Assembly (NCBI GenBank): GCA_963575745.1 | Contig: CAUYUJ010009857.1 | Span: 1 to 64,000 of the forward strand | Direction of reading: 5' to 3' | Source: Prorocentrum cordatum | Taxonomy: Eukaryota; Sar; Dinophyceae; Prorocentrales; Prorocentraceae | Length of the DNA stretch: 64,000 nucleotides | In this document: one piece after another, positions 1 to 64,000 of the stretch | How positions within the stretch are numbered: the first letter of the stretch is position 1 | Layout of the letters: every line of letters starts with the position of its first letter | The notes under the pieces: generated by a model | The model's input: only the letters and a program-made list of their open reading frames with translations | Database searches by the model: none | What the model was told of the DNA's origin: nothing | Program-made: the position numbers and the translations under genes

Positions 1-572
1 CGTTTACGACGTCTTAGGGAACCGAGAGGAGCACGGCAGACCAAGACGAGGAGCACGGCAGACCAGGCACCAAGAGCGCCCTCAAGACGACGGAAAGGAT
101 GACCAAGACGAGGAGCACGGCAGACCAAGACTAGGAGCACGGCAGACTATGCCCTAAGAGTGCCTTCAAGACGGCCGAACAACGGCAGACCCCATAGGAG
201 CACGGCAGACCACAGAAGAGCACGGCAGACCAACAGGAGCACGGCAGACCACACAAGAGCACGGCAGGCCACACAGGAGCACGGCAGACCACACAGGAAC
301 ACGGCAGACCACAAAGGAGCACGGCAGACCACACAAGAGCACGGCAGACCCCACAAGAGCACGGCAGACCCCACAAGAGCACGGCAGACCCCACAGGAGC
401 ACGGCAGAGCAGACCCAAAAGGAGCACGGCAGACCACACAGGAGCAAGGCAAACCACAGGAGCACGGCAGACCACACAGGAGCACGGCAGACCCCACAGT
501 AGCAAGGCAGACCCCAAAGGAGCACGGCAGACCACCGGAGCACGGCAGACCACACAGGAGTACGGCAGACCC
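1..572. repeat. 20-bp satellite array, unit GAGCACGGCAGACCACACAG
   Basis: About 25 head-to-tail copies of a 19-21 base unit with core GAGCACGGCAGACC. Long open frames on both strands here are by-products of the repeat and I do not call genes. The same array, on the same strand, recurs at about 20255-20670. Confidence 0.95.
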
Positions 573-574
573 CA

Positions 575-770
575 CCCCAGAGGTCGCTGACTTGCTAACG
601 ATAGGCCGGCAGTTTATCTTGCGCGCATCATTAGTCCGGAAGCTTTTGATCCTTTATCAATAGGCCGGAGGATTGTCATTCATATGTAAGAGCTGTATAT
701 ATATGCACATACATATATACAATTATACATATTTAATGCACATGCTATCAGAAAATCCAGCCAGCACAGC
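575..770. other. Unique spacer and AT-rich island beside the satellite
   Basis: Holds AGAGGTCGCTGACTTGCTAAC, then TTAGTCCGGAAG and ATAGGCCGGAGGA, then an AT-rich stretch with TATATATGCACATAC. The same three motifs occur at 20180-20260, but the first is inverted there while the other two keep the same strand. No coding seen. Confidence 0.7.
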
Positions 771-775
771 GCCAA

Positions 776-945
776 TTTCAACCAGCCAACAACCAACCAA
801 CCAACCAACAACCACCAACGACGACCAACCAACCAACCAACCAACCAACCAACCAGACAACAACCAACCAACCAACCAACCAACCAACCAACCAACCAAC
901 CAACCAACCAACCAACCAACCAACCAACCAACCACCACGCCAACA
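776..945. repeat. CCAA tetranucleotide array
   Basis: Nearly uninterrupted CCAACCAACC. A less regular version occurs at 19800-20045. The translated frames (PTNQ or WLVG repeats) are artefacts. Confidence 0.95.
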
Positions 946-1826
946 ACCACGACGCCCAACCACCGCAACGACGATCGCGCCGCGGCGGCGACAGCGGCAA
1001 GGGCGACGACGCGGCGACGGCGCCTTCGGCGGCGACGGCGGCGTCGACGGAGGCGACGGCAAAGACGACGACGATGACAACGACGGCGACGACGACCGAC
1101 GGCGACGACGACGGGCGACGGCGACGGCGGCGACGACAGAGGCGACGGCGACGACGGCGACAACGACGACAACGACGACAGGCGACGTACGACGGTGGTC
1201 GTCGTTGTCGCTGTCGCTGCCGCCGCGCGCCCGCTGGCCCGACGAGAGGGGGGAAGTCCCCTCTCGGCCGCGCGGCTGCGGCATGGCGCCCAAGGGCGGC
1301 GCCGAGGAGAGGGCGCGGCTCAGGCTGCCCTCTCTCCATCCTCCGTCGCCCTCCTTCTCGTCGTCGTCGTCGTCCTCCTCCTCCTCCTCCTCTTCCTCCC
1401 CCTCTCTCCCTCCCTCCCCCTCTCCCTCCCGCCCTCGCCCTGCCTCCCTGTTCTCCCCCCTCCCTCCCTGCCTCTATCCTCCCTCTTCCTCGTCCTCGTC
1501 CGTCTCCTCCTGGTCATCGTCTTTCTCTTCCTCGGTCCTCCTCCTTCCCCTCCTTCTCCTCCTCCATTCTCCTCGTCCTAATCGTCGCCATCCTCCTCCT
1601 TCTCGGTCTTCCAACTCCTCCTGCTCCTTTTCCTCCTCCTCCTCCTTTCCCCCCTCCTCCTCTCCCCCTTTTCCCCTCCTCCTCCTTTTCACCCCTCCTC
1701 CTTTCTCCCCTCCTCCTTTCCCCCTGTGCTGCTCCTCCCACTTCTCTTCTTAGCTCCTCCTCCTCCTCCTCCTCCTCTTCCTCCTCCTCCTCCTCCTCCT
1801 CCTCCTCCTCCTCCTTTCCCTCCTGA
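946..1826. repeat. GACGGC low complexity followed by TCC/CT tract
   Basis: First CGACGGCGACGA-type repeats (about 946-1200), then a pyrimidine-rich TCC tract to 1826. No convincing exon, although 1200-1330 is less repetitive. The pyrimidine tract directly precedes the first exon called for the next gene and may belong to its intron or upstream region. Confidence 0.7.
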
Positions 1827-4800
1827 GGGGCGCGGCGGCGCTCAAGGATGCGGTCATCCCATTCGTCACATCGCGTGCGTGGCTTCAGTACGGCACGCAG
1901 CCAGGTGGAACAACGAAAGCGAACCATCGATCGAGCGCGCCCGTCCGCCCGCGCTGCCCGCGCTCCGTTGAGGAGGGCTTGCCGTGGGTGGACGGGCGCG
2001 TTTGATCGAAGGTTCGCTTTCGATGTGCATCCCAGGGAACGACAGATTCACTCAAGAGTGCGTGGAGACGGTGCACAAGCACCACGAGGCGGGGCGGACA
2101 GGGGCAAAAGATGATGGCGATGAAGAGGAGGAGAGGGCGAGGGGGCAGGAGCGGAAGGAAGGGAGATGAGGACATGAAGGGTGAGGAGGACAAGGAGGAA
2201 GACAACGACGAGTGGCAGGAGGTAGCGGATGATGGCGGGCAGGAGGGCGATGAGGGGGAGCAAGGGCAGGAGAACAGGAGGATGAGAGCAGGACGACGCG
2301 GACGAGATCAATGAGGAACGTGACGATAATGACGGTGAGGATGAGAGAGAAGAAGATGAGGATGAGAGGGGGAGTATGAGGAGGAGTACGACGAGGAGGA
2401 GGGGATAGGAAAATGAGGAGGATGAAGATGAGCCGCCCACCCCCCAGCTCATCGCCGCCCTGGAGAAAGTATCGCCGAACTTCGCGCTGGACGCCAGCGC
2501 CACCGACACGTGCTTCGCTGAGATCGCTCGAGACAAGATGGGCGAGTTTCAGCTCGACGGGGAGGAGGCCAAGATATGGGCGAAGCAGAACTCGTTGAGG
2601 TCGTCAATGTTCAAATGGGGGGGGGGGTGAGGACGGGGGGCTTGCGACGGGGGGGCTTACGCCGTCGACGATCGACGATCGATGACGATCGTCGTTCGAC
2701 GATCGACGATCGACCGACGTCTCGTCGTCGACGTCGACGGCCGCCGATGGCGATCGTTGAGACGACGACAAAGATCGAGAGGAAGACGACGACCGTGACG
2801 ATGACGACGACGACGATGCGACGACGACGCAGCGCGCCCGATGTCACCTCGCACAGGAGCTGGTGCACCTCGCGTGATCGAGCTGGCTCCTCCTCCTCCT
2901 CCCTGCCCCCCCTCCGTGTCCTCCTCCTTCCCCTCCTGCCCATTTTTTTCCTCTCAGCCTCATCTCATCCTCCTCCTCCCCCTCCTCCTCCTCCTCCTCA
3001 CCCCCCCCTTCCGCCTTTGACCGTTTGGCTTAGCTCCTCCCCCTTCCTCCTTCTCCTGCCCTTTTTCTATCCCTCCCTCCTTGCATCCTCCTCCTCCTCC
3101 TCCTCCTCCTCCTCCTCATCCTTCTCCTCCGTAGGATGACCCCCCCCCCCCCCCCCCCCCCCCCCCCCGAGGTAGACATGCGTGTTTTGGTGATACCTCA
3201 GGTTGCGGAGCCTGTGCCGTAATCTCTACGACCCGAGGTCAAAGGAGTTGGCGCCGCACGGCAAGAAAGCCCCTCCGAAGTGGTGGCGCGAGCTTCGACG
3301 CCTCCAGGGACTCGGCGCCACGGTGGAGCCCGAGCCGAGCGGCGCCACGGGGGAGCCCGAGCCGAGCGGCGCCAAGGTGGAGCCCGAGAGCGGCGCCACG
3401 GTGGAGCCCGAGCCGAGCGGCGCCACGGGGGAGCCAGAGAGCGGCGCCAAGGTGGAGCCAGAGAGGAGCGGCGCCACGGGGGAGCCCGAGAGCGGCGCCA
3501 AGAAGGCTTCGACCCTCTTCCGCTCGACGTCGAAGTCGGGGGTGAAGATCGAGCTGCTCGAGAAGGCTCGACGGGGGAAGGATGAGGAGAGCAGAGGATG
3601 GTGGGCAAAAGGAGGAGAAGGATACGCAGGAAGAGGAGACAGTGAACCAGGGTCAAGGAGGAGGGAGAGGTGTAGGACGAGAAGGGTGATGAGGACGATC
3701 AAGAAGAGGGCGAGGAGGGTGGAATGTGGGGGAGGAGGAGGGCACCTGAGGAGGAGGAGGGTGAGGAGGAGGAGGAAAAGGAGGAGAAGGATAAGATTGC
3801 GGGGGGGAGGGAGGGAGGGAGGGGGGAGGGAGGGAGCAGATGAAGAGAGAAAGAGAGAGCGAGGGAGTGAGAGAGAGAGAGAGAGGGAGAAAGGATGGGA
3901 GGGAGGGAGTGATGGAAGAAGGGGCCGAGCGAGATAGAGACAGAGAGAGAGAGAGTGAGAGAGAGAGAGAAAGACAGATGGAGAGAGAGAGAGAGAGGGA
4001 GAGAGGAACAGAGAGAGTGGTGGAGGGAGGGACGCGGGCTGCGAAGGAGAATGGTGAGCTGGATGGCGTCTCAGCCCAAATCGTCGGAGGAGAACGAGAA
4101 GGAGAAGACTGAGGAGGGGGAGGAGGAGGTGGGTGAGGAGGAGGTGGAGGGGGATGAGAGGAGGGGAAGGAGGAGGAAGAGGAGGAGGAGGAGGAGGAGG
4201 AGGGGAAGGACGAGGATGATGAGAAGGAGGGTGTGGTGGTGGAGGAGGACGAGGATCAAGAGGGGGGACCCTCTGGAGCCAGGCCCTGGCTACGCTGAAG
4301 GACGGGTCCCACCAGTGGGGCGTGGCTTTCAAGGCGGACGGCCTCCAGAAGGCCCAGGTCAGCTACAGGGGCCGCTCCGAGCAGGATTCGAGAGATTTCA
4401 TGCTGGACCAGTGCAGGCTCGTCGTGGAGGGGAAGGTTCGGGTCGACGACGTGAAGGCGAACAAGCTGAGGTGGGAGCAGCAGCAGGCGGCGGGGTCGGC
4501 CTTCAAGAGGCCAGCGGCGGCGGTCTCCAAGAGGCCAGCGGCGGTCTCCAAGAGGCCATCGGCGGCAGAACGTGGCGATGATGACGAGGGGCCAGAAGAC
4601 GCCGATGGCCAAAGCCGTGGTGATGGCGACGAGGAGCCAGAAGAAGAACACGGCGATGGTGACGACGAGCCAGAAGAACACGGTGGTGGTGACGACGATG
4701 AGCCAGAAGAACACGGTGGTGACGACGATGAGCCAGAAGAACACGGTGACGCAGAGGGCGAGGGCGGCGAGGAGGAGACGCCAGAAGAGGACGCCGTCGA

Positions 4801-5546
4801 ATCCGAGGACGAGGAGATCCCCCCGCCCGTGCTCAAGCGCCCAGCCGCGCAGCAGCCCGAGGAGACGCCGCCGACGAAGAGGCCAGCCGTGCAGCCCGCG
4901 GCGAAGCCGAGGATGAGGCCAGCGGCGGCGGCGGCCGCCGAGTGCGACCAGGCGCCAGCGGCTGAGCAGCAGGACTGTACAATTCGAAAACCACCACGCC
5001 ATCATGAGGAGGGATGAAGGAGGAGGAGAATGAGGAACGCAAAAGGGTGCGGACCAGAGGTGAGGCGGAGGAGGACGGGGGGATCACGGGGCTGCAGGAG
5101 ACGGATGAGGATGGCGCGGATGAGGAGATGGATGGGTGGAATAGGAGGAGGAGGACCAGGAGGAGGAGGAGGTGGAGGAGGGGGAGGGGGAGGAGGAGGG
5201 GAAGAGGAGGATGGGCGAGGAGAGGAGGAGGAGGAGGAGGAGGAGGAGGAGGAGGGCGAGGAGGAGGAGGAGGAGGGGGAGGGGGAGGAGGAGGAGGAGG
5301 GAGGATGGGGGAGGATGAGGAGGAGGAGGAGGAGGAGGAGGAGAGGAGGAGGGGGAGGAGGAGGGGGAGGAGGAGGAGGAGGAGGAGGAGGAGGAGGAGT
5401 AAGAATAGGGGAATAGGAGGGGGGAGGAGGAGGAGGAGGAGGAAGAGGAGGGGCTGAGGAGGAGGAGGAGCTGCCAGCCCCAGGACGACAGCGACGACTC
5501 CGCCCCGCCCGAGATCGGCCTCCTGGCGCGCTTCGCAAGGACTTGA
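1827..5546 (+). CDS. Multi-exon gene for a KRPA-rich acidic protein, unknown function
   Basis: Proposed exons: about 1827-1904 (reads LKDAVIPFVTSRAWLQYG), 2036-about 2112 (NDRFTQECVETVHKHHEAG), 2458-2626 (LIAALEKVSPNFALDAS), 3202-about 3545 (KKAPPKWWRELRRLQ, then about nine GATVEPEPSGA-like repeats), about 4262-4975 (DGLQKAQVSYRGRSEQ, then KRPAAVSKRPAA and DDEPEEHGG repeats) and 5478-5546 (SAPPEIGLLARFART, stop). The first intron is phase 1 on both sides. Exon 3 ends in an 11-G run before GTGAGG, and its phase is one base off exon 4. The last junction could use a GA donor (CAG|GAC) or a GT donor. Introns are CCT-, GGA- or GA-rich. No ATG is identified, so the 5' end is probably missing. KRPA stretches recur in another gene of this window. 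I recognise no domain; a basic/acidic tail could suit a nuclear or RNA-binding protein, but that is inference. Confidence 0.62.
1905..2035 (+). mobile_element. Foldback element forming a complete intron
   Basis: The left arm from 1914 (CGAAAGCGAACC..TCGATC) and the right arm ending at 2023 (GATCGAAGGTTCGCTTTCG) pair over roughly 35 bases, including CGCGCCCGTCC. The borders are CCAG|GTGGAAC and CATCCCAG|GGAAC. CCAGG occurs at both ends, like a target-site duplication. Flanking frames join in phase (G plus GG). Confidence 0.7.
2880..3185. repeat. CCT tract and long poly-C in an intron
   Basis: TCC/CCT repeats end in an uninterrupted C run of about 28 bases near 3141-3168, upstream of acceptor TACCTCAG at 3201. 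Such a C run is prone to sequencing error. 2640-2870 is GACGATCG-like low complexity. Confidence 0.85.
3560..4060. repeat. Purine-rich intron: GGA, GGGA and GAGA repeats
   Basis: Purine-only stretches including GAGAGAGA (about 3850-4015) and GGGAGGGAGG (3795-3830), followed by GGA repeats to about 4255. Lies between exons 4 and 5 of the surrounding gene. Confidence 0.85.
5010..5477. repeat. GGA microsatellite intron
   Basis: GGAGGA repeat filling the space between the KRPA exon and the terminal exon. Purine on the coding strand, unlike the pyrimidine introns of the next gene. Confidence 0.9.
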
Positions 5547-6285
5547 TGTCGAAGTCCTTGCATCGAGCGGCCCAACGGGTTATGTGGGAGGTGGCCCTCG
5601 AGGGGGCTTCATCCCAACGAACTCCACGGCCTCTCTTCGCTTCTCCTCTTCTCCTCCTGGCAACTCCCCCCACCTCCTCTCGAGCAACTCCTCCCAACTC
5701 CTTCCCGCTGCCGCCCCCCTCCCCCGCCCTTCCCCTCGCGGGGATGGGGCGAGGGGAAGGGGGAACTCGAAATGCTCGATGGGCCGCTCGGCTTCGGCCG
5801 CCGCCTCCGTTCGACTTAGGCCTCGGAGCGCTGCGGACCAAATGGAGCGTGCAACGGCGGATCCCCGCATCGAAATTCTGGTATATACCTACCCGATGGG
5901 CCACTTAGCGCCCATGGCGATATCGCCGCCCTCATCGCGTAAACCACAGTCGAAATCCCGAGAGCAATGCGACGGCACCCATTGCCAAGGCTCGAACGCT
6001 AACCCTTGTTTGCGACGCTGGATTCCCAGCGAAACTCTGAAATCGGCTCGGTTGAAAGAAGCCGCGCTAAAGGTTACCCCGCCCCCCCGCCACCCACGGC
6101 CGAAAGCATGTTGATCGGCGTCGGGCTCACGAAGCCCACCTGAACAAAACCCCGTCGCCACGCTGGATCCAAGTCGAAACCCGACAACTTGAGAAATGCC
6201 CTCCTAAGCAAGTTCCGTCGTAGCCGTTCGGGCTTCGAGGCCGTTTGCGTCTCCCCCCGCCCCCCCCCCCCCCCGTCTCGCCAGC
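5547..6285. other. Intergenic region, no confident gene
   Basis: Contains a C/T-rich stretch (5640-5740) and mixed sequence. The segment at 5949-5980 (GAAATCCCGAGAGCAATG) matches the reverse complement of 47782-47810 closely, so it is a dispersed repeat. A C-run then GTCTCGCCAG lies just before the next ATG and would suit a trans-splice acceptor. Confidence 0.5.
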
Positions 6286-6289
6286 GCGA

Positions 6290-9200
6290 ATGGCTCCGCC
6301 GAAGAGCAAGGCCATGGCGGAGGAGCCAAGCTCCGTCGATGGCGGCGCGTGGAACCCGTGTTCTGACACGCAGCCCGACGACGCTCCGCTGGCTTGGGAC
6401 TTCCGCGAGAGCTGGACCGCCGAGGAGTGGCTGGCTTGGGAGCAGCAGGTGGGCGGCGTCGACGTAGCCGAGATGGCCACGCAAGAGTGGACAGAGTGGC
6501 AGGAGGCAGCACGCGCGGGCGACGCCGTCGAGGCAGCCGCGGCCGCGGAGCCCATCGAGCTGCCGTGCTCCGAGCTCGCTCAGCCTCCAGGCCAGCTTGT
6601 CCTCCTCTGAACGCCCCCCCCCTTCCTTCTCCTCCACCCCCTCCTCCCGTGGCCCCGTCCTCCTGTTCCTCCTTCCCCTCCTCCTCCTCCCCCTCCTCCT
6701 CCTCCTCCCCCCTCCCTCCTTCCTCCCTCCTCCTCCTCCGCCTCCTTCTTCTCTCCTGTCTCATCGTCCTCTTGCCACTCCCCGCCCCCCCGCCCATTGC
6801 CGCTCAGGGCTTGGATTTGAGCCCTCATCTTCTTCATTGCATCTATCTTCCACTCGCACCAGCTGAAATGTGACTCGATTCGCCCTTCCTCGAGGCCACC
6901 GATCCCCCTCCTCCTCCTCCTCCTCCTCCTCCTCCGCCGCCGCCTCCTCCTCCTCCTCCTCCCCCTCCTCCTCCTCCTCCTCCTCCTCATCCTCCTCCTC
7001 CTCCTCCTCCTCCCCCTCTTCCTCCCTCTCGGCATTCTCCTCCTCTTCCCCGTCCTCGTCGCCCTTATCCTCATCTCTTCGCGATGCTCGATCCTGATCC
7101 TCCTTCTCCTCCGCCTCATCTTCCTTCGCCCCTCCCTCGAGCCAGGCGACAATTTTCAGTTCGACCAGTTGGAGGACGGCGGCCAGCCAGAGACGTTCCT
7201 GGGCGCAGTTGAAGGTCAGGATCCTGGTCGTGCTCCTCGCAGCCCCGCCTCGCTGGCTGCGAAGAGACTCGGGGAGGAGCTCGACCAACTGGAGACCGCG
7301 GCGGCGCAGACCCAGGAGTTGGCAGCCGCCCTCTCGAGAGGGCCGCCGATCGACATCGACAATGCAGACGAGAAGTCCAGCGGCGCGCGCCAAGTTTCAG
7401 AGGACGAGGTCGACCATGAGGACGATGACGATGATTACCATCCGAACGACGAGGCCGAGTCGAGCTGTCACGAGGCGTCGGACGGTGAGGAGGACCCCTC
7501 GTGTGATACCCTCGTGCTGTTTGACCAGGACGACCTTGCGAGCTTCGCGCACAAAAGTCAGCCCAGACGGACGAGAACTATCAGCCGAAGCCGCTCGCCG
7601 AGAGGCGCCGAGGACGCGGTGGGCGACGGCGCAGGCGTCCAGAACGACGAAGGCAGGGGCAAAGGCAAGGGCAATGGCATCAGCACCATGAAGAGCAGGA
7701 GCGACGAGACCCTTGGAGGAGATGACGAGGACACCGCAGGGAAGGGCAAGAGCTCCCAGGACACTTGGGGCACTGGCAAGACTTCTCAGTACATGAAAAG
7801 CAAGGGCAAGGGCGCCGAGTACACCAAAGGCAAGGGCGTGGACGCCAAAGGCAAGGACAGGAGCTTTCGGGCCATGAAGGGCAAGGGCTTGAGCGCCAAG
7901 GGCACCGCGGGCAAGGACGAGGGCAAGCACTGCGAGCCGAAGAGCGACGCAATGGCGAGGGCGGCTTTAGAGAGCGGCGACACCCATCGGCGTTACAACA
8001 TCAAGGCGGAGGCAGCAGGGCCGACTTCGTCAAGATCCGCGCCGCAGACACCAGAATCGGATAGCTTGAGGCCAGCAACCATCACCCCAGACAAGCTCAG
8101 GCACGTGAAGAACGCAACCGCAGAGCTCGCGAAACAGGCGCTGGAGAAGGAGGAAATGCAGAAGGGCTGCTTGACTGGAGCGGCTTCGACCCTGGGCGAG
8201 GACGCGAGCGACCGCGGCTTGATGCGCAGGGCCATCAGGGAAGAAGGCACGTGCAGAGGCATGGCCGGCGATCTGGAGCTCGTCGAGTTGCAAGAAAAAG
8301 GTGGCATCTTCAAAATGCGGGGCGCTCTTGGGAACCAGTTCAAGAGAGAGGTTGAGAAAGGTGACACCCAGCTTGCGAAGGACTTTGCTCAATGCGAGGA
8401 TGAGATCGCGATCGCGGAGTTCAAAAAGAAGTGGGCTTCCGACAAGTGGGTTGCGCTGAAGGCCAAGCACAAGGATCGGATCGACAGCTACGACGAGAGC
8501 TTCATCAAGAGAGGAAAACTCCTCAGCGTGCTGAGGATGTGTTTCGAGGAGGGGGGGGCCCACAGGTCACGAGGACGAGGAGACCGTGAAGGCCGTATAC
8601 GGCATAGCGCAGCGGTGTTTGCAATTGGGCCACCCTTACGCACAATTGGACCCGCAGTCCAAGACGTTGAAATTCCTCTACTTCACGATGGAGTGGCGCG
8701 AGACGTTCAGGAGGAAGTGGGAGACATCGATTACCACAGATCATGAAGATGCTCCCAAGACGTCGTTGGCAGCTCGCTCAGCGAAGAAGCCCAAGCCCAT
8801 CAGCCCAGCAACAGCTGCACCACGCGAATCGAAAAAGCTCACGGGCGCGGCGGTGTCGGCCTTGAGCGGGTCAAAGGAGCTGCTGAAGAAGATCGATACG
8901 GTCGCGGAGTGGGCTTGGGGGAAGACCGACGACACCAGGGGCGCCATCGTGATCTTGAGGAAGGAGCTGCTCGCGGAGATCAAGAAGCACCCGCTCGCCG
9001 TCATGCTGAAGGACAACGTGGCCAGCCCTGAGGTTCTTGATCCTCCTCCTCCTCAGCCTCCACCTCCCCCTCCACCTCCACCTGTTGTTCATCCTCCCTC
9101 CTCACTCCCTTCCTCCTTCCTCACTCCCTTCCTCCCTCCTTCCTCCCTCCTCCTCCTCCCCCCTCCGTCGATCCTCCCTCCGCACTCCCTTCCTCCTTTT

Positions 9201-10102
9201 CCTCCTCCTCCTCCTCCTCCTCAGCCTCTCTCCCCCCACCCTTCCTCTCTCCTTCCCCTCCCCCCTTGCAGGGGGCAAGGGGGGGTGGGGGGGGGTGGGG
9301 CGGGGGGCCGAACGACTGGCTCCGATGTGAGATCGCAACGCCCCTCTTCCTCATCGCCTCCTCCTTCCCCTCCCGCCCTCCCTCCGTCCCGCCCTCCCTC
9401 CGTCCCCCCTCCCTCCGCCCTTCCCTCCTTCCCCCCTCCCTCCCTCCCTCCCTCCCTCCCTCCTCCTCGATCGATCGATCCTTCTCGAGATCCTCCTTCC
9501 CCTATCGATCCTCGCTGCTCTCCCCCATAGGTGCTCAAGCAGCTCGGCGACGCTGCGGTCCTGGAGCAGGCGGAGGCGATGAAGTCGCAGCTCGAGGCCT
9601 GGCGGGGGCGGGAATGATGGAGCGGGGGAGAGGCTAGAGAAGCAGAGCAGGAGAGGCAAGGATAGGGAGGAAGGAGCGGATCAGGAGATGAGATGATTCT
9701 GCAGGAGGCGGCAGAGCGGTCTCAACGTGCCGACAAGGGGGCCTGGCCAGCAGGAATTTCGAATGTTAAGAGGAGGAACCTAACAAGGATTGGAGGGCGA
9801 GATGAGGAGGAGTTGGAGGATCGAGGAGGAGGGGGGATCGTCGAGGTTGGATGAGGAGGACCTTCAACAGGACAGGGGGATCGAGGAGGAGGAGGAGCAG
9901 GAGGAGAAGAAGAAGAATGAGGAGGAGGAGGAGGAGGAGGAGGAGGAGAAGCAGCAGCACAAGAGAAGGAGGATCGGAGGACGAACGCTCGCCACAGGAG
10001 AAGACGAAGAAGCTGGCCGCGAAGAAGAGGACCACCGAGAGCGCGCACCAGATGCTGCAGGGGGAGCCCAGCTCGGCACGCAAGAAGGCCAGGCAGGCTT
10101 AA
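6290..10102 (+). CDS. Multi-exon gene for a charged GKGKG protein, one apparent frameshift
   Basis: Exon 1 starts at ATG 6290 (MAPPKSKAMAEEPSSVDGG), five bases after a pyrimidine-tract AG that could accept the spliced leader. Exon 2 spans 7146-9032: an acidic part (EDEVDHEDDDDDYHPND), an SR-like part (RTISRSRSPRG), several KGKGKG/AKGKG motifs, and a helical charged region (LEKEEMQKGC, EFKKKWASDKWVALKAKHK). At the G8 run 8551-8558 the frame breaks; with one G fewer it continues as TGHEDEETVKAVYGIAQRC and PYAQLDPQSKTLKFLYF. Exon 3 starts at 9531 after CCCCCATAG (VLKQLGDAAVLEQAEAMKS) and joins exon 2 in phase 0. The last exon ends at TAA 10102 (TTESAHQMLQGEPSSARKK). Introns are 6610-7145 and 9033-9530 (pyrimidine) and about 9610-9980 (purine). 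Function unknown; GKG-rich proteins are common in dinoflagellates. Confidence 0.72.
6610..7145. repeat. TCC-rich intron
   Basis: TCC/CCT repeats (6640-6765 and 6905-7060) with a less repetitive island at 6790-6880. No exon called in the island. Confidence 0.8.
9033..9530 (+). repeat. Pyrimidine-rich 498-nt intron
   Basis: Donor GAG|GTTCTTG, acceptor CCCCCATAG|GTG. The body is CCT/TCC and CCCTCC repeats with a short G-run island near 9285-9310. Reading frames on both sides meet in phase 0, which makes this one of the better-supported introns here. Confidence 0.75.
9610..9980. repeat. GGA-rich purine intron
   Basis: GAGGAGG repeats between exons 3 and 4 of the GKGKG gene. No independent coding seen. 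Confidence 0.7.
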
Positions 10103-10304
10103 CGAGACGGGGGGGGGGGCGCAAGCAGGCTGCTTCGCAGTACTGCGTGCGCGGGGTTTTCGCTTGTTAACGGCCAGCATATCCTCTCCCCACGATCTAT
10201 AGGACCGATCGGGTTCGGAGAGGGAGAGAGAGGAAAAAGAAGAGGAGCTGGAGGAGGATGAGGACGAGGAGAGGAAGGATGGTCGAAAACCAGATAAGAT
10301 CAAG

Positions 10305-10660
10305 CCTGCCTAAATTGCCGACTGCCGGCCTAAATGGCCGGCTGCCGGCCTAATTTGGAGCCCCCCGAGATCGCTGACCGATCGCTGATCGATCGCTGAT
10401 CTCGATCGCTGATCGATCGCTGATCCTCTCACCAAACACTGTAAAAACACAGGTAAAGTCATCGCTGATCGTTCAGTGATAGCTGACCCGATCGCTGATC
10501 GATCGCTGATCGATCGCTGATCATCGCTGATATCTGTTTTGTTGAAGATCCACAGGCCTTAGTATCAGCAGATCTCAAGACATTCGAGGATAATATATCC
10601 GATCCGATCAGCAGATCTTTAAGGTCTTTCAGCTGATCGCCGATCCTATCAGCAGATCTT
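10305..10660. repeat. GATCGCTGATC palindromic array
   Basis: Starts with CTGCCGGCCTAAATGGCCGG units, then many overlapping GATCGCTGATC/CGATCGCTGATC copies, interrupted at 10435-10475. Many GATC and ATCGAT palindromes. No coding. Confidence 0.9.
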
Positions 10661-10800
10661 CAGATCTGCTCGCCCACTTCTCAGTTTCGCTGGCCGTTGC
10701 GCGCTCCCAAGCCCTCGAGTCTGGCGCGGCGGCGAGAGGACGGCCGCGCGAGCCTTCTCGAGGAAGTTTCGCAGCGTCCTGGTGGGTTCGGGACAAATGA
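10649..10800 (-). CDS. Possible terminal exon, unknown product
   Basis: The minus frame reads TRTLRNFLEKARAAVLSPPR and ends at a stop at 10649. Composition is plausible for protein, but no partner exon is certain and the plus strand is also partly open. Confidence 0.3.
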
Positions 10801-10866
10801 AAGGTAGAGTGGAGCAGGGCCGAGGAGGTCCTCGACCCTTCCCCCCCGTCCAAAAGAGGGGCAGAC

Positions 10867-11260
10867 ATGCAGGCTGCCTTGCTGAGAGCAGGGGCGTCCA
10901 AGCAGGCATCTGTGACCTCTCTCCCTTTTCCCTCCGCCTCGCCCTCCTCTTGCCCCGCCTCGTCCTCATCCTCCTCATCTTCCTCCTCCTCCATCCTTCC
11001 TGCTCATCTTCCTCCTCCTCATCCCTTTCCACCTCGATCATCCTCCTCCTTCTCCCCATCCTTCCCTCCTCCTCCTGCTCCTGCTCCTCCTCCCCCTCCT
11101 CTTCCTCCCCCCCCCCCCCTCGTATCACCCTCCTCTTCCTCTTCCTCCTCCTTCTCCCCCCCCTTCCACCTCCCCCTCTCCCTTCCCCCTATCCTCAGCT
11201 TCTGGAGATCCAGAGGGGCCAGGCTGGCAGGGCGCCGTCGATTGACGAGGTCACCGACCC
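10867..11260 (+). CDS. Possible two-exon gene start, unknown product
   Basis: ATG 10867 reads MQAALLRAGASKQA; a GC donor (AAGCAG|GCATC) is possible. After a TCC tract, acceptor CTATCCTCAG precedes LLEIQRGQAGRAPSIDEV at about 11200-11258. Downstream exons are unclear. Confidence 0.3.
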
Positions 11261-11329
11261 TCGTCGATACCCTTCCCCCTCGCCTCCTCTTCTTTCTCGC
11301 CCTTCTTCATCCGCGTTCCTCTTGGATCC

Positions 11330-11655
11330 CCCTCCTCCTCCTCCTCATGTCCTCCTGGTCCTCCTCGTCCTCTTCCTCCTTTTCTTAATCCTCTTTCTAT
11401 CCTCCTCCTCCTGTTCCGACTCCCACTGCCCTTCCTTCCCCCTTCCTCCTATGGAGGAGAGGGCGGGGGGTGGGAGGGGGAGCGGGCGGGCGGGAGAGGG
11501 TGGAGGGGAGGGGATGGGAGAGGTGGGAGGAGGAGGGGGGAGGAGGAGAAGGGAGGAGGACGAGGAGGAGGGGGAGGAGGAGGAGGAGGACGGGGGGGAG
11601 GATGAGGAGGAAGAGGAGAAGGACGGGGAGGAGGAGGAAGAGGAGGAGGGGGATC
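11330..11655. repeat. TCC tract switching to GGA tract
   Basis: Pyrimidine repeat to about 11450, then a purine GGA repeat on the same strand from about 11455 to 11655, giving an imperfect inverted arrangement able to fold back. Confidence 0.8.
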
Positions 11656-11659
11656 CCGA

Positions 11660-11762
11660 GGAGGGCAGAGTAACTGGCAGTCCTGAACTGCGTCTCTGCT
11701 GGAGCCCCTCGCTGATCTCGACGTTGTCCAGGGTGGCCTGCGGTCGAGGCAACCGATCTCCC
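11660..11762 (-). CDS. Possible internal exon (ATLDNVEISEGLQQRR)
   Basis: The minus frame reads PQATLDNVEISEGLQQRRSS. It looks protein-like, but neither border nor partner exons are certain. The plus strand (VTGSPELRLCWSPSLIS) is also open. Confidence 0.25.
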
Positions 11763-12031
11763 CTCGTCGTCGCCGTTGCCGTCGCCAGAGGACGAGCGGG
11801 CGACGAGGTGAAGGATGGGGGGGAGGATCAGGAACATGATAGGATATGGATAATGATAAGGGTCGGGGCAAGGAGGGCGCGGGCGAGGACGAGGATATGG
11901 GGCGCCGCCGTCGCCCAGGGATGAGGACGAGGACCGAGCGATAGGACGAGTTTTTTTTCTTGGGATGTGTTGCTCGGTCGCAGCATCAAGTTGGTGACAA
12001 GGGACTCCTGCCTAGCGTGCGTTCGCGGGCC

Positions 12032-14705
12032 ATGGCCAAGCGTCGGCGCACGGTCGAGTTCCCTGTTGCTGCCGACAGCGAGGGCGACAGGCGTGAGGCA
12101 GGCAAATCTTTGTTGTGTGAACTTCAACGCCTGTATTGCATTGGTCGGCTTGAGGCGACATCCTTCTGTGAAATCGTTTGGCTCGCGGCCCGATCAGGGG
12201 CCATGCTCGATAATTCTTGGGGGAAGAAGCCTGGTGACCCTTCGAGGGGCCATTGCCAAGAAGTGGTTGACCGCAAATTGGCCTCAGCAGGTTTGGGCAA
12301 AACGAAACCATTGATGTTGTCGGTGCCTGGGCAAACGTCAGCAAACGCCACTCGGCATGACCTTAGGCTGCATGTAAGACCGTTCCATGAGCTGTTACAT
12401 GAGGAGGTGTCCTCGCGCGGGCTCGATGTGATGAGAGGGAAATTCGAACGGAGGCAGTGGCCGAGGTCGTACTGGGATCACCCCGTTGTACGGAATGCAC
12501 CGCCAGGCACATTCACAATCCCCCTCGGGTTGTTTGTTGATGCTGCTCGGTATGGGGGGCAAGCGTCCTCGGGAAAGCAACGGTCAGTGTTGGCGATGTC
12601 CCTTGTGAATATGCTAACAGGCCGACGGCACGTCAGTGTGTTGATACGGAAACAGTTGGCGTGTAAGTGCGGGTGTCGGGGGCATTGTACGTACTCCCGC
12701 ATTTTTGGGTGTGCTGCTTGGTGCGCCTCGGCATTAGCGGATGGGTTGTTTCCCGCGCGTGGCGTTGACGGCGAGCCATTGCTTGAATTGGATAGGATTG
12801 CCCGAGCTGGCTCGGACATGGGTTTTCGCGGTGCAATCGTTCATTTAATGTTGGACTGGGAGGGGCTCACCGACTTATTCAAAGTACCCACTTGGTCACA
12901 CAAGTATAACCCATGCCCGCTGTGCACGGCGACATTGGCAGACCGCCACGACTATAGGTGAGCGCTTTTTTGCTCGATGGAGGAGAGGGGAAGGTGGGGC
13001 GAGACTGAGGAGGGGGCTGGGAGGGGCGACGAGCGGCGACGACTGCGACGATCAAACGACAACAATCGACAAACCTGCGACAGCGAGTCTGTAAGGGAGA
13101 TGCTGGTCGAGTTGTTTAGGGTACCCCGCCCCGCCTCCCGCCACCCGCTGCACAGAAGTAAAACACATATCTCAGAAACTTGACTTTGGACGCGTCGCCG
13201 TGGGAGACGCACGCACCTGATGTTCACGAGCTCGCATGTGCCGACTCAGAGAAATGGATTCGCCTCAATACTAAGGAGGACCTGCTGTAAGATAACCTGG
13301 CGGGAATACCATGCCATCTACCCCTGCCACCCATGCCCCTCCAGACTGCATCTCGCTCTCTTCGTCCCCGCCCGTCTCCGCGTCCTCCTCATCGCACTCC
13401 TCCTCATGCTTATCCCTCAACGTCCCTCCGCGTCCCTCCGCGTCCTCCACGTCCCTCCCGCGCGTCGTCCGAGGGGGGTTGGGGGTGAGGTTGATTCTTG
13501 TTCCGCGCACCCCCTAGGAATGGGATGCCGTCCAGGCCGCGTGCGTCTTCGGATACGACAAGCGTTCAAAATCTGGTTTTGGCTTGTGCGCCACTTTCAG
13601 CTGTGAGCCCATCAACCCCGAGAGCTCTCGTATCCTGAAAGGCGATTTGCTCCCACCGCAGCCTGGGCTGGAAGACGTCGCGGCGCACCCGACTTTGACG
13701 ACGCCGCGGTGGCTCCGTTTCTGGAGGCGCAACAGACGTTGCAGGGTGACGGCTCGGAATGCGCTCCTAGATTTTGATCTAGGCATTTCGATTGTTGATT
13801 CCTACGGTATTGATTTCACGCACACCATATGTTTAGGCGTCATGGCCAGCGTTGTGACTACCTTTGTTTGGGCCCTGGCTGGAGAAAATCCTGAGTTCGG
13901 ATCGAACCTGGCAGAAAAATCTGTTCGAGAGTTTACTTGTGCAGGCAAGCTTGCAGAGAACCTGGAAGGATACTTCAGATCGCAACGGTTGCTTGGCAAT
14001 AACCCCGAGGTCATTGATTGCTTGAACATGTCGATGTTTAAGGACAAGCTGAAAACAAAAGCTGGAGAAGCCCGTTGGTTGTTTAGGTGGCGCGTTGATG
14101 AGGGGATCCCGAAATACAGCGAATCTTTGAAGCAGGGGCAGCGGCTCCTTGAGTGCGCCAGGGCGCTTGGGGAATGGGATAAATATTTGGCATCGCTGTC
14201 CGACGTTCCGAGCCACGGGGAGTGCCAGCAGTTACGGCGCCTGTGCATTCGCCACCTGCGACTGCTGAAGGTTGCTGGCATCAAACCTATGCCAAAACAT
14301 CATATGATGTGGCACCTGACTGATAGGACGCTGGCGTTCAATCGTATGGGGTTGAATGGGGGTAAGGGGGCTGAGGGGGCAGGGTGTGGCCGCAAAACGA
14401 AAGTCTAAGACATCTTCGAAACATCTGAGCTGCCCCGACAAGATAGCAAGCTGCCCCCCCTCCCCCAGACTCCACCCACGCGGCCGCACCTTGAACCCTT
14501 CGAATTTTGGGAAGCCCAGCAGGACCGAACGATGTGGTCACCCTCGTTTGTATGCAACGTGGACGGACGAATCCCTCAATAGCCTGATTGCTTCCATGGC
14601 TGCGGCGTCATATGCCAGGGAGGGCGTTTGGGAGAAAGGCATGTTTTGCCGTTTAGATTTGCAGGCCCATCTAGGGATCGGGGCGTCAGCAGAGAAGGAA
14701 TATTA
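12032..14705 (+). CDS. Multi-exon gene, family with a Cys-x2-Cys zone and DxxHTxxLGV-like motif (copy 1)
   Basis: Exon 1 starts at ATG 12032 (MAKRRRTVEFPVAADSEGD) and runs to 12957. It has IPLGLFVDAARYGG, the Cys cluster CKCGCRGHC, VDGEPL and YNPCPLCTATLADRHDYR. The donor ATAG|GTGAGC and acceptor TCTCAG|AAA (exon 2 from 13176, TLDASPWETHAPDVHELAC) match in phase. Exon 2 ends near 13286 (GTAAGA, or a GA donor a few codons earlier, which fits phase better). Exon 3 starts at 13518 (WDAVQAACVFGYDKRSKSG) and includes IDFTHTICLGVM, EARWLFRW and KHHMMWHLTDRTLAFNRMG, with donor GGGG|GTAAGG. The last exon reads PRLYATWTDESLNSLIASMA and stops at 14705; joining it to exon 3 needs one more base in a G5 run. 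The minus-strand gene at 22819-25451 shares the order of motifs. Function unknown; a transposase-like role is possible, but I cannot show catalytic residues. Confidence 0.72.
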
Positions 14706-14775
14706 GAGATCCGTCCTCTCCTCCGTCCTCTCCTCTCCTCCGCCCTCTCCCGCCAACCCGACACCTCCCCCCATC
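14706..14775. repeat. CTCC-rich spacer
   Basis: Short CCTCTCC tract directly after the stop of the previous gene. No poly(A) signal is recognised. Confidence 0.5.
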
Positions 14776-14854
14776 CACGTTCCCAGCGCGCCTTGTGGTA
14801 CTTGATCTCGTCGTTGTCGTACTTGGTCTTGTCGAGGGCGCCTGCGCTCCCCAT
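14776..14854 (-). CDS. Possible first exon (GSAGALDKTKYDNDEIKYHK)
   Basis: ATG at 14854 on the minus strand opens a charged frame ending near donor GAAC|GTGGATGG. No downstream partner exon is found, because the sequence beyond is antisense to the plus-strand gene. Could be an exon of a gene with a very long intron, or chance. Confidence 0.35.
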
Positions 14855-15068
14855 GCGCCCTCAGGAGGCTTCGATGGAAAGCTGGGGTGCTCGCGAGAGA
14901 GGCCGAGGGAAGAGGCGTTTCCAATTTCTAGTGCAGGCCACGGGCTCGAGACGCGTTTGTGGCAATGTCTGTCCCCATCCGATGCAGTTCGGATCCCAAC
15001 TACGTGAACCCATATATACGACACCTACCCGATACGAGCCCCGCCTCCGAGAAGGCTGTCTTTCGTAG

Positions 15069-15661
15069 AGGTGGCCAGGGAAGGGCTAAACGGGGCGCAC
15101 CCAGGGCCAAGAGAGGCGGTGGTAGAGGGGCCGTTCGAGGCCGGTGGGGGAGGGGGGGTCGAGGAGGAGGAGGAGGGGGATGATGAGGAGGAGGGGGGGG
15201 AAAGGGTGAGGGGTTCCAGACCGCCAGGAAATCGCGTGCGGGATCCGCGCGATGGCCAACGCGAGTAAGAGCGGAGCACAGGTGGCGAACTTGATTCGAG
15301 ACTCCGTGGGTCAGGCCAGTCCTCCCCTCTGCCCCCTCCTCCTCCTCCTCCTTCTCCTGCCCCTCCTCGATCCTCTTCCTCCACCTCCCCCTTATCCTGC
15401 TTTCCCTGCTCCTCCTCCCCTCTCCTCCTGCCCCCCTCCTGCCTCCCCACCCAGGGCTGGCAAGAACTTCTGAGGGCGTCCACCCGTACTGTTAGGGCCC
15501 CTCAGGAAAGTTTGACGCATGAGTGGATGAAAGAACTGGCAAAGGCTGGTGTCCACACCAACTGGTGGTACTTAGCTGGTTTTGAAGGGCCCGTGCTAGA
15601 GAATGGGGACCCAGCCCGAGAGATTCTCGACGAAGAGATCGAGTGGGGCTGGATTGGGTAG
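15069..15661 (+). CDS. Three-exon gene segment, unknown product
   Basis: Exon a ends at 15143 (VAREGLNGAHPGPREAVVEG, then PFEA, donor G|GTGGGG). Exon b is 15220-15313 (RQEIACGIRAMANASKSGAQ, then VANLIRDSVGQ). Exon c is 15455-15661 (GWQELLRASTRTVRAPQES, HEWMKELAKAGVHTNWWYLA, EILDEEIEWGWIG, stop). Phases agree: G plus AC across the first intron, phase 0 across the second. The second intron needs a GC donor (CAG|GCCAGT), a type known in dinoflagellates. Introns are only 76 nt (GGA) and 141 nt (CCT). The stop TAG overlaps a possible GTAGAC donor, so the protein may go on. Upstream exons are not found. No family recognised. Confidence 0.6.
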
Positions 15662-16090
15662 ACGCGATCGCCATGGCCCGTGGGACGGGGAAGGTAGGCA
15701 TGAATATCAAAGCAGGGTAAGGGCCCATGAAAAGGAAGAGGTGAGGAGGAGAGAGAAGGGAAGGAGACGGAGGGGGAGGAGGGACAGGAGGAGGAAGGAG
15801 CACGACCAACTCACGCTTAGGATAAGAGGATTGCGAGGAGGAGGAAGAGGATAAGCAAAGTGTGAAGGGGCGAGGACGAATGAAGATGACGAGGTTGAGG
15901 AGAAGGGAGCTGAAAGGAGAAACGACGGGGGGATGAGGAGGCACTAATGGAAGAAGGCAGGGGGTTCGCGGAGGAGGAGGAGGAATATGAGGGAGAAGAG
16001 GATCACATGACAGAGGACGGTTGTCTGCTCTGCTGCTCGGCGCACCGTGCACTTCTGCGCCACGGTTGAGAAAGTCACCACCCTCAATGG
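15662..16090. other. No gene called; purine-rich
   Basis: GGAGGA/GAGGAAG-rich with short mixed stretches. Minus-strand frames here are proline-rich antisense of purine repeat. Confidence 0.5.
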
Positions 16091-16909
16091 TCAACGGCTG
16101 TCCGCCTGCCGCCACTCCTGGCGTCTAGTCTGGCTGCGGGTCTGCTTGGGGGGAGGAGTGCTTTCTTGGGGGGGGCCTGGGGACCATGATCGTCTTGGGC
16201 GTCGTGGCGTGCTTTCTGCTGATCTTCGGGCGTCTTGATTCGGAGCCCTGGTTTTCTCTAGTGCCTTTGGTTTTCTCGTGGACTCTGGAGGTTCTCTTGG
16301 ACGGTGTATTCTCAGAGGCTTCTTTGGGGGCTCCTTCTTTGAGGGCATCTCGGCTGCGTGTCCAGGGCTCGGGGGCGTTGCGGCCTTGGGGATCTTAAGG
16401 GGTCTTGGGCTGCATATCGGGTCTCGAGGATTCTTGCGGGACATTGGGTTTCCTGGAAGCTCGGCATGCGTTGGGCTTGTTTGGGCTGCTTCGGGATTCG
16501 GGCTTGTCCTCTGGGGGCCGTCTTGGAGGGCGTCTCGGTGGCAGTCTTGGAGGGCATCTCGGAGGCCGTCTTGGAGAATGTCTCGGTGGCAGTCTTGGAT
16601 CCTCCTCCTCCTCCTCCTCCTCCTCGGGCACTGTAGGAGGTGAAGGCAACGTAAGTCCTGTAAGCCCGACTGCCGCGGGGGTCGTGGTAACAGCCCTTCT
16701 TCCCCCCTCAAGGGATGGGAGGGGCTGTTACCTGGGCGCACTCTGTGCGTCACCCCGCGGCCCGATCGGCAATGGGCCTCTGCAGCCAGAGGACCCTGCC
16801 CCACCCCGTCCCTCCGCCCATCTTCCAGTCGGAAGGTGGGCAGAGGGGGGGCCCTTCCTTGCCCTCCGATTGGAGGGCATCGATGGGCGCGCCCCTCCTT
16901 GCGCTCCAA
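16091..16909 (-). CDS. Low-confidence open frame, P/R/K-rich
   Basis: A 272-codon minus frame rich in Pro, Arg, Lys and Ser (KIPKAATPPSPGHAAEMPSK). It contains a 24-bp tandem repeat at about 16515-16605 (TCTTGGAGGGC..TCTCGGTGGC). The plus strand is also open in places. High GC alone could keep it open, so I treat it as possible only. Confidence 0.25.
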   Translation of the reverse strand: MERKEGRAHRCPPIGGQGRAPPLPTFRLEDGRRDGVGQGPLAAEAHCRSGRGVTHRVRPGNSPSHPLRGEEGLLPRPPRQSGLQDLRCLHLLQCPRRRRRRRRIQDCHRDILQDGLRDALQDCHRDALQDGPQRTSPNPEAAQTSPTHAELPGNPMSRKNPRDPICSPRPLKIPKAATPPSPGHAAEMPSKKEPPKKPLRIHRPREPPESTRKPKALEKTRAPNQDARRSAESTPRRPRRSWSPGPPQESTPPPKQTRSQTRRQEWRQADSR

Positions 16910-17179
16910 CTGGAGGGCAAGGAAGGGCCCCAGGGGGAGGCTCCCCGTCTTAGGGCATTGCGCTCAGGGAGCCTCGCGGCGGCGGGGCCTCGCCCCCCTT
17001 TCTTTTTTTTTTCCTTTCGAACGGGTGCGAATTTCGATTGCGACGAATCCAGTCGAGGCGACGAGGGTTGCCCTGGGGCCATGGAGAAAAAAATCGCCCA
17101 CCTCCACCTCCCCCCCCGCAGTTGCGCGGCTGGTGCCGCCCAGGATCGACGGCGACGGCGGCCGCTGCTCCTTCGAAGG
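16910..17179. other. No gene called; mixed GC-rich sequence
   Basis: Includes a T-run (16993-17017) and C-rich stretch. Near 16850-16930 the phrase CTCC..TTGGAGGGCA is repeated as imperfect hairpins. Confidence 0.4.
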
Positions 17180-17520
17180 AGGAGAAGGAGAAGGAGGGGG
17201 AGAAAGAGGAGGAGGAGGAGGAAGAGGAGGAGGAAGAGGAGGAGGATGAGGAGGAGGAGGAGGAGGAGGAGGAGGTGGATGCACAGCAGCAGCAATCGCA
17301 ACAGGGCGCAGAGAGGGTGAGAGGGTGATGAGGGTGGCTACTCCCAAACAGAAATTTAGCAGGAGGGGGACGAAGAGGAGGAAGAAGAGGTTCGGGAAGT
17401 AAACGGTGAGGGGGGAGGGAGGATGGAGGGAGACGGATGAGGAGAAGGATGAGGAAGTGGAAAAATGAGGAGGAGGAGGAGGAGGAGGAGGAGGAGGAGG
17501 AGGAGGAGGAGGGGGGAGGA
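17180..17520. repeat. GGA repeats in two blocks
   Basis: GGAGGAGG at 17190-17275 and 17465-17515, separated by mixed purine-rich sequence. Confidence 0.85.
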
Positions 17521-17524
17521 GACT

Positions 17525-17645
17525 TATAATGATAAGGGTGGTCGTGCGTGACATCCCTCTGGGATGATAAGGGTTGTATAATGATAAGGGTAATGATAAG
17601 GGTGGTCGTGCGTGACATTCCTCTGAGAGGAGACTTATAATTACG
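17525..17645. repeat. Direct repeat with GATAAGGGTGGTCGTGCGTG
   Basis: Two copies of a unit containing GGTGGTCGTGCGTGACAT and CCTCTG, plus extra TAATGATAAGGGT phrases, between the GGA block and the next exon. On the minus strand it lies just after donor CTC|GTAATT. Confidence 0.75.
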
Positions 17646-17649
17646 AGGG

Positions 17650-17960
17650 TCGAACGTGGCCTCCTCTGGGAGGCCCAGGCGGCGGCGGCGCTTGAAAACG
17701 CGCCTCGCCGCCACCGCCGCCAAGGGCCCCCCAGGAGGAGTGACGGGGGCCCGCCGGTCCGAGCCTGGCTTCGTCTTGGCCTTGCTCTTGCCCTTGTCCG
17801 AGCCCTTGCTGTCCTTGCCCTTGCTCTTGCATCCCTTGCCCTTGTCCGAGCCCTTGCTGCCCTTGCCCCTGTATTTGCCCTTGCCCTTGCCCTTCCCCTT
17901 GCCATGGAGGAGGTTATACAACCAGGTGGGCGGTCGTGGCGGCTCGTACGATGGCGACAT
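17650..17960 (-). CDS. First exon of a GKGKG protein
   Basis: ATG at 17960 (minus) opens SPSYEPPRPPTWLYNLLHG, then alternating GKGKGKYRGKGSKGSDKGK and SKGKDSKGSDKGK tracts, then VFKRRRRLGLPEEATFDP. A likely donor is CTC|GTAATT near 17647. The start and style match dinoflagellate GKG-rich proteins. Function unknown; strong positive charge suggests nucleic-acid contact (inference). Downstream exons are not resolved because the minus-strand sequence beyond is GGA/TCC repeat. Confidence 0.55.
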
Positions 17961-17965
17961 TCGCG

Positions 17966-18140
17966 CGTTGCTAAAGGTGCCCCTGGCCCAAGACGCCACC
18001 AGGAGTTAGTTCCGGGAAGGCCCCCAGGACGTCCAGAGTAACCCTCACGCGGCCCAGGGGTTCCCCGTTATCCAAAACATGTGGCGAAACGCTAAAGGAA
18101 CCTTGGGCCAGGGGCACCATTAGCAGCGCCCGAGACGTCG
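17966..18140. repeat. Foldback with GGTGCCCCTGGCCCAAG arms
   Basis: Left arm GCTAAAGGTGCCCCTGGCCC (17970) and right arm GGGCCAGGGGCACCATTAGC (ending about 18125) are inverted copies about 100 bases apart. It lies immediately upstream of the minus-strand ATG at 17960. Confidence 0.7.
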
Positions 18141-18159
18141 CTGGGGAGTCAACGACGGG

Positions 18160-18351
18160 AGTGCGATCGCCGTCGGAAAGGAAATCGGGCTGGACGTCGG
18201 ACTCCGAGGGGTTGGGCGCGTCGGGCTCGGCGTCGGGCTCCGTCGGGCTGGGCGCGTTGGATTGGGCGTCGGGCTCCGTCGGGCTAGGCGCGTCAGGCTG
18301 GGCGCGTCGGGCTGCGCAGGGCTGGGCGCGGGCTGGGCGTCGACCGTGCAT
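18160..18351 (-). CDS. Low-confidence D/P/S repeat frame
   Basis: The minus frame has PDAPSPTEPDAQSNAPSPTE repeats, caused by tandem GGCGCGTCGGGCT DNA. It stays open to a stop at 17971, across the foldback, so coding is doubtful. Confidence 0.2.
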
Positions 18352-18479
18352 CTGAAGGCTCGGGCTTTGCGTCGGGCTGGGCGCGTCGGGGCGTCGAAAT
18401 TCGAAAGCTCGGCAAGATCGATGGCTACGGATCGACGCTGGGGCTCAGAGCCCTCTCCTGATGTCCCGAGAGAGGCGGA

Positions 18480-18790
18480 GGAGGGAGACGGAGGGGGAGG
18501 AGGAGGAGGAGGAAGAGGAGGAGGGGGAGGAGGAGGGATGAGGAGGCGGAGTGAGGAGGAGGAGGAGGAGGAGGAGGAGGAGGAGGAGGAGGGAGGAACG
18601 GCCCCAGCAGGAAAGGACCCCAGGACGCGACCCTGAGCTCCAGCAGGAAAGGACAGCAGGAGAGTGCCCTGAACTTCTCTTCCTTTCCTCCCTCCCTCCC
18701 TCCCTCCTTCCTCATTATCTCCGTCCTCTTCCTCCTTCCTCCTTCCTCCTCCTCCTCCTCCTCTCCCTCCTCCTCGTCGTCATCATCCTC
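18480..18790. repeat. GGA block, a short unique part, then TCC block
   Basis: Purine repeat 18480-18595, a 20-base duplicated phrase GAGCTCCAGCAGGAAAGGAC (about 18600-18660), then pyrimidine repeat 18690-18785. The opposite-strand arms could pair. Confidence 0.75.
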
Positions 18791-18888
18791 ATACTTCTTC
18801 TTCTCATCCTGATCGCGTGCGTGCTGCCACCGCTGATCGGTCTCTCCACCCTCTCTTACCATCCTCGTCCGTGGCCATTGTCGAGCTC

Positions 18889-18917
18889 GTAAGCCTGGGC
18901 CTAAGCCCAGGCTTACG
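18889..18917. repeat. Perfect short hairpin GTAAGCCTGGGC
   Basis: GTAAGCCTGGGC and GCCCAGGCTTAC flank a 4-base loop. Each strand begins with GTAAG, so both strands carry a donor-like sequence. A minus-strand ATG nearby (18878) reads MATDED then G|GTAAGA. Confidence 0.7.
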
Positions 18918-19101
18918 ATCTCGGCCGCACCGCAGCCGTGGCGCTGAGTCTCCCTCAAGCCCAGGTGCACTCGGGCCGAGGCCCGCGCGCCTGAGGCTCA
19001 GCCATTGCTCAAGTGCCTCTTCCCTCCTGTCCTCCACGCTGGACTCTCGCCCGCCCTCCTTCGCATCCTCCTCCCGCTACTTCTCCTGGCCGCCTTCTCC
19101 G

Positions 19102-19137
19102 CCGTAGCTATTTTGGCTCAAGCAATTTTGGCTCGTC
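19102..19137 (+). other. Relic of dinoflagellate spliced leader, near full-length plus a second decayed copy
   Basis: 19102-19122 reads CCGTAGC, one changed base (T for C), then ATTTTGGCTCAAG: one mismatch to the known leader. It is followed at once by CAATTTTGGCTC, a second degraded leader 3' half. Two leaders in tandem are the known mark of an mRNA that was trans-spliced, reverse transcribed and re-inserted more than once. The following plus-strand ATG is at 19248 (TTWRAPGRGAPLAS), before a TCC block. Confidence 0.85.
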
Positions 19138-19319
19138 GTTGGGTTGTTCCCCCCTGTTGGTTTGCCCCCTCAGACGCCCCTGCTGGTCGTGCAATCGCGC
19201 CCCCCTGCCCCCCCCCGTCCCTGCCTTTGGCAAGCTGACGCCGTCCATGACGACGTGGCGCGCGCCTGGGCGCGGGGCGCCCCTGGCGTCGCCGACGGGG
19301 GGGCGACGCGGCGACGGGG

Positions 19320-19495
19320 GGGCCTCCTCCTCCTGCTCTTCCTCCTCCTCCGCCTCCTCCTCCTCCTTCCCCCCCTCCTCCTCCTCCTCCTCCTCCTCCT
19401 CCCCCTCCCCCCCCTCCTCCTCCCCCTCCTCCTCCTCCTCCTCCTCCTCCTCCTCCTCCTCTTCCTCCTCCTCCTCCTCCTCTTCCTCCTCGGTG
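19320..19495. repeat. TCC microsatellite
   Basis: CTCCTCCTCC with few interruptions, after the short frame that follows the spliced-leader relic. Confidence 0.95.
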
Positions 19496-19800
19496 GCGAA
19501 GCGGCGACCGCAGCGCCCAGCGGCGACGGAGGGGCGGCGCGGCGACGGCGAGCGGCGACGGCGAGCGGAGACGGGGCGCGCGGCGAAGGCGGCGGCCGAC
19601 GGCGGCGGCACGACGGCGGGCGACGGCGAGGCGACGACGGCGACGCCGACGGGCGACCAGCAGCGGGCTGACAGCAACCGCCCGCGACCCGCGGCGGCGG
19701 CGCGACGGCGGATGACGGCGGGGCGACGACGACGACGGCGACGCCGACGGGCGACCAGCAGCAGCGGGCTGGCAGCAACCGCCCGCGACACGCGCAACGT
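19496..19800. repeat. GGCGACGGCG-type low complexity
   Basis: GCGGCGACGGCGA and a duplicated GGGCGACCAGCAGC phrase. Similar in style to 946-1200. No gene called. Confidence 0.7.
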
Positions 19801-20045
19801 CCAACAACCTCGCACCAACAACCAACCAACCCAACAACCAACCAACAACCAACCAACGACCACCAACAACCAACCCACCAACGACCCACCCAAACCGACC
19901 AGCAACCAGCCAACGACCACCAACAACCAACCAACACCAACAACCAAGCGACAACCAACCAACGACCGCCAACAACCAAACACCCAACAGCCAAACAAAC
20001 CGACCAACAACAACCACAACCAATCAACCAACCAACGAACCCAGC
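19800..20045. repeat. Irregular CCAACAACC array
   Basis: ACCAACCAACAACCAACC with scattered changes. Companion of the cleaner array at 776-945. Confidence 0.9.
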
Positions 20046-20254
20046 AGAAAGAAAAAAACATCATACAATATGTATTTGTATTTGTATGTATTGAATTATA
20101 TATTTTAGCATAAGCACACACACACATATCATATGTAATAATAGAGTTCACACATTTCATCATGTATCATGTGTAGCACCATCATCATTAGTCCGGAAGA
20201 CGTTCAAACATCATCGATAGGCCGGAGGACTCTGTTAGCAAGTCTGCGACCTCT
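20046..20254. other. AT-rich island and satellite border
   Basis: AT-rich (TATTTGTATTTGTATGTA and ATATATTTTAG), then TTAGTCCGGAAG, ATAGGCCGGAGGA and the inverted GTTAGCAAGTC..GCGACCTCTGGG motif shared with 575-690. Confidence 0.7.
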
Positions 20255-20670
20255 GGGACATGAGCACGGCAAATCCCAAATGAGCACGGCAGACCACAAG
20301 AGCACGGCAGACCACACAGGAGCACGGCAGACTCCACAGGAGCACGGCAGACCACAAAGGAGCACGGCAGACCACACAGGAGCCCGGCAGACGCCACAGG
20401 AGCCGGCAGACGCCACAGGAGCACGGCGGAACCCACAGGAGCACGGCAGACCGCGCGCGGGTACAACATAAACGCGCCTTTTTGTTGTACCCCGAACGCC
20501 GCTGGCGTTTCCCAACAGGAGCACGGCAGATCTCACAGGCGCGCGGCAGACCCCAAATGAGCACGGCCGACCACAGGAGCACGGCAGACCCCAAATGAGT
20601 ACGGCAGACCCCAAAAGAGCACCGTAGACGCCTCAGGAGCACGGCTGACCACACAGGAGCACGGCAGCCT
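20255..20670. repeat. Second copy of the 20-bp satellite
   Basis: GAGCACGGCAGACC units in the same strand orientation as 1-572, with more variation and a 60-base interruption near 20456-20510. Confidence 0.95.
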
Positions 20671-20673
20671 GCC

Positions 20674-20815
20674 CAGATCATGCGCGACCCAAAAATTTGG
20701 GTAGCGATCGGGAACGACTGGTCGCGACCGTTACGACCGAAATTTGGGTAGCGATCGGTCGCGGTCGGTCGCGCCCGAGAGCGAAATTTCGCGACCGACG
20801 GTAGCGATTTTTGCA
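20674..20815. repeat. GGTCGCGACC family, copy 1
   Basis: Begins AGATCATGCGCGACCC, then AAATTTGGGTAGCGATCGG twice and GGTCGCGACC/GCGACCG palindromes. The inverse of this order occurs at 41878-42082. Confidence 0.85.
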
Positions 20816-20827
20816 GCACGATGCTGG

Positions 20828-21012
20828 CGCGCCACTCTCCTCGGCGCTTGCGTCGCAGCCCAGCGCTGTGAGGGTGGGGGAGGTGTGGGCGGCGGTGAAG
20901 ATGATGCTGATAAACATCATGGTGGTGATGGTGATGGGGATCATGAGAGCAGAACCGAACATGATGATGATGAGGCGGGTAAGGCAGGGAAGTAGATAGA
21001 ACAATCGTTGGT
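20828..21012. repeat. Dispersed 180-bp unit, copy 1
   Basis: Shares GGCGCTTGCGTCGC, GAGGGTGGGGGAGGTGTG, GAACCGAACATGATGATGA-like and AGAACAA..GTTGGT with 21765-21950 in the same order and strand. Copy 2 is changed at many sites. Confidence 0.75.
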
Positions 21013-21029
21013 GGTCACCATCAGCATCA

Positions 21030-21092
21030 TCAACATCATCGCCATCGTTATCGCCCTCCTTCTCGTTTTCCTCCTCCTCACCATATCATCAC

Positions 21093-21124
<32 letters not shown>

Positions 21125-21180
21125 GCATCATCATCATCATCATCGTCATCGTCATCGTCATCGTCATCATCATCACACCC
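21030..21180. repeat. ATC microsatellite
   Basis: CATCATCATC repeat. A second block lies at 21370-21560. Open frames of poly-Ser or poly-His type are artefacts. Confidence 0.9.
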
Positions 21181-21369
21181 TTCGCTTCGTTACTTACACA
21201 GGACGATCAGTTCAAACGCACGCGGCATGCGTGCTAACGCTGGTGACAATACCTTGTGCCAGGCCATGCACGTCGGGCGCACCCTGTAATTATTCAGATA
21301 AAAACAATAACACGTAGCTGCGCGTCGATACGAGAGTACGAGCGGCGCAGATGATACAATACTATGTAG

Positions 21370-21590
21370 GCATCATCATGATCGCCGTCGTACTCGTCGC
21401 CATCATCATCACCATCATCCTTATCATCATCCTCATCAACATCATCGCAATCATCAACATCATCATCATCTGAAGCATCGCCAGCATCATCCGCATTAGC
21501 AGCATCATCAGCAGCATCATCACCATCATCATCATTAGCTGAATTACCAATGCCATCCCCATCATCTCCATCTTCAGCATCATCGCCCCC
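21370..21590. repeat. ATC microsatellite, degenerate
   Basis: CATCATCATC with many interruptions. Confidence 0.85.
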
Positions 21591-21764
21591 AGCGCCGCGA
21601 GGGAGAGGGATGGGGGGGGGGATAGGAAGAGCGGGGGGGGGGATGGAGGGAGATAAAGGAGAGAGGGCGGGGCGGGGAAAATAATGATATGTGTGGAAGG
21701 AGACAAGGGCGATGAGAGGCGGAAGGCGAAGGGCCAGGGCGACTTTGCGCGCCTCTTCCGCGCC

Positions 21765-21950
21765 ACTCCTTGGCGCTTGCGTCGCGCGCAGCCCTGCGCG
21801 GCGAGGGTGGGGGAGGTGTGAGCGGCGATGACGATGGTGATGATTCTAAAGTTCATGGTGGTTATGGCGATGGTGATCATGGGAGCACAACCGAACATGA
21901 TGATGAAACCGAGCGGGCAGGGTATTCGGTAGAACAACCGTTGGTAGGGT
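21765..21950. repeat. Dispersed 180-bp unit, copy 2
   Basis: Direct, diverged copy of 20828-21012. Followed by a TAGGG-rich stretch instead of ATC repeats. Confidence 0.75.
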
Positions 21951-22050
21951 AGGGTAGGGACGGAGATAGGGTTGTATTTGAATAGGGATAGGGATAAACA
22001 TATGGTAGGGTAGGGTAGGATACTATAGGGTAGGGTAGGAGTGGATAGGG
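21940..22050. repeat. TAGGG-rich tract
   Basis: GGTAGGGTAGGGTAGGG and AGGGATAGGGATA phrases. Telomere-like in look, but the unit is TAGGG/ATAGGG, not the TTTAGGG expected for dinoflagellate ends. Confidence 0.8.
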
Positions 22051-22818
22051 CATGGGATGCGTGGAGAGGATCGGACAGGCCAGGGCAGGGATGGGATGGC
22101 CCTGGCGAGATAGGGTAGAGCGGAACAAGGGTAGATTGACAGGAGCGGGATCGGGAGCGAGGCTTGCAGGCGCGCCGTCGGCCACGCAACGCCGTGCAGC
22201 GGGACCAGCCAGCATTGCTTCCATCCATTGCTCCCAGGTGTCGGATGGGGGAGGGTGGAATGGGGGAAGAAGAGCAGGAAGAGGCGGAGGAGGAGGACGA
22301 GGACGAGGAGGGCGAGGAACGGCGGGGGAAAGAACGGAGGAGGACAAGGAGGGGGAGTAGGAGGCATCCCGCTTGCCGCTCCCCAGCCGCCCCCATCTCC
22401 CCACCACGCCCTCCTCCGCTTCCCCCGCCAATCTGCCCTCGCACTCTCGCCCTGCCTCGTCGTTTGTCTCGCAGGGGTGGGGGGTGGAGGAGGGGAAGGG
22501 GGGGAGGCAGGGGTTGCGAAGATAGAAGCAATGCTCGCTGGGAGAACGCACGCTACTCCAGCGTGCCACGCGTGAGCTCGAGATCCGCTGCCCCCCGTTG
22601 GGCCAGGCGTCTCCATTGTATCTTTGTCGTCGTCGCCGCTTCCTCCTCCTCGCCCTCCTCCTCCCCCCTCCTCCCCCCGCTTCCTCCCCCTCTCCCCCCT
22701 CGCCCTCCTCCTCGCTCCCCCCCCTCTCCCCCTCGTCCTCCCGCGCCCCCAGTTTCGCTCTCCTTCTCCTTGTTTTTTTGGTGCTGTTACTACACGCTTT
22801 ATTTCCTCATCCTCGCCC
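22050..22818. other. GC-rich spacer, no confident gene
   Basis: GAAGCAATGCT..CTGG occurs on the minus strand near 22205 and on the plus strand near 22525 as an inverted pair. Otherwise GGA, CCT and C-rich stretches. Confidence 0.4.
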
Positions 22819-25451
22819 TCATCCTCCTGGGCGCCGCTTGGGTATGACGAAGTCACCTATATGTCTGCCGCACCGCATCCGCTCTGCAAGCTTGCAGCAC
22901 ACGCTGTTTATCGGGGTGCCCATTGCACAGGCACTGCCTACAGATGTCACGAAACGTTGATAATCTTCAGGCATATAACACCACGTGTGCTTCGGATTTA
23001 TCTGCCCCTGGCGCACCAGGTGCCACGCGAAGTGGTGCTTGTTGACAATAGAATATTTCATCTTATTCTGAGCAAACGCAGTGCTAGACAACGATTGGTA
23101 ACACTGGAGGAAATCATCTGTCCATTTGCGTATATTCACACACTCATCTGGACTGAAAAACATGCCACCTGTGTCGACGAGGTCGTACACTTTACATAAG
23201 CTTTTCATCATCAGCACCCTGGTCCGTGATGGGGGGCTCCTGTCGTCGTACTCCCTCACGAGCGTAAGGGCGACTCGACAGAGCCACCTCGCCTCCGCCG
23301 CCTTGATGGCGTGGCTTAACACTGGGAAGTTGGCGTGCGGTGAGTCTGGGTCCTTGACGAAATAGCTAAGCTTGAAATGGGACACACGGTGCTTGATTCC
23401 CTGCTCTGCATAAATCTCTTGAATACGTTTCCATAATCTCTCCACGCGAACATTCTTGGGCCCACGCTCGTGTTCAAATATTATCTCGTAAAATATGTTT
23501 GCGATTGCGTGACCCGAAACACCGAGGTCAAATGTGTGCATGAAGTCTAAACTCAACGTGTGCACACTCACGCCCCATATTTTAAATGCTGGGTGGCCAG
23601 CGTCGTAATCACGCTCATGGAACTTCCAATGGTGCGGCCCGTCCTGGGGTCAGAAGGGATCGGCGCGGGGGCGGGGCGGGCGGGCCTGGGCGCGGGGGGC
23701 GGGGGGTGGGTGGGTGGGGTAGGGGGGGGAGGGGGGGGGGGAGGGGCACCGCGTGCATGGTGAATAAATTTACCCTCCCCCAACCACTCCTCCTTGAACT
23801 TGTTGAAAGGATTTCCTGTTCTGTCGGCTGTGCACAGCCAACAGAAGTGCTCGTCCGCTGGATATGGCATTCCTAGGTGCGACGCGTAGAACTCAAGGTC
23901 CCCCTGGATAGCATAGATGAACCCCCTGTACGGCTCACTGGGACTGCACAGATACTGGCCCGCGAGCACCTGGCGATCTGGGTCCAATGGCTCGCCGTTC
24001 CAATCCGACACCCTCTTCCGCCCGAGGGCCCGCTCGCTCTGAACAAAATGTGCTGGGTTTGTGGTGGTGGGGGTGGGGTGGGGTGGGGGGCGGGGCGGGG
24101 CGAGGAAGGGGCGCGCGAGTGGGTCGGGGTAAGGCGGGGCCTGTGCGGGAGGATATGAGGGGTGGGGAGAGGTGAGGGGTGGGCAGAGGAATGATGGAAA
24201 GAACTGCCGACTGACGCCCATGGACCCAGGCTGCCGCTCCGCCCCCCCTTAGCCGTGCCAGACGCCGATCGGCGCGGGCCCTGGCGGCGAAGAAAAAAGG
24301 CAGCCGCGAGTGGAGAGAGACGAGAGCGAGCTGGACATGGACAAGAGAACGCGCCACGACCCACCTTTCCGTCGGGGTGATCTCCTATAGGGTGCACGCC
24401 TGGGCAGGCGCAGCCAACCATATTGACAGAAGGATGCTTGCCCCCCGCCAAGGCTTGAAAACTCCAATGCAATACCTGCCAAATCTCCAAGAACGTGTCT
24501 TTGCCCCCGTGCTTTTTCTCCTTCGTCAAGGTGCTTAGGGGCCAGGATATCAAGTTCATCGTGAGGCCCTTTGTGGAGCCAGCACCCAATAAACCTGTGG
24601 CACTTAACGACACTAATGAATCTCTGGTAAGGAACTCTGCACCATCTCCATGAATCCTCAACGGCACGCACGTGGACGCACGGTCCCTGATGCCCCATAC
24701 TGGGTGGCCACGTAACCGTCGGTCTTCCCTGTGGTATTTATTGTTACTGTGCAGATGTGTTTCCAGCTGTAGACTGCAACGCGGCACGCCCGCCCACCCC
24801 TCGCCCTCCACCGCCAGCGACTCGCACCCCCAACCTTTGTCCAAATCTCAGTTGAGGAGTACATTGGGGAAGGCAAAGGTCGCGGGGCGGGCTGGGGGGG
24901 AGGTGAGGGGAGGGGCGGGGGTGGAGGGGCGGGGATCGAGGGGCTTTACATTCCCGAAAAAAAAAAAAAAAACACATCCTGGAGGCGTTGTCCCAGAAAT
25001 CCCTCAGGCGCTCAATCCCGAAGATCTCCTGGAACTCCGCGGGATGCCGATGATATAGCGCAGAAAACCATTCATGGGGGAGCAGTGCCGCAGCGGACGC
25101 TTCAGTAGGCTGCGTGGTTTTGGGGTCGATGCAGGACACGGGGAACACCAGGGGTTCAGGCAGCCAATTCTTACCCAGGAAGGTCGCGAGCTGCCCGTGG
25201 ATGTTTCCTGGGTAGTTACCCCAGGAGCCCAGTGACGCTAGATGTGAAATCTCACGATGTCTTAAGCCGTCCCGATATGCAGCCATCGCGATGCGCTGGA
25301 CGTCCGTGGCGGCCACGAGGCCCCAGCACCATTGTTTGAGAAGGTGCGTCCCGAGGTTGGAATACTCAGAATCTGGAGGGCGAGGCGGCTCATCCCCGCC
25401 AGCGCTCCCGAGGGGTGCTTCCAACCGACGTTTATGCCCCCGCTTGACCAT
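22819..25451 (-). CDS. Four-exon gene, relative of the 12-14.7 kb gene (copy 2)
   Basis: Exon 1: ATG at 25451 (VKRGHKRRLEAPLGSAGGD), then LGTHLLKQWCWGLVAATDV, ending near 24980. Exon 2: about 24782-24365 (acceptor GTTGCAG, donor AAAG|GTGGGT), with CVPLRIHGDGAEF and FLEIWQVLHWSFQALAGGK. Exon 3: 24052-23750 (acceptor AAACCCAG), with GEPLDPDRQVLAG, IQGDLEFYASHLGMPYP and FCWLCTADRTGNPFNKF. Exon 4: 23643-22819 (acceptor GACCCCAG), with GPHHWKFHERDYDAGHPAFK, LDFMHTFDLGVSG, AEARWLCRVAL and KHHFAWHLVRQGQINP, stop at 22819. Shared with copy 1: GEPL, CxLCTA, HTxxLGV, EARWL and HHxxWHL in the same order. Introns are G/C-rich; the first begins near a run of A/T at 24958. Function unknown. The HTxDLGV motif recalls plant CACTA-type transposases, but I could not confirm this. 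Confidence 0.75.
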
Positions 25452-26226
25452 CGAGGAAAATCACGGGGCCGCGGGGGAGAGGGGGGCGTTCTCGGCACTT
25501 CGAGCCCGAACGCTTCTATGCATGACCGACGTGGCGGGGATCGGCGAAGGTGAATGGACGGGCCGAGGGGCGAGAAGAAGCAAGAGCGATCGCCATTGCG
25601 ATCTCACGGCGCACTGGTTGCGATGGCAGGCTCGCGCGAGCAGCAATGCAGACCGACTCGCGGGAGACCAGCGTTGCCCGACGGCGTGGCAGCGTTGGCT
25701 TGAACGAGAGCGCGGGTCTGACCAGGTCCGAGACTGGAAACCCACGAGCGTTGTCGGACTACGCCCTGGCGCATTCCTTCAACGGAAGGAATGCACCGAG
25801 GCGTAGTCCGAAACCATCGCACCAGTTTTACATAAGAAACGAGCCCCACGACTGCGTTCAAGCGACGCCTGGCGATGAGATGCCGCTGTCGGTCGGCACT
25901 ACTGTCGGCCCAGCAGCGCCTGCGCAGACTGGCGACGCCGTCGCCCGCAGCTACCGCCCACGGTAGCCCGTTAAAGCACGCGCACGCCGCGCGGGCAAGC
26001 CGAGCGCAGCCCAGAGCCAGCGTCAGGATTACAAATCTGGATGCAAGGCCCTCTTTCTCTCCAGGATTGGCGGGCGCGCAGAGGCAGACGAACCACCGAC
26101 GCCGATCTCGGTGCCCGAGGGATGCAACGGTACGCTGCATAAACTAAACATCATGGCCTTGGGGCACCTGCTTGGAGGGCAGATGCGCTCTGGGCTGCGG
26201 GGGCTGGGTGCTTGGCCTACCTACTG
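25452..26226. other. No confident gene; both strands open
   Basis: Several frames of 130-180 codons overlap on both strands (GC-driven). A strong hairpin sits at 25754-25811. I cannot choose a coding frame. Confidence 0.4.
25754..25811. repeat. Hairpin with 27-base arms
   Basis: TCGGACTACGCC..GCATTCCTTC, AAC loop, GGAAGGAATGC..GGCGTAGTCCGA, with a few mismatches near the middle of each arm. Confidence 0.8.
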
Positions 26227-27535
26227 CAAGATGATCAGCTCGCAGGCTTTCTGGAACATCCCGACGCCCGCGCCCGCGAGCTTCTTGGCCTTCTCTAAGT
26301 CCAGGTTGTCTGACACCAGCGTGCTCGAGATGTGCGCCACCAGGGTCTGGAGCGCCTCCATCACCTGTCTGATGCGTGACCAAAAAAAACTCCCCCCCTT
26401 CGTCGTTCGCCCTCACCGCCAGTCCTCTCCAATCCAACCCCCCCTTCAAGTCCGATCCGGATCCCCCCCTCCCCAGGGAGGAGGGGGGGGAAGGGGGGTG
26501 GGTGGGGGGCGGGGGTGTCGGACGATGGGCTGCAATGGGATAGGGGTATTGGTCCGATCAGAACCTCTTACCCCCCGTTGAACCTTCCCCCATCGTCCTC
26601 CCCCTACTCCTCCTGCTCCCATCTCCATAGTGCACGTGCACCCTTACGTCAAACAAAAGCATATGGGCATTTGTTTTACGTAAGGGGGCACGCGTGCGAT
26701 GGGGGCACGCGTGCGCTGGAGATGGGAGAAGGAGGAGTAGGAGGGGGGCGAGGGGGAAGAGGGCGACGACGGGGCGAAGGAGGAGCAGCAACAACATGTG
26801 GCCAGACTGGGGGCGGGGAAGATGAGGAGAAACATGAAGAGGAGGCAGCGGGAAAAGGGCGAGAAGGATGGATGAGGACGAGGAGGATTCTTGGGATGAG
26901 CACGGGCCTTCTTGCCAGCCTCGATGTCTTTGGCCGCGAACGTTCCCTCGTTGCGATTGGCAATGCGGATGATGCCCTGCAGCGCTGTTGCCGACTCCTC
27001 TCGGACGGTTAGCGAGAGGCGGAGGGCGGTGAGGGCGGCAAAGGGGATGGAGACGGGTGGGTGGATCCCTCCCCTCTCCATTTTTTCGCCCTATCCTTCC
27101 TCCCCCCCCACCGCCCTCTCTCTCCTTCCACCTTCCCTTCGTCGCCCAAACCCGATCTCTCACTCTCCTCCTGAAGGGGGGGGGGGGGGGCGAGGGATCG
27201 CGCTCGGGCGACGAGGGGGGGGCGGGAGGGACGGGGGACTGCAAGAGGAGAGGGGAGGGGGGATGGGGAGAAGGATGAGGGCATCGGAGGTGCGACGGGG
27301 GAACGGGCAGAGGCGCGGGGGAGCAGGAGAGAAGGAGGGGGCAGAGGGGAGGTCGAGGAAGAGGGTGGAGAACAACAAAGAGAAGGACTGTCTCCTTGGA
27401 GCACGCCTCGACCTTCTCGAGAATCTCAACCCCCTTGGCCGCGGACTTGATGTCCGTCACCTTCAGGCCCTTCATGATGTCGTAGTTTTTGTTGAAGGTC
27501 TTCTGGTGTTTCTTGCTGTCCTTGACCTGGGCTGT
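26227..27535 (-). CDS. Three-exon gene segment, helical lysine-rich protein
   Basis: Exon x: 27535-about 27377 (acceptor CCCCGACAG; KDSKKHQKTFNKNYDIMKGL, then DIKSAAKGVEILEKVEACSK). Exon y: about 27006-26885 (TALQGIIRIANRNEGTFAAK). Exon z: about 26385-26227 (RIRQVMEALQTLVAHISSTL, then KKLAGAGVGMFQKACELIIL), ending in GCA|GTAGGT or a stop. All three are amphipathic-helix-like. May be the 3' part of the gene at 28560-31233, or separate, because an AT-rich island lies between. No family recognised. Confidence 0.55.
26605..26738. mobile_element. Foldback element inside an intron
   Basis: Left arm TCCTGCTCCCATCTCCA..GTGCACGTGCACCCTTACGT and right arm ACGTAAGGGGGCACGCGTGC..TGGAGATGGGAGAAGGAGGA pair. 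The right arm has an extra copy of GGGGGCACGCGTGCG. Lies between exons y and z of the surrounding gene. Confidence 0.7.
27040..27376. repeat. Pyrimidine then purine intron sequence
   Basis: CCCTCTC-rich part, a 15-G run near 27178, then GGGGAG-rich part. Intron between exons x and y. Confidence 0.6.
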
Positions 27536-27679
27536 CGGGGGGGGGATCGGCCCACCGAGGGGGCGCGGTCGTGGCCTGGGACACGCCGCGGCCTTTGTGG
27601 CCGAGCCTCTTACTTCGGGCGTGCACGCTTGACTTTGCAGGCTTTGGGGGGCTTAATGGGCCCCCCGAGGGCCAAAGTT

Positions 27680-27960
27680 TGGCAGATGCATTCGGTGGCT
27701 GCGCGCCGAAAAATCAAAAACAAGAAAAACAAAACAAAACAAAAAAAAAAACACTATATACCATGTAATAGTTCGGATACGTGGTACACATATGTCAGGC
27801 AAATTAGATAGCTGACTCACATTCTATATATTTGTATATATACATATATATTGCATGTACGTAACTATATGTATACAAATGTACATTCAAATGTTTACAT
27901 ACACCTATATATATATGCATATTATATCCAACACGCACGCACACACGCTGGGCCCCGAGA
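27680..27960. other. AT-rich island
   Basis: A-runs with AAACAAAACAAAAC, then TATATATTTGTATATATACATATATAT and CCTATATATATATGCATAT. Stands out in a GC-rich window. Could mark a gene boundary; no coding. Confidence 0.7.
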
Positions 27961-28077
27961 GAATGGGCGTGAATGCCGCTCTACCAGACAGCGCGGGGCA
28001 CTGTGCGCTCACGGGACTGGGGGAGCAGGCACAAGATGCCGCTTGCCCCCCTCGATTGGCTGTAAGAAAGGAGGTAT

Positions 28078-28270
28078 TCAAGCGGCTAAGAAGGGTGCGG
28101 ACAGAACCGACAAGCCCTCCGAAGCCCGAGAACACGCTCCCCCAGTCAATATCCCCAGTGGCAAGGCCTCGGCCGATTGGCACTCAGTGTGGCGCGGCCT
28201 CGTGCCCCACCGCGATGCGCGGGCTAATGCGCTTGTCGCGGCGGGGTTCTTGGGCGCGCATGACAAAAGA
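28078..28270 (-). CDS. Possible terminal exon (NPAATSALARASRWGTRPRH)
   Basis: The minus frame reads NPAATSALARASRWGTRPRH then TECQSAEALPLGILTGG and stops at 28078. A 15-base C/G run at 28281-28295 precedes it. Two other minus frames are also open, so this is only possible. Confidence 0.25.
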
Positions 28271-28559
28271 ATCGCAGCAGTCGGGGGGGGGGGGGGGGCA
28301 GGACGGGGGGGCGGAGCCACGGGAAGAACCATGAGCGAAAGGGGGAGAGGGAGAGGGGCGGGTCTCCCTGAGTCGGGAATCATGAACGGGGCGGGGGCAA
28401 GAGAAGGGAGAGGGGAAAGGAGGGGGAGCGGGAAAGGAGGGAATCATGAAAGGGTGCGGGGGCGGGGCCGTGGATCGGGCCTCTCCGAGTCGGCGGGGGC
28501 GCAGGAAAGGGCGGAGGGATCGTGGGACAGAAGAAGGGCCGAACGTTTCAGATATATCG

Positions 28560-29970
28560 GGCACGAGGGGCGATCTCGCACAGCGAGCTTCCGAGGCAAC
28601 TGCCACGCCGCTGCCGCGACCGCCGCCGCGCCCGCCGCGGCCCTTGGTCGACCCAGAGCCGCGATCTCCCTCGAGCGCTCGCGCGTTGAGCAAGTCCAGG
28701 CCCATGTGGCTCATGCTGCCTGGGGCGTCCAGAGCGGGGCAGCGCGGGCGATGGGGGAGGGGCAGAGACGGGCGACGACTGAGAGAGGACGATGGGGTCG
28801 AGACGGAGCGAGGAAGGATGAGGGGGGAGGAGGAGCAACGATGGAGGAGAAAGGAGGAGGAGGGAACGTGAGGGTGGAGGAGGGGTCTCCCATTATCTTC
28901 CAAATCCCCTCTTCCTCATCCCTCCTTTCTCCATCCGCCATCCGTCCACTCCTTCCCCCTACCCCTCTTCCCTCCTCTCTTCCCTCTTCTCTCCCCCTGT
29001 CGTCCCATCCGTCCTCCTCCCTCTTCTCTCCCTTATCCTCCCTCCCTCCCCCCTCCTTCACAGTCGTCGGTTCGTTTGCCACTAGTGCCGTAAGCAGCCA
29101 AGTCGCTAGACAACTGCAGGCCGCCCATCCCCTCGGCCATGCTGCTGAAGTCGTCGGCGCTCAGAGCCTTCGAGGCCTTGCCGCCCTGCTCCCTGCTGCG
29201 AGTGAATGCCCGCGACTTCTTGTCGCGAACGATGCAATACTGGTTGCGCCTCGGGTTCTGGGGGTTCGGGCGCCCCTGGGGGCGGCAACCGTGCGCGGAC
29301 GGCGATCAGGGGCCAGGGCGATGGTGGGGAATGATTGGGAATGAGTGGGGGTTGAAAGGAGGAGGGGGGCGGGCAGGGCGCGAGGCAGGGCAGGGCGCAA
29401 TGCTGGGGCAGGGGGAGAAGGGGAGAGATGAGGGGCAGGGCGCGAGGAGGAGGAGGATGGGGAGGATGGGGAAAAGGAGGAGGAGGATGAGGAGGAAGAG
29501 GAGGAGGAAGAGGAGGAGGAGAACGGCGCGGGGATCGAATCGACCACCAACACGTCATCACCACCTCTCCTCCTCAACATCCCCTTCCCGCCTGGGGGTC
29601 ATACAGCTCCTCACTATCCTCATCCAACTCTTGTCTCACCATCATCATCACCATTGCTCACATGTTGGTGCAATCACACCTTGATTCGCTCATCTCGGAT
29701 CATCTCCTCGGCCTCGCTGCTGCTGAACTCGTCCTTGAGCTTCTTGTGGGAGACCCACTCCTCGTCCCTGTTGACCTTCTCAGAGAAGCTGATCTTGTGA
29801 GAGATCTCGAGGAAGCGCTGGCCGAGACCTGGGTCCTCGAGGTAGGCCATCAAGAGCTGCGCCTTCGTCTCCGTCTTCTTGCCAGCAGCGCTCGCCTGCG
29901 CCTGGGCCGATGCTGGGCGGCACGGGGAGGGGGGTGATTTGCGGTGAGGGGGAGAGAGAGAGAGAGAGAG

Positions 29971-30025
<55 letters not shown>

Positions 30026-31233
30026 GAGAGAGAGAGAGAGGGAGGGAGAGAGAGAGAGAGAGATAGGGGGGTGGCAGAGGTGCCAACTAACATGCATGGA
30101 CATGGTCATGCTCGCGCGGGCTGGGGGGTTGATCTCGGCGACGTCTGACACTTGCGCTACGAGCGCCATCGCGGCGAACCGCCTCGAAACATCAGCCGCA
30201 ATCCGAGCATGACCACGTCATCTGCGGGGGGGGGGGGGGGGGGGGCAGCGATGGCAGGGGGGGCAGTGGGAGATGCGGGGTGATGGCGCAGGGGGGAGGA
30301 GGACGGGGGCGTTGCTAAGGTAGTGCTTATCATGATGGTTTGGGCGAGGGCTACTGGTGCTGAGTTAACTTGATATACCCTACGCTGCCTCAGTGAACAT
30401 CTCTTCTGCCTGCTCGTTCTTCTTCCTCGCATTGGCGAACCGCCCGTGCAGCGCCCTGGGCTGGAGGTGCGAACGACGTTTGGAAGAGCATACGTGGCGT
30501 GTTGGAAAGAATGGGTGAAGAGCATACTATGTGAAAATCCCACCAGCCCTCTGGGCGTCGGTGGTCCAGAGAACTCCCGTTTCAAACCCCATTCTTCCAT
30601 CTCGCCACCCGCCCTTCCAATCGACATTCACACATCGCATTTGTTGGGTGAAGAATATCCTGATCTCGCTGGCGTGGAACACCGCCTTCAAGTGCGACAC
30701 ATTTGAACTGTCAGCATGGGCGGTGAATAAGTCGATCTTGTCGTCGAGGCTCTTGCACAACGACGCCTTGTGCGCGAGCTTCTCGCCCGTCCAACTTCGG
30801 AGGATGCGACGCATAACTAATTAGGTGGCAGGTGGGCATTGGAGCGGAGGGGTGAGGAGGTGGAGGAGGAGGAGGACACACATGAGGAGGAGGGGGGCAC
30901 GCATGAGGAGGAGGGGGGGGGGGGGGGGGGGGCGAGCACATGAGGAGGAGGGGGGGGCACATACGAGGAGGAGGAGGAGGCGGAGGAGGAGAAGGGAGAA
31001 GAGGATGATGAGGAAACAAGAAGACACATGGGTTGGTCAATTTTGCCCACGGGCCACATGTCTTTGACATCCTTCCCCTTGAGGCCCTTCTGGATCACGG
31101 ATGAAGTGGTGATGTCATCGGTATCTTCTTGGGAATCGCGGGGGCGTTTCGCGGCAGCAGCTGGTTTCTTCTTCAGGGAAATCTTCACCTTCATGACAGA
31201 TTTCATCACGTGTTTCATGCCCTTGGGTGCCAT
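28560..31233 (-). CDS. At least seven-exon gene starting [11 protein letters not shown], unknown function
   Basis: ATG at 31233. Exon 1 to about 31027: [51 protein letters not shown]. Exon 2, 30816-about 30656: [39 protein letters not shown]. Exon 3, 30462-30386: [20 protein letters not shown]. Exon 4, about 30205-30090: [20 protein letters not shown]. Exon 5, 29908-29680: [40 protein letters not shown], donor ATCAAG|GTGTGA. Exon 6, 29262-about 29070: [38 protein letters not shown]. Exon 7, about 28721-28560: [20 protein letters not shown] then [12 protein letters not shown]. The Lys/KRPA-rich start resembles many dinoflagellate-specific proteins. Exons 1-7 all read in the minus direction with good composition; borders of exon 4 are the least sure. 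Intron 2 carries a repeat shared with another gene. Confidence 0.68.
29946..30064. repeat. GA dinucleotide array in an intron
   Basis: GAGAGAGA with few breaks, between exons 4 and 5 of the surrounding minus-strand gene. A 20-base G run also lies at about 30226-30245. Confidence 0.95.
30538..30600 (-). repeat. Intronic dispersed repeat, copy 1
   Basis: ATCCCACCAGCCCTCTGGGC then GTCGGTGGTCCAGAGAAC. Matches 34447-34500 on the same strand. Both copies sit in introns of two different minus-strand genes. Confidence 0.8.
30840..31010. repeat. GGA repeat intron with G-run
   Basis: GGAGGAGGAGG with a 20-base G run near 30913-30932 and several ACACATGAGGAGG phrases. Intron 1 of the minus-strand gene. 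Confidence 0.85.
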
Positions 31234-31439
31234 TGCCGCAGCACAGGAGACGTGTCCAGAGCTCAAAGGTGAGGCCGCGAATCTCTTGAACCCAAGGCTG
31301 CAATACAAATGCAATAAGTTGCTGGTCCGATTCTGCTTCAAACTGACACCGCGAGGTCACAAACATGGCATCGATCGCAACACAATTCTGTAAAATCGGG
31401 CAGTTGTATCAAACACAAAACACGACACGATATACAGTC

Positions 31440-31600
31440 ACCCTGACGTTTGCCTGACGTTTTATAAACGTCAGGCAATTTGCCTGACGTTTGCCTGACG
31501 TTTGGCAAACGTCAGGCAAATTGCCTGACGTTTGCCAAACGTCAGGCAAACGTCAGGCTATGTACCTGACGTTTGCAAAACGTCAGGCAAACGTCAGGAT
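31440..31600. repeat. Palindromic ACGTCAGGCAA array
   Basis: Alternating TTGCCTGACGTTT and AAACGTCAGGCAA, so the tract is a series of inverted repeats. A larger relative lies at 38575-39000. Confidence 0.95.
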
Positions 31601-31609
31601 TGTACATAT

Positions 31610-33220
31610 CGCAATTGAAACAATGTGTTACACAAAACCTGTATCCTGTCATGGTATTTTTATCCTAAATCTCCAGTCAGACATTCGAGTGGTAGGCATT
31701 TGCTATGATCGTGGCCCGTATTTCAAGCCTGTGAACCTCGAACGCCCTACGATTGCAATGACCTTGACCAGCACTTCAAGCTCCGCGACATGTTGCTGAC
31801 ACTCGGTAAAGATGCAATTACCAGTTGCCCAGCGCCAGCTGGTCCACCCCGTGGATTGGAGATGCAAGGGTAGCTTGGCCTAGAATTGTATATATTCACA
31901 GCGCAACTTGATTACACTGACTGCTCCTCGTCCTGAGCATCCTCCTTCTCGTCATCTCATCGCCATGTGCTCTGACACCTCATTATTCACCACCATCTGA
32001 CATGACAGCCAATGCGACCTCAAAAACAGATCGAGTCATCAGGACCACCCCCCAAACCATGGTGTTCAAACCGCCCAAGGAACTCTGGCATTTAGAAACC
32101 GATTTCGGAAACTATTGAATCAGACAGGCAGGATGAGAGTTTGGGAACCATTCCTGCGAAACGACTCCGACACGATTTTGGAAAGTGCTCCTCCGATCAG
32201 GGCCCTACACACAGCCTCACATGCGACCAGGGGCCTGGCTGCCGAGTAACCAACTTATGTATCCTGGTTTCCCTCATACAGCAAAAACCCCTTTTAATTG
32301 CCACCATATGTTGCATGTGTGCCATCCTCATCTCACCTCTTTCCCCCTTCCCTCTACCGTCACCACCCTCGACCGTGCCATCCTCCTCCACCTCTCACGT
32401 CCGTGCCTCAGTCGTATCCCTCATACAATGCATAGCCGCCCCCCTTTGGACGGGCGCGGGGGGGGGGGTATGTGGAGCAGGGGGTTGGGTGGCTAAGATG
32501 CCCCCATCACGACCGAGGATGGTTGGCGGGCTTATTGCACGAACGGTGGGATGACGAGAATATGGATGGGAACTGCGAAACGATGTGGATGAGGATATGG
32601 AGGAGATGATGATGAGGAGATGGAGGGGAAAGGAGGGGCGCGACGGGGGAGATACGCGAATGCAACTTGCGGGGGGAGGTCGACGATCACTGCGTCAAGC
32701 GCATCTAAACATCAGCCGATTTTGACTAACACCCGCCAGCATGTCAATGTGCATTCGGCTCGGCGCCACACGCCGACGTCTGAAACCGTAACGCAGCGCA
32801 CACGCACTGGCATTACACCCGCGCTGCCTGCAAGACAGCGACCCCCCCGCAATGGCAGGGGGGACCCACAATATTCGAGAGGGGAGGGACATCTTAACTT
32901 TCAGAACTGAACGGGCGGGGCTGGTGACACCGACAATGGTTGAGGGTCACTTGAGGCGCCGTTGCCATCACCGCTTCCTGTCTTCGGTCGAACCCTGGCC
33001 CCCATCCTGTCGCGGATTGGGGCGCGGTTGCCGAAGACAGGTCGAGCACGTGCTGCGAGGCTGGCAACGGCGTTTCGAGCGTCCCTCGCGCGCGCCCATC
33101 TTGCAACCATCCTCCTCCGTTTGTTCCTGCTCATTCGGTTCACCATCCTATTCCTGCTCAACTTCCTCTTCTCACCATCCTCGACCTCGTCATCCTTATC
33201 ATCCTCCCCCTCCTGATGTC
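31610..33220. other. Long region without a confident gene
   Basis: A minus frame at about 31720-31800 (CQQHVAELEVLVKVIAI) looks protein-like but is isolated. A plus frame at 32141-32554 is open but ordinary. A hairpin CTGTCTTCGG..CCGAAGACAG lies at 32980-33043. The rest is mixed, with a 12-G run near 32458. Confidence 0.4.
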
Positions 33221-33225
33221 GCGCC

Positions 33226-34404
33226 TCACCCCTTCGAACCCCGCTTGAGAAGCGTCGAGCGATACTCGACACACTCCTCCTTGGAACTGCTGTTCTCGGT
33301 AGCGAACTTCAGGATCTTCGCGCAGACGGACGCGTGGTCGCTCGACATGGACTCACCGATCTGGATGAGTAATTTGGGCTTGCCAGAACCTGAGTCCTTG
33401 TAAGTGATGTAAGATGCCTTGCTACCGTAGGTGACGTACATTGGGCCCAGAACATCGTGATCTCCCCGACGTGGCAGGCCATTCGGAGCTGATTTTTGGG
33501 AGGGCCCCTTGAGAAGCTTGCCAGAAGGTTTCGCAGCAGGCCTGCCCCTGAGAACTCCTGGAGACGGCTTGTCAGCGCTCGCAGCCTTGCCACGTTTGAT
33601 TGCAGCCTGGGGAAACGAAGACGTAGTTATATGCCCAGTGGTTCCAGAATCCAGCCCCGAGGCCTTGTCTAGACCCCTGACTCTGAATTGGCGGGGTTGG
33701 GTGGGCGAGGTTAGGAAACGGTGAGGTTCGAGATGCTTGTCCGACTGGGGGAATGAGACGGCGAGAGTGGCGGGTGGACATATTTATATCTATATATATG
33801 TATATATAGAGCTAGGGAGACAGAGAGAGGGAGAAAGAGAAAGAGAGAGAGAGAGAGAGATGGAGAGAGAGAGAGAGGGAGAGGGAGAGAGAGAGAGAGA
33901 GCGAAAGCAAGAAAGAAAGGGAGAGGGGGAGATGGAGAGTGTGATAGAGCGATAGAGAGAGAGAGAGAGAAGATACGGAGGACCGATGAGAAGGATGAGG
34001 AACCAGGAAACAACCAGGAAAATGGAAGGAGGAACGGGGAAGAAACCGACATGCGAGCAAGGTCGAACTCCCCTGCTCATCTTCGCCACACGACCACCAA
34101 CACCGCCCGACCTGTGCATCCGTGCCGCTGTCTCAGGATGCACATGGCGTGGCGTGGCGTTGGTGGGCGAATTGTGGCGAACATGAGCATGGGAATTCAA
34201 TGCGTGATGATTATTGCCCGACTGCCTTAAGCTGGCGCTTCGAGGCAGGGACGACGTCAACCTTGCCCGCCTGCTCCAAAATGTCACCGTCGTCGTCGGA
34301 ATCCTCGAGGCTCAACGGCGGGCGCTGGTCGGTGGGCGGCCGAGGCGTCTCGCGCGGCTTGGCGGGGTGCTCAGCGCACAACCAGCTCGCGAGATCCTTC
34401 GGCT
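33226..34404 (-). CDS. Two-exon 3' gene segment, unknown product
   Basis: Exon a: 34404-about 34225 (acceptor AAACATAG; DLASWLCAEHPAKPRETPRP, SLEDSDDDGDILEQAGKVDV, ASKRQLKAVGQ). Exon b: 33609-33226 (acceptor GTTTCCCCAG; IKRGKAASADKPSPGVLRGR, GPMYVTYGSKASYITYKDSG, PKLLIQIGESMSSDHASVCA, EECVEYRSTLLKRGSKG, stop). A GCA|GTCGGG donor for exon a would keep it open. The second half of exon b looks like a small folded domain (alternating strand/helix), not one I can name; similar lysine-rich tails occur in dinoflagellate-specific families. Confidence 0.6.
33820..33972. repeat. GA dinucleotide array
   Basis: GAGAGAGAGA inside the intron of the gene above, preceded by TATATATATGTATATATA at 33785-33810. 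Confidence 0.95.
34072..34200. repeat. Foldback in the same intron
   Basis: CTGCTCATCTTCGCCACA..CCACCAAC and GTTGGTGGGCGAATTGTGGCGAACATGAGCATG pair imperfectly over about 35 bases. Confidence 0.65.
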
Positions 34405-34446
34405 ATGTTTAGGGCGGGGTGGGCACGGGAGGGCGCGGTTTGCAAA

Positions 34447-34505
34447 TCCCACCAGCCCTCTGGGCGTCGGTGGTCTAGAGAGTTTTCTCTTCTAACCCCT
34501 TCTCG
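34447..34505 (-). repeat. Intronic dispersed repeat, copy 2
   Basis: ATCCCACCAGCCCTCTGGGC then GTCGGTGGTCTAGAGA: nearly identical to 30538-30600. Lies just upstream (minus direction) of the exon beginning at 34404. Confidence 0.8.
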
Positions 34506-34591
34506 TACCCTTCGGGGAGGGGTTTACCCCTCCTCCTACCCCTTCCCCTGGACCTGGACGGAGGGTTCCGCGGGCCGTTGGGGCGCCCACG

Positions 34592-34690
34592 ATGGCCCAA
34601 GACGGATCCAGTAGCGAAAAGGCGGGGAATCAACAACACATGGCTGGCATCTTCTGGGGCCCAAGAGGCACTCTAGAGGGGCAGCGCTAA
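34592..34690 (+). CDS. Small open frame of 32 codons
   Basis: ATG 34592 reads MAQDGSSSEKAGNQQHMAGI then FWGPRGTLEGQR and stops at 34690. Composition is good for such a short frame. It could be a first exon or a small protein; nothing else supports it. Confidence 0.3.
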   Translation: MAQDGSSSEKAGNQQHMAGIFWGPRGTLEGQR

Positions 34691-34734
34691 TTCCCACCCC
34701 CCCACCCCCCCCTTCTTTGATAGATCTCCTCAAA

Positions 34735-35230
34735 CATGGCCCCGAGAGCGCCCCGAAGGCTCCCACGAGGGCCCCAAGCGGGCCCCAAGAGGCCTCAAGA
34801 GGCGCCCATGATGCCTCCAAGAGGCTCCCACGAGACCCCCAAGAAGCCCAATGGGGCCCCCCGAGATACGCAAGAGGCCACCAGGGCCGCCAAGATGCCC
34901 CCAAGACAGCCCAAGAGGTCCCCAAGCTCGCCATTATCATCCTCCTCCTCTTTTTCTTCCTCCTCACCCCTCCCCCCTCCCCCTCCTCCTCCTCCTCCTC
35001 CTCGAGGGGGAGGAGGGGGGGGAGGGGGGGGATCCTCATCCTCCTCCTTGTCCTCCTCCTTCTCCTCCTCATCCTCCTCCCTCTCTTGCTCCTCATTCTC
35101 GTCCCCCACGTCATCGCCCTACTCCATCTCCTCCTCATCAGCTTTCTCATCCTTCTCCTCCTCCTCATCCTCCTCTTCGTCCTCCTACTCCGACGACGGC
35201 GACGATTCCTCCTACGTCCTCCCCCGCTTG
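34735..35230. repeat. Degenerate CCCAAGAGG repeat, then TCC block
   Basis: 34735-34930 is a weak short-period repeat of CCCCAAGAGG-like phrases. 34940-35200 is TCC/CCT repeat with a GGGGGAGG island at 35008-35030. Confidence 0.7.
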
Positions 35231-35261
35231 CGGTATATGGCGGCTTACCCCGCCCTTTGTG

Positions 35262-35480
35262 ATTCTGCATGCTCCCCCGCTTCCCTCATCATCTCCACCC
35301 CCCTGGGACTCGTTTCTGGACGGGCTGGCGGGGATACACGAAGCGCTCAGACTTCAGTTTTGTTTTCCAACGGAAAGGTTGCGCAAGCAATGCTGTCGCT
35401 GTTCTACCAAACGGAAGCATGCGTTCCCCAGATGGCCGACCTCGAGTAAGAAGCACTCGACAGGCGACCTAAGCATGCGC
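35262..35480 (+). CDS. Ambiguous plus-strand exon
   Basis: Two plus frames look protein-like over the same bases: WDSFLDGLAGIHEALRLQFC and SNGKVAQAMLSLFYQTEACV. I cannot choose between them. Borders unknown. Confidence 0.3.
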
Positions 35481-35548
35481 TGAGCAAACTGAACTACGCG
35501 ACAACCAAACTTACTTCACTGGAAAACTACGTTGCCTGTCTCACCCCC

Positions 35549-36408
35549 AGACAGCCGTCATCTCACGTGACACGTCGCTGGCCAATCCAACAATGAACTT
35601 CCCCAGCTTCAGCAATTCGTCATCGTTGGGGAGACTCTCACTGTCTGAAGTCGGCTCCCCATCGGTGGCCCCTGAGACCTCGATCGCGAGCTTGAGGGGC
35701 GTCGGCGTCGGGCTCTCGACGGGCGACGGCGTCTGGCTCTCGACGGGCGTCGGCGTCGGCAACGGGGCGGCGCCATGACCTCCCACGGCTGGGTAGTTCG
35801 GGTACTCGACGGGCGGGACGCCCACTCGTTCCACCATGTCATCGTCGGCTGGCTGCATGAACATTGGACGACCCTCCTGCGTTGACTTTGGTCGCCAGCG
35901 TTTGGGCAGCAAGGACCGTTATCACTTGAAGGTTTGGGCGCATCAGTATTGCTCACTATTCGTTGGGTCGGAGCTGTGAGGTCACCAACCCCAATGCTCC
36001 TCAACCATCCACTGCGCCCTGCCTGCATCTGATAACGATCCCGCGCCCCAAACGCTGCCGACCAACGCGAACGCCACGGCGCGCCTTGTCGACTGGGATC
36101 GTCGGCGTCGGGGTGTCCACTGGGCTCGGCGTGTACGTCGGGCTGCACAGCTCGCTGGGCGTCTTGCCGACGATCCGCCGAGGGCGTTTGCTGCTTGGGG
36201 GGGTCACCGCCTCCTCTGGTTCACTGTCGCCACCGTTGCTGCTCTCGGCGGCGCTGGCCTGGGCGGCGCTGGCCTCGGCGGCGTTGGCCTCGGCGGCGTT
36301 GGCCTCGGCGGCGCTGGCCGCCGAGGCCGTGGCCTCTCTGGCCGCCGCCTGCCCGTGGTGGGCTGCGAGCGGAATCCCCGCGCCGACGCTCGCGTCGGCA
36401 AGCTGCAT
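35549..36408 (-). CDS. Two-exon gene with A/E and P/T repeats, preceded by a spliced-leader relic
   Basis: ATG at 36408 (MQLADASVGAGIPLAAHHGQ), then alanine-rich AAEANAAEANAAEASAAQAS, then EEAVTPPSSKRPRRIVGKTP and SPVDTPTPTIPVD; the exon ends near 36070. Exon 2: about 35875-35549 (acceptor CAACGCAG; MFMQPADDDMVERVGVPPVE, then PTPTPVESQTPSPVESPTPT, then SLPNDDELLKLGKFIVGLAS), donor GGGG|GTGAGA. The shared P-T-P-V-E/D motif on both sides supports the join. A leader relic lies 47 bases before the ATG, so the locus may be a retroposed mRNA copy that later regained an intron. SKRPRR could be a nuclear signal (inference). Confidence 0.6.
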
Positions 36409-36454
36409 CGTCGCCGCGCACAGGGCTGAGGGCCGCGACTGAACTTGTTCAGGG

Positions 36455-36470
36455 CCAAAATGGCTACGGA
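36455..36470 (-). other. Spliced-leader relic (16 bases) before an ATG
   Basis: The minus strand reads TCCGTAGCCATTTTGG, identical to the first 16 bases of the dinoflagellate leader, then diverges (CCCTGAAC). The downstream ATG is at 36408. Confidence 0.7.
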
Positions 36471-36779
36471 GTCGGTGGGTGATGCAAGGGTGCTGCGGGC
36501 GTGCTCTGCCGCGCGGTTGCGTGGGGTGGGCAAGTCGGTCTACACGGTTCAACGCTGTTCAAAACGGCGGTTGGCCGTTGTGCCCAAGATGCCCCAAGAG
36601 AACCCAACGACGGAACCAGTTACCCAAGTATAGCAATGCCAAGATTGCCAGGATGGCCTTGGACGGCACGGTGCACACCGAAGAGGGCCACAATATGACA
36701 CGATACGCACCGAACAATGTCAAGATGACCCAGGATGGCCCAGGATGGCCCAGGACGGCACGGTAGATACCACCCCGTT

Positions 36780-37020
36780 TGTGAATTGTTGAAGTGTTGG
36801 TTGCAGGGTCGACTAAGGATTTGTAACATGACGGTAACGTATAAAAAGATTTCGTTCTAAGGTCATTCGTTTTTTTGGTTGCGTGTGGTTTGGTTTGTGC
36901 ATGCGGTAGTTTTTGTTTCCAGGAAGGCGACGGTCACGCACGCGAGATTTGAAGTGTATTCAAATTTCGCATGCGTGATCTTCGTCTTCTTGGCATTTGG
37001 TTTTCTCGCACTTGCGTTCC
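36780..37020. other. AT-richer spacer with hairpin
   Basis: Hairpin 36934-36978: TCACGCACGCGAGATTTGAA, GTGTA, TTCAAATTTCGCATGCGTGA, with two mismatches. Flanking sequence is T-rich (GTTTTTTTGGTTG). No gene called. Confidence 0.6.
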
Positions 37021-37029
37021 TCGTCTTGA

Positions 37030-37345
37030 TCACCCTCACCCCCATTCACCTCCTTCTCTTCCTCATCATCGCCATCCTCTGCCTCCTCGTCATCATCCTA
37101 GTCCTCCTCCTCCTAACCCTCATCGTCCTCCTGTTCCTCATGATCCTCCTCCTGATGTTGCTGCGCCCCCGTCTCCTGCTGTTGCGGCGCCTCCTCCTAA
37201 TCCTCCTCTTCCTGCTGTTGCTGCGCCTCCTCCCCCTGCTGTTGCTGAACCTCCTCCTAATCCCCCTCCTGATGTTGCTGCGCCTCCTCCTCCTTCTCCT
37301 CCTCCGAATCATCTCTATCCTCATCATCCACCTCCTCCTCCTGCT
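37030..37345. repeat. TCC/CTCATC low complexity with CCTCCTGCTGTTGCTGCGCC units
   Basis: Includes a tandem repeat CTCCTCCTGCTGTTGCTGCG of about 36 bases (37150-37280). On the minus strand this follows the repeat exon. Confidence 0.75.
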
Positions 37346-37373
37346 CCATGTCCCTCCCCGCCGAGCGGGAGAG

Positions 37374-38429
37374 TCCTTCAATAAGTCGTCGTCAATGTCA
37401 TTGCCCTGGCCGAAGTTGCGCTTGTCCGAGAGGTCGTCGTCAGCCATGCCCTGGCCGAAGTTGCGCTTGTCCGAGAGGTCGTCGTCAGTCATGCCCTCGC
37501 CGAAGCGGCGCTTGTCCGAGAGGTCGTCGTCAGTCATGCCCCTGCCGAAGTCGCGCTTGTCCGAGAAGAGGTCGTCGTCGGCAGCGCCGCTGCCCTTGCC
37601 GAAGTTGCGCTTGTCCGAGGCGAGGTCGTCGTCGCCGCTGCCCTTGCCGAAGTTGCCACTGTCCGAGAAGAGGTCGTCGTCATCGGCCATGCTTTTGCCG
37701 AAGTTGCGCTTGCCCGAGAGGTCGTCGGTCATGCCCCTGATGAAGTTGCGCTTGTCCGAGAGGTCGTCGTCGTCGGCCAGGCCCTTGTCGAAGTTGCGCT
37801 GGGTCGAGAGGTCGTCGTCGCGGTCGCACAAGGCCTGCATGGCCTGGGGCGGGTAGTAGCCAGACCCGAGCCTGCGCTTGGGCCCGCTCACGGGCGACGA
37901 CCTCGGCCTCCTGGGGCATATGGGCGTCGCAACCGCGAGAGAGGCGCGCGATCGGCGCGACGAGAGCGAGTGTGAGTTCGGATGAGTAGGCGGAGGTTGG
38001 AAGGAGGACGAAGAAGGGAGACGAAGGGGATGACGAGGAGGGGGGCGAGACTTACCAGGAGGATGGCGATGATGACAACGATTAAGGCGAGGAGGGGGAC
38101 GAGGAGGTCGACACGGGGGAGGACTGGACGAAGCGGGTGCGGTGGATGAGGATGGCGCCGATGCCAGTCTTCCATTTTCCCACCACCAGCCCCTTCCTAA
38201 CCCGTACCCTCCTCATCCTCATTGCCACCACCATCCGCACTAACAACCCTCACCATCATCATCATCCTCTCTCTCGTCCTCCTGATCGTCGGCCCATTTC
38301 CCCAGGAGTCCTGGCAGGCGTTGCATCTGATGTGCGATGTGGAACCTGGGCCACCTGCACGCCCATCAAGTGCAGGTAGTAGCGAATCGTGTCGGCCTGC
38401 TCCTGGTCGCAGATGCTCAGCGCCTCTAG
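37374..38429 (-). CDS. Multi-exon gene with nine DDDLSDKRNFGQGM repeats
   Basis: Exon a: 38429-about 38354 (acceptor CCCCTAG; ALSICDQEQADTIRYYLHLM, GVQVAQ). Exon b: about 38200-38107 (GLVVGKWKTGIGAILIHRTR, FVQSSP). Exon c: 37913-about 37374 (PKRRLGSGYYPPQAMQALCD), then nine tandem copies of a 13-16 residue unit of type DDDLSDKRNFGQGM. The repeat is kept in frame with coordinated changes (FSDS, LASDK, LSGK), which argues for coding. Between b and c a minus donor CTG|GTAAGT at about 38055 hints at another exon. The repeat has alternating acidic and K-R-N-F patches; role unknown. Confidence 0.6.
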
Positions 38430-38574
38430 GGGCACATACGTCCACCCACCCTTTCTCCTCCTCTTGTTCCTCCTCCGCTGTCCTGCCAGTGCCCCTTACA
38501 CGGCACCGTCATCCTGCCCCCTATCACCATGGGGTTTCTTTTCTCTTCCTCCCGTCGGGCTGGCGTCGACCTGG

Positions 38575-39000
38575 CGCCAGCCAGACGCCGACTTGACGTC
38601 AGCCAGACGTCGACCTGACGTCAGCCAGACGTCGACCTGACGTCAGCCAAACGTCAGTAAAACGTCAGTAAAACGTCAGTCAGACGTCAGGCAAACGTCA
38701 AGCAAACGTCAGGCAAACGTCATCCAAACGTCAGGCATACATCGTGTAACCGTCAGACATGACGTTTGGCTGATGTCTGCCTGACGTTTCGCTGACGTTT
38801 GGCTGACGTCTGACTGACGTTTTACTGACGTCTGACTGACGTCAGGTCGACGTCTGGCTGACGTCAGGCCGACGTCTGTTGACGTCAGGATTATGTATGG
38901 CTGACGTCTGACTGACGTCGGGCTGACGTCAGACTGACGTCTGACAAACGTCAGTTCGACGATTGAAAAACGTCAGTCTGACGTCAACCAGTCGTCTGTC
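38575..39000. repeat. ACGTCAG palindromic array
   Basis: About 40 TGACGT/ACGTCA cores spaced roughly 10 bases. Orientation flips near 38760: left half ACGTCAGCCAGACGTC, right half CTGACGTCTGACTGACG. The whole can form a large cruciform. Confidence 0.95.
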
Positions 39001-39025
39001 TGCAAATGGCGGGGCGGGCAAGGTT

Positions 39026-40799
39026 TTATTGAGGGGGGACCTGGCGGAGGCGCACGGGATTGTCCCGTATCCGCCGCAGGTGTTTGAGCATGCAGCTGAC
39101 CTTGTCGGCCAGGCTGCCGCCCCTGAACTCTGGTGATCCTGCTGGCTCCTGCGAGGCCCTTGGGTACCTATTGGGAGGCGCCCACATGGCCATTGGACAT
39201 TGTCCAGGGGCCATGTGGGATACTAATATCTGGGGGAACCAACTACTAGATGGTTCGGTTAGCCTCGAACTCAAACCCCATTCCTCCTCCTTCCTCTCCT
39301 CTGTCATCATCCCCCTGCAGCCTTCCCAATGTCATCCTCTCCTCTCCTGTCCCCCGCGCCCTCCGTTCTCCCCTGTTCTCCCCGTGCCATCTTGACCACC
39401 ACAAACCTTCCTCCCCCTCTATGCTTGGAACGAGGAGGGGGTGAGGGGGCACTTGGCCAGGACGGCGGTGCACGCCGCCGTGACCTCTGCCCAGCGCGCC
39501 TCGGCGTCGGGCACGTGCCGCAGCAAGATCTCGATCTGGGCAGATTGGGCAGCATCTTCGTCCCCTCCTCATCCTCACTGGACCCCCTCCCCCCTCATCG
39601 TCCAACTCCTTCCTCCGTCTCCCCTTGTCGGTACGCCACCCTCCTCCGCTGTCTGCGACTCCCCGTGGAAACGTCCTCCCCCCCTCCTCCTCCCCCTCCT
39701 CCTGCTCCTCCTCCTCCTCCTCCTCCTCCTCCTCGTGTTTCCTTCTCCTCCTGTTTCCTCCTCCCCCTCCTCCCCCCCTCCTCCTCCTCCTCCTCCTCAT
39801 CCCCTCAGCGCTGTCATCATCGGCATCGGCCGTCATTGTCACGCGCTGTCGTCGCCATCGCCATCGGCGGAGTGGCGGAGGAAGGAAGGAGGGGGCAGGG
39901 GGGGAGGGCGGGACGAACGTGCGAGGGAGGAAGGAAGGAAAGATGGGAGGAGACGAGGGAGGAGGCGAGGAGGGTGAGGATTTTCGACCCCACACAACCG
40001 TCACATTCTCGCATAGTAGTGACGGTACTGCAGCTCGGGGACTCGGCGGTACCGCTGGGTCCGCTGGTGCCCGTCCTCGCACCACACCATGGAAATGTAC
40101 ATGGGGTAGTCGGGCGTGAGGGTGAGGGCGGGCTGCCCTGGCTCCCACCCAGCATCTATCTGCCAGGAGGGGGGCCACGGCCCGCCTTCCAGTGGGCCAG
40201 CAGGCACCACAGCGATGACGTCGGGGCAGGCGGCCCACTGGCGGGGCGAAGCCTGCTGGAGCATGGGCTCGATCCAGCTCCTGAAGGGCTTGGTCGTCTT
40301 GACGCCCTGGCGGTTGCGGTACTGCCGCTGGGGGAGGCCAGGGGGGACGTCCCCGACCTCCATGACGCGCCATGGCTCCCCGAGGCCAGGGGGCGCGTCG
40401 CCCCCGCCGAGCTGAATGACCAGGCACGACGCCTGCGCCATGGCGCTACAGCCTAAAACATGGCCACGGAACACGGAGGATCGAGGGAGAGGAGCAGGGG
40501 GAAGGAGCGGAACAGAAGAGGAGGTTGGGAGGAATTCTTCTCACCCTCTCTTGCCCCCTTGTTTCCTTTCATCAACGCCCGCCAACCAACTCGGGGTTGG
40601 CCGCGAGCGACGGCGCGTGGACGGCCTTGTCCTTCGTGAGCCAGTCATAGTGGCCCAGGTCGAAGGTGTTCGTGGAGCCGCGCTCCACGACCAACTTCAG
40701 CAAGGCCTTCTGGAGGCCGCCGCCGAGCGGCGCCGCTGGGCGGCGCAGCGGCGGTTGAGCCCACAGGGCCCGCGAAGGGGATGGGCCGCGGGAGGCCAT
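39026..40799 (-). CDS. Four-exon minus gene (or two genes), unknown product
   Basis: Exon 1: ATG 40799-about 40587 (MASRGPSPSRALWAQPPLRR, QKALLKLVVERGSTNTFDLG, HYDWLTKDKAVHAPSLAANP). Exon 2: about 40452-40010 (MAQASCLVIQLGGGDAPPGL, RSWIEPMLQQASPRQWAACP, YPMYISMVWCEDGHQRTQRY). Exon 3: about 39548-39440 (AQIEILLRHVPDAEARWAEV, TAACTAVLAKCPL). Exon 4: about 39150-39026 (GGSLADKVSCMLKHLRRIRD, LRQVPPQ, stop). Exon 2 has its own ATG eleven bases after TGTTTTAG, so it could instead be the trans-spliced start of a separate gene; the exon 1/2 phase fits better with a GC donor. A weak leader relic lies 46 bases before the exon 1 ATG. No family recognised. Confidence 0.58.
39560..39900. repeat. TCC-rich intron, purine at its far end
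   Basis: TCCTCC repeats at 39670-39800, then GGGGGAGGGCGG-like purine sequence to about 39975. Between exons 2 and 3. Confidence 0.75.
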
Positions 40800-40844
40800 G
40801 GCTCCCGCGCGGAGCCTGTCGGGCGTCCTCTGGGCCGAGGACGT

Positions 40845-40861
40845 GCCAAAATGGCTCACGG
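40845..40861 (-). other. Possible spliced-leader relic before an ATG
   Basis: The minus strand reads CCGT, extra G, AGCCATTTTGGC, then diverges. The ATG follows 46 bases later. It matches the leader with one insertion; weaker than the other three cases. Confidence 0.45.
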
Positions 40862-40914
40862 GCCCAGGGAAGCGACAACCCAAGGGCCCACGGCTAACGG
40901 CCCCTTGGCCCAAG

Positions 40915-41465
40915 GAGGAGGACGAGAAGGATGAGGATAGGAAGTAGGGGGAGGAGTGGGGGGAGGAGAAGGAGGAGGAGGAGAAGGAAGAGGAGGAAAA
41001 GGAGGAGGATATGAAGAAGGAGGATAGGGGAAGAAGGAGGATGAGGAGGATGACGATGAGGAGGAGGAGGAAGAGAGGGAGGAGGAGGAGGAGAAGGAGG
41101 AGGAGAAGGAGGAGGGAAAGAGGAGAAGGAGGTGGATACGGAGGTTGATGAAGAGGAGGCGGAGGATGGTGGTGATAATTAGGCGGCGAGGCTCCAGTTT
41201 GCTCACCACTGAGGCGGGGGAGGAGGAGGAGGAAAGGAGGAGGAGGAGAGGAGGAGGAGGAGGAGGAGGAGGAGGAGGAGGAGGAGGAGGAATAGGAGGA
41301 TGAGGAGGAATAGGAGGATGAGGAGGATGAGGAGGAGGGGGAGGAGGAGGAGGAGGAGGAGGAGGAGGAGAAGGAGGAGAAGGGGGAGGAGGAGAAGGGC
41401 AGATCAGGAGAGGGAGGAGGAGGAGGAGGAGGAGGAGGAGGAGGAGGAGCGAGCGAGCGAGCGAG
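40915..41465. repeat. GGA microsatellite
   Basis: GAGGAGGAGG over about 550 bases with a unique island at 41150-41215. Confidence 0.95.
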
Positions 41466-41574
41466 GGAGAGGGGACAACTGGTGTCCTCCTCCTTCCTAC
41501 TTATCCTGCTTCTGCTCCCTCCCCCTCTGCCTCCCTCCCTCCCCCTCCTGCTCCTCGCCCTTCCTCCTCTGACC

Positions 41575-41875
41575 GATCTCACCGAATCTACTAACCTATC
41601 GATCTCACATCTCACTATTGGCTTCACCTATGGACTATCTCACTGTCGATATCACTATCCATCTCACGACCTACCTATCGATATCACTATCCACCTATCG
41701 CATATCGACCTATAGATCTCACTACCTACCTACGTACCTATCAGTATCACTATCTATCTGCATTGAATAACTATAGCAACAATCTCACTGAATACTGAGT
41801 GGCCTCATCGAACGCACTATCGATCTGAACGACTCGGCTGAAGTATCGATATCACAGTCGATCCACTATCCACTG
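41575..41875. repeat. ATCTCACTATCGATATCAC degenerate array
   Basis: CTATCGATATCACTATC and ATCTCACTA phrases. Reverse-complement relative of the array at 44225-44475. Confidence 0.75.
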
Positions 41876-41877
41876 TG

Positions 41878-42082
41878 GGCTTGATCTCCGCTGTGGTCTT
41901 GATCGGTCGCTACCCTTGATCTCCGCTGTGGTCTTGATCGGTCGCTACCGGTCGCGACCGGTAGCGACCGACGGTCGCGACCGGTCGCGACCGGTACTCG
42001 CGACCGAAAAATCTGGTCGGTCGCGGAACGACCGAGATTGCGTTTCGCTACCCAAATTTTTGGGTCGCGCATGATCTGGGGG
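41878..42082. repeat. GGTCGCGACC family, copy 2 (inverted)
   Basis: CTTGATCGGTCGCTACC twice, then GGTCGCGACCGGTCGCGACC palindromes, ending CTACCCAAATTTTTGGGTCG and GCGCATGATCT. This is the inverse of 20674-20815. Confidence 0.9.
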
Positions 42083-42284
42083 GAGGGGGTCCAGCGCAGA
42101 TCCTGGAAATCCGCGCGGAGCGCCAAAAGGTTCTGGTTAACGCGTTTGTGTCTTCTTCTAGACATTCCAATTTGTTCCCACCCATCCTTTGGTGGTGTTT
42201 TTGTTTTCTTGAAGAGATAGCGCCGCGCTCAAGCTCATCGTCCTTCCTCCTCTCTCTCTCTCTCCCTCCTCCCCCCCGCCTGGC
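42083..42284. other. Spacer, no gene called
   Basis: GCAGATCCTGGAAATCCGCGC resembles GCTGATCCGAGAAATCCACGC at about 47198-47220, so it is a dispersed fragment. Otherwise CTCTCTCTC and mixed sequence. Confidence 0.4.
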
Positions 42285-43185
42285 GTCAGCATGGCGTCGC
42301 AGCACAACATGTCGGCACACCCCTCACGCGCTCCGTGGATACACAAGGAGCTCCTCCGAAGGCCCCAGTGGCTACGTTCGCATGGCGCACTCGCCCCCCA
42401 TTCGGCGCACCTCTCACACGTTCCGTGGCCCCACAGGGACCTTCACCGAAGGCTCCAGTGGTGACGCTCGCAGGGCGCACCCGCCCCAAGCTCCGCGCAC
42501 CCCTCGCATGCTTCGTGGGCCCCACCCGGAAGCTTCGCCTCACCGAAGGCCCCGGTGGCTGCGTCCGCAGGCGTCCCCGCCACCCATGTCGGCACCCCTC
42601 AGGCGCCCCGTGGTCCTATACAGCCCGAGCGTCTGCCTGCACATGCGCGCCACCAATGTCGGCACACCTCTCACACGAGCCGTGGCCCCACCCCCAGTCG
42701 CTGCCTCTACCCCTCATGCGGTTCGCGGCTCCAGACGGGAGCTCCGCCCAAGGCCCCACTGGGTGCGTCCACATGCGCCCGCGCCGTGCGGCACACCCCT
42801 CACTCGTGACAGGGCCCCATACGGAGCTCCACCGACGGCCCCTGTTGGTGCGTCCACATGCGTCCCCGCCGTCCATCTCGGCTTCTTCGCACGTTCCGTG
42901 GGCTCCACCGGGAGCTTCACCGACGGCCGCAGTGGCTGCGTCCACATGCTCCCCGCCGCCCATGTCGGCGCACCCTCACACGCTTCTTGGCCCCATGAGG
43001 AGCTCCACCGAAGGCCCCCGTGGCTGCGTCCACATGCGTTCCCGCCGCCCATGACGGCATGCCTCTCACACGCATCGTGGGCCCCACAGGGAGCTCCACC
43101 GAAGGCCCCCGTGGCTGAGTCCACATGCATCCCTGCCGACCCATTTCGGCGCACCCCTCACATTGGCAACTCCACGAACGGCCAT
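42285..43185. repeat. About 90-bp tandem array, forward units
   Basis: Around ten units with GGAGCTCCACCGAAGGCCC, TGGCTGCGTCCACATGCG, CCCGCCGCCCATGTCGGC and CACCCCTCACACG..TCGTGGCCCCA. The reverse complement of the same unit forms 49966-50545 and 54862-55015. Open frames here are repeat artefacts. Confidence 0.9.
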
Positions 43186-43394
43186 CAAACAGGGAGCGGG
43201 GACGAAGCCCCCCCCGGGGAAGGGGTCGGGACCTCCTGAGGGCGCGGATTGAAACATCTAAATCTGGAGAACATCTGGGGATGGAGCTCCATATGGACCA
43301 AATGATTCCTCTCCGGGGGCCGGTGCCGCGCGGTGTCCAGCCGGTGTCCCGCCTCCGGTTGAGGCGCGGCCGGACCAAATGTTTCCTTTCCGGG

Positions 43395-43463
43395 GGCCGG
43401 TGCCGCGCGGTGTCCCGCCGGTGTCCCGCCGGTGTCCCGTCGGTGTCCCGATGATGATGATGG

Positions 43464-43501
<38 letters not shown>

Positions 43502-43657
43502 TTGATGATGGTGATGATGGTGATGATGATGATGGTGATGGTGATGATGATGGTGTCCCGAGGATGATGATGATGCTGATGACGATGATGATGTTGACGA
43601 TGTTGATGATGATGGTGATGGTGATGATGATGGCCATGGTGGTGACGATGGTGTCCC

Positions 43658-43703
<46 letters not shown>

Positions 43704-43796
43704 CTGATGATGATGATGATGATGATGAAAAGATGATGATGATGATGATGATGATGATGGTGATGATGCTGATGTTGCTGATGATGATGGTGTCCC

Positions 43797-43842
<46 letters not shown>

Positions 43843-44023
43843 TTGATGATGATGAGATGATGGGATGATGATGCTGATGATGATGAAGATGATGATGATG
43901 ATGATGATGATGATGAGGATGATGATGATGATGATGATGATGGTGTCCCGATGATGCTGGTGATGATGATGATGATTATGATGACGTTGATGATGGTGAT
44001 GATGGTGATGATGATGGTGTCCC

Positions 44024-44087
<64 letters not shown>

Positions 44088-44138
44088 GTGATGATGATGT
44101 TGATGATGATGGTGATGGGGTGATGATGATGGTGTCCC

Positions 44139-44204
<66 letters not shown>

Positions 44205-44215
44205 GTTGATGATGG
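43395..44215. repeat. GAT array punctuated by GTGTCCC
   Basis: Starts with GTGTCCCGCCGGTGTCCCG, then long GATGATGAT blocks, each ended by GGTGTCCCGATGATG at irregular intervals (about 43555, 43650, 43793, 43945, 44018, 44135). Confidence 0.95.
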
Positions 44216-44224
44216 TGATGATGC

Positions 44225-44475
44225 GTTGATTGTGAGATCGATTGTGATATCGATAGTGAGATCCATAGTGAGACCGAATGTGAGATCGATTGTGAGATCG
44301 ATAGTGTGATCGATAGTGAGATCGATTGTGAGACCGATAGTCAGATCGATTGTGAGATCGATCGAATAAAATAGATCGATTGTGAGATCGATTGTGAGAT
44401 CGATCAAGTGAGATCGATCGAGCGAGACCGATAGTGAGATCGATAGTGAGATCGATAGTGAGACCGATCCAGTGA
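44225..44475. repeat. GTGAGATCGATAGTGAGATCG array
   Basis: Units GTGAGATCGATTGTGAGATC with T/A variation. Confidence 0.9.
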
Positions 44476-44538
44476 GACGTTGGTCCCTCCCCCCCGAACC
44501 TCCTTATCACCCGAAGGGTGGTCGTATAGGTACATATA

Positions 44539-46266
44539 TTGTTTTGCCGATCGGCGCGGGCCATCGCACCCTCCCCTCTGCCCCCCTCATCGAGAAGACA
44601 TTTGGCTGTTTGGGGCGTCTGCTTCGAGCAGGTGGAGCCCCTCGCCCACAGGACACACTGTTGCAGACAGTCGCAACAAGCAGAGGTCCAGAGCCAGACC
44701 CCACCTTCCCCAAGGCCGGTGTTTTCTCCAGAACCGGTTTCTGGATGGCCCTGGGGCCCGGCGAGGGCCCGGGGAGGTCAAGAACACAAGGCAGAAGCCT
44801 CGCGCGGCGCGGTATTTTTCACGGCGCGAGCACGTCTCTGGCAGGGCTGGACCCAGACGCTGTTTTGCTGGACGTCGGCCGCGTCTTGCTTTTCGCCGTG
44901 CGAGGGAGGTGCAGGAAGACCGGCAGAGCAAGCGAAAACAGAACGAAAACAGCGTTTAGGTGCCCTGGTTTCTGGGGAGCAGACTCCCCCCCGTCCTGCC
45001 GAGCGGTCTGCGCCGGGTGCCCCCCCGCGCAGGTGCGGCCGGCCCCAGTTCTGCCACGAGGTGGACCTCTCGATCGACGACGGGTGGGTCTCGTACCTGC
45101 GCCGCGCCGCCCCAGAGGACGGCGATCTCCTCCCCAAGCTGTGCGAGTCGGGATCCTGCGAACACGCAGACGTCGTGCGTCCCGAACAAAAGCGAGACGG
45201 AGGATTGTCCTCGTGTTCGGCCCCTGGGGGGCCCCTACCGGGCCTCGGGACAGTCAGAAAACGACTCGGGATGAGAGGCCGGTCCCTGCAGGGAAGTGGT
45301 CGAGGGGTCCGTGTCTCAACAAAAATCGAGACGCCGGATGCTCGGGAGGAGAGGGGGTGCCCCGAGTGTGTGAGGTCGCTCGGCTTCTGCACCGAGCCGC
45401 CCAGCACAGACGCCCCCCGGCGGCAGGCGGGTCGCGACGGCTGCTGCCTGCTTGCGGCGGCTCGGTGCACCCGCGGCTCGAGCTCGTGCCCCCCTTCAGG
45501 GTCCCCCCCCCCGTTGGTGGATCCCGATGGTGGCAGAGCTCGAAGGGGAGGAGGAGGGGGAGGAGGAGGGGGAGGAGGAGGATGAGGAGGAGGAGGAGGA
45601 GGAGGTGGAGGAGGGAAGAGGAGGAGGAGGTGGAGGAGGAGGTGGAGGAGGAGGAGGAGAGGAGGGAGGAGGAGCGGAAAAGGAGGAGGAGGAGCGGAAA
45701 GGAGGAGAGGAGGAGGTGGAGGGGGGGGGAGGGGGAGGAGGAGGAGGAGGAGGAGGAGGAGGAGGGAGGAGGAGGAGGAGGAGGAGGAGGAGGAGGAGGA
45801 GGAGGAGAGGAGGGAGGAGGAGAGGAGGAGGAGGGGGGGGAGGGGGAAGATGGGAGGAGGAGGAGGGAGGAGGAGGAGGAGGGAGGAGGAGGAGGAGGAG
45901 GAGGAGGAGGGGGAGGGGAAGGAGGAGGAGGGAGCAGGAGGAGGAGGAGGAGGAGGTTTCACTGGTCAGGCCCTGGAGGGCCGCCCCAGGCAGGCCCGTG
46001 CGAGGGGCTGGGCCCACAGCCTCTGCTGGCAGGGGCACCCCGACACCCTGCTGCGGCCGCTCGGACTCGCCTCCGACGCGCGCAACCTCGACCTCCTCCC
46101 CTCTCCGCTGACCTTCCCCTCCTTCGGCATCATGTCATGGGAGCCTGATCTACCCTCGCAAGTCGTCTGTCCTCAGCGTCGGTTGGCATCGATACAGCGT
46201 CAGGGAGTCGACGAGGTAGCGCCGATGTTGCGTCGGCCGGCGTCGACCAGCGTCGATTTAGTGTGA
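44539..46266 (+). CDS. Plus-strand gene with acidic/Cys exon and terminal exon, unknown product
   Basis: The best exon is about 45029-45230 (acceptor CCCGCGCAG; CGRPQFCHEVDLSIDDGWVS, RAAPEDGDLLPKLCESGSCE, HADVVRPEQKRDG). The same frame continues with CPECVRSLGFCTEPPSTDAP, giving several Cys pairs, to about 45530. The frame upstream to ATG 44539 is open, but two other frames are equally open there, so the start is unknown. The terminal exon 45970-46266 (acceptor CACTGGTCAG) reads ALEGRPRQARARGWAHSLCW, DARNLDLLPSPLTFPSFGIM, PQRRLASIQRQGVDEVAPML and stops at 46266. A 400-base GGA intron lies between. The Cys spacing might bind metal (inference). Confidence 0.5.
45540..45960. repeat. GGA microsatellite intron
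   Basis: GGAGGAGG over 420 bases between the two exons above. Confidence 0.95.
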
Positions 46267-46330
46267 ATTAGCTTTGATTTTGGAGTCGATTGGCGTCGAT
46301 TTAGCGTCGACTGGCGTCGATTCGCAGGAG
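46165..46330. repeat. Degenerate GGCGTCGATTTAGCGTCGAC repeat
   Basis: Loose tandem phrases GGCGTCGA, AGCGTCGA and GTTGGCATCGATACAGCGTC. The last codons of the previous terminal exon run into it. Confidence 0.7.
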
Positions 46331-46570
46331 CCGACAGGATGGTATCGCAGGTTCCCAGGAGTTGCTACCCGAACCTCCTCTTTCTGCTCCTCCTCCCCTT
46401 CCCCTGCTCCTCCTCCTTTTCCGCTCCTCCTCCTCCTCCTCCACCTCCTCCTCCACCTCCTCCTATTCCTTCTCATCCTCTTCCTCCTCCTCCACCTCCT
46501 CCCCCTCCTCCTCCTCCACCTCCTCCTCCTCCTCCTCCTCCTCCCTTCCTCCCCCACCCCCTTCCCCCTC

Positions 46571-46685
46571 CTACCTCCTTCTCGCGAGACTGGGCCCGGA
46601 GACCCTCGTGCGGGCTCAGCGGCTCGCTGGCTCCGCTTCCGGGGGCCGATGTGCCGGTGACGCGTGGGGCTCCAGGACCTCGTGA
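46571..46685 (+). CDS. Possible terminal exon (LARLGPETLVRAQRLAGSAS)
   Basis: After a CCT tract (46430-46560), the frame reads LARLGPETLVRAQRLAGSAS then GGRCAGDAWGSRTS and stops at 46685. Acceptor TTCTCGCGAG is only fair. Confidence 0.4.
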
Positions 46686-46694
46686 GCAGCGCGC

Positions 46695-46955
46695 GTGCTG
46701 GAGGTCTGGATCGGGCCGGACGAAAGGGGGGGATTGGGAAAGAGGGGGTTACGAAATTTGCTGCATACAGCGGGTTTCGGCCTCACCGAGGGGGCCATTC
46801 CTCGATACATAGCCGCCTCCGGCGCCGGGAGGCGCCGGGAAAATCAGCTACGTGAGCTGATTCTCAACCCCCCTTTGTTATCCCCCCCTTTCGCCCGACC
46901 CGACTGGAGCCGCGCGGCTGACAGGTCGGTTTTGGGTCGTACAGGGCGTACGTAA
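46695..46955 (+). CDS. Possible frame (VWIGPDERGGLGKRGLRNLL)
   Basis: The plus frame reads VWIGPDERGGLGKRGLRNLL then HTAGFGLTEGAIPRYIAASG. It contains the hairpin AATCAGCT-ACGTG-AGCTGATT (46842-46862). The minus strand has another candidate, SSKYVHTVTYALYDPKPTCQ (about 46905-46990). Undecided. Confidence 0.3.
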   Translation: MLEVWIGPDERGGLGKRGLRNLLHTAGFGLTEGAIPRYIAASGAGRRRENQLRELILNPPLLSPPFARPDWSRAADRSVLGRTGRT

Positions 46956-46984
46956 CAGTGTGTACGTACTTGCTCGAAGCAGTG

Positions 46985-47062
46985 GCCCCGATGGGTGACC
47001 GATCCTCCTCCTCCTCCTCCTCCTCCTCCTCCTCCTCCTCCTCCTCCTCCTCCTCCTCCTCG
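46985..47062. repeat. TCC microsatellite
   Basis: Uninterrupted TCC repeat of about 24 units. Confidence 0.97.
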
Positions 47063-47094
47063 AAGGAGAAGAAGCATCGGCATAACGATCGACT

Positions 47095-47511
47095 TTGGAG
47101 GTGCGCGCGGCGGTTTTCATGGATCGCCGCCGCACCCCCATGGCGGCGCTGCCCCTGGCGCGCTCCGTGCGCCAGGGAATAAGTGTGGGTGGGTCCATCG
47201 CTGATCCGAGAAATCCACGCCGGCCTCAGACAGTTTGTATTTTTTATTGGTATGTGTTCCTCCTGCTGCTGCTGTTCCTCCTCCATCTCGCCCCTCTCCT
47301 CGAGGAGCAGGAGGAGGACGTCCTGTCGCGTCGGGACCCTACGGTCACAGTCGTGCTAGTGCCCTCTGCAGCAGTTTTCCGTGTGGCTCAGTTGAGGCCG
47401 TCTCTGGGCTATGATCGGGGCCGCTTCCCCACTTGCCTCTTTGAACCCTCCAGGCGTGGGGGCGGGCTGTCTCCGTCTCTTGCTTTCCTTCCAGCATCTT
47501 GCCTAATGTGA
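47095..47511 (+). CDS. Open frame of 138 codons, low confidence
   Basis: Reads MDRRRTPMAALPLARSVRQG and later a Leu-rich stretch FLLLLLFLLHLAPLL from CTGCTGCTG/CCTCCTC DNA. The hydrophobic run comes from simple sequence, so a membrane role is doubtful. Confidence 0.25.
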   Translation: MEVRAAVFMDRRRTPMAALPLARSVRQGISVGGSIADPRNPRRPQTVCIFYWYVFLLLLLFLLHLAPLLEEQEEDVLSRRDPTVTVVLVPSAAVFRVAQLRPSLGYDRGRFPTCLFEPSRRGGGLSPSLAFLPASCLM

Positions 47512-47515
47512 CGAG

Positions 47516-47815
47516 GATGTTGCGCAACCCGCTGCCGAGCGAAAGAGGAAGTTCTCCCCCACCGCCAGGGAGGAGGCGAAGGAGGAGGAGGAGGAGGAGC
47601 GGGGAAGAAGAGGAGGAGGAGGAGGAGGACCAGTGGAGACGCAAGAGTCATCAACGATGTTGGAATTAACCCTCCCTCCAAGTTCCCTTTTCAGTGGCCC
47701 CACACAACGGTTCATTTCCATTGAGGGAACTGCCCCGTTGGAAAACAACAGTTGGAAGATCCGGAAGCGTGCCAAAACATTGTTCTCGGGATTTCAACGC
47801 CACGTGTCGACCTGA
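47516..47815 (+). CDS. Possible terminal exon (DVAQPAAERKRKFSPTAREE)
   Basis: After TGTGACGAG the frame reads DVAQPAAERKRKFSPTAREE, an E/G-rich part from GGA repeat, then ESSTMLELTLPPSSLFSGPT and stops at 47815. The first part looks coding. The last part overlaps a dispersed repeat (KSREQC antisense), so the stop may not be original. Confidence 0.4.
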   Translation, partial: DVAQPAAERKRKFSPTAREEAKEEEEEERGRRGGGGGGPVETQESSTMLELTLPPSSLFSGPTQRFISIEGTAPLENNSWKIRKRAKTLFSGFQRHVST

Positions 47816-47950
47816 CTTCTGCGTTTTGACGGTCCAGAATCGTGCCATAACGCCATTTTCGGAACTTCTACACAGCGAATCAGCCTAATTGTTGCGCCCG
47901 CACAGTCCTGAATCCGTCCGAAACATCATTTCTGGTACGTTGATCATGGG

Positions 47951-48212
47951 AATCCGTGAAACTCTTGCAATGTTCAGACGGATGTGGCGCTAAGGCGAGA
48001 GCCACATTTGGAAAACAACCCGCCCTCAATCCGTGAAACCCTTGCAACTGTTCAAAAAGAATTCGCGCGGCGCCAACTGCGAGAGCCACACTTTGAAAAC
48101 CACCAGCCCTCAATCCGTGAAACCCTTGCAATTTATTCAGACGAATGTGCGCGGCGCTAAAGGCGAGAGCCACATTTTGAAAACCAGCCGCCCTCCATCT
48201 GTGAAACTGTTG
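47951..48212. repeat. 81-bp tandem repeat, three full copies plus a partial
   Basis: Copies begin at about 47951, 48032, 48113 and 48195 with AATCCGTGAAACCCTTGCAA, then TTCAGACG.ATGTGCGCGG and GGCGAGAGCCACATTTTGAA. 81 is a multiple of three, so the minus strand stays open as a 27-residue repeat (LQGFHGLRAG). Confidence 0.92.
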
Positions 48213-48319
48213 TCAGCGTTGGAGCTGCAAAGCCATACATGGTGAGGAGGTCTCAAGCGAAACGACCGACCCGCCCTAAAAACTTGCCTCGTGGTGCGAC
48301 AGGGACGAGATATCTATAA

Positions 48320-49410
48320 GGAGAAGGAATGGAGGAGGAGGAGGAGGAGGAGGAGTTCGAGGAGGAGGAGGAGGAGGAGGAGGAGGAGGAGGAGGAGAGG
48401 TGGAGGGGGAGGGGGAGGAGGAGGAGGAGGAGGAGGAGGAGGAGGAGGAGGAGGAGGAGGAGGAGGAGGAGGAGGAGGAGGAGGAGGGGGAGGGGGAGGA
48501 GGAGGAGGAGGAGGAGGAAGGAGGAGAGGAGGAGGAGGAGGAGGAGGAGGAGGAGGAGGAGGAGGAGGAGGAGGAGGAGGAGGAGGTGGAGGAGGTGGAG
48601 GAGGAGGAGGAGGAGGAGGAGGAGGAGGAGGAGGAGGAGGGGGAGGAGGAGGGAGAGGAGGAGGAGGAGGAGGAGGAGGAGGAGGGAGGAGAGGAGGAGG
48701 AGGAGGAGGAGGAGGAGGAGGAGGAGGAGGAGGAGGAGGAGGAGGAGGAGGAGGAGGAGGAGGAGGAGAGGAGGAGGAGGAGGAGGAGGAGGAGGAGGAG
48801 GAGGAGGAGGAGGAGGAGGAGGAGGAGGGGAGGAGGAGGAGGCGGAGGAGGAGGAGGAGGAGGAGGAGGAGGAGGAGGAGGAGGAGGAGGAGGAGGAGGA
48901 GGAGGAGGAGGAGGAGGAGGAGGAGGAGGAGGAGGAGGAGGAAGGAGGAGGAGGAGAGGGGAGGAGGAAGAGAAGGAGGAGGAGGAGGTGGAGGAGTAGG
49001 AGGAGGAGGAGGAGGAGGAGGAGGAGGAGGAGGAGGAGGAGGAGGAGGAGGGGAAGGGGGAGGGGGAGGGGGAGGGGGAGGGGCAGGGGGAGAGGGAGGG
49101 GGAAAGAGAGGGGAGGGGCGGGGGAAAGGAGGGGAGGGGCAGGGGCAGTGGGAGGGGAGGGGGAGGAGATGGGGAGACGGGGAGGGGGGCGGGGAGGAGG
49201 AGCAGGAGGAGTAGGAGGAGCAGGAGGAGGAGGAGGAGGAGGATGACGAGAGGATGGGGAGGAAGGATGAGGAAGGAGGTGGAGGAGGAGAATGACGAGG
49301 AGGGGCGGAGGTGGTGGAGGAGGAGGAGAAGGAGGAGGAGGAGGAAGGAGGAGAGGAAGAGGAGGAGGAGGAGGAGGAGGAGGAGGAGCAGGAGCAGAAG
49401 GTGGAGGATG
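48320..49410. repeat. About 1.1 kb GGA/GGGGA purine tract
   Basis: The largest simple repeat of the window. GGA dominates 48320-49040, GGGGAGG 49040-49200, and mixed GAGGAGG follows to 49410. All very long frames here are artefacts. Confidence 0.98.
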
Positions 49411-49439
49411 TTTTCGGGCGTATTCGATTTTTTTGTCGG

Positions 49440-49620
49440 AGATATGTGAAGGTTTCGATGGCCCTCGATCCTCGAGCCGTTGCTCTTCCTCGATTCCCGA
49501 CCGTCCTCGAGACCTTGATCCTCGATCCTCGATCGATCTTTGAGCCCTCGATCTGCCTCGATCCTCGACCGTCCTCTGTCCGCAAAGCCTGGATCCTCGA
49601 TCCTTCTCCCTGACATCCTC
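49440..49620. repeat. CCTCGATC degenerate array
   Basis: TCGATCCTCGA and GACCGTCCTCGA phrases, 10-20 bases apart. Confidence 0.8.
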
Positions 49621-49965
49621 CGCCGCATCATCGGGAGAAGCGAAGGGGGGGAATTCTCGACATGACGATGAGGAGGAGAAGGAGGGAGGAGAAAGAGGAG
49701 CTGAAGATTCGAGCGTTCGCTCCCGTGGCCTTCTCTGAGAAAAAAGAGGGAAGGGCAATGATGAGGAGGAGTGAGCGAGAAGAGCACGAGGGATGGGGGG
49801 GGGGAATATGGAGGGAGGGAGCGCCGGACCCACTGTCGACAAAGGCTGCGCGGAGCTGGTTGCCGCGTAAGGGAAATTAGCCTGGCGAAGGACCCAACCA
49901 GATGCAGCTGTGGGCACAGTCGTTTTATGCACTGCATTCAGTGGAGCTCCTTCTCGGGCCACTAA
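49621..49965. other. Spacer, no gene called
   Basis: Mixed purine-rich sequence; no frame with convincing composition. Confidence 0.4.
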
Positions 49966-50424
49966 ATGTGTGAGGGATGTGCCAAAATGGAAGCGGGGGG
50001 CGCATGCGAACGCTGGCATGTGGGCCTTCGGTGCAGCTCCCGATGGGGCCGCGAAACGTGTGAGAGGTGCCACATTGACTGCGGCGGGCGCATGCCTGCG
50101 CTGGAATTTGGGCCTTCGGTGGAGCTCCTTATGGGGCCACGAAGCGAGTGAGGGGTGTGCCGACATGGGTGCGATGGGCGCGCGCGAGCGCTGGCATATG
50201 AGCCTTCGGTGGAGCTCCCGATGGGGCCACGACACGTGTGAAGGGTGTGCCGAAACAGTATTGCGCGGTGGGCGCATGCCTGCGCTGGCATTTGGGCCTT
50301 CGGTGGAGCTCCTTATGGGGCCACGAAGCGTGTGAAGGGTGTGCTGGAATGGGCGCGCTGGGCGCATGCGAGCACTGGCACCAGGGCCTTCGGTGGAGCT
50401 CACTATTAGGCCACGACGCGTGTA

Positions 50425-50464
<40 letters not shown>

Positions 50465-50545
50465 AATTGGGTGCGGTGGGTACATTCGAGCGCTGGCATT
50501 TGGACCTTCGGTGGAGCTCCCTATCGGGCCACGAAGCGCGTGAGG
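49966..50545. repeat. About 90-bp tandem array, left of the LINE
   Basis: Units with GGGCCTTCGGTGGAGCTCC, GGGGCCACGAAGCGTGTGA and GGGCGCATGCGAGCGCTGGC at about 50030, 50119, 50212, 50306, 50394 and 50514. A GT microsatellite (50426-50460) interrupts one unit. The array stops at GCGCGTGAGG and resumes at 54862. Confidence 0.92.
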
Positions 50546-50622
50546 AACAGAACAGAACAGAAGCCTTGCGCCGGCCACAGCGCGTGAGCAATGGGTGAAA
50601 ATGTGCACGGAAACGGATGCCT

Positions 50623-53600
50623 TCAGCACGCCGCCCATGCTTTGACCGCCTGCTCCCACCTGCGAGCTGCACCGCCCTCTCGGCGGAAGTAATCAGCAAG
50701 TCGCTCATGGGAGCCGGCAACATTCAAGCAGTTCTTCAGCACCATGGGCCCCCAAGACTGTCTCGGGCGGCCTCTTCTCCTTTTCCCAAGAAGGCTCTTG
50801 AGAACCAGACCGCCCGGCTCAAACACCGAGCTTCTGACTGGATCTTCGTCTGGTCTTCTCGCCAAATGGCCCATGTACAACATCTGTCTACGCGCAAGAC
50901 TATGGCTCAGAGGCGTCTGTTGGCTGATCTGCAGAACTGCACGGTTCGACACCCGACTGATGTACGACGGAGAGACTCTGCAAATACGTCTGAGACAATA
51001 ATTCTGGAACCCGTCGAGCCGTCTTCGCTCGGCCTGGTTAAGACACGCAGTGAATAATACATACGTGAGTTTGGAAACAACGCAAGCATTAAATATACGT
51101 AGTTTCTGTCTCCTACTCAAAGTCGAATGCGACCATATTCTTGCAAGCACCTTGAAGTCACTTCTGGCCGCCCCAATTCTCCGACTCAGTTCTGTGCCTA
51201 TGCGCCCGTCCGAAGCAAGAGACGTCCCGAGATAAGTTAATGATTGCTTGGCTGGGATGGGGACCTCGTTGCGTCCCAAAATATCAGCTTCGGTCCTTAC
51301 TTTCATAAGTTCCAACTTGCCCCAATTGAACTGCAGCCCGCACTGGCCCCCGCACTCCTCAATGCAGCGCATCAGCTCTTGAACGAGGGCTGGGTCGGAG
51401 TCTATGAGCAACGTGTCGTCCGCGTACACGAGCTCCCTCGCAAACTGGTTTTCAGGTATCGGTCCGGCACGACTCTGAAGCAGCGCGTGCGCGTCCGTGA
51501 GAAGCGTCGTCATCACAATGGTGAACAGAAAAGGGGACAGCGGACAGCCTTGGCATATGCCGTACCTCTGCTGATGGATGCTGGACGTGGCCCCGAAGTC
51601 CCTCACGACGAAGTTGCGCTCGCTGTAAATCGACACGACGACGTCCACGAAAACTTCTGGGCAACCAAATCTCCGCAAAGACCCGGCGAGCGCGTCCGGC
51701 GAGACCGAGTCGAATGCCTTGGCCCAGTCGAGTGCCAGGAACAAGCGACTTGCATCTCGTGTTGACCATGTGTCGTCCAGCACCCGGCGGGCTAGGAACA
51801 CTGCGTCTGCCGTGCCCCGCCCGGAGCGGAACCCGAATTGGGTTCGCCAGATGCGGTCTTCGGCCCCCGCCTGCTTCAGCCTCTGGAGCAGGATGGTTGC
51901 GAACAATTTGTAGCCGATGGGCGAGATACTGATGGGGCGGTAGTTCTCGCATTCTGCAGGGTCGCCCTTCTTGAACAGCATCGACACCCTCGCATGCCTC
52001 CAAGCTTCTGGGATCTTACCTTGTCTCCAAACGTCGGTGTAGAATTTTGCCAGATAGCTCGGGAGACCTCCCGCGTCGCTCGCCGCTGCTTTCCAGAATT
52101 CGGGTGGCACCCCGTCAAGGCCAGAAGCGCGTCCTCGCTTCAATTTCGCAGCTGCGGCCTTCACCTCCCCCACTGTGATATCACCCATGGAGATGGGCAG
52201 GTCGTTGTCGGCAATCCGTGCAGCAACTGGCGGTGCCACTGACGTGGGTCTGACTGCCCACTGCACCCTCTCGAGGTAGTCGGCCAGAGTCTCAGCACGC
52301 TGGTCCGTCTCCACAATGCCCTTGTTGACGTCACGAAGCCTGCCCTGTCTGCGGACAGGGCCTTTCCGGAGCCTCCTAATCTGATTCCAATCAGCGGATT
52401 CCGTGACCGATTCGATCCAAGCGGCCTTGTCCCTGGCAACCGAAGCGCGGATTTTCTTCGATAGGCGCTTCTCCTCGTCAGTGTCGCCCTGCCTTCTGGC
52501 GCTCCCGCGGCGCTCGATCAGCCCCAGCGTTCCGGCGCTCGTCCACGGCCTTGTGGTCCGCCTCGGAAGGAATGGCAACGTGCGTTCGGCAGCGTGATGA
52601 AAACCGTCCACGATACGACTCCAACCAAGATCGACATCCTCGCCTCCAGCTGCTGTGTCCTCGAAGCCCTCCAAAGCATTCAACATGTTCACGTTGAAAA
52701 AACAAGCGGCGAGTGGGTCGGAGAGGGCTGTGACATCAAGGCGTGGACTCTGACTCGCAGGCGCCGTCTTCTCAACTGACATACGGACACACGCAGTCAA
52801 CAAGAAATGATGGGTCGACAACGGCACGTCGTGCCTAGCAGCCACGCCAGTGATGTCCCGGAGAAAAGTCCTCTCGCAGAGTACGAAATCGATCTGCGAG
52901 TGCGTCGAGGATCCAATTTGTAGCCCGGCAGGCGTACCCACGTTGTAGTTAGTGACAAGGTTGTGATCCGGCACGTCAAAAAATGTGTTTGCAACGCACA
53001 TGTTCAGATTCTCGCACATCTCAACCATGAGGTGCCGGTTGGCGTCTTCCTTGCACGTCTGGTGGGGGTGTTTGAAAATATAGGGCCCCACCGCGTCACT
53101 CTCTCCATCGAGTTGGCCATACAACTTTGCATTCATGTCTCCTAACACAAGCTTGGGTCCATGAGCGGATCTTGTGGAAACGAATTCTGACAAACTCGTG
53201 AAGAAGTCAAACCGCCGCCGGAACTCGTAACCGCTGTGCGGCGCGTATGCAGAGAAAATAACAGCTTTACCTCCTGGGATCCGAAGCTTGAGCGATGCCA
53301 TGCGGTCCGTCGCCTGGCAAAATCCAACCACAGAGTGCCTGAAACTTGGATGTACGATGAAGCCCACTCCAGCCCGCTCGTCCTCTGGGTCTCCCGCGCC
53401 GCCGGAAAGGACAACGAGGTAGCCGGAATCCGTGACGTACGTGGTAGACTTTGATGTCCATGTCTCTTGTAGGCACAAGATCTTGATATGTAATTTATCC
53501 ATTATGGATTCTAGCTCAATTTGTTTCGAGTCTGTATGCCCTTCGATGTTCCAAGATGCAATGTTGAATTCGTCAGCCGTGGCAGGGCGTAAACGACCAC

Positions 53601-53676
53601 CCCGAGCCGCAGAAAGTGACAACTTGGCTTGGCCAGCTGGATGTCCACATACTGCAGGTGAAACGTCATTGCTCAC
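50623..53676 (-). CDS. LINE ORF2: AP-type endonuclease plus reverse transcriptase
   Basis: 1017 codons as drawn. Endonuclease: NIASWNIEGH near residues 38-46, CLQETW near 68-73, SAYAPHSG and LGDMNAKLYG, as in APE-type LINE endonucleases. Reverse transcriptase: RHARVSMLFKKGDPAECENY and RPISISPIGYK, QFGFRSGRGTADAV, FLALDWAKAFDSV, GICQGCPLSPFLF, ELVYADDTLLIDSD (the YADD core), FNWGKLELMKV and YLGTSLASDG. The C-terminus has KRRRGRPRQSW, common in LINE ends; no RNase H seen. All key motifs are present. The drawn start is GTG; the first in-frame ATG is codon 59, after the first endonuclease motif. The frame continues upstream to the ORF1 stop UAG with no other stop. Confidence 0.95.
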   Translation of the reverse strand: MSNDVSPAVCGHPAGQAKLSLSAARGGRLRPATADEFNIASWNIEGHTDSKQIELESIMDKLHIKILCLQETWTSKSTTYVTDSGYLVVLSGGAGDPEDERAGVGFIVHPSFRHSVVGFCQATDRMASLKLRIPGGKAVIFSAYAPHSGYEFRRRFDFFTSLSEFVSTRSAHGPKLVLGDMNAKLYGQLDGESDAVGPYIFKHPHQTCKEDANRHLMVEMCENLNMCVANTFFDVPDHNLVTNYNVGTPAGLQIGSSTHSQIDFVLCERTFLRDITGVAARHDVPLSTHHFLLTACVRMSVEKTAPASQSPRLDVTALSDPLAACFFNVNMLNALEGFEDTAAGGEDVDLGWSRIVDGFHHAAERTLPFLPRRTTRPWTSAGTLGLIERRGSARRQGDTDEEKRLSKKIRASVARDKAAWIESVTESADWNQIRRLRKGPVRRQGRLRDVNKGIVETDQRAETLADYLERVQWAVRPTSVAPPVAARIADNDLPISMGDITVGEVKAAAAKLKRGRASGLDGVPPEFWKAAASDAGGLPSYLAKFYTDVWRQGKIPEAWRHARVSMLFKKGDPAECENYRPISISPIGYKLFATILLQRLKQAGAEDRIWRTQFGFRSGRGTADAVFLARRVLDDTWSTRDASRLFLALDWAKAFDSVSPDALAGSLRRFGCPEVFVDVVVSIYSERNFVVRDFGATSSIHQQRYGICQGCPLSPFLFTIVMTTLLTDAHALLQSRAGPIPENQFARELVYADDTLLIDSDPALVQELMRCIEECGGQCGLQFNWGKLELMKVRTEADILGRNEVPIPAKQSLTYLGTSLASDGRIGTELSRRIGAARSDFKVLARIWSHSTLSRRQKLRIFNACVVSKLTYVLFTACLNQAERRRLDGFQNYCLRRICRVSPSYISRVSNRAVLQISQQTPLSHSLARRQMLYMGHLARRPDEDPVRSSVFEPGGLVLKSLLGKRRRGRPRQSWGPMVLKNCLNVAGSHERLADYFRREGGAARRWEQAVKAWAAC

Positions 53677-53691
53677 GCACAGTTGGCGCCC

Positions 53692-54735
53692 CTACTTGCT
53701 GCCCTTGGCGGCAGCCTTCCCTTTCCCCTTCCCTTTCCCGAGGCCTTTGGACGGGATCTTGCCGAGCTTGGCGTTGAGGTTCGCGACCAAGTCCTGGAAG
53801 TTGGTGTAGCCGTCCTGCTTGAACCATTCCTCCCAGCCCGTGCCAAAGTCGGTCTCAAACTTGTTGCCCACGATCCTCCCGCTCACCGCCACATCGGCAC
53901 CAACCCACACCGTGCCCTCCGGGTCCGCCCAGACGCTCTCGGCCGTGAAGCCCCACTGCTTGAGAAGGTGTTTGACGCTAAACGCGAAAGACGTGAGGAT
54001 ACGCTTGGGGAGAACCATGTCCCTCTTTGCCCAAATATCGTTCCCGCCCTCCTTGAGAGAGGCCTGGCGGAGGAGTTTCACGGCAGTGTCCCTGTCAGCA
54101 CGGCTCCTGAATCGAACGAAGATGAGACCACGAAATTCCCCTTTAGAGTACACCTCTGCCGGCTGCGGCCCGTAGAGGTCCCACATGTTCGCCTCTATCC
54201 ACTTCTTCGCGTTCTCCGTGCTGCCGATCGTCTGAAGGCCACCGACCACCGCAGTGTACTCCTCGTATTGGTTCCCATTGCTCTTCTGCGTGTTGTCCAT
54301 CAGCTTGAGCTCCGAGATCTGGGCCTCCAGCATCTTCAACTGTTCTCGCACTTCTGCATCTGTCCGGGAACCCGCCGAACTGGTTTCCAAGTGCGTCAGG
54401 CGCGCGTCCATGTTCTCCATCTTGTTCTCTACCTCCGTCATCCTCTCCTCCATGGTCCCTCCGATCTCTGTCACTTTGCGCTCTAAGCCCTCCACCGCCT
54501 TCCGAAGTGGCTGCACCTCCTGCTTCAAAAGGTTCGCGATCTGCTGGAGCGTTGGCGGCTGCGCCGCTGCCTCCTCCGGAGTGCCCGGTGCCATTGGCGA
54601 AGATATCTGATGTACCTCTGGGCGCGGCGGGGACAAGTCGAGGTCGTCATCCATCTCGTGGAGGGGGCTAAACAAGCGGCGACGAACGTCTCGGGTGAGA
54701 GTTTCGGCAACTGGTGTTCCTGGCCCACGCGTCAT
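53692..54735 (-). CDS. LINE ORF1: coiled coil plus RRM-like nucleic-acid binding protein
   Basis: ATG at 54735 (MTRGPGTPVAETLTRDVRRR) is the first start after the leader relics and a 96-base 5' UTR. 347 codons. Predicted coiled coil about residues 60-135 (LLKQEVQPLRKAVEGLERKV, MEERMTEVENKMENMDARL, EQLKMLEAQISELKLMD). Then a region like the RRM of LINE-1 ORF1p (KGEFRGLIFVRFRSRADRDT and AVKLLRQASLKEGG). Tail LGKGKGKGKAAAKGSK, a basic GKG end typical of dinoflagellates. A longer frame upstream only reads through the leader relics and the satellite. Ends in UAG (53694-53692), in the same frame as ORF2. Role by family knowledge: coats LINE RNA and helps target-primed reverse transcription. Confidence 0.85.
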   Translation of the reverse strand: MTRGPGTPVAETLTRDVRRRLFSPLHEMDDDLDLSPPRPEVHQISSPMAPGTPEEAAAQPPTLQQIANLLKQEVQPLRKAVEGLERKVTEIGGTMEERMTEVENKMENMDARLTHLETSSAGSRTDAEVREQLKMLEAQISELKLMDNTQKSNGNQYEEYTAVVGGLQTIGSTENAKKWIEANMWDLYGPQPAEVYSKGEFRGLIFVRFRSRADRDTAVKLLRQASLKEGGNDIWAKRDMVLPKRILTSFAFSVKHLLKQWGFTAESVWADPEGTVWVGADVAVSGRIVGNKFETDFGTGWEEWFKQDGYTNFQDLVANLNAKLGKIPSKGLGKGKGKGKAAAKGSK

Positions 54736-54831
54736 CGGAAGGTACGGGTATGGGAATGGAAAATGGGAAATGTTGGAATAGGAAGAATTGGAGAGTAATT
54801 GGAATGGAAAATGGGAAATGTTGGACTTGCC

Positions 54832-54861
54832 CTTGAGCCAAAATGGCTTGAGCCAAAATGG
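54832..54861 (-). other. Two abutting spliced-leader relics at the LINE 5' end
   Basis: The minus strand reads CCATTTTGGCTCAAG at 54861-54847 and again at 54846-54832, followed by GGCAAGTCC. Each is the exact 3' 15 bases of the dinoflagellate leader. The leader contains its own AG (CCGTAG|CCATT), so re-splicing of a retroposed copy yields this stacked pattern. Confidence 0.93.
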
Positions 54862-55015
54862 GTGCGATGGGCGAATGCGAGCGCTGGCATCTGGGCCTTC
54901 GGTGGAGCTCTTGATGGGGCCACGAAGCGCGTGAGGGTTGTGCCAAGATGGTTGCATTGGGCGCAGGCGGGCGCTGGCTTTTGGGCCTTCGGTGGAGCTC
55001 CCTATTGGGCCACGA
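54862..55015. repeat. About 90-bp array, right of the LINE
   Basis: Two units (GGTGGAGCTCTTGATGGGGC near 54902 and GGTGGAGCTCCCTATTGGGC near 54992), same strand as 49966-50545. Confidence 0.9.
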
Positions 55016-55019
55016 AGAA

Positions 55020-55740
55020 TATGGACATGCGAAGGGCAGACGCAGGGATGGGAGGAGGGAGGAAGCGGGAGGAAGGAGGCGGGAGGAGAACGCGGGGCGT
55101 CGTCTCTTCAAAACGAGGGCCCAAGACGGAGGAGGAGGGGGAGGAGCAGGAGGAGGAGGAGAAGGAAGAGGAGGAGGAGGAGGAGGAGGAGGAGGAGGAG
55201 GAGGGAGCGGGAGGAGTGAGGAGGCAGCGGGAGGAGTGAGGGCGGGGGGCGCTGCTTCATCAAAACGAAGACCCAGCGCCACAGGATGCTTGGGGCAGAT
55301 CGAGGATGGAGAGGGGGGGGCGGCCCACAGGCAAGTGCACGCCGCCGCGGGGCCGGTGCAGGTCCACAGGTGTTGGGACGGGTGCTGGTGCGCATGGCCT
55401 CTCAGCCTGGGGCCAGGAGCCGGCATGGCATCGCACAACGCCTGGGCCCATGGTGCTCTCCTGTGAGGCCCGGGGGGGGGGGGGGGCAGGAGGGGCGAGG
55501 CGCGCGGCAGAGAGGGCACATGGAAGCGGGGGTGGGAGGAGGGACGGGGGGCCGGCGAGGAAGAGGATGAGGGTGAGGAGGATGAGGATGAGGAGGAGCG
55601 GGGGGATCAGAAAGACGAGGATGCGGATGAGGATGAAGGGATTGGCGAACAAAAGCACGAAGATGAGCAAGAGCGTGGGGGGGGTGACAATGAGGGTGGG
55701 GGATGAGAAAGAGGGGTAGGGTTTGAGGTGCGGGTTCGAG
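55020..55740. other. GGA repeat and C/G-rich sequence, exon choice unclear
   Basis: GGA repeat at 55130-55205 and GAGGATGAGG at 55560-55640. The phrase CTTC.TCAAAACGA..CCCA is duplicated (about 55105 and 55255). 55290-55460 is open in several frames on both strands; I call no gene. Confidence 0.4.
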
Positions 55741-55746
55741 AGCAGA

Positions 55747-55882
55747 ATTGGCAGAGAGTGTGCCTAGGAGGATGCTGCCAAGATGGGCGGAAGCGTGCTT
55801 GCAGATGTCTGACGTCGCGCAGCCTTGCCCATGCAAAGCCCACCACCATGAAGGTCCGGTGCGCGGGTTCGTGCAGACCTAG
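55747..55882 (+). CDS. Likely terminal exon (AEACLQMSDVAQPCPCKAHH)
   Basis: The frame reads AESVPRRMLPRWAEACLQMS, DVAQPCPCKAHHHEGPVRGF, VQT and stops at 55882. Acceptor GAGAGCAG or ATTGGCAG. The CPCKAHHH segment could bind metal (inference). The minus strand (TFMVVGFAWARLRDVRHLQA) is also open. Confidence 0.42.
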
Positions 55883-55911
55883 AAAAAGACCCGCCATCCT
55901 CGTGTCTATTT

Positions 55912-56092
55912 GAGCGGGCGAAGAAGGGTATAAAATAAACATTTCGCTGTCGGGGGCGCCTGTCCCTGGGCGGCTGGAAAGTTTATACCTCTACGGTGCC
56001 ACCGTAAGGGAATAATTTTTCCATCCGCCCAGGGACAGGCGCCCCCGACAGCGAAAAGTTTATTTTATACCGCTCTTCGCCCGTTAACTATT
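55912..56092. mobile_element. Foldback element with about 75-base arms
   Basis: Left arm GGGCGAAGAAGGGTATAAAATAAAC..TTCGCTGTCGGGGGCGCC, then TGTCCCTGGGCGG..TGGAAA. The right arm is its reverse complement, ending TTTATTTTATACCGCTCTTCGCCC. A short centre (TATACCTCTACGGTGCCACC) separates them. No protein inside, so it looks like a MITE-like non-autonomous element. Confidence 0.85.
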
Positions 56093-56099
56093 GGGGGCC

Positions 56100-57294
56100 C
56101 TGTGCGGCCTCCTGTGCGCACGCGTGCGCGTGCGCAGGTGAGTCTTCTGCCGCCGTCGAGCCTGGCGCAGCGCTGCGTCCTCCGCCGCCCTATCGCCACA
56201 CGCCGCCTCCGCCCCCGAAGCCTCGCGTGCCACCCTGCAGCCCAGGACGGCGCCGCGCGCTCATCGGAGGCCGCCGGCGACGCCTCCGCGCGGGGGCCCG
56301 AGGACGTGGAGTGCCCCGGGCCGCACCGGGGCCCGGTGACGCTGTGGTACAGCCAGCCCGAGGCGGCCCAGGTGTTGGACGCCCGAAATGGGCACGGACA
56401 GAACGGGTACAGTGCCCAACAGCAGTTCCCGTTCATCCTGAACAGGGCTCGCGGTCGGTGTCGCCGTGGCCTGTGTCCATTCGAGACAGGAGGCCGCCTG
56501 CCCAACAGCGGCAGCTGGTGGTTTGGGGCAACATTTGTTGTTGGGCATTGTACCCATTCTTTCCGTACCCATTTGAAATGGGTACGGAAAGAATGGGTAC
56601 AATGCCCAACATTCGGGACGCCCGAAATTCGGGCGTCCAAACAGGTGGGCTGTTTGGACGCCCGAATTGGACGCCCGAAATTCGGGCGTCCAAACAGGTG
56701 GGCTCGCGGGGCACTGCCGACTCCCTCGAGGGCCAGGAGCCCGGCGCTCTCGCTCCCGTGGGGGGGGGGGGGGGCTTCCGTGCCGCTCTGACGCTCTGCC
56801 GCGGTCTCGTAAGTCGGGCCTGTCCCTCTGCAGGAGGAAGATCCAAAACTGGTCAAACAACAATAGTCTGGGGACGATTTGTGTAAATATTCTGTTCACC
56901 ATTCTGGAACATGTTCTTTGACTGTTCTTAACTCTTCGTCCAAATTCCCCCCCTGTAGGAGGACAGGCCCGACTTAACCGTTGTCAGGCGATCGCAAACA
57001 TGGATCAATGGGGCGTGGATTAGCGACGGGTCCCGTTTCCATGGGCAATCGCGGATTCCCGCCGCCGAACGAGGCAGCGCCGGCCGCTTTTGGGGGAGGG
57101 CACCTCCCCCGATGCATGGATTTGGCGACCGCGCGCCACATCCATGAATCGCTGATCCACGTTTGCGCGCCCCCGACGTTGGGCGCCTGTCAGCGTGTGT
57201 TACTCCTTCGCAGTTGTTCGGAGACCGGGTGCTTTTGCAGGACGGCAACGTCACGCTGATCGGTTCCCAGCGGTGGCGTAATGATCATGTGTAG
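56100..57294 (+). CDS. Multi-exon gene carrying palindromes and a TIR element in its introns
   Basis: Exon a ends at 56138 with donor CGCAG|GTGAGT. Exon b: about 56242-56368 (acceptor CACCCTGCAG; DGAARSSEAAGDASARGPED, CPGPHRGPVTLWYSQPEAAQ), donor CCCAG|GTGTTGG. Exon c: about 56737-56808 (acceptor GGGCCAG; EPGALAPVGGGGGFRAALTL, CRGLVS), donor CTC|GTAAGT supplied by the TIR element. The last exon is 57214-57294 (acceptor CTCCTTCGCAG; LFGDRVLLQDGNVTLIGSQR, WRNDHV, stop). Between c and the last exon the element also offers CCCTGTAG followed by a frame DRPDLTVVRRSQTWINGAWI, which would add an exon but ends in a stop. Function unknown; the last exon has a beta-strand look. Confidence 0.55.
56370..56712. 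repeat. Nested perfect palindromes inside an intron
   Basis: 56540-56610 is a perfect 71-base palindrome: arms GTTGGGCATTGTACCCATTC..CCCATTT around a single G. 56617-56712 has GGACGCCCGAA-A-TTCGGGCGTCC twice plus CAAACAGGTGGGC twice. A diverged single arm (AAATGGGCACGG..GTGCCCAACA) lies at 56386-56421. Confidence 0.93.
56810..56976 (+). mobile_element. Short TIR element, family 1 copy A (167 bp)
   Basis: Ends TAAGTCGGGCCTGTCC and GGACAGGCCCGACTTA. Internal ATAGTCTGGGGA. TA at both outer ends. Its first bases make GTAAGT with the preceding G, and CCCCCTGTAG lies near its right end. Confidence 0.85.
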
Positions 57295-57557
57295 TGCTGT
57301 TGCTCCCCCATTCTCAACGGGGGCGCCTCCGAAACGGCGGGCGGAAAAGAGAGGTGCCTGTGAGGGAATCCTGAAAACCTCGCGCGGCGCGCAAAGTTGC
57401 ATGACGCTCGCGCGGCGATGCTCCGAGACGTGAGTTCCATGTACGTAGACACGACGTGGGACCGACGTAAATCCGACGTAAACCGATGTAAACCTGGCGT
57501 ACGGTCGGGACTTCTTGCATCGAGTTACGTCGGGCCTGTCCTTCTACAGGGGGAATA
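57204..57557 (-). CDS. Possible minus-strand exon bordered by element B
   Basis: After CCCCTGTAG inside element B (minus), the frame reads KDRPDVTRCKKSRPYARFTS and later FGGAPVENGGATALHMIITP, open for 118 codons to a stop near 57204. It overlaps the plus-strand terminal exon (57214-57294), so at most one may be real there; a repeat CGACGTAAA (57455-57500) also helps keep it open. Confidence 0.3.
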
Positions 57558-57679
57558 TTAAAAAACAAAATCAAAAAATAGTCTGGGGATGACTTGTGGA
57601 TCATTTTTTGACCACTTTGGGAGGTATTTTCATGTTTCGCCCAACATCCACCTTTGTAGGGGTGGACGCGCCCGACCTA
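57526..57679 (+). mobile_element. Short TIR element, family 1 copy B (154 bp)
   Basis: Ends TACGTCGGGCCTGTCC and GGACGCGCCCGACCTA. Internal ATAGTCTGGGGA and CACCTTTGTAG. TA at both ends. Confidence 0.85.
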
Positions 57680-58186
57680 GGCAGAGCGTTCCTCTTCGCC
57701 GGTTCTGGCCCACCGCGCCCCGGCGCGACGCGACTCACCAAATTGCCCCCTTGCGAGGGCGACGCGCACGTTCGAGAGGACAGCTGGCCTTTTCGGCGGC
57801 CGACGCACGGGCGGCGCGCGGGCGACGAATGCGCGATGCACCTCTTGTCGCGAAGGGGGGTGGGGGTCAGCACGCCGGTCGTCTTACTGGGCTTGAACAC
57901 ACGCCCCAGTCCTCGAGAGCCGCCACGTCCCCGGCCCTTCCCGAGCCGCCTCCCGCCCCGCGGAGCGCGGGGCGACGCGCCAGCCGCAGCGCGGGGCAGA
58001 GCGCGCGTCGCCGGGGCCGCCGCCGCGGCGCGCCAGGCAGAAGTGCTCGGCCGCAGGGCCGACGTCAAACTTCTGCGCGAGTCCGAGGGGGATCCGAAAT
58101 GCCGTCCGACGCGAGCCCAGCGCAAGTCCTGCGTGGGTGCGACGGTCGGTGGTCCTCGGGACGTGTGCTGGCCCAATGTTTGTTGA
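57660..58186. CDS. Coding likely but strand uncertain
   Basis: Plus, after TTTGTAG: GVDAPDLGRAFLFAGSGPPR then CMHL-type sequence, open to 58186. Minus: AGRGGTGSTNIGPAHVPRTT and FRIPLGLAQKFDVGPAAEHF, CLARRGGG, open 58210-57884. The minus frame looks better in 58050-58200. GC is very high, so frame length is weak evidence. Confidence 0.3.
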
Positions 58187-58405
58187 CCCCGTGCCGCCTC
58201 TGCCGGCCACCGTTGCGCCACCTGCGGAGCTCTAATATTTTTCCCCCCATTTTTGATCTTAGTCCCGCTCGCCATCATGATCTCAGATCGCTCGGGTGGA
58301 TACTAGTATCAAAAAGCACTCGGCGGGATCGGGTGTTGAGTGTCATCTTGGCAGGTGCTGTCGGTCTTCTTGACTTAACTCGAGCTGTCGTGCTGAAGGG
58401 CCTCG

Positions 58406-58680
58406 GTGGATCAGCACATGTCGGCGCCAGCACACGTTCCCAGGACCACCGGGACGCCAACGGGGTCCCAGGTGGCCGCGCGAGGCCTCGATGGCGGGGC
58501 AGTCGTCGCTGCGCGTCTCGGCGCCGACGGGCGTGGCAGAGAGAGGGCGCGCGGCGAGCCGGTACGGGATGCCCGCGTGCCAACATCCGTGGAGCGCGCG
58601 GCGCAGGTCACCCTGCTCCCGCGCGCGGCAGCGCGCGCAAGGGGAGAGATCACGAGGGGGGAGGAGGGAGGGGGGATGAG
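58406..58680 (+). CDS. Possible exon (MSAPAHVPRTTGTPTGSQVA)
   Basis: The plus frame has MSAPAHVPRTTGTPTGSQVA, ARLGADGRGRERARGEPVRD, VERAAQVTLLPRAAARARGE. The PAHVPRTT core matches the minus frame at about 58165-58145, so this is an inverted, diverged duplicate. Ends in GGA repeat. Confidence 0.35.
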
Positions 58681-58800
58681 GGAGGAGGGAGGAGGGGGGA
58701 GGAGGGAGGAGGGAGGAGAGAGGTCAGGAGGGGGGAGGAGGGAGGCGGAGGGGGACGGGGAGGAGGAGGAGGCGGAGGAGGCGGAGGAGGAGGATGGATC
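58660..58800. repeat. GGGAGGA tract
   Basis: GGGAGGAGGGAGG purine repeat. Confidence 0.9.
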
Positions 58801-58839
58801 AGGAGGGTGGCAGGGTGAGGATGATGCTGCTGCTGCGGC

Positions 58840-58850
58840 TGATGGTGATT

Positions 58851-58899
<49 letters not shown>

Positions 58900-59715
58900 C
58901 GACGATGATGATGAGGATGAGGATGAGGATGAGGATGAGGATGATTATGAGGATGATTCATTATGCTGATGATGATGATGATGACGATGATGAGTAGTGG
59001 GAGGAGGAGGAGGAGGAGGAGGGCGATAATGGTGGTGATGGTGATGGTGGTGGTGGTGGCGACGATGATGATGATGATGCTGGTGATGATGATGATGATG
59101 ATGGTCTTGGTGGTTATGACGGTGATGCTGATGATGATGAAGGTTATGGTGATGAATCGTGATGATGATGAGGTGTTCATGGTGATGATGATGGTGATTC
59201 TCATTATGTCGCTGATGATGATGGCGAGGATGATGCTGATGGTGATTTTGATGGCGATGCTGGCGGTGATGATGATGGTAATGATGCTGGTGCTGATGCT
59301 GATGATGGTGGTGGTGAGGACGAAGTCGACGATGATGAATATAGTTGATGATGGCTATGTTGTTGATGATGGTAAGTATGATGACGATGCGCATGATGAT
59401 GCTGCTGATAATTTATGATAATGTTGATCAATGTGATGAGTATGCTGATGATGGTGAGAATGGTGATTTAAATAATGATATTGATGGTGGTGGTGATGAT
59501 GAAAATGATGATGCTGATGATGATGATGATGATGATGATGGTGATGGTGATGATGATTATGATGATGCTGATGATGATTATGATGATGATGATGTTGGTG
59601 ATGGTGATGGTGATGGTGATGGTGGTGGTGGTGATGGTGATGATGATGGTCTTGGTGGTGATGATGATGAAAGTGATACTTATGCAGATGTTGATGCCGA
59701 TGCTGATGCTGGGAA
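58840..59715. repeat. GAT trinucleotide array, about 0.9 kb
   Basis: GATGATGATG with GGTGGTGATGGTG variants, interrupted by a GGAGG island at 58995-59025. Resembles 43395-44215 but without the GTGTCCC punctuation. A 200-base phrase (TGGTCTTGGTGGT.ATGA, near 59103 and 59650) is repeated. Confidence 0.95.
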
Positions 59716-59946
59716 TACGCCCCGCATATATCATCCAGTGTCGAAGGTTTACAGGCCCAAACCCCCCAGATGGGATGGACCCGAGGGTGCACAGGTCCCC
59801 CCCCCTTTTAGGATGGGGGCAGAGGACGACGACGACGACGACGTCACGCCCACACTGCCACGACCACAACGGGGTGGGGGGGGCCCGAAAGCATCAGCAT
59901 GAGAGTGGGGGGCCTGGAGCCTTGGACCATAGGCGTCCCCACTTAC
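59716..59946. other. Spacer after the GAT array
   Basis: Mixed sequence with a GAC repeat (59825-59842) and poly-C/G runs. No exon called. Confidence 0.4.
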
Positions 59947-60930
59947 GTTAGTAAGTCGGCCAGTGGGACTCAAAGGCCACGCCAGTGGGGATGTGGATCG
60001 GCCAAAGTATGCCCAGACAACGGCTACGTCGTCAAGTGAGCGCAGCCACTCGTCCAGGGGATGGAGGATGAGGAGGAGGAGGAGGAGGAGGAGCAGGAGG
60101 GCAGGGGCAGGAGGGTGATGGATACGTTGTGGTGGCGAGGAGGCCCCGGCCACGGCATCTTATTTCCTAAGATTGGAAAGCCGTTCTCCAGCACGCGCGC
60201 GCGATGAGCATGGCGACCAGCCAGCGACGGCCAGCGTGGTCTTTGCTATCCTCCTCCCTCCCTCCATTTCTCTGTCATCGGCTCCCTTTGTCCTACTCCT
60301 CTGCTGCCCTCTGCTCCATCATCTGTGGCGACATCCCCTTGCAATTCTGCTGCGCTGTAGCTCTTGATTATAGCCGACGACGCCTCTCGCCAATTGGCGG
60401 GTCTGCCTGTGGCGGCTGTTTGTGGCGTGATGACGGCACTCTCGAGCCCGTTCGGCGTGCAGGGCAGCGGTGGTTTGCGACCGTAGCACCGGACAAAGGG
60501 CAAATATTGGTACATTAAATCAACTTGCCGCAAACTCGGATTCAAAGGTGAAGCAAAGTTAGACTCTCACCGCTCCCTCTGCACTTCCCGGTGCGCGCGT
60601 GCGCCCTGCAGCATGTCCGGCGCCATCTGGGGGTCGAGAGTGGGACCGGTTGTCCAACCCGCCCGCGCCCATTTTTCATCATTGGCGGTGGCGCACTGCT
60701 TGCCCGGAACTTTCTGGTCCGCAGCCGGGGCGGTCGCACAGCGCGTTCGGATAGTTGCGCCGGACCTGTGGGCACTCGATGGGTCGGGGGTGGACAAACC
60801 TCCTACCCTGACACGTCGATTAAGGAATTGGCCGTTTTTGGTTCGCGAGGGGGCGTCGCGGCCGTCATTTTTGCGGGTCCGGGTCCGTCGATTTCGGTCC
60901 CAGGCCGTTTTCACTAAGGGGAGGTCTACT
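59947..60930 (-). CDS. Three-exon minus gene segment, unknown product
   Basis: Exon a: from within about 60930 to 60575 (best part VPGKQCATANDEKWARAGWT, TGPTLDPQMAPDMLQGARAH), donor GCG|GTGAGA. Exon b: about 60525-60300 (LRQVDLMYQYLPFVRCYGRK, GLESAVITPQTAATGRPANW, SSAIIKSYSAAELQGDVATD). Exon c: about 60065-59947 (LDEWLRSLDDVAVVWAYFGR, STSPLAWPLSPTGRLTN), donor AAC|GTAAGT. The stretch between a and b is short (36-50 nt) and might be read through. A GGA/TCC intron separates b and c. No family recognised. Confidence 0.52.
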
Positions 60931-60977
60931 AAAGGGAGGTTTGTCCACCGCCGAATGGGGATCAGGGGGAGAGGGGG

Positions 60978-61160
60978 CGACTAGACGTAAGAGTGGCCTT
61001 TCGCCGGAGTGACCTTTGGTGCGGGCCCACGGGGTTCCCCTCCGATCGCCAAACGCGATGCGGCAGTAGCGTCTTGCGCATTTGTGTGTTGTCCCCCCCC
61101 CCCCCAAAGCCGCGCACCAGAGGTCACTCCTACCCAGGGTCGCTCCTGCGTGTAGTCGAA
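60978..61160 (+). mobile_element. Short TIR element, family 2 copy E
   Basis: Left end CGACTAGACGTAAGAGTGGC, then GGAGTGACCTTTGGTGCGGG. Right end CGCACCAGAGGTCACTCC, then GGTCGCTCCTGCGTGTAGTCG. Each arm holds two GAGTGACC-like halves. A long C run (61088-61103) lies inside. Confidence 0.75.
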
Positions 61161-61367
61161 GGGGGGCGGCCGCGGAGGAGGAGAACTCGCAGGAGGCACG
61201 CGGGAGCCTTCGCCACGAGGAGTGCGCAGGCGGCCCCAGGCGCCGGAGAGAGGTCTACCGAAAGGGGGGGGGGGGGGCATGTCGCCCAGGACACCTCTGC
61301 GTCGTCAGGTGGGGGCCCAAAGGATATGCACCACCGCCACGTCGATTCCTCCTCTTTCCTCTACCCT
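61161..61367 (+). CDS. Exon-like segment between elements E and C
   Basis: Bounded by a TIR element on each side. Plus frames stay open: one reads EEENSQEARGSLRHEECAGG, another ICTTATSIPPLSSTL near its end. The minus reads DRPDVRVEERGGIDVAVVHI. I cannot fix strand or frame. Has a 13-G run at 61265. Confidence 0.3.
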
Positions 61368-61525
61368 TACGTCGGGCCTGTCCCTCTACAGGAGGGATAG
61401 TCAAAAATAATCCAAAAATTAGTCTGGGGACTTTGATTTGACTATTTTTGAGCATTGGGGGAGTATTGTTTGAGTATCTTTAATTGCCCGCCCAAAATCC
61501 CCCTGTAGGGGACAGGCCCGACTTA
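61368..61525 (+). mobile_element. Short TIR element, family 1 copy C (158 bp)
   Basis: Ends TACGTCGGGCCTGTCC and GGACAGGCCCGACTTA. Internal TTAGTCTGGGGA and CCCCTGTAG. TA at both ends. It sits at the centre of a wider, diverged inverted repeat (GGGGGCCCAAA..ATAT.CACCACC on both sides). Confidence 0.87.
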
Positions 61526-61672
61526 ACTCTGCCCTCCTCTTCCTTTCCCCTCCTCCTGGGAGAGGGCGGGGGCGAGGGAGGTGGTGGTGGTGTATATGTT
61601 TGGGCCCCCCATCAGGAGGGCACAGCCAGCCCGCCGGGGAAGGGAGGTGGAGGCGGCAGGCGTGGTGTCGGC
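61526..61672 (-). CDS. Exon-like segment between elements C and F
   Basis: The minus frame reads ASTSLPRRAGCALLMGGPNI then YTTTTSLAPALSQEEGKGRG. It resembles the plus-strand ICTTATSIPPLSSTL of 61161-61367, as expected of an inverted duplicate. Plus frames are open too. Confidence 0.3.
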
Positions 61673-61856
61673 TATGCGCAAGAGTGACCTTTGGGTAAGA
61701 GTGACCCTTGGTGCGCGGCTTTTGGGGGGCCGCGGGGGGGGGGCCCAACCTGGGCGCGCAAGCAGCTGCCGCTGCTGCGTGCTCGGCCACCTGGGGACCC
61801 GTCTGTGCCCGCACCAAAGGTCACCCCTGCGACAGGTCACTCTTATGCCTAGCCGA
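61669..61856 (+). mobile_element. Short TIR element, family 2 copy F
   Basis: Left end TCGGCTATGCGCAAGAGTGA, then GGGTAAGAGTGACCCTTGG. Right end CACCAAAGGTCACCCC, then AGGTCACTCTTATGCCTAGC. Same arm design as copy E. GTAAGA in the left arm could serve as a donor. Confidence 0.78.
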
Positions 61857-62013
61857 GTGGTGGTGGAGAGGAGGCCTTGGTCGCGCCGCGCCTGGCCGGG
61901 GAGCGGTGGCAGGGGGGGCGCACGGCGCGGCGTGCCGAGCAGGCGGCGTTGGCCCGCAGGGTCTCTGCGCTCCTCCTCCCCTCCCCTCCTGTTGTCCACC
62001 GCGCCCCTCGTCT
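61857..62013 (-). CDS. Exon-like segment between elements F and D
   Basis: The minus frame after the element D acceptor-like CCCCTGTAG reads RWTTGGEGRRSAETLRANAA then RRAVRPPCHRSPARRGATKA. The plus strand is also open. Bounded on both sides by TIR elements. Confidence 0.32.
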
Positions 62014-62172
62014 TAAGCCGGGCCTGCCCTTTCTACAGGGGAGATGTTCGGGAATAGTCACAGAATAGTCTGGGGGCGGTTGTTCTGCTGTTCTTGACCA
62101 TCGTAGGGCATTGTTGCAGTAATCTCAAGTTTGTGGTCCAAGGTCCGCCTGTAGGGGGACACGCCCGACCTA
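62014..62172 (+). mobile_element. Short TIR element, family 1 copy D (159 bp)
   Basis: Ends TAAGCCGGGCCTGCCC and GGACACGCCCGACCTA. Internal ATAGTCTGGGGG and CGCCTGTAG. TA at both ends. The GC in place of GT (AAGCC) would require a GC donor. Confidence 0.83.
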
Positions 62173-62301
62173 ACCCTCGTTCTCCTCCATCCCCCCTGTC
62201 GTCTTATTCGAGGGGTTCGGGGCCTGGAGGGGCAGGCCGTTGACTCCGGCGTCGCGGCCCAATGTAACTAGCGATCGCCCTGAAGTCAGCGGTTCGAGGC
62301 T

Positions 62302-62562
62302 CTATACCTCCATCGCCCTTGCAGCACGTCTTTGATCCAGCACGCATCTTGCCCTGCCACTCGGCCAGAACCCGCTCGGATTGTCAAGAAGGCGTCTGCG
62401 AATTGTAAGCTGCAGTGTGTTCTGAGCCACATTGAGGCCGGTCGCCAGAGCATACAGCAGCCAGGACAGCAAGAGCGGGGGCTTGCATGTAGCAACAAAG
62501 ACATCAATATGTAATGCCAGCCGCTTCAAAGTGAGCAGAACAGATGGTAAAGAGGGGCCCAA
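62302..62562 (-). CDS. Possible membrane-type frame
   Basis: The minus frame reads LALHIDVFVATCKPPLLLSW, LLYALATGLNVAQNTLQLTI, RRRLLDNPSGFWPSGRARCV and stops at 62302. One hydrophobic segment (LLLSWLLYALATGLNVA) could span a membrane. No ATG; start and neighbours unknown. Confidence 0.32.
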   Translation of the reverse strand: MGPSLPSVLLTLKRLALHIDVFVATCKPPLLLSWLLYALATGLNVAQNTLQLTIRRRLLDNPSGFWPSGRARCVLDQRRAARAMEV

Positions 62563-62599
62563 GGTGGTTCAAGATTGCTTAAAGTCTTGAAGCGGCCCA

Positions 62600-62800
62600 A
62601 GGCACGCTTTAGATGGTGTCCCAGCATTACCTATATATGCACCACAAAGGTTTCACACCAGATATTGCAGCATACACGTTGTATCACATGTGTTGCGCAC
62701 CATACATATGTGTATGCATATATACATATATAGATATACACGTATACGTGTATGTGCAGGTATGCCCATACAGGATTGCGTGTACGTAGTATCCGACGAG
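62600..62800. other. AT-rich island
   Basis: ATATGTGTATGCATATATAC and TATATAGATATACACGTATACG. Similar in style to islands at 660-760, 20050-20180 and 27820-27930. Confidence 0.7.
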
Positions 62801-62810
62801 TCGGGGCCCC

Positions 62811-63023
62811 GTGCTCTCGCCAACATCCGCTGAAGCTGTCGCAGCATGCGGGCCCAAGGGCCTCGCGCCCTTCCCTTACATCCTCACAGTCGAGACATCG
62901 AGACAAAGCAAGGTACTTCTCGAGTTACGGCGGGGCTCGCTGTCCATTTCTAGGTCCTTTCGCAGTTGTTTTTGCGAGTCTTCTCCGTGCACCCGGGCTG
63001 CTATCAACAGGGCCGGGAATTGA
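62811..63023 (+). CDS. Possible exon (AACGPKGLAPFPYILTVETS)
   Basis: The plus frame reads LSPTSAEAVAACGPKGLAPF then PYILTVETSRQSK, followed by a possible donor AGCAAG|GTACTT at about 62908. The minus frame RCLDCEDVREGREALGPACC is a rival. Confidence 0.35.
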   Translation: MLSPTSAEAVAACGPKGLAPFPYILTVETSRQSKVLLELRRGSLSISRSFRSCFCESSPCTRAAINRAGN

Positions 63024-63087
63024 GCTCCGTTTCCCTCTCTCGCGTTCCTGATGAGAGTAGCTTGACTGCACTCCTGTGCCCGACGTT

Positions 63088-63164
63088 GGGGGGCCACATG
63101 CGAACCCTACCCCTGCCCCCCACGATTCCTGAGGGGGTAGGCGTAGGGTTCGCATGTGGCCCCC
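63088..63164. repeat. Hairpin with about 30-base arms
   Basis: GGGGGCCACATGCGAACCCT..CCCC and GGGG..TAGGGTTCGCATGTGGCC, nearly perfect, with a 15-base loop. Confidence 0.88.
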
Positions 63165-63185
63165 TAGACGTGGTCGACTCGTCTA

Positions 63186-63346
63186 AGAAACCGCGACCCT
63201 CGAGCCTCGAGCCCCGAGGATGCGTGCCACGTCCTCTACCACCGCCGAGGGCAGCCTGCATGCCCTGGGCACCGCCCGCCGTGCCGCCGTGCCCCGCCCC
63301 CCACCCACCCCCGGGGCACGTGCGAGAGAAGCGGGGAGGAGCTGGG
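63186..63346 (-). CDS. Possible terminal exon (RLPSAVVEDVARILGARGSR)
   Basis: After acceptor CCTCCGCCCAG (minus) the frame reads LLPASLARAPGVGGGRGTAA, RRAVPRACRLPSAVVEDVAR, ILGARGSRVAVS and stops at 63186. The TCC (minus) tract just upstream would be the intron. Other frames are open too. Confidence 0.35.
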
Positions 63347-63349
63347 CGG

Positions 63350-63715
63350 AGGAGGAGGAGGAGGAGGAGGGAGGAGGAGGAGGAGGAGGAGAGGGAGGAG
63401 GAGGAGGAGGAGGAGGAGGAGGAGGAGGAGGAGGAGGAGGGGAGGGAGAGGAGAGGAGGAGGAGGAGGAGGAGGAGGAGGAGGAGGGGAGGGGAGGAGGA
63501 GAGGAGGAGGAGGAGGAGGAAGAGGGAGGAGGAGGAGGAAGAGGAGGAGGAGGAGGAGGAGAAGGAGGAGACGGAGGAGGAGGAGGAGGAGGAGGAGGAG
63601 GAGGAGGAGGAGGAGGAGGAGGAGGAGACGGAGGAGGAGGAGAAGGAGGAGGAGCAGCAGGAGGAGGAAGAGGAGGAGGAGGAGGAGGAAGAGGAGGAGA
63701 CGGAGGAGGAGACGG
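63350..63715. repeat. GGA microsatellite
   Basis: GGAGGAGGAGG with GGAGACGGAGG variants. Encodes poly-E or poly-R only as artefact. Confidence 0.95.
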
Positions 63716-63774
63716 AGGACGTGAACGGGCTCGAGGACGATGAGGGCGAGAACGAGCGTCGAGGGGCGGTACAG

Positions 63775-64000
63775 TGGAGGCCCATGCCAAGAAACACCCC
63801 GCTTGCCTCCAGTGTGCCGCGGGTTTCTTGGGCTCCGGCGGTTTTGCGCTGGAAGGCGTGACGTGCCCACACCATAAGTCGAAGGACGTCCTGGGGTCTC
63901 AGCCGTGCCTCCCAGGAGCCCACGAAAGTGGCGACAGTTGCACAGTTCGCAGCCTCCCAGGGGGCTGCGTGAAGTCTCGGCAGGATCCGCGTGACCTACG
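63775..64000 (+). CDS. Partial exon running off the right edge, Cys-rich
   Basis: The frame reads AHAKKHPACLQCAAGFLGSG, GFALEGVTCPHHKSKDVLGS, QPCLPGAHESGDSCTVRSLP, GGCVKSRQDPRDL and remains open to the end. Cys at CLQC, TCPHH, QPC, SCT and GGC. A rival plus frame (VNGLEDDEGENERRGAVQWR) stops at 63861. The 5' border is not fixed. Confidence 0.4.

Follow-up and report, generated by a model that had tools for sequence, protein, structure and literature searches.

Introduction

Introners have already been described in dinoflagellates (PMC10666404, PMC11453091, PMC7789003). For Prorocentrum cordatum, one study reports a genome GC content of 59.7%, introns that are enriched in introner elements, and splice donors that comprise GC (51.4%), GT (24.7%) and GA (23.8%; PMC10666404). 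We analyzed a stretch of 64 kb from this organism, hereafter the window, which contains four short elements with terminal inverted repeats (TIRs), termed A to D. The introners of P. cordatum (PMC10666404) and Amoebophrya (PMC7789003) resemble these elements in having inverted repeats at both ends and in their dinoflagellate setting. However, they were defined in annotated introns and carry inverted repeats of 8-20 nt and direct repeats of 3-5 nt near the borders, whereas the direct repeats of A-D are 8 bp long and the window is unannotated.

A similar comparison can be drawn with the introners of Aureococcus, Symbiodinium and other algae. TIRs and target duplications are described for these introners and are thus common to them and A-D (PMC9860276). 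The duplications of one Aureococcus family are 8 bp long, like those of A-D, and those of the Symbiodinium microadriaticum families are 4 bp long (PMC9860276). In contrast to A-D, which are known from sequence alone and whose proposed acceptor lies 18-21 bases inside the element, the Aureococcus and Symbiodinium introners are established introns within genes, and their splice borders coincide with the element ends or lie close to them (PMC9860276).

Delimitation and homology of the four elements

All four elements that the initial annotation had placed in the window are present, and their borders were moved by one base outwards at each end, as the inverted repeat reaches that far at most ends. 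Element A spans positions 56809-56977 (169 bp), element B 57525-57680 (156 bp), element C 61367-61526 (160 bp) and element D 62013-62173 (161 bp). They lie in the same orientation on the plus strand, all inside 5.4 kb. The inverted ends of about 28 bp start with TTAMGYCGGGCCTG and enclose an AT-rich core; GC content is 61-67% in the TIRs versus 35-49% in the core. The TIR runs one base beyond the TA and follows the pattern TTAMGYCGGG...CCCGACYTAR with two exceptions, the first base of A, which is G instead of T, and the last base of B, whose right TIR is degraded.

The remaining sequence features of the earlier description hold as well. With the earlier borders the elements measure 154-167 bp, have the starts and ends described and show TA at eight of eight outer ends; the internal AGTCTGGGG occurs in all four copies. 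The right side carries CTGTAG in A, C and D and TTTGTAG in B, and the left arm carries CTACAG in B, C and D and CTGCAG in A. The frames at the right end read EDRPDL, VDAPDL, GDRPDL and GDTPDL, and GTAAGT is found at the left end of A. Both CTGTAG and CTACAG lie within a sub-palindrome of the TIR, CCTGT-N5/6-ACAGG, which is imperfect at several ends. A conserved internal motif of 12 bp, AWTAGTCTGGGG, lies some 54 bp inwards of the left end, at 56862-56873 in A, 57577-57588 in B, 61418-61429 in C and 62064-62075 in D, always on the plus strand. Pairwise identity between the copies reaches 96% in this motif, 86% in one TIR and 85% in the other, and 55% in the remaining core.

Judged by their sequences, A-D are homologous beyond chance and form one family. 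Searches with blastn within the window yielded E values of 6e-16 for C and A, 4e-12 for C and B (65 bp), 2e-9 for C and D and 1e-6 for A and B (77 bp), with alignment identities among the copies of 62-73%. The inverted repeats were scored singly and compared with 20,000 random segments of the window, which is rich in inverted and simple repeats (99.9% point 11.0, maximum 22). Scores of 18, 19 and 11.5 were obtained for A, C and D, whose TIRs are strong, and only 5.0 for B. The inverted repeat of B is therefore unexceptional in itself, and this degraded copy is kept in the family because it is homologous to C. RNA folding, carried out for C and A, predicted long hairpins, which the TIRs must form, of -73.9 kcal/mol (z -7.4) for C and -67.5 kcal/mol (z -6.1) for A.

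When the 64-kb window was searched with a model built from A-D, no further copy passed the inclusion threshold. The remaining matches above threshold were the same four copies on the opposite strand, as predicted by the symmetry of the elements. Exact scans for the TIR gave no match in viral contigs apart from a single 16-mer, and in genome contigs none in one scan and three in another, where about 3.6 were expected by chance. When these viral and genome loci were rescored with the family model, E values were 0.32 or worse, so none is a real copy.

Target-site duplications

An 8-bp direct repeat, different for every copy, borders each of the four elements, with a summed match of 24 of 32 positions. 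For C, the left repeat CTCTACCC (61359-61366) and the right repeat CTCTGCCC (61527-61534) agree at seven of eight positions (local P 0.007), and the same number is found for D with CCCTCGTC at 62005-62012 and CCCTCGTT at 62174-62181 (local P 0.005). The repeats of A (GCGGTCTC, 56801-56808; CCGTTGTC, 56978-56985) and of B (GCATCGAG, 57517-57524; GCAGAGCG, 57681-57688) match at five of eight positions each, which is weak for either copy taken alone (local P 0.046 and 0.027, respectively).

Taken together, the signal clearly exceeds the random expectation. At length 8, the register that is symmetric to the TIRs was the best among 18 x 18. A score of 24 was not reached in any of 20,000 draws of random positions (maximum 21), and it was reached in 2 of 3,000 draws for which the best of 144 registers was taken. 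Under a null drawn from the local flanks, none of 1,000,000 draws attained 24 (mean 8.9). Moreover, the true pairing of left and right flanks gave 24, and the other 23 pairings gave at most 20. Since every copy has a separate target-site duplication, the four copies go back to four independent insertions; an origin by duplication of a single locus is ruled out by the same copy-specific repeats. The position of the direct repeats outside the TIR also shows that the TA is a part of the TIR rather than a duplicated target.

Sequence surrounding the elements

No recognizable coding sequence was found beside A-D with Pfam and a codon score, both of which are weak tests here. Among 67 stop-free open reading frames (ORFs) of at least 70 amino acids that overlap 55300-63100 and remained once low-complexity ORFs had been dropped, Pfam gave no match at E 0.01. 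The codon score, for which six long ORFs of the window, probably transposon genes, served as the training set, separates frames weakly; with this reservation, the best of six frames scored mostly below zero next to C and D, and next to A and B it ranged from -0.07 to 0.14, an ambiguous result, compared with in-frame medians of 0.08-0.25 in the six training ORFs. When the minus-strand translation running through A was compared with protein sequences, seven candidates were returned, none of them at E up to 10. Scans of the window for Rfam families and tRNAs found none.

The same region is densely populated by further inverted-repeat elements. The ORF preceding A (55934-56791) crosses two long inverted repeats, at 55915-56083 (88.8%) and at 56539-56611 (98.6% self-complementary).

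The window as a whole has a GC content of about 61%. A LINE with reverse transcriptase and endonuclease domains is located on the minus strand at 50623-53691. Among the 7999 candidates that shared most words with it and were scored, its closest relatives, unnamed proteins mostly from ENA, reach up to 61% identity, and a P. cordatum protein matches 22% of the LINE at 46% identity. A search for related viral contigs based on this LINE found none. Part of another ORF (6821-8743) yielded 4920 candidates in a protein search, none at E up to 0.001. Several ORFs of the window are rich in GKGKG, and such ORFs are common in dinoflagellates. These features fit a high-GC dinoflagellate as the likely host.

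Discussion

The elements analyzed in our study are very probably a MITE family, i.e. non-autonomous DNA transposons with TIRs, located in non-coding DNA that is either intergenic or intronic. They combine TIRs with a target-site duplication that is fixed in length and specific to each copy, and they are short and do not code for a transposase. They measure 156-169 bp, the longest frame across any of them is not that of a transposase, and the core is far too short to provide the coding capacity for one. We propose that a transposase from an unseen autonomous relative would have bound the TIRs, for which CCTGT-N5/6-ACAGG is a putative binding site. Each copy would then have been inserted where the two target strands were cut 8 bp apart, and the duplications would have arisen when the gaps were filled. 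Any splicing of the elements would be incidental.

Target duplications of 8 bp are known from the hAT, P element and Merlin superfamilies. MITEs of these superfamilies are likewise short and non-coding, with inverted ends and an 8-bp duplication. The TTAMGYCGGG terminus of A-D, however, fits no superfamily terminus known to us. No autonomous partner or empty site was seen within the 64-kb window, which contains four copies only, in 5.4 kb, and four transposase-like ORF pieces gave no match in Pfam. As the transposase was not seen, the superfamily of A-D cannot be named.

The TA at all eight ends would also be expected of a Tc1/mariner or Stowaway-type MITE in which this dinucleotide is the duplicated target. 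This assignment is very unlikely, as the inverted repeat runs beyond the TA at most ends and is bordered by 8-bp direct repeats that are specific to each copy; these repeats argue against a duplication of TA. An introner family of short TIR elements with built-in splice signals had been proposed in the initial annotation. The mobile TIR family is well supported, together with its 8-bp duplications, but the introner part found no support in the frame test or in view of the TIR symmetry. Under this proposal an inner donor, GYCGGG, four bases into the element, would be joined to an acceptor, YTGYAG, 18-21 bases from the far end, in either orientation. Both signals do occur, with sequence variants, at every end of A-D on both strands, and the introner-bearing introns of P. 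cordatum are reported with GC, GT or GA donors and mostly AGG acceptors (PMC10666404). However, both signals represent a single TIR seen from its two sides: the symmetry of the element accounts for donor- and acceptor-like sequences on both strands, and CTGTAG and CTACAG are simply its two arms. Moreover, with the target-site duplication counted, the mRNA would gain 31, 33, 30 and 31 nt in A, B, C and D on the plus strand and 31, 31, 31 and 32 nt on the minus strand. The frame is thus kept in two of eight combinations of copy and strand, where about 2.7 are expected by chance, which argues against the view that the inner CTGTAG evolved for splicing. The GTAAGT is private to A, since A alone starts with G; this base is T in the other three left ends and also in the right end of A when reversed. 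It is therefore not a feature of the family. The exon-like frame before it is the ORF at 55934-56791, which runs through two long inverted repeats and is without a Pfam match, and the weak Pfam and codon-score tests gave no exon evidence beside any of the elements. We consider splicing at these inner signals very unlikely.

A different kind of introner would borrow its splice sites from the duplication itself. A target of the form G-N6-G would become G / TTAA...TTAA / G and thereby a GT...AG intron, for which either orientation can serve. In this model, seven bases of each duplication copy (7 + 7) would stay in the spliced message, which would gain 6 nt on balance and keep its frame. The family would then insert two codons independently of orientation, with C and D as minus-strand introns and A and B decayed or outside genes. 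In all four copies the bases touching the element are identical and are G or C, which has a chance probability of about 0.0015 but was spotted post hoc, and GT...AG is currently intact on the minus strand of C and D, two of the four copies. Introners whose splice sites derive from the duplicated target have been published, and so has one in which a duplication of 8 bp adds 12 nt (PMC9860276). On the other hand, the AG position reads CG in A (minus strand) and GG in B (plus strand), and B, unlike the other three copies, requires the opposite strand. When C is spliced in this way, its longest minus-strand frame through the junction shrinks from 158 to 83 codons, although this test is weak because such open frames are common to both strands here. 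The surroundings of the elements, examined with similarly weak tests, gave no coding evidence. We therefore regard this model as unlikely; if it is true, a transposon would become an in-frame intron in either orientation by a rule that is both simple and testable. On the sequence evidence, A-D as introners in general are unproven, and the inner splice sites proposed for them are unlikely.

As members of a MITE family, the four copies also carry traces of their age. The target-site duplications mismatch at 8 of 32 positions and the TIRs differ by about 15%, which suggests that the insertions are old; the copies are probably no longer mobile. Because the cores diverge more than the ends, much of the core divergence probably predates insertion. 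The pattern of identity is as expected if the TIR ends were preserved by selection on mobility, which may have been the case.

We found no description of this family in the literature on dinoflagellate MITEs and TIRs or on hAT elements and target-site duplications, as far as it is represented by parts of the main texts of mostly open-access papers. A-D are real, and as a MITE family with target duplications of 8 bp they are fairly ordinary. They are useful mainly for repeat annotation, as one more MITE family amid inverted-repeat elements. Moreover, they provide a clear example that the symmetry of TIRs alone can mimic splice signals on both strands.

Conserved core motif and neighbouring repeats

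The internal 12-mer AWTAGTCTGGGG, the core motif of the four terminal inverted repeat (TIR) elements A-D, lies at 56862-56873 (A), 57577-57588 (B), 61418-61429 (C) and 62064-62075 (D). It is almost invariant across the four copies while the adjoining sequence is variable. This near-invariance is explained neither by reading the elements as MITEs, i.e. non-autonomous TIR transposons, nor by reading them as introners that are spliced out as introns.

A distinct family of inverted-repeat elements has two copies in opposite orientation (60978-61158 and 61668-61856), which are 71% identical and share the TIR TCGRCTA...AAGAGTGACC. The short repeats AGGGG and GTGGTG, set in simple sequence, possibly flank these elements. 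A further inverted-repeat element at 60784-60954 (TCGGGGGTGGACAAACCTCC) is flanked by the exact 5-bp repeat ATGGG. Two hairpins, both long and near-perfect, were also found, one with 36-bp arms (56539-56611; self-complementarity 98.6%) and one with 84-bp arms (55915-56083; 88.8%). Clusters in which direct and inverted repeats are nested, based on TGACGT/CTGACGTTTG units, occupy 31442-31598 and 38548-39002.

By eye, the ORF pieces at 11945-14408 (plus strand) and 22819-25460 (minus strand) appeared transposase-like and gave the impression of a single such gene in two copies; a Pfam search of these pieces returned no match. The LINE at 50623-55107 (minus strand) carries an intact-looking ORF2 of 1022 aa with RVT_1 and Exo_endo_phos domains, preceded upstream by a second ORF ending in GKGKG.
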